From assembly GCA_002898375.1 (NCBI GenBank), contig BEIN01000021.1, forward strand, positions 1 to 46,510: a stretch of DNA of 46,510 nucleotides, given 5' to 3'. A program made the position numbers and the translations under genes. Positions 1 to 46,510 of this stretch are shown one piece after another. Below the pieces are notes generated by a model. It was not told the origin of the DNA. It made no database searches and saw only the letters and a list, made by a program, of their open reading frames with translations. Each line of letters begins with the position of its first letter. Within the stretch, counting starts at the first letter, position 1. The DNA is from a bacterium HR37. Its GTDB lineage: Bacteria; Desulfobacterota_D; UBA1144; Nemesobacterales; CSP1-2.

Positions 1-920
1 TTTTTCTTCTCTTTGTGTCCTCCACCCCTTAGGATCCAGAAAGCATGGAGCACCCAGGGAAAAAGTGCATCCATAGATTCTGATGCCCCCCTTGAGCTAC
101 CTGGAAGATTTATAATTAGAGTTTTCCCCCTTACCCCCGCTATCTCCCTTGAAAGCATAGCATAAGGGGTTCTCTGGAAGCCGTAAATCCTTGCGGCCTC
201 TGGAATCCCGGGTACCTCCCTTTCAATTACCGTCTTTGTAGCATCAACGGTTACATCCCTTGGACTTAGCCCTGTTCCTCCTGTAGTTATTACCAAATCC
301 ACCTTCTCCTCATCTGAAAGCCTAATAAGCTCCCTTCTTACGATGTCAAAATCGTCAGGGAAGATCCTGTACTCTGTAACCTCTACAGGCTCCTTCTTTA
401 GCTTCTCAACTATCGTCTTTCCGGCCCTATCCTCCTTTTTACCCTGGGATACACTGTCAGAAAAAACCAGTACAGCAGCCCTAAGAGGAGGGGTAAAGCT
501 TTCCTTCCAGTCCCCCTTGCCTCCTCTTTTCTCAATTAACCTAACGGATTTAATCTCAAGCGAATCATCAAGAGGTTTTAGCATATCGTAGACTGTCAAA
601 GCGGCAACCGAAGCAGCACAGAGAGCCTCCATCTCTACCCCCGTTTTCCATATTGCCTTTACCCTTGTTTTTATAACTATCTCCCCACCCATAAACTCAA
701 AATCTACCGAGATAAAGTCAAGTGGAACCGGATGGCAAAGAGGGATTAGTTCAGACGTTTTCTTTGCAGCAAGGATACCTGCCGTGCGGGCTACCTCAAC
801 CACATTTCCCTTGGGAACCTGACCGCTTCTTACAGCCTCTATTGTTTCCTCTCTGGCCGTAATAGAGGCAGAGGCAGTAGCCTCTCTAAGTGAGTTTAGC
901 TTATCACTTACATCAATCAT
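1..920 (-). CDS. moaC: MoaC-MogA fusion, molybdenum cofactor synthesis (cut by left edge)
   Basis: The reading frame begins with ATG at 920 and is still open at base 1, giving about 306 residues. Residues 1 to about 155 match MoaC, which makes cyclic pyranopterin monophosphate; the LCHPVPL-type loop and the GVEMEAL segment are visible. Residues about 165 to 300 match MogA/MoaB (molybdopterin adenylylation), with VFSDSVSQGKKEDRAG and the TTGGTGLSPRDVT loop. This is the known MoaC-MogA bifunctional layout, and since that form is about 310 residues, only a few residues should be missing. Its start overlaps the end of mobA by 8 bases, so the two are probably translationally coupled. Mo cofactor is needed by enzymes such as nitrate reductase, which would fit the denitrification genes next door, but no molybdoenzyme is in view. 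Confidence 0.9.
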   Translation of the reverse strand, partial: MIDVSDKLNSLREATASASITAREETIEAVRSGQVPKGNVVEVARTAGILAAKKTSELIPLCHPVPLDFISVDFEFMGGEIVIKTRVKAIWKTGVEMEALCAASVAALTVYDMLKPLDDSLEIKSVRLIEKRGGKGDWKESFTPPLRAAVLVFSDSVSQGKKEDRAGKTIVEKLKKEPVEVTEYRIFPDDFDIVRRELIRLSDEEKVDLVITTGGTGLSPRDVTVDATKTVIEREVPGIPEAARIYGFQRTPYAMLSREIAGVRGKTLIINLPGSSRGASESMDALFPWVLHAFWILRGGGHKEKK

Positions 921-1518
921 CTCTAAGATTCCTCCATAAAGTTTTTAACCTGGCCAAATCCTCCCTTGTATTAACATTAAAGAAAAGAACCTCAGGGTCT
1001 CCAAACCTTTTTATCTCTTCCTCTTCAAGAAATCTTATCCTAAAATTGCCTCCCTCTATAAAGAGATAAAGTGAGAGGCTCTTCCCTTCGTAAACCCAAT
1101 CCCTTATAAAGGGAACAACTCCCTTTGAGTAAACCGCAATAAGGGGCTCTAACCCCCTACTCCACCTGGGGATAACAGCATCAAAGCTTAATGCCATCTC
1201 CTTTATATACCCAAGGAAGTCCACCGTAACAAGCGGAGTATCCACCGATGTAACAACCCCGTATTGTCCCTTCATCTCCTGTAGCCCGCTTAGAAGCCCA
1301 ACCATTGGCCCCTTACCTCTTTCCGTATCGAAAACAAATCGTACGTCCTTAAAGGAAAGCCCTTCCCTATCCCCAAGAACAACAAGCACCTCTTCAGTAA
1401 CCCTTCTTAGTCGCTCTATAGATATATCAAGAAGGGTCTTCCCAAAGAGCCTTATAAAGCGCTTGTCACTTCCCATCCTTTTTGATTTTCCACCTGCAAG
1501 TACTATTCCAGAAAACAC
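913..1518 (-). CDS. mobA: MobA, molybdenum cofactor guanylyltransferase
   Basis: MobA attaches GMP to molybdopterin to make the guanine dinucleotide cofactor. The N-terminus shows the nucleotide-binding signature SGIVLAGGKSKRMGSDK, followed by TSVDTPLV (the DxP region), consistent with the MobA/GT-A fold. I chose the GTG at 1518 because it puts the signature at the extreme N-terminus, as in the family, and has AGGG about 8 bases upstream. A longer frame to 1710 exists, but its extra 64 residues resemble no MobA extension and would run over the promoter region of the divergent nos operon. The product is about 201 residues. It overlaps the downstream moaC-mogA gene by 8 bases. Confidence 0.88.
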   Translation of the reverse strand: MFSGIVLAGGKSKRMGSDKRFIRLFGKTLLDISIERLRRVTEEVLVVLGDREGLSFKDVRFVFDTERGKGPMVGLLSGLQEMKGQYGVVTSVDTPLVTVDFLGYIKEMALSFDAVIPRWSRGLEPLIAVYSKGVVPFIRDWVYEGKSLSLYLFIEGGNFRIRFLEEEEIKRFGDPEVLFFNVNTREDLARLKTLWRNLRDD

Positions 1519-1608
1519 GGTAATGACCCTAAATAGGGTAATCTCTTTATAGTATTTAAACAATAGGTATAATAAAATCCAAAGAGATGAGTGAGGGCTC
1601 ACCAAAAG

Positions 1609-1625
1609 TGTCCGATTATCTGACA
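1609..1625. promoter_or_regulatory. 17-bp inverted repeat (site A), putative activator site for the nos operon
   Basis: TGTCCGATTATCTGACA is a 17-bp inverted repeat with one mismatched arm position. It is one of six copies of the same element in this window. Its centre (1617) lies 73 bp upstream of the GC of the sigma-54 promoter at 1677-1692, which is typical spacing for an upstream activator sequence of an NtrC-type protein. Confidence 0.75.
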
Positions 1626-1676
1626 TCTTACAACCCATAGCTAGACAAAGGTCAAATAAACAAATAATCTTTGAGA

Positions 1677-1692
1677 TGGCATATAAATTGCA
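1677..1692 (+). promoter_or_regulatory. Sigma-54 (-24/-12) promoter of the nos operon
   Basis: TGGCATATAAATTGCA matches the RpoN consensus TGGCAC-N5-TTGCW with GG and GC exactly 10 bases apart. Transcription would start near 1703, leaving a leader of about 22 bases before the cytochrome c start at 1725, whose aaaggagg ribosome site lies in that leader. The start point is inferred from the usual 12-base offset. Confidence 0.85.
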
Positions 1693-1724
1693 AAAACAAT
1701 ACAAAAGCAAAAAGGAGGAATCAG

Positions 1725-2108
1725 ATGAAAACTCTGGTTAGCATGATAGCTGGAACTCTTCTTTTTACCCTTCTACCCTTTGGACATGTCTTGGGTGAGG
1801 AACTGCACCAAAAAGGGCAAGAGGTATTTCAATCCAAAGGCTGCGTTGCATGCCACACAATAGGTGGAGGAAGGCTTGTAGGCCCTGATCTAAAGGGGGT
1901 AACCCAGAGAAGGGAAGAGGGGTGGCTTAGAAAATGGCTAAAGGACCCAGATACCATGATTCAAACAGACCCGATAGCAAAGGAAATGCTTAAAGAGTAC
2001 CTGGTTCCAATGCCAAACCAGGGACTAACCGATGAGGATATAGATGCACTTATAAGCTACTTTAAACACGAAGACAACAAGCAAAATAACAACAAAAAGG
2101 AGGAGTAG
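1725..2108 (+). CDS. Exported monohaem c-type cytochrome, first gene of the nos operon
   Basis: The 127-residue product has a Sec signal peptide (residues 1 to about 23), one CVACH haem-binding motif and a likely Met axial ligand in LVPMPNQGL, followed by a Lys/Asn/Glu-rich tail. ATG 1725 was chosen because a strong aaaggagg lies just upstream and the longer frame would start before the promoter. It ends 2 bases before nosZ. In clade II nos clusters, small c-type cytochromes commonly sit beside nosZ and are proposed electron donors to it; that role here is inferred from position. Transcription is predicted from the sigma-54 promoter at 1677. Confidence 0.9.
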   Translation: MKTLVSMIAGTLLFTLLPFGHVLGEELHQKGQEVFQSKGCVACHTIGGGRLVGPDLKGVTQRREEGWLRKWLKDPDTMIQTDPIAKEMLKEYLVPMPNQGLTDEDIDALISYFKHEDNKQNNNKKEE

Positions 2109-2110
2109 AG

Positions 2111-4120
2111 ATGGGCAAGTGGAAAAAACTGGGTATAGGGGGACTGGGGATAGTGGTTACACTTAGCCTCCTTTTCTTTTTTACAGGAACCCTGCAAACA
2201 AAAAGCCAGCAGGGCAAACTCCCAAAGGGGGCAGAAGAGATTGCAAGGGCCCGTGGGCTGAGCCCACAGGATATAGAGGCCGCCCTTAAAACCTACGTTC
2301 CCACCGGGAAATACGATGAGTACATAATGTTTTCCTCAGGTGGTCACTCAGGTCAGATTCTTGTAATAGGTGTACCCTCAATGAGGCTTCTTAAGGTTAT
2401 AGGGGTTTTTACCCCTGAGCCATGGCAGGGTTTTGGCTTTGGCTCCAAAGAGTCAGGAGATATCCTAAAGGCTGGCTACATGCCTGTTGGAAAGGACAGA
2501 ACCCTTACCTGGGCAGATACACACCACCCTGCACTGAGCGAGACGAATGGAGACTATGATGGTCAGTACCTGTTTATAAACGATAAAGCTAACTCAAGGA
2601 TAGCAGTTATTGATCTAAGGGATTTTGAAACAAAGCAGATTGTAAAAACACCAAACATGATTTCAGACCACGGAGCTACCTTTGTAACACCCAACACAGA
2701 ATACGTTATTGAAGGAGGTCAGTATGCAGCCCCCATTCCCTTCTCAAACTACGCACCACTGGAAGAGTACAAGGAAAAATACAGAGGGCTAATCACCTTC
2801 CACGCATTTGACAGAAAAAAGGGAAGAATAGATGAGAGCAGGTCATTTCAGATAGAGCTACCCCCCTACTGGCAGGACCTCTGTGATGCTGGAAAGAAAG
2901 AAAGCTACGGATGGGCCTTCTGTAACTCACTTAATACAGAGATGGCAACGGGTGGCATAGAAGAGGGGAAACCCCCAATAGAGGCAGGTGCCTCTCAAAG
3001 GGATATGGACTATCTCCATGTTATAAACTGGAAAAAGGCTGAAGAGGTGGTTAGGGCAGGAAAGGTAAAGGAGATCTCCGGTATTAAGGTTATACCACTT
3101 GAAACCGCTGTTTCAGAGGGCATCCTCTACTTTATTCCGGAGCCAAAGAGCCCACACGGGGTGGATGTGGCTCCCCGTGGAGACTACATCGTTGTTTCCG
3201 GAAAGCTTGATACCCATACCACCATATACAGCTTTAAGAAGATACAGAACGCAATTAAGGCTAAAAACTTTGAAGGAAAAGACCCCTACGGTGTACCAAT
3301 CCTAAACTTTAATGACGTGGTAGAGGCTCAGGTAGAGATAGGGCTTGGACCACTTCATACCCAGTTTGACGATAAGGGAAATGCCTATACCAGTGTGTTT
3401 ATAGAAAGCACGATAGCCAAATGGACACTTGGAGAACCCTACAATCCAAAGGAAAAGGCGTGGAAGCTGGTTGAGAAGATACCCGTTCACTACAACGTAG
3501 GACACCTTGTTTGTGCCGAGGGTGACACTGTCTCCCCAGATGGCAAGTACTGTGTTTCGCTAAACAAGTGGTCAATAGATAGATTCACCCCCGTTGGACC
3601 GCTTCACCCTCAAAACTTCCAGCTTATAGACATAACGGGAGAGAAGATGCAGCTTCTCTACGACATGCCAATAGGAATAGGAGAACCACACTACGTCCAG
3701 ATGATAAAGGCTGATAAGCTAAGCCCATGGCTAGTATATCCAGAGGTTGGGTTTAACCCGGCAACAATGAGCAAAAGCGATACCGCACCCCTTCCGGGAA
3801 AGGAAAAGATAGAGAGAAAGGGCGATACCGTAGAGGTCTGGATGACAGCTATAAGGAGCCATTTTAACCCTGAGAGGATAAAGGTAAAAGAGGGTGATAA
3901 GGTGGTTCTTCACATAACAAACATAGAGCGTGCAAGGGATGCAACACACGGATTTGCAATTGATGGTTACAACATAAACCTAAGCCTGGAACCGGGAGAG
4001 ACAAGCACAGTTGAGTTTGTTGCAGACAAACCTGGAGTGTATCCGTTCTACTGCACGGAGTTCTGCTCCGCACTTCACCTCGAGATGGCAGGTTACCTGC
4101 TTGTAGAACCAAAGAAGTAA
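2111..4120 (+). CDS. nosZ: NosZ, nitrous oxide reductase (clade II-like, Sec-exported)
   Basis: NosZ reduces N2O to N2 in the periplasm. The 669-residue protein starts with a hydrophobic Sec-type signal or anchor lacking a twin-arginine motif, the usual mark of clade II. The seven CuZ histidines can be matched in order: the HH of ADTHHPAL, SDHGA, SPHGV, PLHTQ, VGHLV and EPHYV. The C-terminal cupredoxin domain has the CuA motif CTEFCSALHLEM, so both copper sites look intact. It sits 2 bases behind the cytochrome c gene and heads nosD, F, Y and L. The mRNA segment after the stop folds into a strong GC hairpin (4128-4153). Confidence 0.97.
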   Translation: MGKWKKLGIGGLGIVVTLSLLFFFTGTLQTKSQQGKLPKGAEEIARARGLSPQDIEAALKTYVPTGKYDEYIMFSSGGHSGQILVIGVPSMRLLKVIGVFTPEPWQGFGFGSKESGDILKAGYMPVGKDRTLTWADTHHPALSETNGDYDGQYLFINDKANSRIAVIDLRDFETKQIVKTPNMISDHGATFVTPNTEYVIEGGQYAAPIPFSNYAPLEEYKEKYRGLITFHAFDRKKGRIDESRSFQIELPPYWQDLCDAGKKESYGWAFCNSLNTEMATGGIEEGKPPIEAGASQRDMDYLHVINWKKAEEVVRAGKVKEISGIKVIPLETAVSEGILYFIPEPKSPHGVDVAPRGDYIVVSGKLDTHTTIYSFKKIQNAIKAKNFEGKDPYGVPILNFNDVVEAQVEIGLGPLHTQFDDKGNAYTSVFIESTIAKWTLGEPYNPKEKAWKLVEKIPVHYNVGHLVCAEGDTVSPDGKYCVSLNKWSIDRFTPVGPLHPQNFQLIDITGEKMQLLYDMPIGIGEPHYVQMIKADKLSPWLVYPEVGFNPATMSKSDTAPLPGKEKIERKGDTVEVWMTAIRSHFNPERIKVKEGDKVVLHITNIERARDATHGFAIDGYNINLSLEPGETSTVEFVADKPGVYPFYCTEFCSALHLEMAGYLLVEPKK

Positions 4121-4127
4121 AACAGTA

Positions 4128-4153
4128 TGCCCTGCCCCCTCTGGGGCAGGGCA
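4128..4153 (+). terminator. Strong GC hairpin after nosZ, without a T-run
   Basis: The arms TGCCCTGCCCC and GGGGCAGGGCA pair perfectly over 11 bp around a CTCT loop. The following bases are AAAACC, not a T-tract, so this is unlikely to be a simple intrinsic terminator. It more likely stabilises or processes the nosZ message or attenuates read-through into the accessory genes. Confidence 0.7.
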
Positions 4154-4187
4154 AAACCAAACTTCGTAAGTAAGGAGGGAACCAGGC

Positions 4188-4559
4188 ATGAGGAGGTTAA
4201 ATATATTTTCCATTTTGCTTCTCTTCCTAATTACAACCACCACGGGATTTTCCCAGAACGGATACAGGGAAAGTGCCCTTTCGTGGCAAAAGCAGGCAAA
4301 AGATACAAGGAAAGCGGTGGTAGGTGTTTTAGAGGAGCTTGAGAAGATCGGAGATAAGGGAAACCCTGATGCCAAAGGTCTTATAGAGGATACCAAAAAA
4401 TGGCTTGAAGAGGGAGATAATGCCCTTTCCAAAGCAGATAAGGAGATTGAGAAGGAAGACTATGAGAAGGCATCCTATGACTACAATATGGCCTGGCAGT
4501 ACTACGTAAAGGCCGCAACGGCTGGGCTGAACGCAAAGAGGGTGCTTACAGGGCAGTAA
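4188..4559 (+). CDS. Small exported alpha-helical protein in the nos operon
   Basis: I do not recognise a family. The 123-residue product has a clear signal peptide (about residues 1-22, ending near TGFSQ) and then a mature part that is almost all amphipathic helix, rich in Lys, Glu and Ala with aromatic residues near the end (YNMAWQYYVKAA). There are no cysteines or histidines for metal or haem. The start at 4188 has ggagggaacc upstream. It lies between nosZ and the NosB-like gene on the same strand, so a periplasmic part in N2O reduction or copper centre assembly is possible, but this rests only on position. Confidence 0.75.
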   Translation: MRRLNIFSILLLFLITTTTGFSQNGYRESALSWQKQAKDTRKAVVGVLEELEKIGDKGNPDAKGLIEDTKKWLEEGDNALSKADKEIEKEDYEKASYDYNMAWQYYVKAATAGLNAKRVLTGQ

Positions 4560-4596
4560 GGAAAGCCAATTTAAATAAAACTTAGGAGTTTATATC

Positions 4597-5298
4597 ATGC
4601 AAGAAAGAAGGGAGAGTATAATTACGTCTTGGATTCCGGGGCCAATACTTGATAGAAAGAGAAGGATAGTGGTTGCGGTTCTCTCCGTAATGGCTATTGT
4701 CTTTCTTGGGTTATCCTTTATGTTTCCATACTGGAAGGTAACCCTTAAAGCACCTCAGTATCCACAGGGACTCCACGTATACGTCTACCTAAACAGGGTT
4801 GAAGGAGATACCTTTGAGGTAGACCTCTTAAACCACTACATAGGTATGAAGAAGCTGGAAGAGGCTGCAAAACTGGAGCGTTCGCTTGCACTCTACATAG
4901 TAACCCTTATCTCACTCTTTACACTGTTTTTCGTTTTCTCAGGCAAGAAGGTTATGAGCCTCTTTGCAATACCCGCCCTCATCTTTCCAATAGGGTTTCT
5001 CCTAGACCTTTTTTACTGGCTCTACAGGTTTGGACATGACCTAGACCCCCATGCCCCGATAAGGTTTAAACCCTTTACCCCGACCCTTATAGGGGAGGGA
5101 AAGATAGGTCAGTTTGCCACCATAGGAACACTGGGGCTGGGCTTTTACCTGGCAATGATTTCGTTTATCCTTGTAGTTATTGCCCTAATCTTGAGGTTTA
5201 CGGTTTGCAACGCATGTCCATACAAAGAAAAGTGCTCACTTGTCTGTCCACACTTGTTCTTGTGGCCGCCTCGGCAGCATCAGGAGGAGAAGCGTTAG
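4597..5298 (+). CDS. NosB-like polytopic membrane protein of the nos cluster
   Basis: The 233-residue protein has about five hydrophobic segments (near residues 25-45, 96-115, 119-140, 170-200), a LNHYIGM motif between the first two, and a cysteine-rich C-terminal tail CNACPYKEKCSLVC. Clade II nos clusters, such as that of Wolinella, carry a multi-spanning protein (NosB) between nosZ and nosD, and this gene has the same position and type; the assignment comes from layout, not an alignment. The Cys tail could bind copper or an iron-sulfur centre. The 3' end overlaps the start of nosD by about 85 bases, which is unusually long. Confidence 0.7.
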   Translation: MQERRESIITSWIPGPILDRKRRIVVAVLSVMAIVFLGLSFMFPYWKVTLKAPQYPQGLHVYVYLNRVEGDTFEVDLLNHYIGMKKLEEAAKLERSLALYIVTLISLFTLFFVFSGKKVMSLFAIPALIFPIGFLLDLFYWLYRFGHDLDPHAPIRFKPFTPTLIGEGKIGQFATIGTLGLGFYLAMISFILVVIALILRFTVCNACPYKEKCSLVCPHLFLWPPRQHQEEKR

Positions 5299-6638
5299 CA
5301 AAAACGCTTTTTGTCTCCCCCGGTGGGCCCTTCTACTCTATCCAGGAAGCTATAAAGAGAGCAGAGAGTGGAGACACAGTAGTGGTTAGAGGCGGAACCT
5401 ATAGAGAACACGTCGTTTTGGATAAAACACTGAAGCTAATAGGAGAGGGTAGACCTGTTATTGACGGTGAAGGCAGGGGAACCGTGGTACTTATAAAGGC
5501 CCCACGGTGCACACTAAAGGGATTTAAGATAACACAAACGGGAAGCAGCCTTACAACAGAGGACTCTGCCATACTTCTTGATTCCGCAGAAGAGAGCACA
5601 GTTGAGGACAACCACCTAGAAGATGTGCTTTTTGGGATATATCTTAAGAACTCCCCCCGCACCCTGGTTCGCAATAACGTGGTAGTGGGGAAAAAACTCG
5701 ATATGCCAAACAGAGGGGATGGGATACGGCTCTGGTATAGCTCTGAGACCAGGATAGAGAACAACTTTATTACCCAGACAAGGGATCTTGTAATATGGTT
5801 CTCAAGTAAAACCCTCATTGTGGGAAATACCGTGGAAAAGGGAAGATACGGACTCCACTATATGTACAGTAACGATAACACCTTTGAAGACAACGTTTTT
5901 AGAGAAAACCTGGTGGGTGGTTTTCTCATGTACAGCAGGGATATACGGTTCTACCACAACGTATTTGCCCACAACCAGGGCCTTGCAAGTGGATACGGGA
6001 TAGGATTTAAAGACCTAGACAATGTGGTGGCCGAAGAGAACCTTTTTGTGGATAACAGGGTTGGGCTTTATCTGGATAACTCCCCTCATCTTATAGATTC
6101 CTGGAATGAGATCAGAAGAAACGTAATAGCCTTTAACGACATAGGAGCATCGCTTATGCCCTCAATAGAGAGGAACATCTTCTTTGAGAACAGCTTCATC
6201 GAAAACACAGAGCAGATTGAGGTAAGGGGTGGAGGAACCCTTTCTGGAAACAGGTGGTATGTAAACGGAAGGGGAAACCACTGGAGCGATTACGTGGGTT
6301 ACGATGACAATGGCGACGGTATAGGAGACATACCTTATCTGGCAGAGAGCCTGTTTGAGAGCATAATAGACAAGTATCCAAACCTGAGAGTGTTTATCTT
6401 CAGCCCGGTATCACAGGCAATAGAGTTTGCATCAAAGACCTTTCCCGTAATGAAACCCGAGCCCAAGGTGGTGGATAAATACCCCCTAGTAAAACCCATT
6501 ATTCCGGATATCTTTAAGGCAAGAAAAGGTGGATTCTCTGGAAGTTTTTTAACCGTCTCAATTATCCTGGTAGCCTTTCCCCTGGGGTTTTACACCTACC
6601 TCATCAGATACGGAAGGAGAAGATCAGGTTACAGATGA
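5214..6638 (+). CDS. nosD: NosD, periplasmic copper-centre maturation protein
   Basis: NosD is a periplasmic beta-helix protein that works with the NosFY transporter to assemble the CuZ cluster of NosZ. The product (about 474 residues) has a signal peptide (about residues 1-30), repeated parallel beta-helix turns (NosD/CASH type, for example VEDNHL, VRNNVV, IENNFI), and a C-terminal membrane segment near residues 440-465. I chose ATG 5214, which overlaps the preceding gene by 85 bases, because no later start retains a plausible signal peptide. The stop overlaps the nosF start by 4 bases, pointing to translational coupling. Confidence 0.92.
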   Translation: MSIQRKVLTCLSTLVLVAASAASGGEALAKTLFVSPGGPFYSIQEAIKRAESGDTVVVRGGTYREHVVLDKTLKLIGEGRPVIDGEGRGTVVLIKAPRCTLKGFKITQTGSSLTTEDSAILLDSAEESTVEDNHLEDVLFGIYLKNSPRTLVRNNVVVGKKLDMPNRGDGIRLWYSSETRIENNFITQTRDLVIWFSSKTLIVGNTVEKGRYGLHYMYSNDNTFEDNVFRENLVGGFLMYSRDIRFYHNVFAHNQGLASGYGIGFKDLDNVVAEENLFVDNRVGLYLDNSPHLIDSWNEIRRNVIAFNDIGASLMPSIERNIFFENSFIENTEQIEVRGGGTLSGNRWYVNGRGNHWSDYVGYDDNGDGIGDIPYLAESLFESIIDKYPNLRVFIFSPVSQAIEFASKTFPVMKPEPKVVDKYPLVKPIIPDIFKARKGGFSGSFLTVSIILVAFPLGFYTYLIRYGRRRSGYR

Positions 6639-7534
6639 TTACAGTAAGGGAAGTAACAAAGCGATTTAAGGATATAAAGGCTGTAGATTGTGTATCCTTT
6701 AACGTGAAAAAAGGGGAGGCGGTTGCACTGCTTGGAGCAAATGGGGCCGGGAAAAGCACACTGATAAAATGCATTCTTGGACTTCTAAGCTTTGAGGGGG
6801 AGATAACCTTAAACGGGCTTAATGTAGAGAAGAGCTCAAAAGAGGCAAAATCACTTATAGGCTATGTTCCACAGGAGCCTGTTTTCTACGATATGAGGGC
6901 TTTGGATATACTTGAGTTCTTCGGTGCCATACGCGGGGTTGATATGGGAAGGATTGAAGAGATTGTAAACCTTGTTGGACTCAGAGAGCACATTCTAAAA
7001 CAAAGCTCTGCACTTTCAGGAGGCATGAAACAGAGGCTATCCTTTGCCATTGCCCTTATTTCCAACCCCCCTATCCTTGTGCTTGATGAACCCACCTCAA
7101 ATCTGGATGCTTATGCAAGGGCTGAGTTCTTAAAGCTTATAAGGGAACTTAAACTACAGGGAAAAACCGTGCTTTTCTCTTCCCACAGGCTTGATGAGGT
7201 AGAGTTTCTTGCAGACAGGGTGGTTGTTATGAAATCCGGAAAGGTTGTTATGGAAAGCAAACCCAATGTGCTTGCAGAAACGCTGGGACTTAAGGTCAGG
7301 ATGTATATAAAGGTACCAACACCCTGGATTGAAACGGCAACGGACATACTTAAGAGAGAGGGCTTTGGTGCGGTTACCCTGAACGAAAACACCCTCCTTT
7401 TGGAGGTTACCTCACGTGAAAAGACAATCCCCTTAAAGAAGCTCTTATTTGCAGAGATACCCGTAGAAGACCTCAGCATTGAAGAGCCCTCTATGGAGAG
7501 GATTATGCAAGAGGTTCAAGGAGATGGAATTTAA
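6635..7534 (+). CDS. nosF: NosF, ABC transporter ATPase for NosZ maturation
   Basis: The 299-residue cytoplasmic ATPase shows a Walker A (GANGAGKST), a Q-loop (GYVPQEP), the ABC signature (SALSGGMKQR), a Walker B (ILVLDEPTS) and the H-loop (FSSHRL). With NosY it is thought to supply sulfur to the CuZ site through NosD. The start ATG overlaps the nosD stop, and the 3' end overlaps nosY by 11 bases, so D, F and Y are tightly coupled. The residues after about 215 form a small extra domain, as in related NosF proteins. Confidence 0.93.
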   Translation: MITVREVTKRFKDIKAVDCVSFNVKKGEAVALLGANGAGKSTLIKCILGLLSFEGEITLNGLNVEKSSKEAKSLIGYVPQEPVFYDMRALDILEFFGAIRGVDMGRIEEIVNLVGLREHILKQSSALSGGMKQRLSFAIALISNPPILVLDEPTSNLDAYARAEFLKLIRELKLQGKTVLFSSHRLDEVEFLADRVVVMKSGKVVMESKPNVLAETLGLKVRMYIKVPTPWIETATDILKREGFGAVTLNENTLLLEVTSREKTIPLKKLLFAEIPVEDLSIEEPSMERIMQEVQGDGI

Positions 7535-8357
7535 AAACGTCCTTCTTATCATGCAAAAAGAGGTAAGAGAAGCCCTTAAGAACAGATGGTTTATCATCTA
7601 CACGGTCTGCTTCTCCATTCTTGCCCTGCTTCTTCTTTTTTTTTCCTACTCTAGAGAGGAGATACTGGGTGTTTCAGGGTTTGGAAGAACGGCCGCAAGT
7701 CTTATTAACCTTGTTCTGCTCTTTGTCCCTCTTGTATCCCTTGTAACTGGTGCAATAAGCATCTCAAACGAGAGGGAAAACGGAACCCTCTTTTACCTGC
7801 TCTCCCACCCGGTAGAAAGGTCTGAGGTGTTTACCGGAAAGTTCCTTGGGCTCTTGGTCTCGATATGGGTATCCATATGCCTTGGATTCGGTCTCTCAGG
7901 AATTGTGGTAGGAATAAAAGGGGGAAGCCTTGGTGCATCAAAATACCTCCTTACAACCCTTCTTTCCCTGCTTCTTGCCGTATCCCTTCTCAGTATCGGT
8001 TTTATAGTCTCTGTGCTCTCAAAGAAGGCAGCAAAATCGATTGGGATCTCAGTTTTTCTCTGGCTTTTTTTTCTTGTGTTCAGTGATCTTGGCATAATGG
8101 GAACAACCATTGTAATGGATCTTGGCATAAAACCGGTTTTTGTACTTGCACTTCTTAACCCAACGGAGGTGTTTAAGATAGCAGCGGTACTAAACATGAG
8201 CCCAAGGTTTGAGGTTCTTGGTCCCGTTGGCGTATATGCACTTAGAAGCTTTGGAAGGGATGGTACATTTTACCTGCTCTTCTCCGCAATGATTCTCTGG
8301 ACAGTTATTCCAATTGTAATAGGCTTTCTTGCATTTACCCTTTTAAAAAAAGAATAA
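7524..8357 (+). CDS. nosY: NosY, membrane permease of the NosDFY system
   Basis: The 277-residue protein is an ABC-2-type permease with about six membrane segments and the conserved SISNERENGTLFYLLSHPV stretch after the second segment. ATG 7524 has aaggag just upstream and lies inside the last codons of nosF; a longer frame from 7479 would have no ribosome site. It pairs with NosF and NosD in NosZ copper-centre assembly. Confidence 0.92.
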   Translation: MEFKNVLLIMQKEVREALKNRWFIIYTVCFSILALLLLFFSYSREEILGVSGFGRTAASLINLVLLFVPLVSLVTGAISISNERENGTLFYLLSHPVERSEVFTGKFLGLLVSIWVSICLGFGLSGIVVGIKGGSLGASKYLLTTLLSLLLAVSLLSIGFIVSVLSKKAAKSIGISVFLWLFFLVFSDLGIMGTTIVMDLGIKPVFVLALLNPTEVFKIAAVLNMSPRFEVLGPVGVYALRSFGRDGTFYLLFSAMILWTVIPIVIGFLAFTLLKKE

Positions 8358-8384
8358 CCTACCCCTCTTTACACGGAGGTTAAC

Positions 8385-8825
8385 ATGAATAAGTTGATAA
8401 CTCTCCTTCTTCTCCTCCTTCTTTCCTGTAAAGGGGAATCGGAGATAAGGCCTGTAGAGATCCACTATGGGGAAGATACCTGTGATAGGTGCAGGATGAT
8501 AATTACCCAGAAGGAGTTTTCTGCCCAGTATGTCCTTGTAGATGGCAGGGCAAAGATATTTGATGACATAGGGTGCATGGTTCATTCCCTGGAGAAGGAA
8601 GGGAAAAAAGTAGCAGCAGTATTTGTAAGGGATTACCACTCAGGTGAGTGGATAGATGGGAAAGAGGCATTCTATATAGGAAGCCATACCATAAAATCAC
8701 CCATGGGATATGGGGTTATTGCTACCAGGGATAGAGAGCGTGCAGAGCAAACCGCACGCCAGAAGGGTGCAAAAGTCTTTAAAGGGCTAGAAGAGGTAAA
8801 GCCCTGGGTGCTTGAGCAAAGGTAG
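8385..8825 (+). CDS. nosL: NosL, copper-binding lipoprotein
   Basis: NosL is a membrane-anchored copper chaperone that delivers Cu(I) for NosZ. The 146-residue protein starts with a lipoprotein signal ending in the lipobox LLSC and carries the metal-binding motif CDRCRM with a downstream Met and Cys (DDIGCMVHS), all typical of the family. It has a good ribosome site (cacggaggttaac) and is the last gene of the nos operon. It meets the CBS gene of the opposite strand 9 bases later. Confidence 0.93.
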   Translation: MNKLITLLLLLLLSCKGESEIRPVEIHYGEDTCDRCRMIITQKEFSAQYVLVDGRAKIFDDIGCMVHSLEKEGKKVAAVFVRDYHSGEWIDGKEAFYIGSHTIKSPMGYGVIATRDRERAEQTARQKGAKVFKGLEEVKPWVLEQR

Positions 8826-8836
8826 GTACTCTACCT
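8820..8836. terminator. Short hairpin between convergent nosL and CBS gene
   Basis: AGGTAG and CTACCT form a perfect 6-bp stem around GTACT, overlapping the nosL stop and the end of the opposing gene. It is short and has no T-run, so it is only a weak bidirectional terminator candidate. Confidence 0.3.
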
Positions 8837-9434
8837 AGCCACATTCCCCACCCTTAGATACGTTAACGCCAAGCTCCCTCTCTTTCAATTTCCTGTTCAG
8901 TTTATCGAAATCACAGTTAACAACCCAGAGGTAAAATACACCGGCTTCCTTTCCCGAAACAAAGGAAAGAACCCTCTCAGAACACATCTGAAAGACCTTT
9001 ATTACCTCAAGCACATCCGTTTCCTTATCGTGTACAAGAACCTTAACCCTAAGCGGTTCCTTCGATAAACCAAAGAGGTTTAGAAACCCATCAAGGATAT
9101 CGGTAACGGTTAAGATTCCAACCAGCCTTCCATCCCTTGAGATAACCGGGAGCGCATTAAACTTCTTATCGCGTATGATACGTGCGGCCTTCTCCAATGT
9201 TGTATCCTCAGATACCGTAATGGGCCTTTGTGTCATTACATCCGCTACCTTAAGCTCAGGACGGAAAAGGGCTAACCTTAGGTCTCTGTCCGTAACTATC
9301 CCTATAAGCCTGCCATCCCTAACCACCGGAAACTGACGAAAGCCGTGTTTTCTTAGCAGGTAAAAAGCATCTCTTACATTTTCTTCCGGTTCTATGGTTA
9401 CCGGATCAGGGGTCATACAGTTTCTAACAAGCAT
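8835..9434 (-). CDS. AcuB-like protein: two CBS domains plus C-terminal ACT-like domain
   Basis: The 199-residue cytoplasmic protein has two CBS motifs (about residues 1-60 with MTPDPVTIEPEENVRDA, and 65-125 with DVMTQRPITVSEDTTLEKA). Such pairs form one Bateman module that binds adenine nucleotides or related ligands. A 65-residue C-terminal part with alternating strands and helices recalls the ACT-like domain of AcuB proteins. ATG 9434 follows gggaggtg; a longer frame to 9491 would cross the sigma-54 promoter at 9473-9488. It is transcribed alone from that promoter, which has the 17-bp repeat (site E) upstream. Target protein unknown. Confidence 0.87.
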   Translation of the reverse strand: MLVRNCMTPDPVTIEPEENVRDAFYLLRKHGFRQFPVVRDGRLIGIVTDRDLRLALFRPELKVADVMTQRPITVSEDTTLEKAARIIRDKKFNALPVISRDGRLVGILTVTDILDGFLNLFGLSKEPLRVKVLVHDKETDVLEVIKVFQMCSERVLSFVSGKEAGVFYLWVVNCDFDKLNRKLKERELGVNVSKGGECG

Positions 9435-9472
9435 CTTCTCTACACCTCCCTTAGTTTTTACTCCAAGGAATG

Positions 9473-9488
9473 TGCAAAAAGGATGCCA
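9473..9488 (-). promoter_or_regulatory. Sigma-54 promoter of the AcuB-like CBS gene
   Basis: Read on the minus strand this is TGGCATCCTTTTTGCA, with GG and GC separated by exactly 10 bases. The predicted start point near 9462 leaves a short leader carrying gggaggtg before the ATG at 9434. Confidence 0.85.
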
Positions 9489-9538
9489 CACACAACCCCT
9501 TCTTATTACTTGGAAATGGAAACCGGCAAAATGCAGTA

Positions 9539-9555
9539 TGTAAGAAAATCTGACA
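9539..9555. promoter_or_regulatory. 17-bp inverted repeat (site E)
   Basis: TGTAAGAAAATCTGACA is a member of the six-copy repeat family. Its centre (9547) is 72 bp upstream of the GC of the sigma-54 promoter at 9473-9488, almost the same spacing as at sites A and C. Confidence 0.7.
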
Positions 9556-9562
9556 GTGAAAC

Positions 9563-10003
9563 TCAGTTATCGTCTTTTTTACAAGTAGATGGCCTGTTAC
9601 CCTGGATCCAGGAAAGAAGGTCTATAAAATCGCCACACTTCTCCCTGAACTCACCATAACACATACAAACACTACCCATATAGTACATACACCTGGGACA
9701 CATCTCCGGAATAATTCCCCTATCCCACTTCAAGGAAGGCCTGCTCTTAGAATGGCCAAAGGACATACCAAAGCTGTATACATACCTGAAATTCGACTCC
9801 GACTGCTCATCATACCTACACCACACACACATCTGCCCACCCACCTCTCTTCTGACACCCTGGTAGAATGGACACATATTCATTCCCTGTTTTGCATGCC
9901 ACCTGGCAACACAGAAAGGACGGCTGATCGGACACCAAAGGGGCTTTATCCAGAATAGCGATTTATCCTCTCTTGGAGACATCCGATACCGTATGTGCAG
10001 CAT
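9563..10003 (-). CDS. Small cysteine-rich protein of unknown function
   Basis: I do not recognise this 146-residue protein. It holds eleven cysteines, grouped as CPISRPFC near residue 24, CVWC near residue 59 and CPRCMYYMGSVCMC near residue 102, and has no signal peptide or membrane segment. The pattern suggests zinc or iron-sulfur binding. Two candidate starts exist (10003 and 9982), neither with a good ribosome site. Upstream, at 10034-10061, are two tandem palindromes that look like an operator. It lies between the AcuB-like gene and sco on the same strand, but the operator and the gap suggest separate control. Confidence 0.6.
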   Translation of the reverse strand: MLHIRYRMSPREDKSLFWIKPLWCPISRPFCVARWHAKQGMNMCPFYQGVRREVGGQMCVWCRYDEQSESNFRYVYSFGMSFGHSKSRPSLKWDRGIIPEMCPRCMYYMGSVCMCYGEFREKCGDFIDLLSWIQGNRPSTCKKDDN

Positions 10004-10033
10004 AAATACAATGATACCACTTTTAGAGTGCTT

Positions 10034-10061
10034 TTTACACCGTAAATTTTTACACTGTAAA
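10034..10061. promoter_or_regulatory. Tandem 13-bp palindromes TTTACACYGTAAA
   Basis: TTTACACCGTAAA (10034-10046) and TTTACACTGTAAA (10049-10061) are two near-identical palindromes 15 bp apart, upstream of the Cys-rich gene and just past the sco stop. The TACA/TGTA core is reminiscent of BlaI/CopY-type operators, though with one spacer base rather than two. They could also fold as a terminator for the cox-sco operon. Confidence 0.5.
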
Positions 10062-10068
10062 AAACATT

Positions 10069-10641
10069 CTACAGAAGTCTTTTTATATCCTTTAAAAGCT
10101 CTTTGGGATCAAACTCGGTACCCTTGTAGTGCTTTCTTATTCTTCCTTCCCTATCCACCAGGCTTATCCTGTCCCTGTGGGTTATAAGATAGCTTAACTC
10201 GCCCCTCTCATCATAGCTCATAGGCCCCCTTATAGCCTCCATCCCTGCAACCTCTATTGTAGAGTAAATAGCATTTTCATCACCCGTTACAAAGAGCCAG
10301 TTCTTTAGATCAAGGTTCATCATCCTGGCATGGTGTTTTAACACCTCAGGGGTATCTCTCAAAGGGTCAAGGGTTATTGAGACAAAATAAACCCTGTCCT
10401 CAAGGTTATTTTCCCTAAGGACTTTCTTAAAGGCATTCATCTTAGCACTTATTATGTGGCATATGTCAGGGCAATGGGTGTATATGTAACTTACAACAAC
10501 CACATTCCCCCTAAGCTGGGAAAACCTAAATTCCTTCCCATTGTGGTCAACAAGTAACGTATCGGGAAACTCACCCTTTATGGGAAGTCTAGAACCACAG
10601 GCAATGAGAAAAAAAAGCAGAATAAATACTATCCTCTTCAT
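10069..10641 (-). CDS. SCO1/SenC family copper chaperone (lipoprotein)
   Basis: The 190-residue protein begins with a lipoprotein signal (LIACGS, lipobox Cys) and has a thioredoxin fold with the SCO copper site CPDIC in YTHCPDICH and a downstream His in ITHRD. SCO proteins load copper into the CuA site of cytochrome oxidase subunit II. It is the last gene of the ba3 oxidase operon, 15 bases after subunit I, which fits that job; a role in NosZ CuA loading is also conceivable. Confidence 0.92.
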   Translation of the reverse strand: MKRIVFILLFFLIACGSRLPIKGEFPDTLLVDHNGKEFRFSQLRGNVVVVSYIYTHCPDICHIISAKMNAFKKVLRENNLEDRVYFVSITLDPLRDTPEVLKHHARMMNLDLKNWLFVTGDENAIYSTIEVAGMEAIRGPMSYDERGELSYLITHRDRISLVDREGRIRKHYKGTEFDPKELLKDIKRLL

Positions 10642-10656
10642 AGCTCCTCCAGATAG

Positions 10657-12291
10657 TTATCTTGGCAAAGGCACGGGAAGACTTGGGCTATATGCAGGTG
10701 AACCAAAAGGCGAAATCTCTAGAACCTGATTCAAAACTGGTGTATAAGCAATGATTATTAACACCACAGCAATACCTATCCACACCTTCCAATTGTCAAG
10801 AACCCTAGGTGCCTCAGCCTCAGTTTGATAAGCTTCCGTTACCGGCAAGCTAAAAGACCTCTCTTTAGACCTTCTTCCCACAAACAATGTACCTAAAAAC
10901 ACCACAAAGAAAAGGAGAGAGCTTGCATAGAGAATAACCCCACCCAGAGCAGATAATTTCTCAAGACGCTCAACAACCTGTGGAAAGCTATACGTTGATA
11001 ACCCCAGGTCTGTTCTTCTTGGAACCCCCATTCTTCCAGCAGCCATGTTTGCAAACGAGAAGATAAGCATTCCGATAAGCCAGGTATAAGACTGCACAAG
11101 TGCCAATCGCCTACCGAAAAGCTCCCTTCCGGAGAGCCTGGGGAGAATAAGGTAGGTAAGCCCCATAAAGGTAAGTGTTACAGCAGAGCCAACTGTGAGA
11201 TGAAAGTGACCAAATATAAAAGAGGTGTTATGAACAACCATGTTTAGATTGTAGGATGCATTTACTATCCCGCTTATGCCACCGAATATAAAAAGAATCA
11301 TGGCAGAGATAAAGGCGGCAAAAACGGGCTCTCCATAGGGAAGCTTTGCCCACCATCCAAAAAGACCACTTCCCCCTCTACTCTTTCCAGCATACTCAAG
11401 AGAAGCTGCCAGATTAAAGGCTGTTAAAAGGCTTGGGAAGGCCACAAGGAAGGTAAAAAACGCATGAAGGGCCTTCCAGTTACTTCCAATTCCGGGGTCC
11501 GCAAACTGGTGATGTGTTCCAACGGGGATAGAAAACAGTATAAAAAGCATAAAGGCAAGCCTTGCCATGGGGTCACTGTAGAGCTTACCACCCGCTATCC
11601 TTGGCATAATTGTGTACCAGGCCAGATAAGCCGGAAGAAGCCAGAAGTAAACAAGTGGATGCCCAAAGTACCAGAAAAGGGTTCTTGCAAGAAGTGGGTT
11701 TGTTTCCTTTACCCAGCCCAGAGACCAGGGTATAAGCAGAAAAAGAACCTCTGCCGCAACACCTATGGTTGCAATAAACCACACTATATAGGTGGTGGCT
11801 GTAGCTATAAACATAAGAGGCACTCTGGCCTCGGGGTTTTCTCTTCTCCAGGCAAGGTAGGTTCTTAGGACAACAAGGGCAGCAATCCAGGAGCCTACGA
11901 CCACCAGCGTAAGGCCTATGTAAAAGCTCGGGTGTGCCATAAGGGGAGGGTAAAAGGTATAGAGCACACTTGCCCTTCCCGTAAGGATTGGTACCGCAGC
12001 AAGAACGGTTCCAGCAAGAAGGACTACAAAACCAAACCATGCAAGGGCATAACTCCTAAGCGGTCTCTTCAGAGAGTTTTCGGTGGTTAAATAGAGAAAG
12101 CCCGCTATAAAAAAGGTGGTAAACACAAGTGCATTAAGGACTCCATGAAGGGTTAATCCCTGGTAGTAATCGTACTTTGCCCATATACCCGCTCTGGCCA
12201 GAGATTGTCTCAAACCAAAGAAAAGACCAACAAACAGGGCAGCAAATCCAACATACCAGTGCCAAAGTGTTAAAGACCTTATCTTTCCCAT
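10657..12291 (-). CDS. cbaA: ba3-type cytochrome c oxidase subunit I
   Basis: This 544-residue protein has about 13 membrane segments and is the haem-copper catalytic subunit that reduces O2 and pumps protons. It resembles the Thermus ba3 enzyme closely: the YFWLLPAYLAWYTIMPR segment, PVGTHHQFADPG with the CuB histidine pair, and VHNTSFIFGHFHLTVG with the haem ligands near the C-terminus. This is a type B oxidase, a high-affinity class, which fits life at low oxygen beside N2O reduction. It follows subunit II by 16 bases and precedes sco. Confidence 0.95.
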   Translation of the reverse strand: MGKIRSLTLWHWYVGFAALFVGLFFGLRQSLARAGIWAKYDYYQGLTLHGVLNALVFTTFFIAGFLYLTTENSLKRPLRSYALAWFGFVVLLAGTVLAAVPILTGRASVLYTFYPPLMAHPSFYIGLTLVVVGSWIAALVVLRTYLAWRRENPEARVPLMFIATATTYIVWFIATIGVAAEVLFLLIPWSLGWVKETNPLLARTLFWYFGHPLVYFWLLPAYLAWYTIMPRIAGGKLYSDPMARLAFMLFILFSIPVGTHHQFADPGIGSNWKALHAFFTFLVAFPSLLTAFNLAASLEYAGKSRGGSGLFGWWAKLPYGEPVFAAFISAMILFIFGGISGIVNASYNLNMVVHNTSFIFGHFHLTVGSAVTLTFMGLTYLILPRLSGRELFGRRLALVQSYTWLIGMLIFSFANMAAGRMGVPRRTDLGLSTYSFPQVVERLEKLSALGGVILYASSLLFFVVFLGTLFVGRRSKERSFSLPVTEAYQTEAEAPRVLDNWKVWIGIAVVLIIIAYTPVLNQVLEISPFGSPAYSPSLPVPLPR

Positions 12292-12307
12292 GTTCAGCTC
12301 TCCTCCC

Positions 12308-12766
12308 TTACTGAATAACGTTTATCTTTGCATACATACCCTGATGGCCTATGCCACAGTACTCATGACACACCATTAGATACTCACCGGGTCTCTCAAA
12401 CGTTGTCTGAACCCTTCCCACAACACCCGGTATCGCCATTATGTTTATGTTCTTCTCTGGAATCTTTATACCGTGTACAACATCCCCACTTGTTACAAAG
12501 AAGGTTACCTTTGAACCAGCAGGTATGGTGATCTCGTTTTTTCCAGTTCCCATATCGAAATACCACATCCTTGCCACAACCTGAACCTCGTAGGTTTTTG
12601 GAGCGGTCTCTATAAACGCCCCCTTACTAAACGGTCTTGTTACAACCTCGCAGGTAGGAACCTTTACGCCCCAGACAAAGTTGGCATAGGCTATAGCAAG
12701 TATAAAAGCCCCAAGCAGTATTCCCCCAACGATCATGGCAAACTTCTCAAAAGGGTCTATCCTCAT
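12308..12766 (-). CDS. cbaB: ba3-type cytochrome c oxidase subunit II (CuA)
   Basis: The 152-residue protein has one N-terminal membrane anchor (about residues 10-32) and a cupredoxin domain with the CuA ligands in VVHGIKI and MVCHEYCGIGHQGM. It accepts electrons from cytochrome c and passes them to subunit I. The short form with a single anchor is typical of ba3 oxidases. It begins 3 bases after the tiny subunit IIa gene, whose last codons contain its ribosome site aggaggt. Confidence 0.94.
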   Translation of the reverse strand: MRIDPFEKFAMIVGGILLGAFILAIAYANFVWGVKVPTCEVVTRPFSKGAFIETAPKTYEVQVVARMWYFDMGTGKNEITIPAGSKVTFFVTSGDVVHGIKIPEKNINIMAIPGVVGRVQTTFERPGEYLMVCHEYCGIGHQGMYAKINVIQ

Positions 12767-12769
12767 ATC

Positions 12770-12886
12770 TTATCTACCTCCTGCCAGGTTTATCAGATAC
12801 ACGGAAAACCACATAAAGGCAAAGACAATTATCATTAGCACAAAGAAAGCGACTGCTCCTACCGGTTTAAAATCCTTCTTCTCCAT
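12770..12886 (-). CDS. cbaD: ba3 oxidase subunit IIa, single-span peptide of 38 residues
   Basis: A 38-residue frame starts MEKKDFKPVGAVAFF and consists of a charged N-terminus plus one membrane helix ending in NLAGGR. Its ribosome site (ctggaggtaacc) is good. In Thermus the ba3 oxidase has a third subunit, IIa, of 34 residues with one helix, encoded just ahead of subunit II. Size, topology and position all agree here. Its stop codon lies 3 bases from the subunit II start. Confidence 0.85.
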   Translation of the reverse strand: MEKKDFKPVGAVAFFVLMIIVFAFMWFSVYLINLAGGR

Positions 12887-12910
12887 GGTTACCTCCAGTC
12901 TTTTAGTCTC

Positions 12911-13564
12911 TTAGAATCTAAAGCCAACCCTACCTCCAAATGTGGCAAAAGCACCGTTGTCTCTGTCCACCCAGTTAAAGCGACCTTCTGCACCCACAAA
13001 GACCTTCTCCGTTAGGTTAATATCCACTCCCCCACCCATATGGAGGCCAAGCTCGGCATTTCCCTGACCGGATGGAAAACCCCTCTCCCTAAGGGGATCA
13101 GGCTGAGGAGCTATACCACCCACAACATCACCCGGATCACTATCGTTTAGGAAGATATCTATTCCGGGACCGGCAACCACAAACGGTTGGATAATGGGAG
13201 AGGCAAGAAGCTTGTACTTAAGCCCAAGAACTATGGTAACGGTGGTAAGGTCAACGTTTACCTGGGTGGGAAGTGCTCCTGGCACCAGTGCATTTACAGT
13301 TGGCTCAAATGTAAAATCATCGTCGTTTTTTGCAAGCCCAATGTTAACCAAACCCAAAAGCCTGCCAGGTCCAATCTCAAGAAGGGGGATACCGATTTCA
13401 CCTGCAAGATACCATCCTGCATCGGTTTTAAATGGCCCAACCTGTGATCCCACAATGAGCGCAAACTCTCCACCCATACCCTCCTCAGAAACCCCTGTAC
13501 CCTCCCACATCAGGAAAGAAACCAAACCAAATATGGCAACAAAGAGAATCCTTACCCTTTTCAT
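12911..13564 (-). CDS. Outer-membrane beta-barrel protein
   Basis: The 217-residue protein has a signal peptide (about residues 1-26), no cysteines after it, alternating hydrophobic strands, and a C-terminal strand ending in ...GGRVGFRF, with the terminal Phe typical of outer-membrane barrels. It resembles small eight-stranded barrels (OmpW/opacity type), with no specific match claimed. The gene is the first after the sigma-54 promoter at 13606-13621 and ends 24 bases before the oxidase subunit IIa gene, so barrel, oxidase and SCO probably share one transcript. Confidence 0.85.
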   Translation of the reverse strand: MKRVRILFVAIFGLVSFLMWEGTGVSEEGMGGEFALIVGSQVGPFKTDAGWYLAGEIGIPLLEIGPGRLLGLVNIGLAKNDDDFTFEPTVNALVPGALPTQVNVDLTTVTIVLGLKYKLLASPIIQPFVVAGPGIDIFLNDSDPGDVVGGIAPQPDPLRERGFPSGQGNAELGLHMGGGVDINLTEKVFVGAEGRFNWVDRDNGAFATFGGRVGFRF

Positions 13565-13605
13565 TCCTCTCCATACCTCCTTTCGGTTTTTGGGCCATCT
13601 TGGTA

Positions 13606-13621
13606 TGCAATAAGAATGCCA
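13606..13621 (-). promoter_or_regulatory. Sigma-54 promoter of the OMP-ba3 oxidase-SCO operon
   Basis: The minus strand reads TGGCATTCTTATTGCA, GG and GC 10 bases apart. The predicted start near 13595 leaves a leader with aaaggaggtatgg ahead of the barrel gene start at 13564. Confidence 0.85.
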
Positions 13622-13682
13622 TTTAAAAGTGCATATACTTTCAGGTAAAAACCTTTACCATCCTGTTAGGTAAGGTGTCAGA

Positions 13683-13699
13683 TGTCAAAAATTCTGACA
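13683..13699. promoter_or_regulatory. 17-bp inverted repeat (site B) with an extra outer half-site
   Basis: TGTCAAAAATTCTGACA has its centre 83 bp upstream of the GC of the promoter at 13606-13621. An extra half-site TGTCAGA precedes it at 13676, so the outer arms GGTGTCAGA and TCTGACACC also pair perfectly over 9 bp. Three half-sites are therefore present, enough for more than one dimer. Confidence 0.75.
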
Positions 13700-13782
13700 C
13701 CCCAAGACGTCATTATTGTAGGTTAACCCGAATTCACTTATACTTTGGGGAACACAGTACCTGTTTAACCCGACGAGGTAGC

Positions 13783-14541
13783 ATGTACGGCTGGGAAAAC
13801 ACAGTCCTTCAGGTCTTTACAGTAGCACTCCTTACAGACCTTGCAACGGGCCTTGGGGTATTGCCCTTTGTGTTTGTTAAAAACAACATGTCAAAGAGAT
13901 GGCAGGGAATAGCTTCGGCCGTTGCGGGTGGAATGATGATCTCTGCCTCTGTATTTAGCCTTGCAAACGAAGCAATAGTGCACGGAAGCGTTTTAGAAGC
14001 TGTAGCAGGGATGCTTGCAGGGGCACTTTTCTTCACACAGGTTGCAAACAGAGTGGAAAATAACAACTGGCAGATTGGAAACCTAAGTGCATCTGACTCC
14101 AAACAGGCAATACTTATACTTACCGCAATGTTCATACACAGCATCCCAGAGGGGGTAGCAATAGGGGTAGGATATGCAACAGGGGACTTAAGGTTTGGAA
14201 TCCTTCTTGCACTGGCAATAGCCGTTCACAACATCCCTGAGGGGATAGCCATCACCCTGCCCCTCTACACCAGAGGTATATCCCTGTGGAAGTGTTCGTG
14301 GTTTGCAATCCTTACAAGCGTTCCACAACCTGTCCTTGCCGTTCCGTCCTTTCTGCTTGTATCGGTGTTTAAGGTTCTTCTTCCCTTCGGGCTTGGGTTT
14401 GCAGGTGGTGCAATGATTTACCTGGTGGTATCGGAACTCATACCAAACAGCCTCTCCGGGTGCTCAAAAGAAGAGACTGCCTGGGGAGTCATGGTAGGGC
14501 TTGTTCTCATGCTGCTTATCACCTCAGGATTGGGTCTTTAA
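13783..14541 (+). CDS. ZIP family metal transporter
   Basis: The product (252 residues from ATG 13783) is a membrane protein of about seven to eight segments. It carries both metal-site motifs of bacterial ZIP proteins, HSIPEGVAIG and HNIPEGIAI, so uptake of zinc or another divalent metal into the cytoplasm is expected. A longer frame to 13675 would include the repeat at 13683 and lacks a ribosome site, whereas 13783 follows cgaggtagc. No sigma-54 element was seen on this strand. It ends 9 bases from the convergent CBS gene. Confidence 0.88.
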   Translation: MYGWENTVLQVFTVALLTDLATGLGVLPFVFVKNNMSKRWQGIASAVAGGMMISASVFSLANEAIVHGSVLEAVAGMLAGALFFTQVANRVENNNWQIGNLSASDSKQAILILTAMFIHSIPEGVAIGVGYATGDLRFGILLALAIAVHNIPEGIAITLPLYTRGISLWKCSWFAILTSVPQPVLAVPSFLLVSVFKVLLPFGLGFAGGAMIYLVVSELIPNSLSGCSKEETAWGVMVGLVLMLLITSGLGL

Positions 14542-14550
14542 GCAAAAGAG

Positions 14551-14970
14551 CTAGCCCTTTTCGTGCCTGCTCAGGGTAACAAAAGCCCCCAGTATATCGG
14601 ATGTGGTTATGATTCCACACAGCTTGCCGTCTTTTGAGATAACCGGAAGCCCGTTTATCCTGTGCCTTAGAAGAAGGGCCGCAGCCTCTTCAACAGGGGT
14701 ATCCTCGGAAACGGTTATAACCTCCATCGTCATTATATCACCCACACTGAGTTTCCCCTTAAGCCTGTAAACCTCTTCAAGTGAGGGCTCCGGGTGTTCC
14801 AGGGATGTTTTACCAAAGTCCTTCTCGGCCACAATACCAACCAACACCCCATCCTTTACAACAGGCAGTTGTCTTATCCTGTGCTTCCTAAGCAGCAAGA
14901 AGGCATCCTTTATGCTCATCTCGGGTTCCACGGTTATTACGTTTCTCTTCATCCAGTGTTTTACAAGCAC
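14551..14970 (-). CDS. CBS-domain pair protein (last gene of its operon)
   Basis: The 139-residue protein is a bare Bateman module: CBS 1 at about residues 1-60 (KRNVITVEPEMSIKDAFLLL), CBS 2 at 73-135 (GDIMTMEVITVSEDTPVEEA). It is most like the AcuB-like gene at 8835 in its first half but lacks the C-terminal domain. Modules like this sense adenine nucleotides or other ligands. It is the third gene of the operon that starts at 15729. Confidence 0.85.
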   Translation of the reverse strand: MLVKHWMKRNVITVEPEMSIKDAFLLLRKHRIRQLPVVKDGVLVGIVAEKDFGKTSLEHPEPSLEEVYRLKGKLSVGDIMTMEVITVSEDTPVEEAAALLLRHRINGLPVISKDGKLCGIITTSDILGAFVTLSRHEKG

Positions 14971-14985
14971 CTTGCACCTTCCTCT

Positions 14986-15252
14986 TTACTTTCTGAGGAT
15001 CTCAGACACCGTTAGAGATGAAACAGGGGAAATAGAAGAGGTACATTTTAACATCCCTGGCTCAAGAAACTTAACTATGCTTTCGTAGCTTTCCGTCTCC
15101 ACTATATAGATTATCTTGTGGGAGCCGTGCTCTACATACACATCCTTTAACTTGAGCCCATCAACGTTCTCATTTATAAATACCTTCCTAAACCCTCCTA
15201 TGTCCTTTGGACAATCCTGGGGGTTATGTGTTTGTGTTATTAAAAACAACAT
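14986..15252 (-). CDS. Small DUF3303-like protein (ferredoxin-like dimeric barrel fold)
   Basis: The 88-residue protein starts MLFLITQTHNPQDCPKD, a pattern I associate with DUF3303-type small alpha/beta proteins, and contains a ...FLEPGMLKCTSSISPV segment near the C-terminus. Function is unknown. It lies between two CBS genes with gaps of 15 and 21 bases, so it is co-transcribed with them from the sigma-54 promoter at 15766. Confidence 0.7.
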   Translation of the reverse strand: MLFLITQTHNPQDCPKDIGGFRKVFINENVDGLKLKDVYVEHGSHKIIYIVETESYESIVKFLEPGMLKCTSSISPVSSLTVSEILRK

Positions 15253-15273
15253 GATTTCCCTCCTTGCACTGTA

Positions 15274-15729
15274 CTAAAAAACCTTTGAAGTACTGCCCAG
15301 AACAGAAGCAAGATTGGAAAGCTCGGTAGCAACAACCACCACTATATCGTCAACCGATACGATGCCAACAAGCTTTTCTCCCCTAACAACTGGAACCCTT
15401 CTTATTGAGTTCCTGGCAAGAACCTCCAGTATGTCAAAAACATCCTCGTCTTCATCCACCGTAACCAGCTCCCTGCTTATCGGTTTTCTTAGCATAAGCT
15501 CTCCTACCGTCATCTCCTCCGGGTTCTTACGGTCAGCCACAGCAGAAACCACAATATCCCTGTCAGTTATTATGCCTATGGGCCTTCTCTCTTCATCCAC
15601 AACAACCACCGAACCCACATCCTCATTCCTCATAAGGATGGCAGCCTCCGTTACCGGGATAAGAGGAGAGACCGTTACAACCTCTGTTCTCATGATCTCC
15701 TTTGCACACATTGTTCTTTTTCCCTTCAT
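15274..15729 (-). CDS. CBS-domain pair protein (first gene of its operon)
   Basis: The 151-residue protein consists of two CBS motifs: residues about 8-65 (AKEIMRTEVVTVSPLIPVTEA, then GIITDRDIV) and 75-135 (GELMLRKPISRELVTVDEDED, then GIVSVDDIV). It is of the short type that acts as a regulatory subunit. The start has ggaggtatagagggtt upstream. It heads the operon CBS, DUF3303-like, CBS and lies behind a sigma-54 promoter and site D. Confidence 0.86.
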   Translation of the reverse strand: MKGKRTMCAKEIMRTEVVTVSPLIPVTEAAILMRNEDVGSVVVVDEERRPIGIITDRDIVVSAVADRKNPEEMTVGELMLRKPISRELVTVDEDEDVFDILEVLARNSIRRVPVVRGEKLVGIVSVDDIVVVVATELSNLASVLGSTSKVF

Positions 15730-15765
15730 AACCCTCTATACCTCCGGGCATCTACTTGGTGCTTT

Positions 15766-15781
15766 TGCAATTAGCATACCG
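15766..15781 (-). promoter_or_regulatory. Sigma-54 promoter of the CBS/DUF3303-like/CBS operon
   Basis: The minus strand reads CGGTATGCTAATTGCA. GG and GC are 10 bases apart and the TTGCA box is perfect; the -24 box is CGGTAT rather than TGGCAT, making it weaker than the others. The start would be near 15755, 26 bases before the ATG. Confidence 0.72.
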
Positions 15782-15863
15782 TTTAACCCACGCATACAAC
15801 ATCCTGTGATTACTGAGATTTTACACAAGATGGTTTAAAGGCACTCAAGTGTCCTGTGTCTGG

Positions 15864-15880
15864 TGTCAGAATATAGGACA
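15864..15880. promoter_or_regulatory. 17-bp inverted repeat (site D)
   Basis: TGTCAGAATATAGGACA keeps both TGTC and GACA ends. Its centre is 104 bp upstream of the promoter GC at 15768. A flanking GTGTCCT at 15849 and AGGACAC at 15875 form a second, wider inverted pair. The site overlaps the region just past the kinase stop. Confidence 0.65.
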
Positions 15881-15895
15881 CCCCTAAGGCAGGTA

Positions 15896-17476
15896 TCAAA
15901 GAAAGCGTTTGCTTACCACTTCACAGAGCGTATATGTTAAGGCATCTTCGAGATTCCCTTCGGTATCAACCGATATAAGAACCCGGGAAGAAAGTTCAGA
16001 GGGGCTTTCAAATTCTTCTTTAAACCTCTCAAAGATTTCAACTCTCCCATCGGATACAGCACTGCCTTCAATCTCTCTCTCAATTAGCCTTTTTCTTATA
16101 GCCTCATCAGAGGCCTTGGTCTCAATAAAATAAACCGGTACATTAAGTAAGTCTGCCTCACTGATAACACGCTTCCTGAAATGAGCCTTGGAAAAACTTG
16201 CATCGAGTATAACCACACCTCCGGATTCCACTATCCTCTTTCCTCTCTCCAGAAGCTCACTGTAGGTACGCTCGGTTACATCCCTTGAGTATATCCCCTC
16301 TCCAAACCCGCTGTACACCCTCTCAGTCGGAGCTATCCCCATAATCTCTTTTCTTATGCTATCCGAAGAGATAACAGCACACGAAAGCTCTTTAGAGAGC
16401 GCAGTTGCAAGCGTTGTTTTTCCGGTTCCTATAATGCCAAAGATAACGAAGAAAACAGGCATAGAGCCACAAACCGCATAGTTAAGTGCAAGCCTGAAAT
16501 ACTCCTTTGCCCTCTCCTTTGCCTTATTTCTCTCTTCTTCTGAGACCTCCTTGTCCTCACCCCGAAAACTCTCTACCTTGCCCCTAACGTAGGCCCTGTA
16601 GCACTTGTAGAATTCAATCACATCAAATATGGTCTCATCGTTCATCCTTCTTGATATCTCGGAAACAACGATTTTGGAAAGCTCTCTGTATCCGTTATAG
16701 TCCAGGTCCATGGAAAGAAAAGCCACATCAGAGGCAACATCTATATACCTAAACCTTTCGTTGAACTCTATACAGTCGTAAATACAGATACCTTCTGGAT
16801 TTAAATTTATGTGCTCCAGGTGAAGGTCCCCATGACAATCCCTTATAAACCCCCTTTTTACCCTCTCCTCAAATACACTGGATCTCCTCTCAAAGAAAAG
16901 GTCGTTATAGAGCCTTAGGGCAGAGAAGGCAGCCTTTGAAATCGTATCCCCAATAAAACACTCAGTCTGGGTAAAGTTCTCATCAACGTTAAACCTTATC
17001 TTATCGGGTTTTCCGAATTCGCTTATATACTCATTTGACCTCTGACTCCCGTAGAACTCAACCAGCTTGTCTACAACCCTTATAAAATCCTCCTCCCTAA
17101 CCCTGCCTTTAGAAAGGAGGTTTTTAAGAAAGTACTCTTCCGGTAATTCCCTCATCTTTACAGCATACTCCACAACCCTCCTCCCCCTACCGAAGGTAAG
17201 GCCCCCGTCAAGCTCGGATATTTCCTCAACCCCCAGGTATATATCACATAGCCGTCTGTTTAGCTCAACCTCTTTTTCACAGTAGTACCTTCTCTTCTCA
17301 AGGGTTGAGAAATCCAGAAACCCAAAATTCACCGGCTTCTTTACCTTATACACATAGGGAGATGCTATAAATACATGAGACACATGGGTCTGTATATGCC
17401 TTACCTGTCTTGGCCTGTGTGGATAAGAAGAAGGGTTTTTTAGAAATTCAATAAGTCTGAAGGATTCATCAGCCAT
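15896..17476 (-). CDS. Two-domain kinase: aminoglycoside phosphotransferase-like plus P-loop kinase
   Basis: The 526-residue cytoplasmic protein joins two kinase modules. The first (about residues 25-330) is protein-kinase-like with the catalytic HGDLHLEHI at 215-223 and the metal Asp at 234. The second (about 340-526) is a P-loop kinase with Walker A GIIGTGKTT at 347-355. This known fusion is annotated as bifunctional APH/ATP-binding protein; its substrate is unknown and antibiotic resistance should not be assumed. It is the last gene of the CBS-Usp-Usp-Usp-kinase operon, 12 bases behind the third Usp gene. Such kinases recur beside Usp genes in dormancy and low-oxygen regulons. Confidence 0.88.
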   Translation of the reverse strand: MADESFRLIEFLKNPSSYPHRPRQVRHIQTHVSHVFIASPYVYKVKKPVNFGFLDFSTLEKRRYYCEKEVELNRRLCDIYLGVEEISELDGGLTFGRGRRVVEYAVKMRELPEEYFLKNLLSKGRVREEDFIRVVDKLVEFYGSQRSNEYISEFGKPDKIRFNVDENFTQTECFIGDTISKAAFSALRLYNDLFFERRSSVFEERVKRGFIRDCHGDLHLEHINLNPEGICIYDCIEFNERFRYIDVASDVAFLSMDLDYNGYRELSKIVVSEISRRMNDETIFDVIEFYKCYRAYVRGKVESFRGEDKEVSEEERNKAKERAKEYFRLALNYAVCGSMPVFFVIFGIIGTGKTTLATALSKELSCAVISSDSIRKEIMGIAPTERVYSGFGEGIYSRDVTERTYSELLERGKRIVESGGVVILDASFSKAHFRKRVISEADLLNVPVYFIETKASDEAIRKRLIEREIEGSAVSDGRVEIFERFKEEFESPSELSSRVLISVDTEGNLEDALTYTLCEVVSKRFL

Positions 17477-17488
17477 TATACCCTCCTG

Positions 17489-18385
17489 TTAAGGATTTAG
17501 AACAAGAACAGAGCAGGGAGAATCCGAGATGACCTTTTCCGTAACGCTTCCAAGAACAAGCCTCTTTACACCTTTTCTCCCGTGTGTACCCATAGATATA
17601 AGGTCTATATCATGGGTCAGGGCATAGTCTATTATACCAAGATACGGATTTGTTGCGTAAACCACATCGGTTCTGATATCAACCCCTTCTCCCTTCTCAA
17701 GACTTATCCGCTCCACCCTCCTTCTGAGTTCCTTAGCAGAGAGCTCTCTTAAATCCCTTATTACACTGTGAGGAAAATCGTATTCATACATATGCAAACT
17801 GAGAACATATAAAACGTGTAAAACTGCATTTAACGTCTTTGCAAACTCTATAGTATAACCAAGTACCGAATCCAACCTCTCAGATATATCAAGCGGAACG
17901 AGTATGTTTCCTATGCCCTCTTCTCCCTTACCATTCCTCCTTTTGGCAACAAATACGGGTATTTTTGACCTTCTTAAGACCTTAATTGTTGTGCTTCCAA
18001 CAAGCACGGTGTTAACAAGACCCCTTCCCCGTTTGCCCATAACTATAAGGTCAACCCCGTTGTCAGCAGCGTACTTTAGGATCTCTTTATCCGGCTCGTT
18101 CCTGCACACATATCCTTTAAAAGAAACACCCTGTGCCTTTAGCTCCTCTCCAATTGAGGCAAACTCCTTATTGTAATCCTCTTCCACCCTGTCCAGAATG
18201 CTGTAGATATCTATCTGCGGATGTCTCCTCAGGTACTCGTATAGGAGCCTTCTTGTAAGTACAACCACATGAATTCCAAGGATCTCCGAGCCAAATCTCC
18301 TTGCCAGAAAAACCGTATGGTTAAGAGCTGCTTTTGCCTCCTCTGAACCATCATATGCCCAGAGAATCTTTTCTATCTTAATCAA
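17489..18385 (-). CDS. Tandem universal stress protein (two UspA domains)
   Basis: The protein has two UspA domains, about residues 1-150 and 160-298, each with the ATP-binding Gly loop (GKRGRGLVNTVLVGSTT and GTHGRKGVKRLVLGSVTE). I chose the TTG at 18385, which follows gggggaagg and places IKIEKILWAYDGS at the N-terminus as in its neighbours; a longer frame to 18457 would overlap the previous gene by 46 bases. It is the third of three Usp paralogues in tandem. Confidence 0.85.
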   Translation of the reverse strand: MIKIEKILWAYDGSEEAKAALNHTVFLARRFGSEILGIHVVVLTRRLLYEYLRRHPQIDIYSILDRVEEDYNKEFASIGEELKAQGVSFKGYVCRNEPDKEILKYAADNGVDLIVMGKRGRGLVNTVLVGSTTIKVLRRSKIPVFVAKRRNGKGEEGIGNILVPLDISERLDSVLGYTIEFAKTLNAVLHVLYVLSLHMYEYDFPHSVIRDLRELSAKELRRRVERISLEKGEGVDIRTDVVYATNPYLGIIDYALTHDIDLISMGTHGRKGVKRLVLGSVTEKVISDSPCSVLVLNP

Positions 18386-18411
18386 GGCCTTCCCCCAGGA
18401 TACAACCAAGC

Positions 18412-19323
18412 TCACTGTGAGGTGGCTGTTTGAGATTTTATGGCCAGAACCGGGCATGGAGCCTCATTTATAACCTTTTCAGCCACACTGCCAAGAATAA
18501 GTCCCAATATTCCCTTTCTCCCGTGAGTGGGCATAACGATAAGGTCAACACCTTCCTGCCCTGCAAACTCCACAACTGAATGCCATGCACTGAGAGAGAA
18601 AGAAACCCTTTCCTGAAAGTCTAGAGAGCGGTATTCTTCCCCTACCTCCTCAATATAGGTTCTGAGTTTTATAAGAGCATGTCTTTCAAGTGACTCTATA
18701 ATACTCGGTGGGGAAAGCTCATAGTGATGACGAAGCTCTACCACATGCAGGAGATAGAGTGTTGGGCAATTAAAGTTAAGAGCCAGATCAGAGGCAACCT
18801 TTAAAGAAGCCCGCGTTACCTCTGATAAATCTGTGGGGACAAGAATCTTCCTTATCTTTACATCCTCTCCGTAACCCTCCCTTCTCCTTACGGCCAAAAC
18901 GGGAATCCTTACCGTCCTTAAAACCTTTATCGTGTTACTCCCAAGAAGAATCCTGTCCTTAATCCCCAAACCCCTTTTTCCCATAACTATTAAATCAACA
19001 CCTTCCTCCTCTGAAACCCTTATTATCTCCTCATAGGGGATACCAACCTCAACACGTATAACCCTTCTATCGCCTGCAATCCCGATTTCACCCAAAGCAC
19101 GAACCATTCTCTCATATTCCTTCCTCTCAATTACCAGCTGTGTAGAGATAAGCTCTCTCTGTACTTCGGGAGGAACACCAAGCATGGCAAAGTCCACAGG
19201 CTCAATAACGCTTAAAGCAACCACAACGGAGTTATACCGGTCTGCAATTAGCCTCACATACTTAAGGGCTTCGCTTGACTCATCAGAGCCATCTGTTGCC
19301 CAGAGAATCTTATTAAAGTGCAT
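18412..19323 (-). CDS. Tandem universal stress protein (two UspA domains)
   Basis: The 303-residue protein starts MHFNKILWATDGSDES and has two UspA domains with Gly loops GKRGLGIKDRILLGSNT and PTHGRKGILGLILGSVAE, so ATP binding is expected in both. It has a good ribosome site (gggaggtgg). Its gene lies 19 bases behind the previous Usp gene, inside the sigma-54 operon starting at 20698. Confidence 0.9.
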   Translation of the reverse strand: MHFNKILWATDGSDESSEALKYVRLIADRYNSVVVALSVIEPVDFAMLGVPPEVQRELISTQLVIERKEYERMVRALGEIGIAGDRRVIRVEVGIPYEEIIRVSEEEGVDLIVMGKRGLGIKDRILLGSNTIKVLRTVRIPVLAVRRREGYGEDVKIRKILVPTDLSEVTRASLKVASDLALNFNCPTLYLLHVVELRHHYELSPPSIIESLERHALIKLRTYIEEVGEEYRSLDFQERVSFSLSAWHSVVEFAGQEGVDLIVMPTHGRKGILGLILGSVAEKVINEAPCPVLAIKSQTATSQ

Positions 19324-19342
19324 AAACCACCTCCCAGACCAC

Positions 19343-20212
19343 CTATACCACCGGATTTAAGGTTATCACAGGGCAAGGTGATTCCTGAACAACCCTTTCG
19401 GTAACACTGCCTATAAAATCGTTTTTAAACTTTCTTCCCCCATAGGTTGTAATTACAATCAGGTCTATATCTTCAGCAGCAGAGAAATTAACTATGCCTG
19501 TATAGGCGTTTCTTGCCACTTCTACATGTGCTTTTATATCCGCTTCTCCACTGAGTTTAGCCCTTCCAAGATTTTCAAGAATGCTCTTCTGGGAATAAAG
19601 CTTCATTCCCTCGGTTATCTCTGGTGGGAACCTGCACTCCCCTACTTCAACGACATTTAGAACATAAACAACCGCTTTAAACTTTTTCGACAGCCAAAGT
19701 GCAAACTCGAGATTTTTGTGCTTATGGTGAGACAGATCCATCGGGACTAGTATCTTACGTATATCCAGTTTATCCTTTGCCTTTCCAACCGTAAGAACTG
19801 GGCACTTAGAACCCCGTATAACCTTTAGCGAGGTGCTACCAAGGGTTTGTCCCGCTTTGGCCCTTCCCCTACCCAGAGCAATAAGCCCTACCTTTTCCCT
19901 ATCTGAAACCTCAAGAATCTCCTTATCTGGTATACCTGTGGAAACAATTATCTTAAAGCTTATTCCCTTTGCCCTCATCTCACCCTCAATGTCCTTTAAC
20001 CTCTTCTCTTCTGCCTCCCTTACCCCTTTAATCCAGTCCTCAAATCTTTTCTTCTCCTCTGATGAAAAACCCTCCACAACCTCAGGGTAATCCGGTATAA
20101 CACACAGGCCAACAACACCAGCATTAAGTCTCCTTGCAAAAAGCTCTACATACCTTAACGCCTCAAGTGAATCCTCAGAGCCATCCGTTGCCCAGAGAAT
20201 CTTCTGAATCAT
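19343..20212 (-). CDS. Tandem universal stress protein (two UspA domains)
   Basis: The 289-residue protein starts MIQKILWATDGSEDS. Its first Gly loop is shortened (GRGRAKAGQTLGSTS) and its second is TTYGGRKFKNDFIGSVTE, departing from GxxG in the usual place, so nucleotide binding may be altered relative to its two neighbours. Ribosome site taaggaggagc. It is the first Usp gene after the CBS gene in the operon. Confidence 0.9.
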   Translation of the reverse strand: MIQKILWATDGSEDSLEALRYVELFARRLNAGVVGLCVIPDYPEVVEGFSSEEKKRFEDWIKGVREAEEKRLKDIEGEMRAKGISFKIIVSTGIPDKEILEVSDREKVGLIALGRGRAKAGQTLGSTSLKVIRGSKCPVLTVGKAKDKLDIRKILVPMDLSHHKHKNLEFALWLSKKFKAVVYVLNVVEVGECRFPPEITEGMKLYSQKSILENLGRAKLSGEADIKAHVEVARNAYTGIVNFSAAEDIDLIVITTYGGRKFKNDFIGSVTERVVQESPCPVITLNPVV

Positions 20213-20272
20213 TAGCTCCTCCTTACCCTGTTTTTAACTTGAAACAAAACACCCCCAAAAAGAGCCCTGCTA

Positions 20273-20698
20273 TTAAACATTTGGCTCCACCCTCTCGATT
20301 ATGTTTGCTATATCAGCCAGCTCCTTACCCAAAAGACGAACAATATCATCAACGGTAATAATACCCACCAATTTCCCCTCCGAATCCACAACAGGGAACC
20401 TCCTTACCCCCTTTCCCTTCATATACTCAAGAGCCTCAATAAGCCCCATATCCTCCCTAAGGGTGAGGATGTTGCTGCTTATTACATCATCAACATAGAT
20501 CTGGGCTGGGTTTAGATCCTCGTTTATTACCCTTATAACAATGTCTCTGTCGGTTACTATACCTATAGGCTTTCTCTCCTTATCAACAACCACCACACTA
20601 CCCACATTCTTATCGTGCATGATCTGGGCTATTTCCTTAATAGTTGTTCCAAGATTCACCCAGACAACCTCTCTACGACACAGTTTCCCAACGCTCAT
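20273..20698 (-). CDS. CBS-domain pair protein heading the Usp-kinase operon
   Basis: The 141-residue protein contains two CBS motifs, about residues 5-62 (GSVVVVDKERKPIGIVTDRDIV) and 72-130 (GVRRFPVVDSEGKLVGIITVDDIV). It resembles the CBS protein at 15274 more than the AcuB-like types. It is the first gene downstream of the sigma-54 promoter at 20750 and 60 bases ahead of the first Usp gene. An adenylate-charge sensor for the operon's Usp proteins or kinase is a reasonable guess. Confidence 0.86.
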   Translation of the reverse strand: MSVGKLCRREVVWVNLGTTIKEIAQIMHDKNVGSVVVVDKERKPIGIVTDRDIVIRVINEDLNPAQIYVDDVISSNILTLREDMGLIEALEYMKGKGVRRFPVVDSEGKLVGIITVDDIVRLLGKELADIANIIERVEPNV

Positions 20699-20749
20699 GA
20701 TACCTCTCCTTTTATCTTTTAGTATCCAGCTACCTAATTATATCAGTAA

Positions 20750-20765
20750 TGCAATAGGCATGCCA
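20750..20765 (-). promoter_or_regulatory. Sigma-54 promoter of the CBS-Usp-Usp-Usp-kinase operon
   Basis: The minus strand reads TGGCATGCCTATTGCA, GG and GC 10 bases apart, a near-perfect RpoN site. The predicted start is near 20739, about 40 bases upstream of the CBS start codon at 20698. Confidence 0.85.
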
Positions 20766-20884
20766 AACAAATTATCCCAGCAAAAGGAGAAGGCCTTCTA
20801 TGGTATAGCCAGGTTTTTAGCTTTAAAAATACCCTCTTACAAGCAAGCCCTCTCCCAGGGATAACTTGATAAAGGGGGAAGAAT

Positions 20885-20901
20885 TGTCAGAAAATAAGAC
20901 A
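20885..20901. promoter_or_regulatory. 17-bp inverted repeat (site F)
   Basis: TGTCAGAAAATAAGACA is the least symmetrical member of the family but keeps TGTC and GACA at the right spacing. Its centre is 141 bp from the promoter GC at 20752, the longest distance of the six, and it lies just past the MAT stop codon. Confidence 0.6.
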
Positions 20902-20913
20902 TAGGTGCATACA

Positions 20914-22104
20914 CTATGCCTCCGCATAGCCCATCTCCAGTGCTTTTTTCCAGAACCCCGGGATCTCATCGAGCATACCATCGGCCAGTTTCCTTATCGA
21001 TTCCACATCCACATCATCTCCCCTGACCTTAATATCTAGCATAAGAGGCTCATTAATTGGCTTTCCTATCTGAGACACAATGTAAACGGAGGACTCTTTT
21101 GCATACCCCCTCTCAACTATAGCCCTACTTAGCTCCATGGCAAAAACGTTGTAGATTTTACCTACGTGATTTACGGGATTTTTACCACACACGGCCTCAA
21201 GACTCATAGGTCTGTACGGGGTTATAAGCCCATTTGCCCTGTTTCCCCTTCCAACCTGACCATCGTCTCCCTGCTCTGCACTTGTGCCCGTTACTGTCAT
21301 GTATATGCTCTCTGTGTCGTAGTTATCCGCAGTATTTATGGCTATATCCAGTTCCATAGTATCGGTGTTTATGTTCTCCAGAAGAAACCTCCTAACCTCA
21401 CTAACCTTCTCCACATAATCCCTTAGGTTCTCTACATATCTATCCACAACTGCCATAGCAATGGTTAGCCTTGCCCTGTGTCCTTCTCTCACACCTATAA
21501 CCTTTACATCCTCACCTATAAATGGATACCTTACCTTTACCTCGCTACTGTTTAACAGTTTCTCCGTCCTGTAAACAACGGTCTCAAGCTCATCAAGAGG
21601 GAAAAACCCCACCCCAATAGAGGTATCGTTTGAAAGAGGAATCCCTTTCTCTTTGCCGTATCGCTTAAAAAGCTCAACCAGCTCCCTGCTACCCGGTCTT
21701 ATCCTTGTACTTACGGAGACGTGTTTTTCAACATCTATGTGCCTTATAAAGTGCTTCAACCATTGCTTTGCCGCATCCATAACAACCTCATCAACAGGTA
21801 ACTTTTGACCCCCCATGTCTCTTATCGCCCTCCCAACGATTATAAGCTCTATTGGCTTTACCACCCGTCCTCCCCTGTAAGACGGGATTGCCTCCCCACC
21901 CACAAGCAGGGCCTTATCAAGGTTGTGGTGTAGAATCATGCCAAACTCGTTTAGGTAGTACCTGCTAAGGGCAGCTGAGGCATGTTCAACCACACCGTCA
22001 CATATGGTATCAGGATGACCTCTTCCCTTTCTTTCAACAACCTCAACATGCCCTTCATAGGGCGCTCTCTCCCTCTGGTAATCTATGTATATGCTTTTAT
22101 CCAT
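20914..22104 (-). CDS. Archaeal-type S-adenosylmethionine synthetase
   Basis: The 396-residue cytoplasmic enzyme makes S-adenosylmethionine from methionine and ATP. It belongs to the archaeal MAT family, not to bacterial MetK: the N-terminal ERKGRGHPDTICDGVVE segment, LVGGEA, and the GTSAEQGDDGQVGRGNRANG block are all characteristic. Length is as usual for that family. Several bacteria have this form, mostly thermophiles. It stands alone between site F and the divergent R3H ATPase. SAM is used by at least three methyltransferase or radical SAM proteins later in the window. Confidence 0.93.
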   Translation of the reverse strand: MDKSIYIDYQRERAPYEGHVEVVERKGRGHPDTICDGVVEHASAALSRYYLNEFGMILHHNLDKALLVGGEAIPSYRGGRVVKPIELIIVGRAIRDMGGQKLPVDEVVMDAAKQWLKHFIRHIDVEKHVSVSTRIRPGSRELVELFKRYGKEKGIPLSNDTSIGVGFFPLDELETVVYRTEKLLNSSEVKVRYPFIGEDVKVIGVREGHRARLTIAMAVVDRYVENLRDYVEKVSEVRRFLLENINTDTMELDIAINTADNYDTESIYMTVTGTSAEQGDDGQVGRGNRANGLITPYRPMSLEAVCGKNPVNHVGKIYNVFAMELSRAIVERGYAKESSVYIVSQIGKPINEPLMLDIKVRGDDVDVESIRKLADGMLDEIPGFWKKALEMGYAEA

Positions 22105-22195
22105 TTCCTAAATATTGTATTTCCACCGTAAAAAAAATCTATAAACCCAAGTTGAAAACGTCCCCTACTTATACTACATTAGTTATGGATTAACC

Positions 22196-23740
22196 ATGAA
22201 CGGAAGACAGCTTGAAATTGTAGACAATCTGGACCTGCTTATGGCAGTACTGCCGGTTCACATACGAACAACCATAGAAGCACAGGGTAACCTGGAAAAC
22301 CTTATCGAAATAGTTCTTGATCTCGGACGGGAACCGGAAGTAAGATACACAAACAGGGTTTTCTATATTACCGATAGAACAGTAAGCCATGAGGACATTA
22401 ACTACGTTGTAAGCAAGATAGGCTCGTTTACAAAGGATAACCGCGCTGGGATAGAACGAACACTTCATCGTATATCGGCCATACGCAACAGACTTGGAAA
22501 CATAGTGGGTCTTACCTGCCGTGTTGGTCGTGCCGTTTTTGGCACAGTGGATATACTAAAGGACGTTATTAAATCGGGAAAGAACATTCTTCTTCTGGGT
22601 AGACCGGGAGTAGGAAAGACCACCATGCTTAGAGAAGCAGCAAGGGTTCTTGCCGATGAACTGGAAAAGAGGGTTATAGTTGTTGACACCTCAAACGAAA
22701 TAGCTGGAGATGGTGATATACCTCATCCTGCCATAGGACGTGCCAGGCGAATGCAGGTTCCATCCCCTGAGCAACAACACGCCGTGATGATCGAAGCCGT
22801 AGAAAACCACATGCCGGAGGTAATAATCATAGACGAGATAGGAACTGAGGCTGAAGCCCTGGCTGCAAGAACCATAGCTGAGAGGGGAGTTCAGCTAATA
22901 GCAACAGCCCACGGACACTCACTGGAGAACCTTCTTCTAAACCCAACCCTCTCTGACCTTGTAGGCGGAATACAGCCGGTAACACTAAGCGATGAGGAAG
23001 CGAGGCGGCGGGGTACCCAGAAAACGATTCTGGAGCGAAAGGCACCCCCAACCTTTGATGTGCTGGTTGAGATACAGAGCAAAGACCAGTTTGCCATTCA
23101 CCATGATGTGGCCACTGTGGTGGATGAGTTCCTTCGAGGTATTCCACCCAGACCCGAAATACGAATAAGAAAGGAAAGTGGTGAGATCGAGATAATAGAT
23201 AAAGTACCTCTAGAACAGACAACCACACCAACACACCTTCCAATAACAAAACAAGGTATAGAGAAAACGGATAGAAGGGGACTCTACATATACCCCTATG
23301 GGGTAACACGTAAGAGACTTGAGCGTGCCATACGTGAGCTTGGAATCCCTGCATATATTGCCTCTAACCTTGAGCAGGCAGATATTGTCCTTACCCTGAA
23401 AGGACATACGAAGGGTAGAACAAAGAAGATCCAGGAGGCTGAAGAAAGGGGTATTCCAGTGTACGCTATAAAAAGTGATACGCTTAAAAAGATTAAAGAC
23501 TTTCTAAAAGACTTCTTCAATGACAAAGACTACCTAAATGAGGAAGAAGCCGCCCTGCGTGAGGCTGAAGAAGCAATAACAAAGGTGCTCTCAGAAGGTC
23601 AACCCGTTGAGCTAGAGCCAAGAAACGCTTATATAAGGAGGCTACAACACCAACTTGTAGAAAGATATGGGCTTCTTTCCGAGAGTACGGGAAGGGAACC
23701 CTTCCGCAGGGTAAGGATTTATCCAGCAGGCTACTTCTGA
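22196..23740 (+). CDS. Ycf45/SpoIIIAA-like AAA ATPase with C-terminal R3H domain
   Basis: The 514-residue protein has an ATPase core with Walker A GRPGVGKTT near residue 138 and Walker B VIIIDEIGTE near 203, like Ycf45 of plastids and cyanobacteria and related to SpoIIIAA. The C-terminal end (about residues 445-514) with NAYIRRLQHQLVERYGL and FRRVRIYP is an R3H-type single-strand nucleic-acid-binding domain. Its cellular role is not established. The ribosome site is weak. It diverges from MAT. Confidence 0.87.
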   Translation: MNGRQLEIVDNLDLLMAVLPVHIRTTIEAQGNLENLIEIVLDLGREPEVRYTNRVFYITDRTVSHEDINYVVSKIGSFTKDNRAGIERTLHRISAIRNRLGNIVGLTCRVGRAVFGTVDILKDVIKSGKNILLLGRPGVGKTTMLREAARVLADELEKRVIVVDTSNEIAGDGDIPHPAIGRARRMQVPSPEQQHAVMIEAVENHMPEVIIIDEIGTEAEALAARTIAERGVQLIATAHGHSLENLLLNPTLSDLVGGIQPVTLSDEEARRRGTQKTILERKAPPTFDVLVEIQSKDQFAIHHDVATVVDEFLRGIPPRPEIRIRKESGEIEIIDKVPLEQTTTPTHLPITKQGIEKTDRRGLYIYPYGVTRKRLERAIRELGIPAYIASNLEQADIVLTLKGHTKGRTKKIQEAEERGIPVYAIKSDTLKKIKDFLKDFFNDKDYLNEEEAALREAEEAITKVLSEGQPVELEPRNAYIRRLQHQLVERYGLLSESTGREPFRRVRIYPAGYF

Positions 23741-23811
23741 TTCTTCCTTCTTGATGAACCACCCTGGAAGCATTATCTTAAAACTAGGGCATTAACTTAA
23801 AGGGTTTATAA

Positions 23812-23835
23812 GGTATTTACCCTTTGCAAAATACC
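23812..23835. repeat. Inverted repeat upstream of the small basic protein gene
   Basis: GGTATTT and AAATACC are perfect 7-bp arms around a 10-base spacer, in the 138-base gap after the R3H ATPase gene. An overlapping pair AAAGGG/CCCTTT also exists. It could be an operator or a leader structure. The near sigma-54 match here has GG and GC 12 bases apart and was not accepted. Confidence 0.35.
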
Positions 23836-23878
23836 TGCTCATTAAAGAAGAAGCTTAAAAACCCGGAGTCAGAGGCAA

Positions 23879-24025
23879 ATGAAAACCAGAGAGAGGATAC
23901 AGATAAAGGTAAGGAAACCTGTCCCCAAAAAACCAACAAGGATTATCCTTTCAAAGAAGGAAAAACTCAGCAGAAAGAGGATAAAACACAGAGAGCTCCT
24001 TAAAGAGGTTTTTGAGAAATACTAA
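23879..24025 (+). CDS. Small basic protein of 48 residues ahead of the PRT-HPF pair
   Basis: A frame from ATG 23879 to TAA 24025 encodes 48 residues beginning MKTRERIQIKVRKPV and ending EVFEKY. Over a third of the residues are Lys or Arg, so RNA or ribosome contact is plausible. A ggag lies about 10 bases before the start. The stop comes 22 bases before the phosphoribosyltransferase start, so it likely shares a transcript with that gene and HPF. I know no family for it, and at this length chance cannot be excluded. Confidence 0.55.
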   Translation: MKTRERIQIKVRKPVPKKPTRIILSKKEKLSRKRIKHRELLKEVFEKY

Positions 24026-24047
24026 ACAGCTTAAGGAGAAAAACCAG

Positions 24048-24734
24048 ATGAACTTTAGAGAAAGGATCTTTAAAGACAGGCACGAAGCAGGAAAAAGGCT
24101 TGCTGAAAGGCTAAAAAAATATAGTAATCTGGATGATGTGGTAGTTCTTGCACTTCCACGAGGTGGTGTTCCTGTAGCCTTTGAGGTTGCAAAATCCATC
24201 GGAGCTCCTCTTGATGTTTTTATAACACGAAAGCTAAGGTTTCCAGATGAACCCGAGCTTGCCCTGGGTGCACTTGCCGAAAACGGAGAGGTATTCCTGA
24301 ATAAGGAACTGGTTCAGTACTGTCCGGAAAGCTATATAGAGAAGGAAAAAGAGTATCAATGGGAAGAGATAAAACGCCGCCAGCTTGCATACAGAAACGG
24401 AAAAGGGCTTCCCCCACTGGAAGGGAAGGTGGTTATTCTTATAGACGACGGAGTTGCTACAGGAGCAACAATGATAGCCACAATACATGCGCTTAGAGCT
24501 TCAGGTGTTAGAAGGATAGTGGTTGCAGTTCCGGTTGCTCCCCCTGAAACAGCCGAGGAACTTCTAAGACTTGCCGACGAACTCATTGTACTTTATACTC
24601 CTTCACCTTTCTTTGCCGTTGGTATGTATTACTCAGATTTTAGGCAGCTCTCCGACGCAGAGGTCAGAGAGTACCTTGAGCAAGCAAGGTTCTTTACGGA
24701 GAAGAAAGCCCACAAAATGGAGGTGCAGGCATGA
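24048..24734 (+). CDS. Phosphoribosyltransferase-family protein (COG1926 type)
   Basis: The product (228 residues) has a type I phosphoribosyltransferase fold with the PRPP-binding loop VVILIDDGVATGATM and an N-terminal LALPRGGVPVAFEVA segment. The family is predicted to act on nucleobases or related compounds, but no substrate is established. ATG 24048 has ttaaggag ahead of it. Its stop overlaps the HPF start by 4 bases. Proteins of this family often accompany Usp and HPF genes in stress regulons, as they do here. Confidence 0.87.
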   Translation: MNFRERIFKDRHEAGKRLAERLKKYSNLDDVVVLALPRGGVPVAFEVAKSIGAPLDVFITRKLRFPDEPELALGALAENGEVFLNKELVQYCPESYIEKEKEYQWEEIKRRQLAYRNGKGLPPLEGKVVILIDDGVATGATMIATIHALRASGVRRIVVAVPVAPPETAEELLRLADELIVLYTPSPFFAVGMYYSDFRQLSDAEVREYLEQARFFTEKKAHKMEVQA

Positions 24735-25285
24735 AGATAGAGTTTATAGGTAAAGGTATAGACATCTCTGATGAGATTAAAAGCTACGTTGAGCATAAGT
24801 TCTCCACGTTTGAACGCCACCTTAAGGAAGTAGGCGAGGGAGAGGTTGAGGTTATTGTAACCTTCACAGTGGAGAAACACAGACAACGCCACCGTGTAGA
24901 TATAGATGTATACCTTAAAACACCTGGTGGAGGTGCCCTCCACGCTTGGGAAGAAAGCAACGACATATACATGTCTTTGGAGTTTGCACTTGAGGATATA
25001 GAAAGACAGCTCCACAGGTTGAAAGAAAGAAGACTTGAGCAGAGAAAAGAGATAGCAAGAGAGAAGGAAAAAGAAAAGAGCCTGTCTCAGGAATCCCCAA
25101 CCACCCCACTTGATCTCGTGGTTGAAGAGAAACTCCCTGTGGACAAACCGCTTAACGTTGAGGAAGCGCTATACGTGTTACAAGATGAGGGGAGATTTTT
25201 TCTACCCTTTGTAAATGCAGAAACCGGACAGATAAACATAGTTTACAGGAAAAAAAGCGGGAAATACGGTCTTATCTCCCCTTAA
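24731..25285 (+). CDS. hpf: Long-form ribosome hibernation promoting factor
   Basis: HPF stops translation by pairing idle 70S ribosomes. The 184-residue protein has the N-terminal RaiA/HPF domain (about 1-100; FIGKGIDISDEIKSYVEHK and the DIYMSLEFALEDIERQL helix) and a C-terminal dimerisation domain (about 130-184; EALYVLQDEGRFFLPFVNAETG) found in the long form, joined by a charged linker. It overlaps the phosphoribosyltransferase gene by ATGA. The next gene converges 5 bases away. Confidence 0.94.
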   Translation: MKIEFIGKGIDISDEIKSYVEHKFSTFERHLKEVGEGEVEVIVTFTVEKHRQRHRVDIDVYLKTPGGGALHAWEESNDIYMSLEFALEDIERQLHRLKERRLEQRKEIAREKEKEKSLSQESPTTPLDLVVEEKLPVDKPLNVEEALYVLQDEGRFFLPFVNAETGQINIVYRKKSGKYGLISP

Positions 25286-25290
25286 CTGCT

Positions 25291-25629
25291 TCACTTTTTC
25301 TTTTTTGCAGCTTTGGGAGCAGGTAAAGAAGCCTTCAGTCTCCTTCTAACCGATGCAACCTTGCTTCTCATCGTAACCTCTTTGTCCCTGCGGTCATCTA
25401 TAACAAGGGTGGTAACAACCCTCTTTATTCCCTTCCTTAGTGCAGACTCATGCATCTTTCCGGCAATTCTAAAAATATCGGATGCCTTTCCCTCAATCAA
25501 TGTCCCCATAGGGCTTAACTCGTACTTTATACCCGATTTTTCAAGCACCTTAACCGCCTCAGCAATCCAGTCACCTATACTTGGTGTTGGAGTGCCAATT
25601 GGTATAACGCTTATCTCTGCAAGCGCCAT
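25291..25629 (-). CDS. MTH1187/YkoF-type thiamine-binding fold protein
   Basis: The 112-residue protein shows the DUF77/MTH1187 pattern: EISVIPIGTPTPSIGDWI at the N-terminus, YELSPMGTLIEGK in the centre and RVVTTLVIDDRRDK towards the end. Such proteins form small ferredoxin-like oligomers that bind thiamine or related ligands. The C-terminus has a Lys/Arg/Ala-rich tail absent from the core fold. It ends the operon PrpD, ComA, this gene, 11 bases after comA. Confidence 0.85.
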   Translation of the reverse strand: MALAEISVIPIGTPTPSIGDWIAEAVKVLEKSGIKYELSPMGTLIEGKASDIFRIAGKMHESALRKGIKRVVTTLVIDDRRDKEVTMRSKVASVRRRLKASLPAPKAAKKKK

Positions 25630-25640
25630 AAGACACCTCC

Positions 25641-26492
25641 TTATTCTGGTTTATATGTTAAAACCCGTCCCCAGAGACTCTTTGTACCCCAGATGCCGGA
25701 GCGAAGGGACTCAAGAAGGATGATCTGGCTGTGATCCACAAAGAGGTTAACCTCGGGACCGTAGTTTTTTACATACCAGCCAAACACATCAGGGTCAGCC
25801 GCTTCAAACATGGTTTTTTCAAGACCAAGCTCCCTTATAAACCGGGCAATAACATCGGTACGCCATGAACGAACATTCTCTGTGATCCCCTCGGATTCTA
25901 TCATTATCATATAGGCACCAGCCTCCAGGTGCTTCTTTGCCTGAAGTATAGCCCACTCCGGATCACTTGTTCCCTCAGCCTCTAACTCCTCAACAGAGCT
26001 TGCACCACCTGCTCCAAACTGAATCCCAACCTCGGGTTTTGCCTTAAGCCCAGCCTTCTGTACCTTTTCGGTTAAACGAAGCAGATCATCTAGGGGTACG
26101 GTTATAAAACCGCTTGATATCTCGATTATATCAAACCCAAGTTGCTTGCATTCATCTATGTATTTATCCACTGCTTCTTTTCCAAAAGCAAGAACGCGCT
26201 CTATAAACCCACCTGTAGATACCATAACATCGTACCTGTGACATAGATCTATTAACTCCTTTACGGATCTACGTGGCATAAGGGTAAAAGAGCCACCTGC
26301 AAACTTTAGTATGTCTATGTAGTATCCCATTGTCTCAAGTATATCCTCAAGGTACCTCCTTCCCATAGGGGTATAGTAAGGTCCCCTTATCTCTGTAATT
26401 CCACGTTTGCGTGGCTTGGCATCACGCTCATTAAGAGGGATAAAAGGGAAAGCTCTATCGAAGCCATTTGATGGATTGCTTCTTCTTGGCAT
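25641..26492 (-). CDS. comA: ComA-like phosphosulfolactate synthase
   Basis: ComA adds sulfite to phosphoenolpyruvate, the first step of coenzyme M synthesis in methanogens. The 283-residue protein has the TIM-barrel features of the family, including LKFAGGSFTLMP, DIIEISSGFITVP and KPEVGIQFGAGG. The plant heat-protection protein HSA32 and many bacterial relatives also belong here, so the true reaction is not certain. No ComB or ComC is visible. It lies between PrpD and the thiamine-binding protein in one operon. Confidence 0.85.
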   Translation of the reverse strand: MPRRSNPSNGFDRAFPFIPLNERDAKPRKRGITEIRGPYYTPMGRRYLEDILETMGYYIDILKFAGGSFTLMPRRSVKELIDLCHRYDVMVSTGGFIERVLAFGKEAVDKYIDECKQLGFDIIEISSGFITVPLDDLLRLTEKVQKAGLKAKPEVGIQFGAGGASSVEELEAEGTSDPEWAILQAKKHLEAGAYMIMIESEGITENVRSWRTDVIARFIRELGLEKTMFEAADPDVFGWYVKNYGPEVNLFVDHSQIILLESLRSGIWGTKSLWGRVLTYKPE

Positions 26493-26516
26493 CCTATTCC
26501 TCCTTTATCGTTTCTG

Positions 26517-27884
26517 TTAGGGCACCCTTATCTTCCCAAGCAAATTGGTAAGATCAGATACCCATATATCCTCAAGGTGCTCAACCGCATCCACTATGTT
26601 TTTAGAAAGCTCACCGTCTATATAAGGCTCGGTCAGACGCCTGAACTTCCCAACAATCCCATCCCAGCTCATAGGGTTTGTAAAGAAACCCTCGTAATCC
26701 AGTTTCTCCTTCGAAACTACCCTTCCATCCTTTAGCCTTATGGTAACCCTGCATGCATGATGCTCAGGGAAAAGGCTTGTGTACCTTTGATCAGGTCTTA
26801 CAACAACCCGTCTTAGAAGACCCTGGACATCCTCTTTCTGTATTCTCTCAGGTTTGTACTGCTCAGGCATTACCTGGCCGTCAAGAAGCGCCACTGCAAC
26901 CATATAGTGGAGACTATGATCGGCCTCTTCCTTGGTTCTAACAACGGTTTTATCTCCCTCCTCTCCTCCACCAATTATGTTGTATGCCACATCAAATATA
27001 TCGATCTCTATGCCATCTATGTCCATTGCAGAAAACCCGTATTCCTTTTTCAGTTCAAGAACACCTTCTATTGCAGATTGAGCGTGAATCTCCGCATTGT
27101 ATTTTTTTATTATTGTCCTGTTAACCAGTTCAAGATTCTCCTTTGACCAGTCAACCTCAAACCTCCCGGAGATCGCATCCATAAAACCCTTATTCCCCTC
27201 AAAAACCTCCCTAGGGCCGCTAACACCTCGCATTGCTAGAAACGTGGCATTTGTACAGCAAAAAGCTGTATTTGGATAGGCAAGCCCCTTCCAGTGGGAA
27301 AGAGCACCCGTTCGGGTAACCCTAAGTGCGTTAAACGCCGTTCCACATATTCCTATTGCGTTTGCCGTTTTATCAACATCAAGACCCAAAGCCTTTGATA
27401 CACCACAGGCAACTGCAAAAGAGCCCTGTGTGGTGTGGTCAAATCCCCTTGCACGTACAGGTGCCACCTCACTTAACCTGCACTGCACCTGATAGGCTAC
27501 CGCCAGGGCCGTTAAAAACTCCTTTCCGCTTCTTTTTGAGTACTCAGATGCAGCAAGCACCGCTCCCAAATTATCACTGGGATGACATGTCTCACCCTTG
27601 GCAAGGTAGCTGTCGTTAAAATCAAGGTATCTAACCAGGGTGCTGTTGTATAAAGCAGCATAGTCAGGGGATGACAGTCCAGCGCCTATTAAGGTGCACA
27701 CATTGGCTCTGCCAAACTCCTCAATGTGCTCACGAATATATCCAACCGGTTCACCCTCAAGCGCACCTATAGCACATCCAAGGGAATCTATAACCCTTAT
27801 TTTAAGCTGATAGCGGGCTTCTTCTGACAGGTCTTCATAAGAGGCACGAACCACAAACCCTGCAAGTTCCTCCGATTTCGTCAT
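26517..27884 (-). CDS. MmgE/PrpD family dehydratase-like protein
   Basis: The 455-residue protein matches the MmgE/PrpD family, which includes 2-methylcitrate dehydratase, itaconate-forming and isomerase enzymes. Visible family features include IDSLGCAIGALEG, the DYNDSY-like YLDFNDSYLAKGETCHPSDN stretch and FDHTTQGSF. ATG 27884 follows ggggagggtt and is preferred to a TTG at 27899. No methylcitrate synthase or lyase is nearby, so the propionate-cycle role is not supported by context. It is first in the operon with ComA. Confidence 0.85.
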   Translation of the reverse strand: MTKSEELAGFVVRASYEDLSEEARYQLKIRVIDSLGCAIGALEGEPVGYIREHIEEFGRANVCTLIGAGLSSPDYAALYNSTLVRYLDFNDSYLAKGETCHPSDNLGAVLAASEYSKRSGKEFLTALAVAYQVQCRLSEVAPVRARGFDHTTQGSFAVACGVSKALGLDVDKTANAIGICGTAFNALRVTRTGALSHWKGLAYPNTAFCCTNATFLAMRGVSGPREVFEGNKGFMDAISGRFEVDWSKENLELVNRTIIKKYNAEIHAQSAIEGVLELKKEYGFSAMDIDGIEIDIFDVAYNIIGGGEEGDKTVVRTKEEADHSLHYMVAVALLDGQVMPEQYKPERIQKEDVQGLLRRVVVRPDQRYTSLFPEHHACRVTIRLKDGRVVSKEKLDYEGFFTNPMSWDGIVGKFRRLTEPYIDGELSKNIVDAVEHLEDIWVSDLTNLLGKIRVP

Positions 27885-27964
27885 ATTAACCCTCCCCAAG
27901 GATTATTAATAACACAATTTACCTGCTGGCTACAAGTATATTATATTATTAGAAGGGTGAAAAA

Positions 27965-29737
27965 ATGAAACTATCACAAAATGCCATAAGGGTTTTAGAA
28001 GCAAGATACCTTAGAAGGGATAGCAACAGAAGAATTATAGAAACGCCTGAAGAGCTTTTTCAAAGGGTTGCAAAAAGCATAGCATACACTGAACTTCTCC
28101 TTGGCAAACCAAAAGAAACCACGTACTGGGAGGAACAGTTCTTTGGTATGCTATCCTCTCTTGATTTCCTTCCCAACTCACCGACTCTTATGAACGCTGG
28201 AACACCTCTTGGCCAGCTAAGCGCGTGTTTTGTCCTTCCTGTGGAAGACACAATGGAGGATATATTTGAAGCCATAAAACAGATGGCTCTTATTCAGAGA
28301 ACAGGTGGAGGCACAGGTTTTTCCTTCTCAAGGCTAAGGCCAAAGGGCTCAGTGGTAGCCTCAACAGGTGGAGAATCCTCAGGGCCTGTATCATTTATGA
28401 AGATATTTGACTGCGCAACAGAATACATCAAACAGGGAGGAAAAAGAAGAGGAGCCAACATGGGCGTTTTGAGAGTAGATCATCCAGATATTATGGAGTT
28501 CATAACGGCAAAACTAGAGGAGGGAACGCTTAGAAACTTTAACCTCTCGGTTGGTATAACAGACCACTTTATGGAGGCCCTAAAGAAAGATACAAAATAT
28601 GAGCTTATTAACCCGCAAACAAAAAAGACCGTTCGTAAGGTAAAGGCAAAAGAGGTTTTTGATAAGATAACGGAGTCAGCCTGGGCTTCAGGTGACCCAG
28701 GGCTTCTCTTCCTTGATACCATAAACAAAAAACACCCACTTTGCGAGATTGGAGAGATTGAGGCCACAAACCCCTGTGGGGAACTGCCACTTCTTCCCTA
28801 CGAAAGCTGTAACCTGGGTTCCATAAACCTGTCCAACATGGTAGAAGAAAAAGACAACAAAACCAGTATAGACTGGGAAAAACTAAAAGGCACGGTACAC
28901 AAAGCGGTCCGTTTTCTTGACAACGTTATAGAGGTTAACAGGTTTCCACTTCCCCAGACGGAATCGGTTACAAAAAACAACAGGAAGATAGGACTTGGGG
29001 TCATGGGGTTTGCCGAGATGCTGATTAAACTTGGGATTCCATATGACTCAGAAAAAGCTGTAAAAACAGCTGAGAGGGTTATGTCCTTTATACATCAGGA
29101 GGCGGTAAAGACCTCCATGGAGCTTGCGGAAGAAAGAGGGGTTTTTCCAAACTGGCACCGAAGCACCCACTTCAGGGAAAAAAGAAAAATGCGCAATGCA
29201 ACGGTTACCTCCATAGCTCCCACAGGAACCATAAGCATAATTGCTGGAACCACATCGGGTATAGAACCGATGTTTGCCCTTGCCTACAGAAGAACCCATG
29301 TACTTGAGAATCAGTCTCTTGTAGAGATTAATCCCATATTCCTTGACTATCTTAGAGAATACGGATTATACAGCGATACCCTAGTAGAAGAGCTTGTTGA
29401 AAAAGGAACCCTAAAAGATGTAAAAGGGATACCTGAGTATCTAAAGAGCCTATTTGTTACCGCCTTGGAGATACCATACGAACAGCATATAAAAATCCAG
29501 GCCGCTTTTCAAAAGTATGTTGACAACTCGGTATCAAAGACAATAAACATGCCAGAGGAAGCTACGGTAGAAGATGTAAGGAGGGCATACCTTCTTGCAT
29601 ATGAGCTGGGGTGCAAGGGTATAACGGTATTCAGATACGGGTCAAGAAGAGAGCAGGTTCTTGAATTAGGGGCAAAGGAAGAGGTATTTGAAAAGGAGTA
29701 CTTCTCCAAATGCGACCCTCATGCCTGCAAACTCTAA
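27965..29737 (+). CDS. nrdJ: NrdJ, adenosylcobalamin-dependent ribonucleotide reductase (class II)
   Basis: The 590-residue enzyme makes deoxyribonucleotides with a B12-derived radical, so it works with or without oxygen. Visible are NSPTLMNAG and the redox Cys 88 in LSACFV, NPCGE with the radical Cys 271 at residues 269-273, and Cys 282 in ESCNLGSINL. A C-terminal CDPHAC can serve as the re-reducing Cys pair. It is a single gene; the next gene converges 9 bases after the stop. Confidence 0.95.
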   Translation: MKLSQNAIRVLEARYLRRDSNRRIIETPEELFQRVAKSIAYTELLLGKPKETTYWEEQFFGMLSSLDFLPNSPTLMNAGTPLGQLSACFVLPVEDTMEDIFEAIKQMALIQRTGGGTGFSFSRLRPKGSVVASTGGESSGPVSFMKIFDCATEYIKQGGKRRGANMGVLRVDHPDIMEFITAKLEEGTLRNFNLSVGITDHFMEALKKDTKYELINPQTKKTVRKVKAKEVFDKITESAWASGDPGLLFLDTINKKHPLCEIGEIEATNPCGELPLLPYESCNLGSINLSNMVEEKDNKTSIDWEKLKGTVHKAVRFLDNVIEVNRFPLPQTESVTKNNRKIGLGVMGFAEMLIKLGIPYDSEKAVKTAERVMSFIHQEAVKTSMELAEERGVFPNWHRSTHFREKRKMRNATVTSIAPTGTISIIAGTTSGIEPMFALAYRRTHVLENQSLVEINPIFLDYLREYGLYSDTLVEELVEKGTLKDVKGIPEYLKSLFVTALEIPYEQHIKIQAAFQKYVDNSVSKTINMPEEATVEDVRRAYLLAYELGCKGITVFRYGSRREQVLELGAKEEVFEKEYFSKCDPHACKL

Positions 29738-29746
29738 GAATCCGGG

Positions 29747-30232
29747 TTATCCAATCTTGTATCCGATCTTTCTTAAAAAGGCCTTTCTTTCCTCTATGTC
29801 TTTTTCCGTTTCCACACCCCTTGACTTAAACCCATCTATAACCCCCAGTATACCTCTTCCCTGTTCGGATTCAGCAACGACTACCTCCACCGGATTTGCT
29901 GTAGCGCAAAATATTCTACAGACCTCCGGTACATTCTTTACCGCATTTAACACGTTTATAGGATAGACATTTCCAAGCAATATGATAAAGCTGTGACCAC
30001 ATGACAGGTTCCAGGCATTGGTTTTTGCAAGCTCTGTAAGCTCTGGATCAGTCCCGCTATACCTTACCAGACACGGACCTGAGGACTCACAGAAAGCAAG
30101 ACCAAACTTTATTCCTGGAACAGCGTTTACCAAAGCCTCATGGAGGTCTTCAACGGTCTTTATAAAATGAGACTGCCCCAGTATAACGTTTACATTATCT
30201 GGCTTTTGAATCTTTACCGTTTTAATCTCCAT
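29747..30232 (-). CDS. Adenosine-specific kinase family protein
   Basis: The 161-residue protein matches the adenosine-specific kinase family (PF04008), common in archaea and thermophilic bacteria: INVILGQSHFIKTVEDL-like start, GIKFGLAFCESSG, SCGHSFIILL and CATANPVEVVVAESEQGRG. The family name derives from a structure that bound adenosine nucleotides; its role in cells is unclear. The ribosome site ggaggaggaaagg is strong. Its 5' end lies about 50 bases from site C, but I see no sigma-54 promoter on this strand. Confidence 0.85.
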   Translation of the reverse strand: MEIKTVKIQKPDNVNVILGQSHFIKTVEDLHEALVNAVPGIKFGLAFCESSGPCLVRYSGTDPELTELAKTNAWNLSCGHSFIILLGNVYPINVLNAVKNVPEVCRIFCATANPVEVVVAESEQGRGILGVIDGFKSRGVETEKDIEERKAFLRKIGYKIG

Positions 30233-30281
30233 ACCTTTCCTCCTCCATAAATTCTACATAAACACTGTGTAGTGCACAATG

Positions 30282-30298
30282 TGTCAGAAATTCGGACA
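30282..30298. promoter_or_regulatory. 17-bp inverted repeat (site C) with an extra half-site, ahead of the regulator operon
   Basis: TGTCAGAAATTCGGACA has its centre 71 bp upstream of the GC of the sigma-54 promoter at 30348-30363. A further GACA at 30303 extends the element: ATGTGTCAGA (30279-30288) and TCTGACACAT (30300-30309) pair perfectly over 10 bp. Three half-sites are thus present, as at site B. The promoter it serves leads to the kinase and activator genes, implying autoregulation. Confidence 0.75.
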
Positions 30299-30347
30299 AT
30301 CTGACACATCCTATGTTACTTTCCCCTACGATTTGGGTATCCAAATA

Positions 30348-30363
30348 TGGTATGAATATTGCT
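30348..30363 (+). promoter_or_regulatory. Sigma-54 promoter of the GNAT-kinase-regulator operon
   Basis: TGGTATGAATATTGCT has GG and GC exactly 10 bases apart and fits TGGYAY-N5-TTGCW with a slightly weak -24 box. The predicted start is near 30374, so the downstream acetyltransferase should begin at 30382 rather than at the longer-frame start at 30313. Confidence 0.75.
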
Positions 30364-30381
30364 TATACTAATAAAATAACA

Positions 30382-30963
30382 ATGATTGTATACCCAAAAG
30401 AGATCATCCTAAGGGATAAAAGACGCATAATCCTTAGGCCTCTTGAAGAAAGGGATATCGAGAGGTTGATTGCATTTTTCTCAAAGATACCGAGCTCTGA
30501 CCTTATAATCTACAAAGACGATGTAAGCAGGTGGGAGACTGTGGAGAGCTGGTTTATAAGCCCTAAATATACAAAGGTCTTTCAACTGGTTGCACTTAAG
30601 GATGAGGAAATAGTTGCAAAGGGAACACTCCACCAAGAAGGCCTTTACTGGAAAAACACCGCAGAGATAAAGCTAATAGTACACCCAGAGTACAGGGGGA
30701 AAGGGCTTGGCTCTCAAATGTTTAGGATTCTGTTGACCGAGGGATTAAACCACCGCTTTGAAAAGATAGTTGTTCGGTTTACCTCTGACAACACCAGCTT
30801 TATAAGGATACTTGACCGTTTTGGTTTTAAACCAGAAGCAGTTCTAAGGTGTTATGTAAAGGACGAAGAAAGCGGTCAATACAAAGACCTTGTTGTTGCA
30901 ACCTACAGCTTTGAGGACTGGATGAAGAGGTTTGAACTCTACAGGTTCCTCTATGGTAAATAG
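30382..30963 (+). CDS. GNAT acetyltransferase
   Basis: From ATG 30382 the product is 193 residues with the GNAT fold: LRPLEERDIERL at the start, the acetyl-CoA loop VHPEYRGKGLGSQM, and FTSDNTSFIRILDRFGFKPEAV. The substrate may be a protein lysine, since similar proteins act in that way, but this is not shown. The start was placed after the predicted sigma-54 transcription start, which leaves only a short leader with no clear ribosome site. It is 52 bases ahead of the histidine kinase gene and probably in its operon. Confidence 0.75.
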   Translation: MIVYPKEIILRDKRRIILRPLEERDIERLIAFFSKIPSSDLIIYKDDVSRWETVESWFISPKYTKVFQLVALKDEEIVAKGTLHQEGLYWKNTAEIKLIVHPEYRGKGLGSQMFRILLTEGLNHRFEKIVVRFTSDNTSFIRILDRFGFKPEAVLRCYVKDEESGQYKDLVVATYSFEDWMKRFELYRFLYGK

Positions 30964-31015
30964 CGGTAAAAACCTTATTTGGAGGTATAGCCCTAAGGTG
31001 ATAAACTAAGGTTAG

Positions 31016-32932
31016 ATGAAGGGCGAAAAAGAGAGGATAGAAGAGCTAACAAAGGAGATAGAATCATTAAAAGAGACATTGCATCAAAAGGAATACAGCG
31101 AAAGACTTTTTCGTGTCATTGTTGAGTCAATACCCGCTGGTATAGTGATTACGGACAGGAACGGAAACATTAAGTTTGTTAACTCTAGGGTAGAAAAGAT
31201 GTTCGGGTATAAGAAGAATGAACTGATCGGTAAACCAGTAGAAATACTTATTCCTCAAAGGTTTAGAAACACCCACTTGATCTACCGTAAGGACTACTAC
31301 TCCAGACCCCAGGCAAGACCAATGGGTGCAGGTAGAGACCTCTTTGCGCTAAGGAAAGACGGTAGCGAGTTTCCAGTTGAGATCGGGCTTACCCCCATAT
31401 CCTTTAACGGAGACCTTATGGTTCTTAGCTCAATAGTGGATATAACAGAACGCAAACGCATAGAAAGAGAGCTCATTAAGGAAAGGGAAAAAGCGCAACG
31501 CTACCTCGATATAGCCGATGTCATCATAGTGGCACTAAACCGCAAGGGTGAAGTAGAGCTTATAAACCAGAAAGGCTGTAGGGTTCTTGGCTACCCGGAA
31601 GAGGAAATTATAGGGAAGAACTGGTTTAAAAACTTTGTCCCCCAATCAGCCAGAGAAGAAGCGGAGGAGGTATTTAAAAGGATACTTCAGGGAGAGCCCC
31701 ATTCCTTCAAATACCTTGAAACACCAATTACTACAAGAACAGGTCAGGAAAGACTGATTGCCTGGCATAACACGGTTCTAACAGATGATAGCGGCAACAC
31801 TGTAGGTACACTCAGTTCGGGAGAAGACATTACCGAGCGAAAGCAGACAGAAAAAGCCCTTCGTGAAAGTGAGGAGAAGCTACTTGCCATAATGAATAAC
31901 ACCACCGATGCCATACTGGTCTATGATGAGAACGGAAATATAACAACCATGAACAGGGAAGCGCACAAACTGTTTTGCGGAGACAAAAGAAAAGAACTGA
32001 AAACGGTATGGGAAATAATTCCCGTTGAGGAGAGGGAGAACTTTAAGGAGATACTAAAAAGCGTAAAAATGGGTAAAAGGCTTGTAGACCACGAAATGGA
32101 AAAGCTGTTGGCTCCGGATAAAAGGATAACGGTGAGCATAGGGCTTGTCTACATAGATGAGGCAGATGGTGGATTTGTTGAGACTATAAGGGACATAACC
32201 GAAAGGATAATGCTTAGGAACAAGATACTCGATATAGAAAAGGCCCAGGTGGTTGGAAAGATGGCAGAGGGCATTGCCCATCACATGGGTACCCCCCTTG
32301 CATCCATGTTGCTTAGAGTCCAGATGTTAAAGGAAGACATAACAAAGGTTCCTGATCACAGAGGCTTTCTTGATAAACTGGATTCAATAGAAAGGCAGAT
32401 CTTCTACACCCAGAAGGTAATCCAGAAGCTTCTTAAGTTTGTAAGGCAACCTGAAAATGAAAGACGTCCAGAAAACGTATATACCCTTATCGAAGAAGCC
32501 CTAGACATGATAAAGCCGTTTTTAAGCAAACGTGGGATAGAATTTAAACTCCACGTTGATAAGAACACCAAGGTACTTGCCGATGGAAACCTTTTAGAGC
32601 TCGTTTTCTCTGATATCATAATGAACGCGGTAGATGCCATGCCAAAGGGGGGGACAATTCTTATAGAGAGCTCAAGATACGATAAGACGGTTGTTGTAAG
32701 GATATCGGATACGGGAACGGGAATTCCAAGGCAAATTCTACCCCTTGTGTTTGAACCCTTCTTCTCAACCAAACCAGCTGGAAAGGGAACAGGCCTTGGT
32801 CTTGCAGTGGCAAAGAGGGTAATCCACGATCACGGAGGAGAGATCAACCTGGACAGTGAAGAGGGCAAGGGAACCAGTGTATTTATAAAGCTTCCAGTAT
32901 ACGAGGAGGAAGGAAAAAGTGCACAGATGTAA
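31016..32932 (+). CDS. Soluble three-PAS sensor histidine kinase
   Basis: The 638-residue protein has no membrane segment. It has an N-terminal coiled coil (1-28), PAS 1 (about 30-145), PAS 2 (160-275), PAS 3 (285-395), a HisKA domain with GIAHHMGTPL (likely phospho-His 422) and an ATPase domain with the N box (NAVDAM, 537-542), G1 (DTGTGIP) and G2 (GKGTGLGLA). PAS 1 has His 87 in RNTHLIY and Arg 107 in MGAGRD, like FixL positions, so haem or gas sensing is possible but unproven. The residue after the phospho-His is His rather than the usual Glu. The gene overlaps the response regulator by 14 bases. Confidence 0.9.
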   Translation: MKGEKERIEELTKEIESLKETLHQKEYSERLFRVIVESIPAGIVITDRNGNIKFVNSRVEKMFGYKKNELIGKPVEILIPQRFRNTHLIYRKDYYSRPQARPMGAGRDLFALRKDGSEFPVEIGLTPISFNGDLMVLSSIVDITERKRIERELIKEREKAQRYLDIADVIIVALNRKGEVELINQKGCRVLGYPEEEIIGKNWFKNFVPQSAREEAEEVFKRILQGEPHSFKYLETPITTRTGQERLIAWHNTVLTDDSGNTVGTLSSGEDITERKQTEKALRESEEKLLAIMNNTTDAILVYDENGNITTMNREAHKLFCGDKRKELKTVWEIIPVEERENFKEILKSVKMGKRLVDHEMEKLLAPDKRITVSIGLVYIDEADGGFVETIRDITERIMLRNKILDIEKAQVVGKMAEGIAHHMGTPLASMLLRVQMLKEDITKVPDHRGFLDKLDSIERQIFYTQKVIQKLLKFVRQPENERRPENVYTLIEEALDMIKPFLSKRGIEFKLHVDKNTKVLADGNLLELVFSDIIMNAVDAMPKGGTILIESSRYDKTVVVRISDTGTGIPRQILPLVFEPFFSTKPAGKGTGLGLAVAKRVIHDHGGEINLDSEEGKGTSVFIKLPVYEEEGKSAQM

Positions 32933-34268
32933 TGTACTTGTGGTAGACGATGATGAGGAACTGGTTAGCGCAATAAAAGAGCTTCTTGAAAGAAGGAAAT
33001 ACGATGTAATAACAGCATTCTCAGGTAAAGAAGCGATAGAGAAAGCATCTACGTGTTCTCATATATGCATTGCCCTTCTTGACCTTGTCATGCCAATGAT
33101 GGATGGCTTTACACTTCTGGAGAAGATAAAAAACATTCATCCCGATGTCAATGTTATCATAATAACCGGACATGGTACCGTACCAACCGCTATAGAGGCT
33201 ATAAAACGAGGTGCCTCTGACTTCATAACAAAACCATTTGATAAGGATCTGCTGTTAAAGAAACTAGATGTAATAAAGAAAACACATGAACTTGAAAACA
33301 GAATAAGTGAGCTGAATGAACTGCTTTCTGAAAAATACGGTTTTGAACAGATCGTAAGTGGCTCCAAGATAATGGCAGGTGTTTTTGAAAAAGCCACAGC
33401 GGCCTCACGTACAGATGCCCCTGTTTTTATAGTGGGAGAAACCGGCACGGGGAAAGAGCTTCTGGCAAAAGCAATTCACCTAAAAAGCGAAAGGGCCTCC
33501 CACCCGTTTATCGCAATAAACTGCGGGGCTATTCCAAAGGAGCTTATTGAGTCGGAGCTATTCGGATACAAGAAGGGAGCATTTACCGGTGCAACACGGG
33601 ACTACGAGGGGTTATTTATAGCAGCAAATAAGGGAACGCTGTTTCTGGATGAGATAGGGGAGATGCCAAAAGACCTTCAGGTAAAACTCCTTAGGGTACT
33701 TGAAGAGCGCAAGGTAAGACCCATAGGATACACAGGCGAAATTCCTATTGATACTAGGATAATAGCTGCAAGCAACCGCTCAATAGAGGAACTAAAAAAC
33801 ACGTACCTCAGAGAAGACCTATTCTTTAGACTTGCGGTTATAGTAATAGAGCTTCCCCCACTTAGGGAAAGAAAAGAGGATATACCCCTACTCATAGAGC
33901 ACTTCATAAGGAAATTCAACAAAAAATACTCAAGGAACATAAAGGGGGTCTCAGAAGGAGTCCTAAAGTCCCTTTACCAGTACAGATTTCCCGGCAACAT
34001 AAGGGAGCTAGAAAACCTTATAGAGGGTATAATAGCTGTATCATCACCAGATAAAGAGAAGATAACCGAAAAGGACTTAAAAGCCCATCTTGTATGGCAG
34101 GAGAGCAAATCCTCAGAGCACTCCCTCCTTTCACTAGACAAGCTTGAAAAGTTTGCGCTTGAACAAGCCCTTAGGGAATCCCAGGGCAACAAATCAAAAG
34201 CTGCAGAGATACTTGGAATCTCAAGGGATACCCTCTACAGAAAACTAAAACAGTTCGGAATAGAGTAG
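32919..34268 (+). CDS. NtrC-type sigma-54 response regulator
   Basis: The 449-residue protein has a receiver domain (phospho-acceptor Asp 55, Thr 83, Lys 105), an AAA+ domain (Walker A GETGTGKE 173-180, the sigma-54-contacting GAFTGA at 220-225, Walker B LFLDE 241-245) and a Fis-type helix-turn-helix at the C-terminus (NKSKAAEILGISRDTLYRKL). It can therefore open sigma-54 promoters when phosphorylated. The GTG start lies inside the kinase gene, so the two are coupled. It is the only sigma-54 activator in the window and the natural candidate to bind the 17-bp repeat. Confidence 0.93.
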   Translation: MHRCNVLVVDDDEELVSAIKELLERRKYDVITAFSGKEAIEKASTCSHICIALLDLVMPMMDGFTLLEKIKNIHPDVNVIIITGHGTVPTAIEAIKRGASDFITKPFDKDLLLKKLDVIKKTHELENRISELNELLSEKYGFEQIVSGSKIMAGVFEKATAASRTDAPVFIVGETGTGKELLAKAIHLKSERASHPFIAINCGAIPKELIESELFGYKKGAFTGATRDYEGLFIAANKGTLFLDEIGEMPKDLQVKLLRVLEERKVRPIGYTGEIPIDTRIIAASNRSIEELKNTYLREDLFFRLAVIVIELPPLRERKEDIPLLIEHFIRKFNKKYSRNIKGVSEGVLKSLYQYRFPGNIRELENLIEGIIAVSSPDKEKITEKDLKAHLVWQESKSSEHSLLSLDKLEKFALEQALRESQGNKSKAAEILGISRDTLYRKLKQFGIE

Positions 34269-34294
34269 CAAAAGCAGATTAGAGCTAAATCCTT

Positions 34295-34738
34295 TTACTG
34301 CTTTGCTTCCTCATACCTTACCACAAGAACAGGACAAGGCGAAGAGAAAATCACCTTGTGACTTGTGGTTCCTATGGCAATCTGACCTGTCTCAGTTTTT
34401 AATCCATGAGAGCCCATTACAATAAGGTCTATGCTCTTTTCTTTTGCAAATGTATTTATAACCCGCCAGCGTGGTCCTATAACTATACTTGCCTGGACAT
34501 GAAAACCTCTCTGCTCGAATATCCTTTTTTCATCCTCTATTTTCCTCTCCATCTGCATTTCAAGCTCTCTATAGAACTCCTTTATTTCCTCATCTATGTC
34601 AGGATAATCAAGTGGCTCTATAACATGGAGTATATACATGCTGGCACCAAGCTTCTCACCCAAGTAGAGTGCATACTCCCTTGCTTTCTCCGAGTATATA
34701 GAAAAATCCGTAGGGAATAGAATCCTCTCTATTTTCAT
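34295..34738 (-). CDS. Single-domain universal stress protein
   Basis: From ATG 34738 (with taggaggtataggg upstream) the product is 147 residues: one UspA domain starting MKIERILFPTDFS and ending with the Gly loop GSHGLKTETGQIAIGTTSHKV. It is shorter than the tandem Usp proteins at 17489-20212. No sigma-54 promoter or 17-bp repeat lies upstream, so it may be controlled differently. It converges with the response regulator gene, with a possible hairpin (AAAGCAG/CTGCTTT) between them. Confidence 0.88.
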   Translation of the reverse strand: MKIERILFPTDFSIYSEKAREYALYLGEKLGASMYILHVIEPLDYPDIDEEIKEFYRELEMQMERKIEDEKRIFEQRGFHVQASIVIGPRWRVINTFAKEKSIDLIVMGSHGLKTETGQIAIGTTSHKVIFSSPCPVLVVRYEEAKQ

Positions 34739-34770
34739 TACCCTATACCTCCTAAGTGTATATACTTTAC

Positions 34771-35688
34771 CTAACAAAGAGAATAAACCCAGCTAACTAT
34801 TGCACTTACAGTCTCTTCTGGGTTTTCCATACAGTCATGTCCCGCTTTTGATACATATCTTACCTTTACATTAGTGTTGCCTCCCTCCACAACAAGGCGG
34901 GCCAGTTCCTTTGCCTCCCATGCCTCAAGTATGTCATCATTCTCACCTTGAAGGAACAGTACAGGAATTTTGATTCCGGAAGCAACCCTGTAAGCCATGG
35001 CATTATACGCCTTTGGTCCCCTCATAAACCACCAGGTCTTATATGTAAAGATCTCCGTGTGAAAGGGATTCAGGGTTGGTCCCCATGCCCTGTATATCAG
35101 GAAAATCCTGTCGTCCAAACTCCTGTACGGATCTTCTCCAAGCACCTCAACAGCCTTTTTACATATCTCCTCATAGGAGGGAATGCTCTTCCACCTATCA
35201 AGGCGTTTCCTGTGAGAGTCAGGCAATGAAAAGGCACATCCCTCTAAAATCAAGCCCCTAACACAGGGGTCAAGTCGGGTGGCAGCGTAATAAACAGAAA
35301 GGTTTGCACCCAGACTGTAGCCCAGTATAAATATTCTTTTAAATCCCTTGGCCTTAAGAAAAGATACCGAGGCCTCTATATCGTATACAGCATCATCAAA
35401 TATCCCCTCGCCCATTATCTGACCCATAAAAGCCATTCTTGTGTTAACAGATAAGGACTGAATACCGTACTCAAGAAGTGCTGGTGGAAGGAGTCTGGGG
35501 GTTCCACGTGCCAGAAAATGTCCCAAAACACCGTGTATGTGTATAACTATTGGCAAGTTTTCCTTATCCTCCCTTTGCTCACATAGCAAAAGCGCATCAA
35601 GTTCAAATCCGTCTCTTGCCTTAAAACGTATAAGTTGCTGTTTGGAATCGGTTACGTGTCTTCCGATACTATTTGAACCTCCTGTCAA
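34771..35688 (-). CDS. Alpha/beta hydrolase, paralogue 1
   Basis: The 305-residue protein has an oxyanion segment (VIHIHGVLGHFL), a nucleophile elbow GYSLGA and a C-terminal His in KAGHDCM, so the Ser-Asp-His triad looks complete. It is a close relative of the next gene upstream. No signal peptide is seen, so it is probably cytoplasmic. The start is uncertain: the frame's first start is TTG 35688, overlapping the neighbour by 20 bases; a ribosome site acaggagg lies just after it. Substrate unknown. Confidence 0.8.
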   Translation of the reverse strand: MTGGSNSIGRHVTDSKQQLIRFKARDGFELDALLLCEQREDKENLPIVIHIHGVLGHFLARGTPRLLPPALLEYGIQSLSVNTRMAFMGQIMGEGIFDDAVYDIEASVSFLKAKGFKRIFILGYSLGANLSVYYAATRLDPCVRGLILEGCAFSLPDSHRKRLDRWKSIPSYEEICKKAVEVLGEDPYRSLDDRIFLIYRAWGPTLNPFHTEIFTYKTWWFMRGPKAYNAMAYRVASGIKIPVLFLQGENDDILEAWEAKELARLVVEGGNTNVKVRYVSKAGHDCMENPEETVSAIVSWVYSLC

Positions 35689-36571
35689 GCCACTTTATTA
35701 TTATCTCCCCGACCTCTTCCTCTTTCCCCTCCAGCGTGTGTCCCGCATTTACATAAAAAGCTGATACATCCCTGTTCCCTGCACTTATCGCAAGCTGGGC
35801 CAAATCATAAGTCTCTATTGGATTTATTACCTCATCATGCCATCCCTGGATTAAAAGAATGGGTATCTTTATACGCTCTATCTGCTTATACGCCTTTGCT
35901 CCATCAGCCTCGGGACCCGCAAGAAACCACCAGGTTTTATAAGTGTATATCTCCGTATGCTCAGGCCTGTAGGTATGTCCCCTTGCTTTATATATAAGTA
36001 TTGTACGGTCTTCTTGCGAATTGTACGGATCAGGTTTTAAGAGCTCCCTTGCCCTGTTGTAGACCTCCTCATAAGAGGGTTCACTTCCCCACTTCTCCCA
36101 TCTGCGACGAACAGAGTCAGGCATGGAGTAAGGGGTTGCAAGCGTGATAACACCCTTTAGACTGGGATAAACATCGGGGGAATTCCTAAGGGCTGCGTAT
36201 CTAAGGACTATACACCCCCCGAGACTGTAACCCGAGAGAATTATGTTCCTGTATCCAAGCTCCTTTAAGAAGGTTATGACCCTGTCCAGCTGGGGAACTG
36301 TATCCTCAAGTATGCCGTAGCCAAAAAAAAGGCTAAAATTGGCCATACGCGTGTTTATGGCAAGAGACGAATAACCAGCCCTAGCAAGAATCGGTGGGAG
36401 AAAACGCTGGCTGCCGTCTAAAAAATTACCGAGGAAGCCATGGACATGAACCACTATAGGTTCCTTCTCATGCTCTCTGTTCCAGACCTTTGTTCTGTAA
36501 AAAAGGCCGTCAATCTTGCTGTTATCAAACGGAATGGATATTAACTCCTGCTCCATAAAAACCATTGCCAC
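35669..36571 (-). CDS. Alpha/beta hydrolase, paralogue 2
   Basis: About 300 residues with HVHGFLGNFLDGS, the nucleophile elbow GYSLGG, and NAGHTLEG containing the catalytic His. It shares the same block order with paralogue 1, including YEE(V/I) near 180 and YKTWWF(L/M) near 220, so the two look like a tandem duplication. GTG 36571, ATG 36565 or ATG 36556 may be the start; ggatggggtggc best serves 36565. Its closeness to the metalloprotein-like gene (7 bases) suggests a shared transcript. Confidence 0.82.
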   Translation of the reverse strand: MAMVFMEQELISIPFDNSKIDGLFYRTKVWNREHEKEPIVVHVHGFLGNFLDGSQRFLPPILARAGYSSLAINTRMANFSLFFGYGILEDTVPQLDRVITFLKELGYRNIILSGYSLGGCIVLRYAALRNSPDVYPSLKGVITLATPYSMPDSVRRRWEKWGSEPSYEEVYNRARELLKPDPYNSQEDRTILIYKARGHTYRPEHTEIYTYKTWWFLAGPEADGAKAYKQIERIKIPILLIQGWHDEVINPIETYDLAQLAISAGNRDVSAFYVNAGHTLEGKEEEVGEIIIKWLDRRFK

Positions 36572-36577
36572 CCCATC

Positions 36578-37891
36578 CTATAAAAACGCTACCTTATCTA
36601 CGGTAACGAAATTAAAATCAATATAGTGGGGAATCTCTCTGTCTTCAAAAACAACTGAGAGCTCTTCTGAAAATCTGGGAAGCCTTATATCTCCCCAGCG
36701 ATTAACAAACCCGGTTGCTTCTTTAAGATCACCCTCTGCAAACACACCCAGCACATAGCTTAAAAGCGTTGCGATGTCTTTTTCAAACCTGTTAAAGTTT
36801 ATCCTAAACTTATTCTTCCTTGGGTCATACACAATCGAGCCATTTTCTTTAAAGTAGTTATATGCCAGAAAAGCAGAGGCACTATCTGCGTAATTGTAGA
36901 AACCACCACGCCTTATGTATCTAAACATCTCCGATACGGAAACAACATATGCTCCGTAGAGCAGCTCATCCTTTAGCAGGTCATCAGAGAGGTACCTCAT
37001 GTTGTAGAGAGCCACCATATCAGATTTAAGCTCGTGAAGGATCAGGTAGATTCTATCAGATTCACAAACCCCCTTATCACAAAAGGTATCGGTACCAAAG
37101 AAATGGCCAATATCATGACCTCTAAGCCACAGCAAAAGAGCCCTGGCAACCAGGGATTCCTCTAGGTCCTTTATAATCTCATACTCCAAGAGGTACTTTT
37201 CTGCAATACGTCTTGATATCACCTGAAACCTTTTAACGAAGAGGTTTACAAATACCGTTACCCTTGACAGGGCGTATAGACTGCCTGGATTGCCCTCCGA
37301 GAAAAAAACACAAATTGGTTTATTACGCCCACTGAACTCCCCTGCCAAAGATATAACATCCAGGCACTTTATAACAGGAACTTTATCCGCTACAGAGGAT
37401 CCCCTTATTATATCATCCGACACAGGAAGATTATCCAGAAAAATGGGTATCTTCTTATCATAAAGCCCCAAGACGGTATTAAAGGAGCTGTTAACAACCC
37501 CCAAAGCACCAAAGTAGTAACTACGATTACCCTTTTCAGGAGAGAAAACCTTTCCAAGTATAAACTCTAAGAGCTCTTCTCCATTTTGCATAAGCGGAAT
37601 TGACAGCACATCGTATATACCCTGTGACAGGGTTTTAAGCCTGTTCTCAAAGCACACCCTGTCTTTATCGGGTAAAAGCATCCCCGAAGCCCTTAGTCTC
37701 TCCAATATCCTTTGAAAAATGATATTCTCCAAAGCAGCCGGGCAGGAACTCACACTGCAGGCATGGTAGAGTGAATTTACATACACCATAGCCTCAAGCA
37801 GCGGTTTTAAGATCCCTTTAAGTTGCTTACCAGCACCCGTATGGATATCAACCACAACCGCGGTTTTCCAGCAAGAGTTGGAACCAACCAT
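36578..37891 (-). CDS. Unknown protein with GHDIGH...HELKSD putative metal site
   Basis: I do not recognise this 437-residue protein with certainty. The centre holds LRGHDIGHFFG (His 259, Asp 260, His 263) and, 23 residues on, ILHELKSDMVALYNMRYL (His 286, Glu 287, Asp 291). That pair resembles the second metal-site motif of M49-like metallopeptidases and the DUF6421 type, in which ElKaDivaL follows a His motif. No signal peptide is seen. It lies 14 bases downstream of the MCE gene and 7 bases upstream of the hydrolase pair. Alternative: a structural HD-like metalloprotein. Confidence 0.6.
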   Translation of the reverse strand: MVGSNSCWKTAVVVDIHTGAGKQLKGILKPLLEAMVYVNSLYHACSVSSCPAALENIIFQRILERLRASGMLLPDKDRVCFENRLKTLSQGIYDVLSIPLMQNGEELLEFILGKVFSPEKGNRSYYFGALGVVNSSFNTVLGLYDKKIPIFLDNLPVSDDIIRGSSVADKVPVIKCLDVISLAGEFSGRNKPICVFFSEGNPGSLYALSRVTVFVNLFVKRFQVISRRIAEKYLLEYEIIKDLEESLVARALLLWLRGHDIGHFFGTDTFCDKGVCESDRIYLILHELKSDMVALYNMRYLSDDLLKDELLYGAYVVSVSEMFRYIRRGGFYNYADSASAFLAYNYFKENGSIVYDPRKNKFRINFNRFEKDIATLLSYVLGVFAEGDLKEATGFVNRWGDIRLPRFSEELSVVFEDREIPHYIDFNFVTVDKVAFL

Positions 37892-37905
37892 TGTATCCCC
37901 AAGCT

Positions 37906-38637
37906 CTATGTCTCCTTTAAGCCATGTTCCAGATTTTTAAGGTATCTATCAAACTCTTCTTTAAATCTATCTGCTTCCCTATCCCTACCAAGTTCTCTAA
38001 GCTCCCTAAGGATGCTCTCTAGCCTTTCCTTGATACGGGGCATCTCTTTTCTAAGTTCCTCAATCCCCCTTTGAGCACTCCTTACCACCTCATCCATAAG
38101 AGCATTCATCTCATCTTTTAGCTCCTCATACCTCTTATCCCTTCTAAATTCCTCAAATCCCTTTTCAAACTCAACCAACCAGTTTGAAAACTCTTCATAA
38201 GCCCTTTCCAGAGCCCTTTTTCCAGATTGCACAAAGAACTGTGCTCTTGATTTATATCCCCTAACCCTTGCTCCACGCTCAAGCGAAGGGGCATTCTCAT
38301 CTATTACCTCAACCACTATCCATCTCTCATCAGCCTGAAGACCTGTATCCACTGGTTCGATTATAAATACGGCACTGGAATTAACCCTATCCTTATACTC
38401 CCCGTATATACGTGCCTCCACTACAACCTCTCCACTTTCCTCTACCTTTAACCCTCTAACCTCTCCAATGGGAACACCCTTCATAACAAGTTTTGTTCCC
38501 CTAGAAACCCCCTTTGCCTCATCAAACACTATGGATATGTCCAGTCCCTTTGTGTAAAAACCAAACCAGTAAACCAAAGCCGCTACGATTAAAACATCCA
38601 ATAGGATAAGGGCTCCTATAACCTTTTTTCTATTCAT
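37906..38637 (-). CDS. Single-MCE-domain (MlaD-like) anchored protein
   Basis: The 243-residue protein has one N-terminal membrane helix (about residues 7-27), an MCE domain (about 33-120, with FDEAKGVSRGTKLVMKGVPIGEV) and a long charged coiled coil (about 130-240). MCE proteins bind lipid and bridge the membranes in Mla-type phospholipid transport. No MlaE permease or MlaF ATPase gene is beside it, so its partners are elsewhere or its use is different. It lies in a run with DUF4301 upstream and the unknown metalloprotein downstream. Confidence 0.82.
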   Translation of the reverse strand: MNRKKVIGALILLDVLIVAALVYWFGFYTKGLDISIVFDEAKGVSRGTKLVMKGVPIGEVRGLKVEESGEVVVEARIYGEYKDRVNSSAVFIIEPVDTGLQADERWIVVEVIDENAPSLERGARVRGYKSRAQFFVQSGKRALERAYEEFSNWLVEFEKGFEEFRRDKRYEELKDEMNALMDEVVRSAQRGIEELRKEMPRIKERLESILRELRELGRDREADRFKEEFDRYLKNLEHGLKET

Positions 38638-38666
38638 GTATCTACCCCTCTACAAAATAAATTTAA

Positions 38667-40247
38667 CTACTCCTCAGGCTGATGTTCCCTGCGTAGCAGA
38701 TCCAGAACGGTTTTTACAGGACTGAAAGTGGTTAGAGGAACCTCAACAAATACCGTATTCCAGTATGCCATTGAACCATTCCACAACCCAGGAAGCTCTA
38801 GAGCCTTAATCCTTACACCGTCCTTTGATTTAATAGAGATAAATCCGGTATTTGGATTCACAAACCTAGTTAGATCAAAAGGATTTCCCCTATAATCCCT
38901 AACACCGCACACAAGGTCAACGGGATTAAAGTGGGTTGAAGACTCCCAGATAGAGCGCTGCACCGAAGAGCTAAAATCAACCTGAGAGGACTCCACTATC
39001 TGTAAGGAAAGTTCCCCTTTCTCATCTTCCACCCAGAACGGCCCCCCTCCTGGCTCTCCCTGATTTCTAACCATACCACAGACCCTAAGGGGTCTATTGA
39101 ACTTAGAAAAAAGAAACCTTACCTTTTCCTCCCGCAACCCCTTTTCCATCCCATCGGGGGGCACAATACAGAGCCTGCTTCGTGCAAACTCAAACATCTC
39201 ATTGATCAGGGCATCGGTTACATCACCAGACACCAGCCTCTCAAGATAACCGAATATGGTTTTTTGTAATTCAACAAGATACCCACCAAGAACCTTTTTA
39301 TAGAGGTAGGTTTGGGGTTTTAACCAATCGGGAGCTACATTATCTATGTTCTTTATAAAGACAATATCACCCTTTAGCCCGTTTAAATTTTCAAGCAAAG
39401 CTCCATGCCCACCCGGACGAAAGACCAATCGTCCATCCCTATCCCTAAGCGGCCTATTACCCAGGTCAACCGCTATCGTATCAGTTGAGGGGTTCTGAAT
39501 TGAAAACCCTATCTCATACCTTACCCCTTCTTTTTCTTCATAAAAACCACGTACCTTTTCCATAAAGTCCTTTATGGTCTCTAGGTGCTCAGCTGGCACA
39601 GTAAAATGAACCCTTGCGGTGTTACTTTTATCCCTTACGTAATTTGCTGCCTCAACAAGGTGTTCTTCAAAAGCCGTACGGCAGTGATCCCCATAGCAGT
39701 GAAACTTTATAAGCCCCTTTGGAAGGCTGGCATAGTTAAGACCTTTTGGGGTAAGAATATACTCAAGCACTAACTTATAGTTTCCCTTTGCTATAAGCTC
39801 TTCCAATTGAATTCCGTCCCTTAACATAACCGCCTTTAGATCATTGTAGAAGGCAAACTTCTTTATCCCCTTTATAAACTCGAGGAATCTTATGTGCTCG
39901 ATATCCCCCTCCTTAGCCCTAGCAGAAACCACATCTTCATCAATCTCTTCATAGCGATTGTAGAAAGAAACAAGAAGCTCAAACATCCTGCTTGCAGCAC
40001 CAGAGGCAGGAACGAATTTCATAGCTCTTCCCTTTAATGCCTCATATATGTAAAGACTTACAAGCCTCTCAATGTCACCTCTATCCACAACAAAGATGCC
40101 ATCGCCCACTGTGCAGGGACGGTTTAGCCTGACAAAGGGAAACCCTCTCTTAAAGACCTCTATCTGTGAAATTACCCGCTCAGGGGTCATTCCCCTTGCC
40201 TTTATTTGCTCGATATCCTCCTTGGAAAGAGTAACCGGTTTGCTCAT
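38667..40247 (-). CDS. DUF4301 protein
   Basis: The 526-residue protein matches DUF4301, with ALKGRAMKFVPASGAASRMF near residue 90 and FRPGGHGALLENLN near 285. These regions recall the nucleotide-binding loops of sugar-nucleotidyltransferases, but no reaction is established. No signal peptide. The ribosome site aggtgtg is adequate. It begins the minus-strand run to the MCE and hydrolase genes, 29 bases upstream of the MCE gene. Confidence 0.8.
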   Translation of the reverse strand: MSKPVTLSKEDIEQIKARGMTPERVISQIEVFKRGFPFVRLNRPCTVGDGIFVVDRGDIERLVSLYIYEALKGRAMKFVPASGAASRMFELLVSFYNRYEEIDEDVVSARAKEGDIEHIRFLEFIKGIKKFAFYNDLKAVMLRDGIQLEELIAKGNYKLVLEYILTPKGLNYASLPKGLIKFHCYGDHCRTAFEEHLVEAANYVRDKSNTARVHFTVPAEHLETIKDFMEKVRGFYEEKEGVRYEIGFSIQNPSTDTIAVDLGNRPLRDRDGRLVFRPGGHGALLENLNGLKGDIVFIKNIDNVAPDWLKPQTYLYKKVLGGYLVELQKTIFGYLERLVSGDVTDALINEMFEFARSRLCIVPPDGMEKGLREEKVRFLFSKFNRPLRVCGMVRNQGEPGGGPFWVEDEKGELSLQIVESSQVDFSSSVQRSIWESSTHFNPVDLVCGVRDYRGNPFDLTRFVNPNTGFISIKSKDGVRIKALELPGLWNGSMAYWNTVFVEVPLTTFSPVKTVLDLLRREHQPEE

Positions 40248-40276
40248 GACACACCTAATTTTAAATGATACAGGGA

Positions 40277-40468
40277 CTATTTCACAGCAAGAAGTTCCTT
40301 TTCAGCCTTAAGGTAAGCACGTGGGCGAGTAGGAGCTTCTATAACAACCTGATTTCCATCAGGTCCTTCAAGCACCAAGCGGTGTTTTCCATTAAATTTG
40401 CCATCCTCAAGAATCTTCCACCCGCCTTTCTTTAAGCGCTTCTCACGAATACGTCTTTTCCCTCGCAT
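40277..40468 (-). CDS. Small basic protein of 63 residues
   Basis: No family recognised. The 63-residue product is basic at its N-terminus (MRGKRRIREKRLKKGG) and then has a beta-rich part (GKHRLVLEGPDGNQVVIEA) and a helix (AYLKAEKELL). A strong ribosome site (caggaggttt) supports translation. It is 29 bases upstream of the DUF4301 gene on the same strand. Confidence 0.7.
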   Translation of the reverse strand: MRGKRRIREKRLKKGGWKILEDGKFNGKHRLVLEGPDGNQVVIEAPTRPRAYLKAEKELLAVK

Positions 40469-40583
40469 CTTAAACCTCCTGCTAAACGATTAGAGAAAAA
40501 ACAGCAAAAGCAAAAAGAGACAACAGGTATATCAGCATAAACAGCTTAAATATTTTATCAGATTCCCAAGTCTAAACAAAAAA

Positions 40584-41228
40584 CTAGGCCGGTTTTTTTG
40601 CTCTATACAGGGAAAGGGTTCCAAAAACAGTCGTGTACCTAGCAGTTTCTCTAACATCAACAAACCCGGAGTTGCAAAGGAGCTCGGGCAAAAGGCCCTT
40701 TACGTTATCGGAGATCTCTTCAAACCGACGTACCAAAAAAGACACTAGGTGGGTATAGAGATTGTGGGGCTTTCCAAAGTCAGCTATGTGAAACTCTCCA
40801 CCGGGACGAAGAACCCTAAATACCTCTAAAATAGCTCTTCGTTTGTTTTCAAGGGTCAGGTGATGAAGCAAAAGACTTGAAAAAACAACATCAAAAGCAT
40901 TATCAGAGTAAGGCAACCTGGAGGCATCAGCCCGAACCAGGAATATATCTGTTTCCATACATTTTCTCTTTGCGATCCTAAGGATATCAGGGTCAATATC
41001 CAATCCAAACACACCTATGTTAGGATCCGTTCTTTTTATAATAAGAGCAAGCGTTGCAGTTCCACATCCTACATCAAGAACCCTACTTACCCCGTGGGTA
41101 ATACCGGACTGCTCTATAAGACGTTTTCTAAAACTGCCTTCGGGAAGAAAAAATCCTATAAGAGAGTCATATAACGGGGTAAGGCTCTTACACCCAAGAG
41201 CTGGTATATAGCTGCGGTTCCTACCCAC
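40584..41228 (-). CDS. SAM-dependent class I methyltransferase
   Basis: The 214-residue protein has motif I VLDVGCGTATLAL, an acidic motif II end (GLDIDPDI), motif III LPYSDNAFDVVFSSLLLHHL and motif IV LRPGGEFHIADFG, as in UbiE/ArsM-type enzymes. No substrate is evident. The GTG start at 41228 is only 46 bases from the start of a second, divergent methyltransferase, so the promoters must be compact or overlap. Confidence 0.85.
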   Translation of the reverse strand: MGRNRSYIPALGCKSLTPLYDSLIGFFLPEGSFRKRLIEQSGITHGVSRVLDVGCGTATLALIIKRTDPNIGVFGLDIDPDILRIAKRKCMETDIFLVRADASRLPYSDNAFDVVFSSLLLHHLTLENKRRAILEVFRVLRPGGEFHIADFGKPHNLYTHLVSFLVRRFEEISDNVKGLLPELLCNSGFVDVRETARYTTVFGTLSLYRAKKPA

Positions 41229-41274
41229 GCCACTAACCTGCTACCCATTTTTTCGGTATAATTCCGATTGATAT

Positions 41275-41967
41275 ATGATTACAGGTTTTGAATCAATAAA
41301 CAACTGGTATGAAAAACCCCTTGGATACCTCTACTTTGAGAGGGTAAGCTCCAAGCTGGATAAACTGCTAAGATCCTACAACCCATGGGGAAAACATATA
41401 TGTGCACTAGATGCTGGATGCGGCTCAGGTCAATACACCCTCTATCTTGCAAGCAACCACACATATAACACAGTAGGGATTGATAAATCCCGGGTTCTTG
41501 TCTCTAAAGCCTTAAAAAAATCGGAAGAAAAGGGCCTAAAAGCGGATTTTCTTAACGCAGATATCTCTTCCCTACCCTTTAAATCAGAATCCTTTGGGTT
41601 GGTCTTGTGTATTAACGTGATTGAGTTTGTCCAAAACAAGATCGAAGCAGTAGGAGAGCTAAAAAGGGTACTTTCACCTGAAGGCATCATTATCCTAGGT
41701 GTATGCAACAAATACGGTCTCTGGGGACTCATTAAAACGGTAGCCAAACCCTTTAAGAGAGGCGACCCCTTTTTTAAGGGAAATTTCCTCTCACGAACCG
41801 ACATAAAAGATATAGCACAAAAGACAGGACTCAAGCTACTACACATAGAGGAAGAGATATACTTTCTCCCTTTTAAGGATATTAGAGCAATAACCTTTAG
41901 CGAAAAGATCGTAAAAAAGTACCTAAAAGTCCTTCCCGGGCTTTTAATTGCATGCTTAAAAAAATAA
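41275..41967 (+). CDS. SAM-dependent class I methyltransferase, possibly with the radical SAM gene
   Basis: The 230-residue protein has motif I ALDAGCGSGQYTLYLA, a motif II acidic end (GIDKSRVL), SLPFKSESFGLVLCINVIEF and LSPEGIIILGVCNKYG. It ends 85 bases before the large PqqD/radical SAM/ArsM gene on the same strand. The start has little or no ribosome site, so translation may be leaderless. Whether it acts in the same pathway is unknown. Confidence 0.83.
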   Translation: MITGFESINNWYEKPLGYLYFERVSSKLDKLLRSYNPWGKHICALDAGCGSGQYTLYLASNHTYNTVGIDKSRVLVSKALKKSEEKGLKADFLNADISSLPFKSESFGLVLCINVIEFVQNKIEAVGELKRVLSPEGIIILGVCNKYGLWGLIKTVAKPFKRGDPFFKGNFLSRTDIKDIAQKTGLKLLHIEEEIYFLPFKDIRAITFSEKIVKKYLKVLPGLLIACLKK

Positions 41968-42052
41968 GGACCCTGCTCCAGAGCGAAACCTTTTCCTTCC
42001 TTCTGCATCTATTAGAAAAGCACCAAAGCTATAAGGAGGAGAGCACTGCAAA

Positions 42053-44554
42053 ATGCAGGAAAATGCAATCTTACATGCCCCACCCTATATACAGAAGGAG
42101 CTGGATGGACTTTACCTATTTATTGATCCCGAAGGTCCCAACTGGCTAAGTACCGATTTTAGAGGAGCAAAGATAATTGGCCTTATAGATGGGAAAAAAA
42201 CGTTTGATGAGATTGTAAGGCTTTACTCAAAATACCTGAGTATAAGCACAGCAAAGGCCTGGGTTCATGTGGATTCGTTTATCAATGAAGCAATAAGGGA
42301 AAAGTTTGTATCATACACTCCATTTACCAGGGCACCTTACAATGGACGAATCGAACACGTATATATGGACAATCTAGAGGAACTCTGGATACATACAAAC
42401 AACTCCTGTAACCTTCAGTGCACACACTGCCTGGTAAGCTCAGGCCCATGGGAAGACAAAGGTCTATCAACAGAGGAGATAAAAAACATAGTTGATCAGG
42501 GAAGGGAACTTGGGGTATTTCGTTTTTTCTTTACCGGAGGAGAGCCGTTTATAAGAAAGGACATATACGAGCTGATAGAGTATGTTACACAGGAGCCGAA
42601 CTCAGAGCTTATAGTTCTTACAAACGGAATGTTGTTTAACAAAGAGAGAAACATAAAACAACTTCTCGAGGTGGCAAGAGGAAGGTTAAAACCACAGATA
42701 AGCCTTGACGGTTCAACACCTGATATAAACGATGCAATTCGGGGCAAAGGAACGTTTGTAAAGATAGTAAACGGAATAAAAACAGCCGTTGATTTGGGCT
42801 TAAATCCGACCGTTACCACAGTTATTACCTCAGAAAACGCACACGATGTTCCAAACATCACAAAGCTTCTTGCATCCCTCGGGGTACAAAGACACCACCT
42901 CCTCTGGGTTCATCAGAGAGGAAGAGCGGTAGAGGGGGAAAAAGACATCATGGTTCCCGTACACAGATTGATAGAAGTCGTAAAGAAGGTAAAAAACACA
43001 GCAGACCAGGTAGGAGTCATAATAGATAACTTTGAATCAGTAAAAGCAAAGCTAAAAGCAAAGAAATTTACCAAGTTCGACCTAAGCAATGCCTGCTGGA
43101 AAAGCCTCTGTGTTTACTCTGATGGACAGGTATATCCATCCGCCGCACTTGCAAATTTCTATGGCCTTGGTTGCGGCAACATAAAAGAGAAACCTCTTGT
43201 AGAGATATGGAGGAAAAGTCCTATCTGCAACACGTTTAGAAGGGCAACCGTTCAGAAAAAGACAAAGTGCAGCAGCTGTTACCTAAAGTTTATATGTGGA
43301 GGCGGAGATATAGAACACTCCTACTTTTACTCAGCCACAACCTACGGGAAAGGAGATGTACACGGACAAGACCCCTACTGTGAGCTTCACGAGTACATGG
43401 TTATTTCAACCCTCTTTGAGCTTGCTGAGGAAAACTATAAAAGATTATCTAAGAAATCCGGATTTGACGCTCCTTTGGTGTTTACCAGCATGGGAGATGA
43501 TGCTACCTCCTGTGGAACTCATGGTTCTAATGGAAGGGTAAAACCCCCTTCGGATTTTAACGTAGAGCTTTCCCATTCTAACTGTGTGCTTACGTTTAAA
43601 CTGGACAGAACACACGAAGCGGTAAGAGAGTTCTACGCAAAGGCAGCAGAAAACCCCCAGAAAGAACTCTGCTGTCCTACAGGTTATCCAGAGGAAGACA
43701 CAAGCCACATTCCTCAGGATGTTATAGAGAGGTTTTATGGATGCGGAAGCCCAATAGGCATGGCCGGAATAAAACAGGGAGAAACTGTAGTGGATCTTGG
43801 ATCAGGTGCCGGAATAGACTGCTTTATTGCAGCGAAAAAAGTTGGACCATCCGGAAAGGTAATAGGAATTGACATGACAGAGCAAATGCTTGGTGTTGCA
43901 AGAGGATGTAATCCAAAAGTTGCAGCCAACCTTGGATATGATGTCGTAGAGTTTAGAAAGGGTTTTTTAGAAGATATACCGGTTGAGGACAGCTCAGCCA
44001 ATCTTATCACATCAAACTGTGTAATAAACCTGTCACCAGATAAAAAAAGGGTTTTTTCCGAAATGTGGCGTATACTCAAAGACCACGGAAGGATAGTGGT
44101 TTCAGATATAGTGTCGGAATCAGAAGTTCCCTCTCATATAACTACAAATGAAAAACTCTGGGGTGAGTGTATAGCCGGAGCACTAACGGAGAAACAGTTT
44201 CTCTCCTATCTTGAGCAGGCAGGCTTTTACGGGATCGAGATACTTCAAAAAAGGTTCTGGAAGACCGTTGAAAACTACAGGTTTTTCTCAATAACGGTTA
44301 AAGGGTATAAGTTTGAGAAAAAAGCAGGATGTGTTTTTAGAGGACAGAAGGCAATATACCTTGGTCCATTTAAAGCCGTAATAGATGAGGAAGGGCATCT
44401 TTTCCCAAGAGGTGAGGAAGTAGAAATCTGTACAGATACGGCGGAGAAACTATCAACCGCACCTTATGAAGGAATGTTTACAGTCATTGAGCCAGATACA
44501 GAGGAAAACCAAGTCTCTGGGACAGGTTGTTGCAACACCTCCTGCTGCTGTTAG
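42053..44554 (+). CDS. PqqD-like / radical SAM-SPASM / arsenite methyltransferase fusion
   Basis: This 833-residue protein has four parts: a PqqD-like domain (about 5-95), a radical SAM core with the 4Fe-4S motif CNLQCTHC (Cys 119, 123, 126) and FTGGEPF, a SPASM auxiliary-cluster domain (Cys 348, 353, 374, 406, 409, 415), and a C-terminal ArsM-type methyltransferase (about 530-760; YGCGSP, DLGSGAGIDCFIA). The ArsM As(III)-binding cysteines appear intact: Cys 540/541 (LCCPTGY), 656 (SNCVINLSPDK) and 706 (GECIAGA). It ends in CCNTSCCC, a thiol-rich tail. The ribosome site ataaggaggag is strong. Such fusions point to organoarsenical synthesis; the product is not known. Confidence 0.88.
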   Translation: MQENAILHAPPYIQKELDGLYLFIDPEGPNWLSTDFRGAKIIGLIDGKKTFDEIVRLYSKYLSISTAKAWVHVDSFINEAIREKFVSYTPFTRAPYNGRIEHVYMDNLEELWIHTNNSCNLQCTHCLVSSGPWEDKGLSTEEIKNIVDQGRELGVFRFFFTGGEPFIRKDIYELIEYVTQEPNSELIVLTNGMLFNKERNIKQLLEVARGRLKPQISLDGSTPDINDAIRGKGTFVKIVNGIKTAVDLGLNPTVTTVITSENAHDVPNITKLLASLGVQRHHLLWVHQRGRAVEGEKDIMVPVHRLIEVVKKVKNTADQVGVIIDNFESVKAKLKAKKFTKFDLSNACWKSLCVYSDGQVYPSAALANFYGLGCGNIKEKPLVEIWRKSPICNTFRRATVQKKTKCSSCYLKFICGGGDIEHSYFYSATTYGKGDVHGQDPYCELHEYMVISTLFELAEENYKRLSKKSGFDAPLVFTSMGDDATSCGTHGSNGRVKPPSDFNVELSHSNCVLTFKLDRTHEAVREFYAKAAENPQKELCCPTGYPEEDTSHIPQDVIERFYGCGSPIGMAGIKQGETVVDLGSGAGIDCFIAAKKVGPSGKVIGIDMTEQMLGVARGCNPKVAANLGYDVVEFRKGFLEDIPVEDSSANLITSNCVINLSPDKKRVFSEMWRILKDHGRIVVSDIVSESEVPSHITTNEKLWGECIAGALTEKQFLSYLEQAGFYGIEILQKRFWKTVENYRFFSITVKGYKFEKKAGCVFRGQKAIYLGPFKAVIDEEGHLFPRGEEVEICTDTAEKLSTAPYEGMFTVIEPDTEENQVSGTGCCNTSCCC

Positions 44555-44573
44555 AAACCACTAGGGAATCCCA

Positions 44574-45218
44574 ATGATTAAATCCCCTAAGCAGGTGCTT
44601 ATTGTGTTTTTAAAGTATCCCGAACCAGGGAGGGTAAAGACCCGGTTAGCAAGAGATATAGGCCGGAGGAATGCTTCCCTTATATATTCAGAGATAGCCC
44701 AAAGCGTTATAGGTAAGGTATCTAAATCAAACGAATACAAAACCATTATCTTCTTTGACCCACCGGAGAAAGAAGAGGAGGTAAGGAGATGGCTAAAGAA
44801 CACTAACCTAACCTTACTGCCCCAGGAAGGAAACCTACTCGGTGAAAGGATGTTAAATGCCTTTGAAAGAGCCTTTTCTCTGGGAGCAACAAGCACCGTT
44901 ATAATCGGGACCGATTGTATGGAAGTCTCAGATAAGACGGTTTTAGAAGCCTTCCAGGCACTAAGGGAGGTAGATGCTGTTTTAGGTCCAGCAAGAGACG
45001 GTGGCTATTACCTCCTCGGACTTAACAGACCCTTTCCTTTGGTATTTAAAGGCATAGAGTGGAGTACAAACCTTGTGCTTAGCCAAACCATAAAAAAACT
45101 AGAGGAAAAGAAACAAAGGTTTAAGCTGTTAGAAACCCTAACGGATGTTGATACAATAAGAGACTTAAGTAAGGAGTTGCTACTCAAGGTTAAGGAAGAT
45201 AAGAAGTGGACACTTTAG
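44574..45218 (+). CDS. TIGR04282-type glycosyltransferase (arsenosugar-associated family)
   Basis: The 214-residue protein starts with LIVFLKYPEPGRVKTRLA-like sequence (VLIVFLKYPEPGRVKTRLA here), followed by GTDCMEVSD and LGPARDGGYYLLGL, the hallmarks of the TIGR04282 family, named for arsenosugar synthesis. It has a GT-A nucleotide-sugar fold. The gene lies 19 bases after the ArsM-fusion gene and overlaps the Pit transporter by 13 bases, so the three are one operon. The family also occurs in other settings, so the arsenosugar role is supported mainly by the neighbour. Confidence 0.83.
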   Translation: MIKSPKQVLIVFLKYPEPGRVKTRLARDIGRRNASLIYSEIAQSVIGKVSKSNEYKTIIFFDPPEKEEEVRRWLKNTNLTLLPQEGNLLGERMLNAFERAFSLGATSTVIIGTDCMEVSDKTVLEAFQALREVDAVLGPARDGGYYLLGLNRPFPLVFKGIEWSTNLVLSQTIKKLEEKKQRFKLLETLTDVDTIRDLSKELLLKVKEDKKWTL

Positions 45219-46336
45219 TTCTTATTTTGCCATTATTCTTGCTTTCATTTGCAAACGGTTCAAATGATGTCTCAAAAGGGATATCCACACTTGTTGGAAG
45301 CAGAATAACGGGTTATAGGAGTGCCATTATATGGGGAACAGCCTGTACTGTAACCGGAGCAATAGTTTCAGCCTTCTTTGCAGTTGAGATGATAAAGACG
45401 TTTTCCGGGGCGGTAAACTCAGATTCGATAGATATCGTGTTTCCAATTGCTGTTTTTACAGGAGCATCTATATGGGTTATCATCTCCTCAAGAACAGGTA
45501 TGCCTGTTTCCACAACCCATGCAATAACAGGTGCGCTCTTTGGAGCAGGCACCCTAGCAGTCGGCCTTAACAACCTGGAATGGCAGGTGCTTGGGAAAAA
45601 GATAATACTTCCCCTTGCCTTTAGTCCTCTCATTGCACTAGGACTTTCATGGTTGCTTTTCCCGGTAATCCGGAGAGTATACTCCATTATGGGAAACTAC
45701 TGTATATGCATTGAGAAGAAGGAAGTGGTCCTTTACATTCCCGTTTCAAAGGCTATGCCAGGGACAATAAGTGCAATAGCCCAGGTGAAACCGATTCCGC
45801 AAACCTCCCTAATAGCAGCAGAGAAGAGTGCCTGCCAAGATTACCTCTATTCAAACAGAAGGGTAGATTTTCCTGACCTCTTTCACTGGTTGTCCTCAGG
45901 AATGACAAGCTTTGCGAGGGGATTAAACGATACCCCCAAAATCGTAGCCATTGCGCTTACCATGACAGATGTTGAAACTGGGATCCATAAAACACTCTTT
46001 TTCCTGGCAGCTTCCCTTGCAATGGGGATTGGAAGCATGGTATCCGGGCTAAGGGTTACAAGGACTCTTGCAGAGAGGATTACCCCAATGAACCCACAAG
46101 AAGGGTTGGTGGCAAATATAACCACCTCTATACTGGTAACCATAGCCGCAAGGTTTGGGATCCCCGTTTCAACAACGCATGTATCCAGCGGTTCGATAAT
46201 AGGGATAGGCCTTAAGTGTGGAATGGAAAGGGTAAAGTGGAGGATTGTGGTTGAGATGGTTCTTGCATGGATTGTTACCCTGCCTTTCTCCGCACTAATT
46301 GCATTTCTTGCCTTCTGGGGCTTAAACAGACTCTAA
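45206..46336 (+). CDS. Pit-family phosphate (and arsenate) permease
   Basis: The 376-residue protein has about ten membrane segments and both signature repeats, FANGSNDVSKG and FARGLNDTPK, with two TGMPVSTTH/FGIPVSTTH segments. Pit proteins take up phosphate as a metal-phosphate and also import arsenate. The GTG start at 45206 lies inside the glycosyltransferase gene. Its position suggests that arsenate or phosphate uptake feeds, or results from, the adjacent pathway. Confidence 0.9.
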   Translation: MDTLVLILPLFLLSFANGSNDVSKGISTLVGSRITGYRSAIIWGTACTVTGAIVSAFFAVEMIKTFSGAVNSDSIDIVFPIAVFTGASIWVIISSRTGMPVSTTHAITGALFGAGTLAVGLNNLEWQVLGKKIILPLAFSPLIALGLSWLLFPVIRRVYSIMGNYCICIEKKEVVLYIPVSKAMPGTISAIAQVKPIPQTSLIAAEKSACQDYLYSNRRVDFPDLFHWLSSGMTSFARGLNDTPKIVAIALTMTDVETGIHKTLFFLAASLAMGIGSMVSGLRVTRTLAERITPMNPQEGLVANITTSILVTIAARFGIPVSTTHVSSGSIIGIGLKCGMERVKWRIVVEMVLAWIVTLPFSALIAFLAFWGLNRL

Positions 46337-46383
46337 GACATTGCGCATCTAAAACCAGTAAAAGGACTTTCTGGTATCTAACA

Positions 46384-46510
46384 CTACCTCAGGAACTTCT
46401 CCATTATCCTAAGGTTTTCTCTATAGTCTATTGGGCAATCTATTATTACTGGTTTGTTTTGTGAGAATGCTTCTTGTAGTGCTGGTTTTAACTCATCTGT
46501 AGCCTCTATT
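46384..46510 (-). CDS. C-terminus of an acetolactate-synthase-like TPP enzyme (cut by right edge)
   Basis: On the minus strand the last 42 codons before the window edge read ...LKPALQEAFSQNKPVIIDCPIDYRENLRIMEKFLR and stop at 46384. The PVIIDCPIDYRENLR segment is characteristic of the C-terminus of acetolactate synthase-type thiamine-diphosphate enzymes. Only this end is visible, so catabolic and biosynthetic forms cannot be told apart. Confidence 0.75.
   Translation of the reverse strand, partial: IEATDELKPALQEAFSQNKPVIIDCPIDYRENLRIMEKFLR

Follow-up and report, generated by a model that had tools for sequence, protein, structure and literature searches.

Genes and operator-promoter units at the locus

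The window, meaning the whole 46,510-nt stretch of DNA that was analysed (BEIN01000021.1), belongs to an uncultured member of the phylum Dadabacteria with a genome of 2.42 Mb. An earlier note on it had listed four CBS-pair proteins, three double Usp proteins and one APH/P-loop kinase, and all of these were found. They are encoded in two operons and a lone AcuB-like gene. Operon 1 is made up as follows.

20885..20901, minus strand: operator, 17-bp palindrome TGTCTTATTTTCTGACA (motif search)
20750..20765, minus strand: sigma-54 -24/-12 promoter TGGCATGCCTATTGCA, 119 nt from the operator
20273..20698, minus strand: CBSa, CBS-pair protein with nucleotide loops GIVTDRD and GIITVDD
19343..20212, minus strand: double Usp protein A, ATP motifs degenerate
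18412..19323, minus strand: double Usp protein B, N domain with an intact ATP motif
17489..18457, minus strand: double Usp protein C, both domains with an intact ATP motif
15896..17476, minus strand: N-terminal APH-like kinase domain fused to an AAA_33 P-loop kinase domain (fold and motifs)

The region that the earlier note singled out ends at 20901, which is the end of the operon 1 palindrome. CBSa has relatives in the PDB, MJ1225 and Rv2626c (E 1e-10 for Rv2626c), and double Usp protein B weakly matches Rv2623/TB31.7 (E 8e-4). The real start of double Usp protein C probably lies downstream of the annotated one. The APH half of the kinase gives no match to the Pfam APH family and was recognised by its fold and its HGDLH...D loop. 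In the AF2 model (pLDDT 92.8) both halves are present, and their folds match APH and gluconate/APS kinases. H215, G216, D217, D234, G352 and K353 are invariant in the kinase-family alignment, from which rows containing a stop codon were left out, so that the APH catalytic loop and the Walker A motif are kept. Operon 2, the AcuB-like gene and a single Usp gene are given below.

15864..15880, minus strand: operon 2 operator TGTCCTATATTCTGACA (motif search)
15766..15781, minus strand: operon 2 sigma-54 promoter CGGTATGCTAATTGCA (motif search)
15274..15729, minus strand: CBSb, CBS-pair protein
14986..15252, minus strand: DUF3303 small protein, family members 77% identical
14551..14970, minus strand: CBSc, CBS-pair protein
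9539..9555, minus strand: operator of the AcuB-like gene TGTCAGATTTTCTTACA (motif search)
9473..9488, minus strand: sigma-54 promoter of the AcuB-like gene TGGCATCCTTTTTGCA (motif search)
8835..9434, minus strand: AcuB-like lone CBS-pair protein (ORF from 9491)
34295..34777, minus strand: single Usp protein, no operator at the locus

The ATG at 9434 is a more likely start for the AcuB-like protein than the opening of the ORF at 9491. All seven Usp domains of the genome sit on this contig, and the single Usp gene adjoins the kinase operon in one relative (G005).

Three copies of one promoter and repeat had been claimed; they correspond to a sigma-54 site and the 17-bp palindrome TGTCaGAnnnTCtGACA before operon 1, operon 2 and the AcuB-like gene. 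The palindrome lies 50-119 nt upstream of the -24/-12 promoter. The spacing of 119 nt in operon 1 exceeds the usual operator-promoter distance of 50-77 nt, which counts against the explanation preferred below, and helical phasing of the spacing was looked for and not supported. RpoN is encoded in the genome. With at most one mismatch, the palindrome occurs 12 times in the genome, against four for the reversed pattern, and a sigma-54 site is found 30-160 nt from it in 10 of the 12 cases, against 4.6% of random places (P about 2.5e-12). Six palindrome-promoter pairs were counted in the window and none in 100 dinucleotide shuffles. By these controls, the pairing is not due to chance. As an operator, TGTCaGAnnnTCtGACA reads TGT-N11-ACA, and it fits neither the NorR operator (GT-N7-AC) nor those of DNR/FNR, which were rejected. 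The NifA operator is TGT-N10-ACA and was rejected likewise.

Respiratory targets of the same unit

The three other units in the window, which the earlier note had overlooked, precede nosZ, an outer-membrane protein (OMP) gene and a regulator operon. The first two are as follows.

1609..1625, plus strand: nos operon operator TGTCCGATTATCTGACA (motif search)
1677..1692, plus strand: nos operon sigma-54 promoter TGGCATATAAATTGCA (motif search)
1725..2108, plus strand: c-type cytochrome-like protein, first gene of the nos operon (CxACH motif in sequence)
2111..4120, plus strand: NosZ, Sec-dependent nitrous-oxide reductase
13683..13699, minus strand: OMP gene operator (motif search)
13606..13621, minus strand: OMP gene sigma-54 promoter TGGCATTCTTATTGCA (motif search)
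12911..13564, minus strand: outer-membrane beta-barrel protein

NosD, ABC and NosL genes follow nosZ as far as 8825, and COX2, COX1 and SCO genes follow the OMP gene on the same strand. The genome as a whole holds ten palindrome-promoter pairs, which, besides the two operons and the AcuB-like gene, belong to nosZ, the outer-membrane protein, a NarG-like gene, a hemerythrin, a CBS gene, a radical-SAM operon and the GNAT-kinase-regulator operon. The earlier note had proposed shared control and a tie to respiration. Both are well supported by the matching unit at nosZ, the NarG-like gene and the hemerythrin, and by cbb3/copper-ATPase and Hsp20 targets in relatives. The window also contains NrdZ, HPF and phosphoribosyltransferase genes, which resemble DosR members; the DosR regulon includes NrdZ and a phosphoribosyltransferase (PMC5309233). 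No operator was found at these three genes, and they are therefore excluded from the regulon.

A candidate regulator and its kinase

The remaining unit stands before the operon of a regulator and its adjacent kinase.

30282..30298, plus strand: regulator operon operator TGTCAGAAATTCGGACA (motif search; autoregulation)
30348..30363, plus strand: regulator operon sigma-54 promoter TGGTATGAATATTGCT (motif search)
30382..30963, plus strand: GNAT acetyltransferase, start set by ortholog alignment (ORF opens at 30313)
31016..32932, plus strand: soluble histidine kinase with three PAS domains, PAS1 FixL/DosP-like with His87 and Arg107
32919..34268, plus strand: NtrC-type response regulator with receiver, AAA+ domain with GAFTGA, and Fis HTH

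The regulator is proposed to be the activator of all palindrome-bearing sigma-54 promoters. AtoS and AtoC were the best NCBIfam models for kinase and regulator, respectively; their scores are far below the cut-offs, and the names were not adopted. The kinase consists of PAS, HisKA and HATPase domains only. PAS1 matches FixL/DosP with E of 1e-14 to 1e-15 (1e-15 to 1e-20 by profile), against 2e-6 for the next solved PAS. His87, equivalent to FixL His200, is invariant in all 16 orthologs that cover the site, and Arg107, equivalent to FixL Arg220, in all 17; the two FixL residues are the haem ligand and the O2-binding arginine (PMC10765370, PMC4263535). The kinase is thus probably a FixL-like haem oxygen sensor. 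Two points count against this reading: the His/Arg signature may also be found in PAS domains that do not bind haem, and PAS1 is only one of three PAS domains in the protein.

Conservation across Dadabacteria

The joint palindrome-promoter pattern gave 77 matches in 22 of 57 genomes of the class, three in 329 other genomes and none in the reversed control. In 2.9 million viral contigs there were 23 scattered matches, taken as background. The unit also precedes CBS-Usp-kinase operons in a second family. Its occurrence tracks one NtrC-type response regulator: orthologs of the regulator (72-82% identity; paralogs at most 47%) are found in 18 of the 57 genomes, all 18 of which have the unit, and the operator excess over control is +6.1 per genome, against +0.7 (Mann-Whitney 4.6e-6). 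An operator and promoter of its own stand before the regulator operon in at least nine relatives. Against the explanation counts one family (f7), in which the regulator is 63% identical and there are hardly any operator sites. In relatives, CBS genes account for 14 of 64 target first genes, and other targets include cytochrome c/FixO, cbb3, FixI-like copper ATPases, Hsp20, Usp, FeoB and acetate kinase. At the non-Dadabacterial kinase loci examined, linkage of kinase, Usp and CBS was not found; there was one Usp neighbour (in G077).

A probable low-oxygen regulon with a proposed energy-conservation arm

Operons 1 and 2 are probably one arm of a Dadabacteria regulon for low-oxygen/nitrogen-oxide respiration, run by the FixL-like kinase and the NtrC-type regulator. 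When O2 falls, the haem-PAS kinase (31016-32932) would phosphorylate the regulator (32919-34268), which would bind the palindrome and drive sigma-54 RNA polymerase at the promoter 50-120 nt away. Genes for reducing N2O and nitrate would be switched on, as would oxidase and copper/haem accessory genes and the operon of the regulator itself, and with them the CBS, double-Usp and APH/P-loop kinase proteins would be induced. The latter proteins probably bind ATP/AMP and, when respiration is restricted, probably slow down or re-tune processes that cost much energy. They are best read as the energy-conservation arm of the regulon.

Their role is the least certain part of the explanation. Seven of the eight domains of the four CBS-pair proteins retain an intact G-h-h-T/S-x-x-D loop, the first loop of CBSc being altered by an Ala, and the DosR-controlled Usp Rv2623 works via ATP binding (PMC2682197). 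It is nevertheless a serious prospect, if somewhat short of an even chance, that energy charge is not sensed at all, with the CBS and Usp proteins serving in general stress or in a chaperone-like role and the kinase being metabolite- or tRNA-linked. The Usp ATP motif G-2x-G-9x-G(S/T) is complete in three of seven domains and degenerate in four, which also counts against the best explanation; members of the kinase family are common at loci with neither Usp nor CBS genes beside them; and Hsp20 and tRNA-editing genes share the regulon in relatives. The earlier note had tied respiration to energy charge: the first half is well supported, whereas the second is a suggestion from motifs and family knowledge.

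Rather unlikely is that the same regulator and regulon answer to NO, nitrite/nitrate or the quinone redox state, in which case it would be a denitrification and not an oxygen regulon. The targets do include nosZ and the NarG-like gene, in Brucella the haem protein NtrY of NtrYX has been connected with denitrification and the sensing of redox state (PMC9409073), and NorR is a precedent for NO-responsive sigma-54 control (PMC1274295). However, PAS1 groups with FixL and DosP, both of them O2 sensors, and retains the Arg that stabilises O2, hypoxia suits the hemerythrin, FixO/FixI-like, Hsp20 and acetate-kinase targets, and the operator differs from the GT-N7-AC of NorR. More improbable still is that another of the genome's eleven strong sigma-54 (NtrC-type) activators binds the operator and the kinase-regulator pair is merely one target, given the autoregulation in at least nine relatives and the unit in 18 of 18 ortholog genomes.

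Comparison with known systems

Closest to this putative oxygen-responsive regulon is NmpRSTU of Myxococcus xanthus (PMC11841059), in which haem-based sensing (predicted here) also leads to an autoregulated NtrC-type regulator, a palindromic operator and sigma-54. Its targets, a CBS protein, a Usp protein, a P-type ATPase with cbb3 oxidase and a hemerythrin, are likewise similar. However, it senses through a protoglobin kinase that works with a hybrid relay kinase rather than through one soluble PAS kinase, its operator is GCGCA-N5-TGCGC in pairs rather than TGTCaGAnnnTCtGACA, and the targets here include denitrification genes, many CBS/double-Usp genes and the APH/P-loop kinase.

The DosR/DosS/DosT system of mycobacteria and OsdR of Streptomyces share haem sensor kinases (again predicted here) and Usp, CBS and nitrogen-metabolism genes. 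The DosR regulon contains Usp, the CBS protein Rv2626c, Rv2004c and nitrogen-metabolism genes (PMC5309233, PMC2682197, PMC5069765), and this type of gene set is present among the operator-bearing targets. DosR is a NarL-type regulator with GAF-haem kinases, whereas here there are an NtrC-type sigma-54 activator, a PAS kinase and an unrelated operator. The claim of a DosR-like set under a different control system is well supported, and the likeness is convergent.

FixL-FixJ and DosP share the PAS1 sequence with its haem-ligand His and distal Arg, and FixO and FixI-like targets in relatives add to the FixL-FixJ likeness, but the partner of FixL is FixJ and not an NtrC-type sigma-54 regulator. 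NtrYX and NorR are sigma-54-family regulators linked to nitrogen-oxide respiration (PMC9409073, PMC1274295). Brucella NtrY binds haem (PMC9409073). NtrY has a membrane part, which the soluble kinase lacks; NorR has no receiver domain, unlike the regulator here, and the operator differs from those of both systems.

Tentatively, this may be an undescribed form of O2 control, in which a FixL-type haem-PAS kinase acts on an NtrC/sigma-54 activator and a phylum-wide regulon links N2O/nitrate respiration with a module of CBS, Usp and kinase proteins that senses adenine nucleotides. Such a regulon would be a counterpart of the dormancy regulon of mycobacteria that arose independently of it. The wiring of CBS/Usp stress proteins and a two-part kinase with N2O/nitrate respiration, probably under a FixL-like sensor, would make it a new version of the mycobacterial and myxobacterial low-oxygen survival programmes. 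Usp/CBS/kinase sets recur below unrelated low-oxygen switches (DosR, NmpR and the Dadabacteria system), which argues that the set commonly serves as an output for conserving energy, and the locus supplies small, probably thermostable proteins for testing that role. None of the papers found names a Dadabacteria strain. Thermophilic Dadabacteria carry nosZ (PMC5877337), and for the timing of N2O reduction by these bacteria there is now a concrete operator, regulator and target list.

Operators and sigma-54 promoters of the CBS/Usp/kinase genes

The window is one complete contig (C21) of the 2.42-Mb genome, and its CBS, Usp and kinase genes form three units:

20698 down to 15896, minus strand: operon 1, encoding a CBS pair, three double-Usp proteins and a kinase
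15729 to 14551, minus strand: operon 2, encoding a CBS pair, DUF3303 and a CBS pair
9434-8835, minus strand: a fourth, solitary CBS pair (AcuB-like)

C21 carries every one of the genome's seven Usp domains, whereas CBS domains are scattered across many contigs. The earlier note had placed these genes under sigma-54 promoters with a common repeat, and this was borne out. Each unit has a -24/-12 promoter, and side-by-side comparison of the upstream regions revealed the 17-bp palindrome TGTCaGAnnnTCtGACA before all three. The palindrome also occurs at three other places in the window:

1609: before the nosZ operon
13683: before an outer-membrane protein gene
30282: before an operon for a GNAT protein, a histidine kinase and a response regulator

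Genome-wide, 12 copies with at most one mismatch were found, against 4 for the reversed pattern, and 6/12 fall within the 46.5 kb of C21. In 10 of the 12, a sigma-54 site lies 49-122 nt downstream; since only 4.6% of random places have a site so placed, P is ~2.5e-12. One of the two exceptions, on C26, has the variant TGGCAC-N5-TTGA 78 nt further on. Within the window, six palindrome-promoter pairs were observed versus none in 100 shuffles. Outside it there are four such joint units:

C31: before a divergent NarG-like/hemerythrin operon pair
C1: before an HNH-repeat and radical-SAM operon
C6: before a CBS pair
C10: before a small uncharacterised gene

Two RpoN-like genes were noted in the genome (C15:36050-36520 and C7:7020-7445); the latter, the weaker, lies within a 233-aa frame. 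A 146-aa Cys-rich ORF without Pfam match (9563-10003, minus strand) separates the SCO gene from the operator of the AcuB-like gene.

Conservation in Dadabacteria

The Dadabacteria regulon is real and conserved. In the genome collection, relatives of the operon-1 kinase at 53-64% identity are labelled Candidatus Dadabacteria, several by older names, and nosZ-bearing thermophilic Dadabacteria are on record (PMC5877337). In this phylum the kinase gene is grouped with Usp genes, and with CBS genes where the contig permits; operator-promoter pairs precede these operons in families f1 and f3 alike. Applied strictly, the joint pattern (palindrome, then 46-76 nt, then TGGYAY-N5-TTGC) gave 77 matches in 22 of the 57 class genomes and 3 in 329 genomes outside the class, and its reversed control gave none. 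In a logo drawn from 64 sites, TGTC..A and T..GACA stand out sharply, and they are often followed by a weak third half-site.

Among the first genes behind joint units, 14/64 encode CBS proteins; the remainder include c-type cytochromes, FixO-like proteins, FixI-like copper ATPases, Hsp20, Usp, FeoB, acetate kinase and citrate synthase. This 64-gene set admits two-mismatch palindromes and a few out-of-class matches, so that not all are strict. A 146-aa HNH_repeat protein (PF18780, homing-endonuclease-associated) is encoded by the first gene of an operon that has an operator and also encodes a radical-SAM protein (L204:3102-4698); two relatives have similar first genes (L084, L263). In relative G002, a sigma-70-family factor follows an operator-like site with two mismatches (L210:2689-3654), which suggests a sigma cascade. 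On C21, a single Usp gene and two alpha/beta hydrolase genes without operator (34295-38637, minus strand) lie 14 kb from the kinase operon; in relative G005 (L095) these genes adjoin it.

Output proteins

The CBS loop G-h-h-T/S-x-x-D is intact in 7/8 domains and the Usp ATP motif in 3/7. The operon-1 kinase gave a confident two-domain predicted model (pLDDT 92.8). Its aminoglycoside-phosphotransferase-like domain keeps HGDLH and a second Asp in all 33 sequences compared, and its P-loop domain resembles gluconate and APS kinases. Members of the family are spread over many phyla, and in most cases neither Usp nor CBS genes lie beside them. From these motifs, energy sensing through the CBS, Usp and kinase proteins is plausible.

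Regulator and sensor kinase

Orthologs of the response regulator (32919-34268, plus strand) were found at 72-82% identity in 18/57 class genomes (paralogs, at most 47%), and all 18 have the joint unit. Operator excess over control is +6.1 per genome with an ortholog and +0.7 without. In this genome and at least nine relatives, the GNAT-kinase-regulator operon bears its own operator and promoter; some of these relatives have a double-Usp gene back to back with it. The HTH segment GISRDTLYRK does not vary among orthologs. Co-occurrence, the operator of its own operon and the invariant HTH segment point to the regulator as the putative activator at the palindrome-sigma-54 units. Out-of-class genome G166 has two 55%-identical regulator copies with PAS kinases and without the operator pattern (L303, L308).

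Hydropathy marks the sensor kinase, which contains three PAS domains, as a soluble protein. PAS1 has its nearest matches in the FixL and DosP haem-PAS domains, with E 1e-14 to 1e-15 from the single sequence and 1e-15 to 1e-20 from a profile of 12 orthologs; except for 10jx, an uncharacterised kinase structure, the next solved PAS domains come at 2e-6. Its His87 aligns to the FixL haem ligand His200 (His194 in S. meliloti; PMC10765370) and is invariant in 16/16 orthologs covering the position, as is Arg107, aligned to the O2-stabilising Arg, in 17/17. Both stay fixed while the number of remaining PAS domains differs among orthologs. We predict from these alignments that the kinase is a haem O2 sensor, while it is possible that it reads NO or redox instead.

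Comparison with known systems

The regulon is probably a variant, not seen before, of known low-oxygen two-component regulons. The comparison with mycobacterial DosR made earlier is apt for the protein set, but the proposed mechanism is nearer to NmpR and FixL. DosR and OsdR of Streptomyces share the protein set and belong to another regulator class (PMC5309233, PMC5069765). The DosR regulon contains NrdZ and a phosphoribosyltransferase, whereas their C21 counterparts have no operator. Genes for a phosphoribosyltransferase, a ribosome-hibernation protein (S30AE) and a B12-dependent ribonucleotide reductase lie, without operator, at 24012-25285 and 27965-29737. Of known systems, Myxococcus NmpRSTU comes closest; it likewise combines haem sensing (here predicted), an NtrC-type regulator, sigma-54 and autoregulation, with CBS, Usp, cbb3/ATPase and hemerythrin targets (PMC11841059). 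However, sensor, relay and operator all differ between the two.

Follow-up and report, generated by a model that had tools for sequence, protein, structure and literature searches.

Does a bacterial reading frame that joins a peptide-maturase-like radical SAM enzyme to an arsenite methyltransferase make an organic arsenic compound, and if so does it do so in place of the separate enzymes of arsenosugar biosynthesis? The question is raised by one gene and its neighbours in the window, the 46,510 nt stretch of DNA analysed here (bacterium HR37, assembly GCA_002898375.1, contig BEIN01000021.1). The original prediction had described a PqqD-like/radical SAM/SPASM/ArsM fusion followed by a glycosyltransferase and a Pit transporter, and had proposed that it may make an unknown organoarsenical or act on a thiol-rich peptide, possibly its own tail. 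The features of the locus are collected in Table 1.

Table 1. Features of the fusion locus (window coordinates; residue numbers are those of the 833-aa protein).
Position	Strand	Feature	Basis
42053..44554	+	Fusion protein RRE (PqqD-like)-radical SAM-SPASM-ArsM, 833 aa	Open frame; profile searches; family alignment
42053..42337	+	PqqD/RRE-type winged-helix domain, residues 1-95	AF2 model, pLDDT 89; Foldseek TbiB1, E 2.4e-4; Pfam PqqD in 11/19 members
42398..42868	+	Radical SAM core, residues 116-272	Pfam PF04055, E 7e-25
42407..42430	+	CX3CX2C motif (C119, C123, C126) for the SAM-cleaving [4Fe-4S] cluster	Sequence; invariant in 19 fusions
43094..43282	+	SPASM domain (C348, C353, C406, C409, C415), residues 348-410	Pfam PF13186, E 1.5e-7; C406/409/415 absent in one acidobacterial member (L095)
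43511..43585	+	Linker with two extra invariant cysteines, C487 and C511 (HSxCVL motif)	Invariant in 19 fusions, kept in DUF5714-type fusions
43598..44542	+	ArsM arsenite methyltransferase domain, residues 516-830	Profile searches and PDB comparisons
43670..43675	+	C540-C541, position of CmArsM C44	Family alignment; assignment by position
43742..43744	+	C564, equivalent of CmArsM C72	PDB alignment
44018..44020	+	C656, equivalent of CmArsM C174	PDB alignment
44168..44170	+	C706, equivalent of CmArsM C224	PDB alignment
44528..44551	+	Cys-rich C-terminal tail CCNTSCCC; a final CC is also found in unfused ArsMs	Sequence; family alignment
44574..45218	+	TIGR04282 family (arsenosugar biosynthesis-associated) glycosyltransferase	202 bits, cut-off 134
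45206..46336	+	Pit/PHO4-family phosphate (arsenate?) permease; overlaps the preceding gene by 13 bp	Pfam PF01384, E 3e-69
41275..41967	+	Class I methyltransferase upstream; probably not part of the system	Relatives have an ArsR gene or nothing at this place

The architecture was first examined by profile searches and structure comparison, and the observation was confirmed. In the ArsM part Pfam Methyltransf_31 (PF13847) was matched over residues 573-724 (E 6e-34), the top PDB hits were CmArsM and CrArsM, and the NCBIfam arsenite methyltransferase model NF008823 gave an E value of 2e-74, although its 250 bits fell below the 263-bit cut-off. Identity to ArsM structures (CmArsM, CrArsM, AS3MT) was 29-33% in structure alignments; the fusion differs from these in carrying a radical SAM half of ∼510 residues at its N-terminus. 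The PqqD signal was weak in the window protein alone (E 0.07 for the whole protein, 0.004 for the isolated domain), but the best Pfam PqqD hit among the 19 family members had an E value of 4.9e-7, and the predicted fold of residues 1-108 matched the lasso-peptide RRE TbiB1 and, more weakly, PqqD, so that the PqqD-like assignment is right. The N-terminal half resembles the RRE-rSAM-SPASM peptide maturases (CteB, SkfB, SuiB, TigE) in domain order and predicted fold, with a match to CteB across RRE-rSAM-SPASM (TM 0.72 by target length).

Full-length homologues occur in several phyla, which excludes chance. The fusion is conserved at 53-72% identity in Dadabacteria-type genomes, anammox and other Planctomycetota, Zixibacteria and Acidobacteriota, and thus in at least four bacterial phyla. 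Conservation of the ArsM cysteines had been set beforehand as a test of the arsenic reading: C540, C541, C564, C656 and C706 were invariant in 19 fusions, and the As-binding cysteines were conserved in every homologue examined except the divergent DUF5714 type, which lacks the first one, so this test was passed. That the locus encodes an arsenic enzyme, and is not a gene-calling artefact, is supported.

The key result came from comparison of operons. Order-level relatives carry arsM-TIGR04169-arsS-TIGR04282-(Pit)-TlpA-CcdA with a separate arsM and arsS (TIGR04167), whereas the fusion genomes of the family carry fusion-TIGR04282-Pit-(TlpA-CcdA) with no arsS or TIGR04169 in the operon. The shared genes are homologous; the Dada glycosyltransferases were 41-56% identical to the window glycosyltransferase against 28-45% in other phyla. 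ArsS over the cut-off was found in 0/5 fusion genomes of the family and in 0/21 others (0 of 26 in total), but in 5/5 split-arsM genomes tested and in a same-family genome with no fusion detected; neither ArsS nor TIGR04169 was over the cut-off in the window genome. TIGR04282 or Pit lies within about 9 kb of 26 of 32 long fusions, across phyla; six fusion loci (L081, L082, L085, L088, L091 and L148) lack both within the DNA examined. The glycosyltransferase link is real and recurs in other phyla, although TIGR04282 is named from association and not from biochemistry.

There are further, independent unions of radical SAM and ArsM proteins. Short RRE-less rSAM-ArsM fusions (604-619 aa) occupy the same anammox-type neighbourhood, GT2-DUF3179-U466 (U466 being a membrane protein); an RRE-rSAM-ArsM-DUF5714 form occurs in Acidobacteriota; and in proteobacteria a separate rSAM gene lies beside arsM. 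The fused radical SAM domain is not ArsS by sequence, and its reading as a divergent ArsS was rejected on score and tree: it reached 58.8 bits against the 300-bit TIGR04167 cut-off, over positions 4-148 only, gave better scores to NirJ2/Rv1681/AhbD and took a separate place in the rSAM tree, in which branches were long. An ArsM tree was considered as proof that the split state came from the fusion; the split ArsMs fell among the long fusions and the long fusions formed one clade in only 4% of bootstrap trees, but the AU test did not reject one clade (p 0.38), so the tree does not settle whether the fusion or the split state came first.

The protein is most likely a bifunctional organoarsenical synthase that stands in for the ArsM + ArsS pair of arsenosugar biosynthesis (probability about 0.58). 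In this view As(III) would be bound and methylated by the C-terminal ArsM domain, the methylated trivalent arsenical would pass to the radical SAM-SPASM half, perhaps over the linker cysteines C487/C511, and the radical half would cleave SAM and join a SAM-derived carbon group, most likely 5'-deoxyadenosyl, to arsenic. The TIGR04282 glycosyltransferase and, in anammox bacteria, further glycosyltransferases would then convert the product to an arsenosugar or glycosylated arsenical, and Pit may bring in arsenate. The domains and cysteines were shown by the analysis; the methylation activity, the hand-over and the chemistry of the radical half are inferred, adenosylation from the replacement of ArsS and the later steps from the gene neighbourhood. 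ArsS is reported to adenosylate arsenic and ArsL to transfer 3-amino-3-carboxypropyl (PMC12159101, PMC8552651). The RRE-like N-domain would be a leftover or a docking/scaffold domain inherited from an RRE-rSAM-SPASM maturase ancestor rather than a reader of a RiPP precursor. For this model speak the operon swap, the exclusion of ArsS from fusion genomes, the recurring TIGR04282 or Pit neighbours, the independent rSAM-ArsM unions and the ArsR/SmtB-type regulators beside the operons of relatives. Against it stand the distance of the radical SAM domain from ArsS, the peptide maturase CteB as its closest solved architecture, the six loci without TIGR04282 and Pit, the naming of TIGR04282 from association and the ArsM tree, which does not settle the order of the fused and split states; the proposed functional equivalence could still hide a different transferred group.

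The interpretation offered in the original prediction is partly supported. That a fused form replaces the usual separate ArsM and radical SAM pair is strongly supported by the in-operon swap with ArsS, and an unknown organoarsenical remains possible, although an arsenosugar-type product is the simpler reading. The thiol-rich-peptide or own-tail substrate is not supported: no small ORF was conserved within 3.5 kb of 31 fusions, where the clusters spanning most lineages were antisense shadows of Pit and the remainder lineage-local overlaps (a distant precursor is not excluded); the CC-ending tail is present on all 14 unfused ArsMs of the same order and on the short fusions; and the RRE is absent from these short fusions, the apparent functional equivalent, which fill the same operon slot.

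Of the alternatives, the one that survives best, although unlikely, is that the radical half transfers a different SAM-derived or other group, for example 3-amino-3-carboxypropyl as ArsL does, so that the product is an organoarsenical other than a 5'-deoxyadenosyl-derived arsenosugar. The rSAM domain belongs neither to ArsS nor to its close relatives, ArsL shows that other groups can be moved to arsenic (PMC8552651), and the anammox-type neighbourhoods have other glycosyltransferases, a DUF3179 gene and U466; however, retention of the same TIGR04282-Pit-TlpA-CcdA genes when arsS and the fusion replace one another argues for the same pathway product. Less likely still is plain detoxification, in which ArsM makes volatile or excretable methylarsenicals and the radical half acts on the same arsenical only accessorily or has lost activity. 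The intact ArsM cysteines, the ArsR-type regulators of several relatives and the loss of SPASM cysteines in the acidobacterial member would fit, but CX3CX2C, GGEP and many rSAM positions are invariant over several phyla, which speaks for active selection on the radical half, and the glycosyltransferase link would be unexplained. A RiPP-type system, in which the RRE binds a distant precursor or the protein's own Cys-rich tail, which is radically modified and loaded with methylated arsenic, is the least likely despite the RRE fold, the CteB match and the tail itself, given the precursor, tail and short-fusion results above and the recorded occurrence of RRE-like domains in rSAM enzymes outside RiPP clusters (PMC7470986), although a peptide substrate is not excluded.

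A more far-reaching possibility, also unlikely, is that a RiPP-maturase-type radical SAM enzyme was fused to ArsM so that arsenic is built onto a ribosomal peptide, or a new carbon group is put on arsenic, giving a class of organoarsenical not known from any organism, made by anammox and other uncultured bacteria.

The pairing of an As(III) methyltransferase with a radical SAM enzyme, and a TIGR04282 glycosyltransferase in the same operon, are already known from the ArsM + ArsS systems (Synechocystis SsArsM/SsArsS), whose operon slot the fusion shares in related genomes; the fusion differs from these in being one polypeptide, in having an RRE-rSAM-SPASM protein of another branch as its radical part and in lacking the TIGR04169 AhpD-like gene in the operon. 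In arsinothricin biosynthesis a radical SAM enzyme and ArsM likewise act in sequence on arsenic; there the genes are separate and accompanied by ArsQ, there is no glycosyltransferase, and ArsL is described as a 428-aa protein with one [4Fe-4S] motif at 194-201 (PMC8552651). No ArsQ-like gene was seen beside the fusion. Compared with the RRE-rSAM-SPASM maturases, the fusion is joined to ArsM and lies in arsenic-linked operons, with no precursor peptide gene found.

Literature searches for the fusion found no description of this architecture in the papers searched. It physically ties radical SAM chemistry to arsenic methylation and predicts organoarsenical synthesis in anammox bacteria, Dadabacteria-type lineages and Acidobacteriota, none of which was found described as a maker of arsenosugars in those papers. 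Three unrelated-looking radical SAM types (ArsS, the RRE-SPASM type and the short type) seem to have been recruited for the same step, which makes a direct comparative test of how C-As bonds are made enzymatically; it would also show an RRE-type peptide-maturase scaffold being reused on a metalloid instead of a peptide.

ArsR/SmtB-type regulators with a C-terminal Cys pair sit beside the operons of relatives, but none was found beside the operon of the window, whose genome holds only more distant ArsR-like proteins elsewhere, and a scan for promoters and terminators gave results at chance level. Selenocysteine was considered for two fusions flagged with an in-frame TGA (loci L129 and L133) and was rejected because this codon is the normal stop after the CC tail, whereas a further fusion (L124) has a real internal TAG.

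The observation of the original prediction, a single polypeptide combining a PqqD-like domain, a radical SAM–SPASM core and an ArsM domain, was confirmed. The ORF encodes a protein of 833 aa, in which Pfam and NCBIfam searches identified a weak PqqD match, Radical_SAM and SPASM domains and an arsenite-methyltransferase domain. A search of the PDB aligned residues 550–810 to CmArsM, CrArsM and other arsenic methyltransferases (E = 2e-37) and the N-terminal half to SPASM-type radical SAM enzymes. Downstream lie a TIGR04282 glycosyltransferase gene and a PHO4/Pit permease gene that overlaps it by 13 bp; the contig ends at 46510 and the description of the operon extends only to this point. Coordinates are collected in the table below.

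Positions of the fusion gene, its domains and other features noted in the window and in related loci
Sequence	Position	Strand	Feature
Window	42053-44554	+	ORF of the fusion protein
Fusion protein	residues 116-272		Radical_SAM domain
Fusion protein	residues 348-410		SPASM domain
Fusion protein	residues from about 516 to the end		arsenite-methyltransferase domain
Window	2111-8825		nitrous oxide reductase cluster: NosZ (nos propeller and cupredoxin), NosD-like, ABC and NosL-like genes
Window	20914-22104	-	S-adenosylmethionine synthetase of family PF01941, the type typical of archaea, in a bacterial genome
Window	38667-40247	-	DUF4301 protein (E 2.5e-211), function unknown
L087 and relatives (anammox fusion locus)	3053-8993		neighbourhood of the fusion
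L031 (fusion locus)	9000-9540		ArsR gene upstream of the fusion

The PqqD-like assignment is correct. In the window protein alone the Pfam PqqD match was below its cut-off, but 11 of 19 family members matched this model (best E = 4.9e-7). The AlphaFold model of residues 1–108 (pLDDT 89, pTM 0.80) has the RRE fold, and its best match in the PDB was the lasso RRE TbiB1 (E = 2.4e-4), followed by other RRE proteins and PqqD. The full-length model (pLDDT 77) matched CteB over RRE, rSAM and SPASM (TM 0.72 by target length) and CmArsM over the C-terminal third; its interdomain arrangement is uncertain (pTM 0.61, with a linker pLDDT below 50).

Five genomes of the window's own family were found to have the fusion (67–72% identity). 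A scan of GTDB contigs with the N-terminal half as the query identified 21 further long-type loci in Scalindua, Anammoxibacter, a Brocadiaceae bacterium, other Planctomycetota, a Zixiibacteriota and Acidobacteria gp11, and every one whose contig runs far enough is fused to ArsM. The long form was present in 17 of 392 Planctomycetota genomes and in at least 8 of 297 Acidobacteriota. In an alignment of 19 sequences the rSAM cysteines, the ArsM cysteines, two linker cysteines (C487 and C511, in an HSxCVL motif) and the terminal CC are invariant, whereas one acidobacterial member lacks the SPASM cysteines C406, C409 and C415.

In other families of the same order the corresponding operon consists of arsM (320–355 aa), TIGR04169, arsS (TIGR04167, 415 bits), TIGR04282, sometimes Pit, TlpA and CcdA. 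In fusion genomes of the window's family the order is fusion, TIGR04282, Pit, TlpA, CcdA, with neither arsS nor TIGR04169 in the operon; the shared genes are homologous. In genome-wide searches ArsS reached its cut-off in none of the 5 fusion genomes of the family and in none of 21 other fusion genomes, but did so in all 5 split-arsM genomes tested and in G005, a member of the family without a detected fusion. MAG incompleteness and shared ancestry weaken these statistics, but not the in-place replacement. One fusion genome (G001) has a TIGR04169 gene elsewhere. A second copy of the fusion, cut by the contig end and followed by TIGR04282, TlpA and CcdA, was found at locus L032 of genome G004, which has a full fusion on another contig.

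Other, independent unions of the same two activities were also identified. Nine Planctomycetota genomes have a shorter rSAM–ArsM fusion (about 604–619 aa where read through) with no RRE domain and a different rSAM part; in the short-fusion loci L155–L162 this part carries a C-terminal CxxCx6C motif, and several of these loci lie in the same neighbourhood as the long fusions of Scalindua or beside TIGR04282. In L157, L158 and L162 the short fusion sits beside the same GT2, U466 (an unannotated multi-pass membrane protein) and, in two of them, DUF3179 genes that precede the long fusion in Scalindua. The anammox neighbourhood of the fusion in L087 and its relatives comprises peroxidase-related AhpD, Pit, membrane GT2, DUF3179 and U466, and possibly represents an arsenic glycan or lipid pathway. 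Four Acidobacteriota (loci L201–L204) have divergent RRE–rSAM–ArsM proteins, with a C-terminal DUF5714 domain added where the reading frame is complete (1060–1096 aa); the SPASM cysteines and the first ArsM cysteine are missing, whereas the HSNCV linker motif is kept. Among the proteobacterial loci L103–L108 (Pseudohongiella and others), a separate rSAM gene of ∼326 aa, of a type with no NCBIfam name, lies directly beside arsM in L104, L106, L107 and L108, and L107 also has a TIGR04282-like gene. A tree of the rSAM parts kept ArsS, the short type and the long type apart; because of its long branches only the coarse split was used. Different radical SAM proteins have thus been coupled to ArsM repeatedly, which suggests that the two steps follow each other on one substrate.

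ArsM methylates As(III) with SAM; ArsS adenosylates arsenic in oxo-arsenosugar biosynthesis and ArsL transfers 3-amino-3-carboxypropyl (review PMC12159101; PMC8552651). Whereas the domain content, the conservation, the gene neighbourhood and the exclusion with ArsS were established directly by the present analysis, the chemistry is inferred: the fusion would methylate As(III) and then, by radical cleavage of SAM, join a SAM-derived group, most likely 5'-deoxyadenosyl, to the methylated arsenic. C487 and C511 may hand the arsenical between the active sites, and TIGR04282 would glycosylate a later intermediate. A probability of about 0.58 is assigned to this reading. The protein is not a member of ArsS, because the test for membership of that family failed, but it may well work like ArsS. 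Organoarsenical synthesis by ArsM together with a radical SAM enzyme is already known; in this protein the two are fused. No report of an rSAM–ArsM fusion was found in the papers searched and no NCBIfam model covers it.

The interpretation offered in the original prediction was only partly supported, in that a RiPP-type role, with the protein's own Cys-rich tail as a possible substrate, is unlikely. All 14 unfused ArsMs of the order and the short fusions that were read also end in CC, so that the tail belongs to ArsM and not to the RRE–rSAM half. No small ORF is conserved beside 31 long fusions, although a distant precursor cannot be excluded, and the RRE is missing in a fusion that fills the same operon slot. 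RRE-like domains in radical SAM enzymes outside RiPP clusters are known (PMC7470986).

In both ArsM trees the unfused ArsMs of the order fall among the long fusions, which would fit an ancestral fusion that was later replaced by arsM plus arsS; however, the AU test did not reject the alternative (p = 0.38) and no direction is claimed. The ArsR gene of L031 is broken by in-frame stops in this genome, while it is intact in the fusion locus L029.
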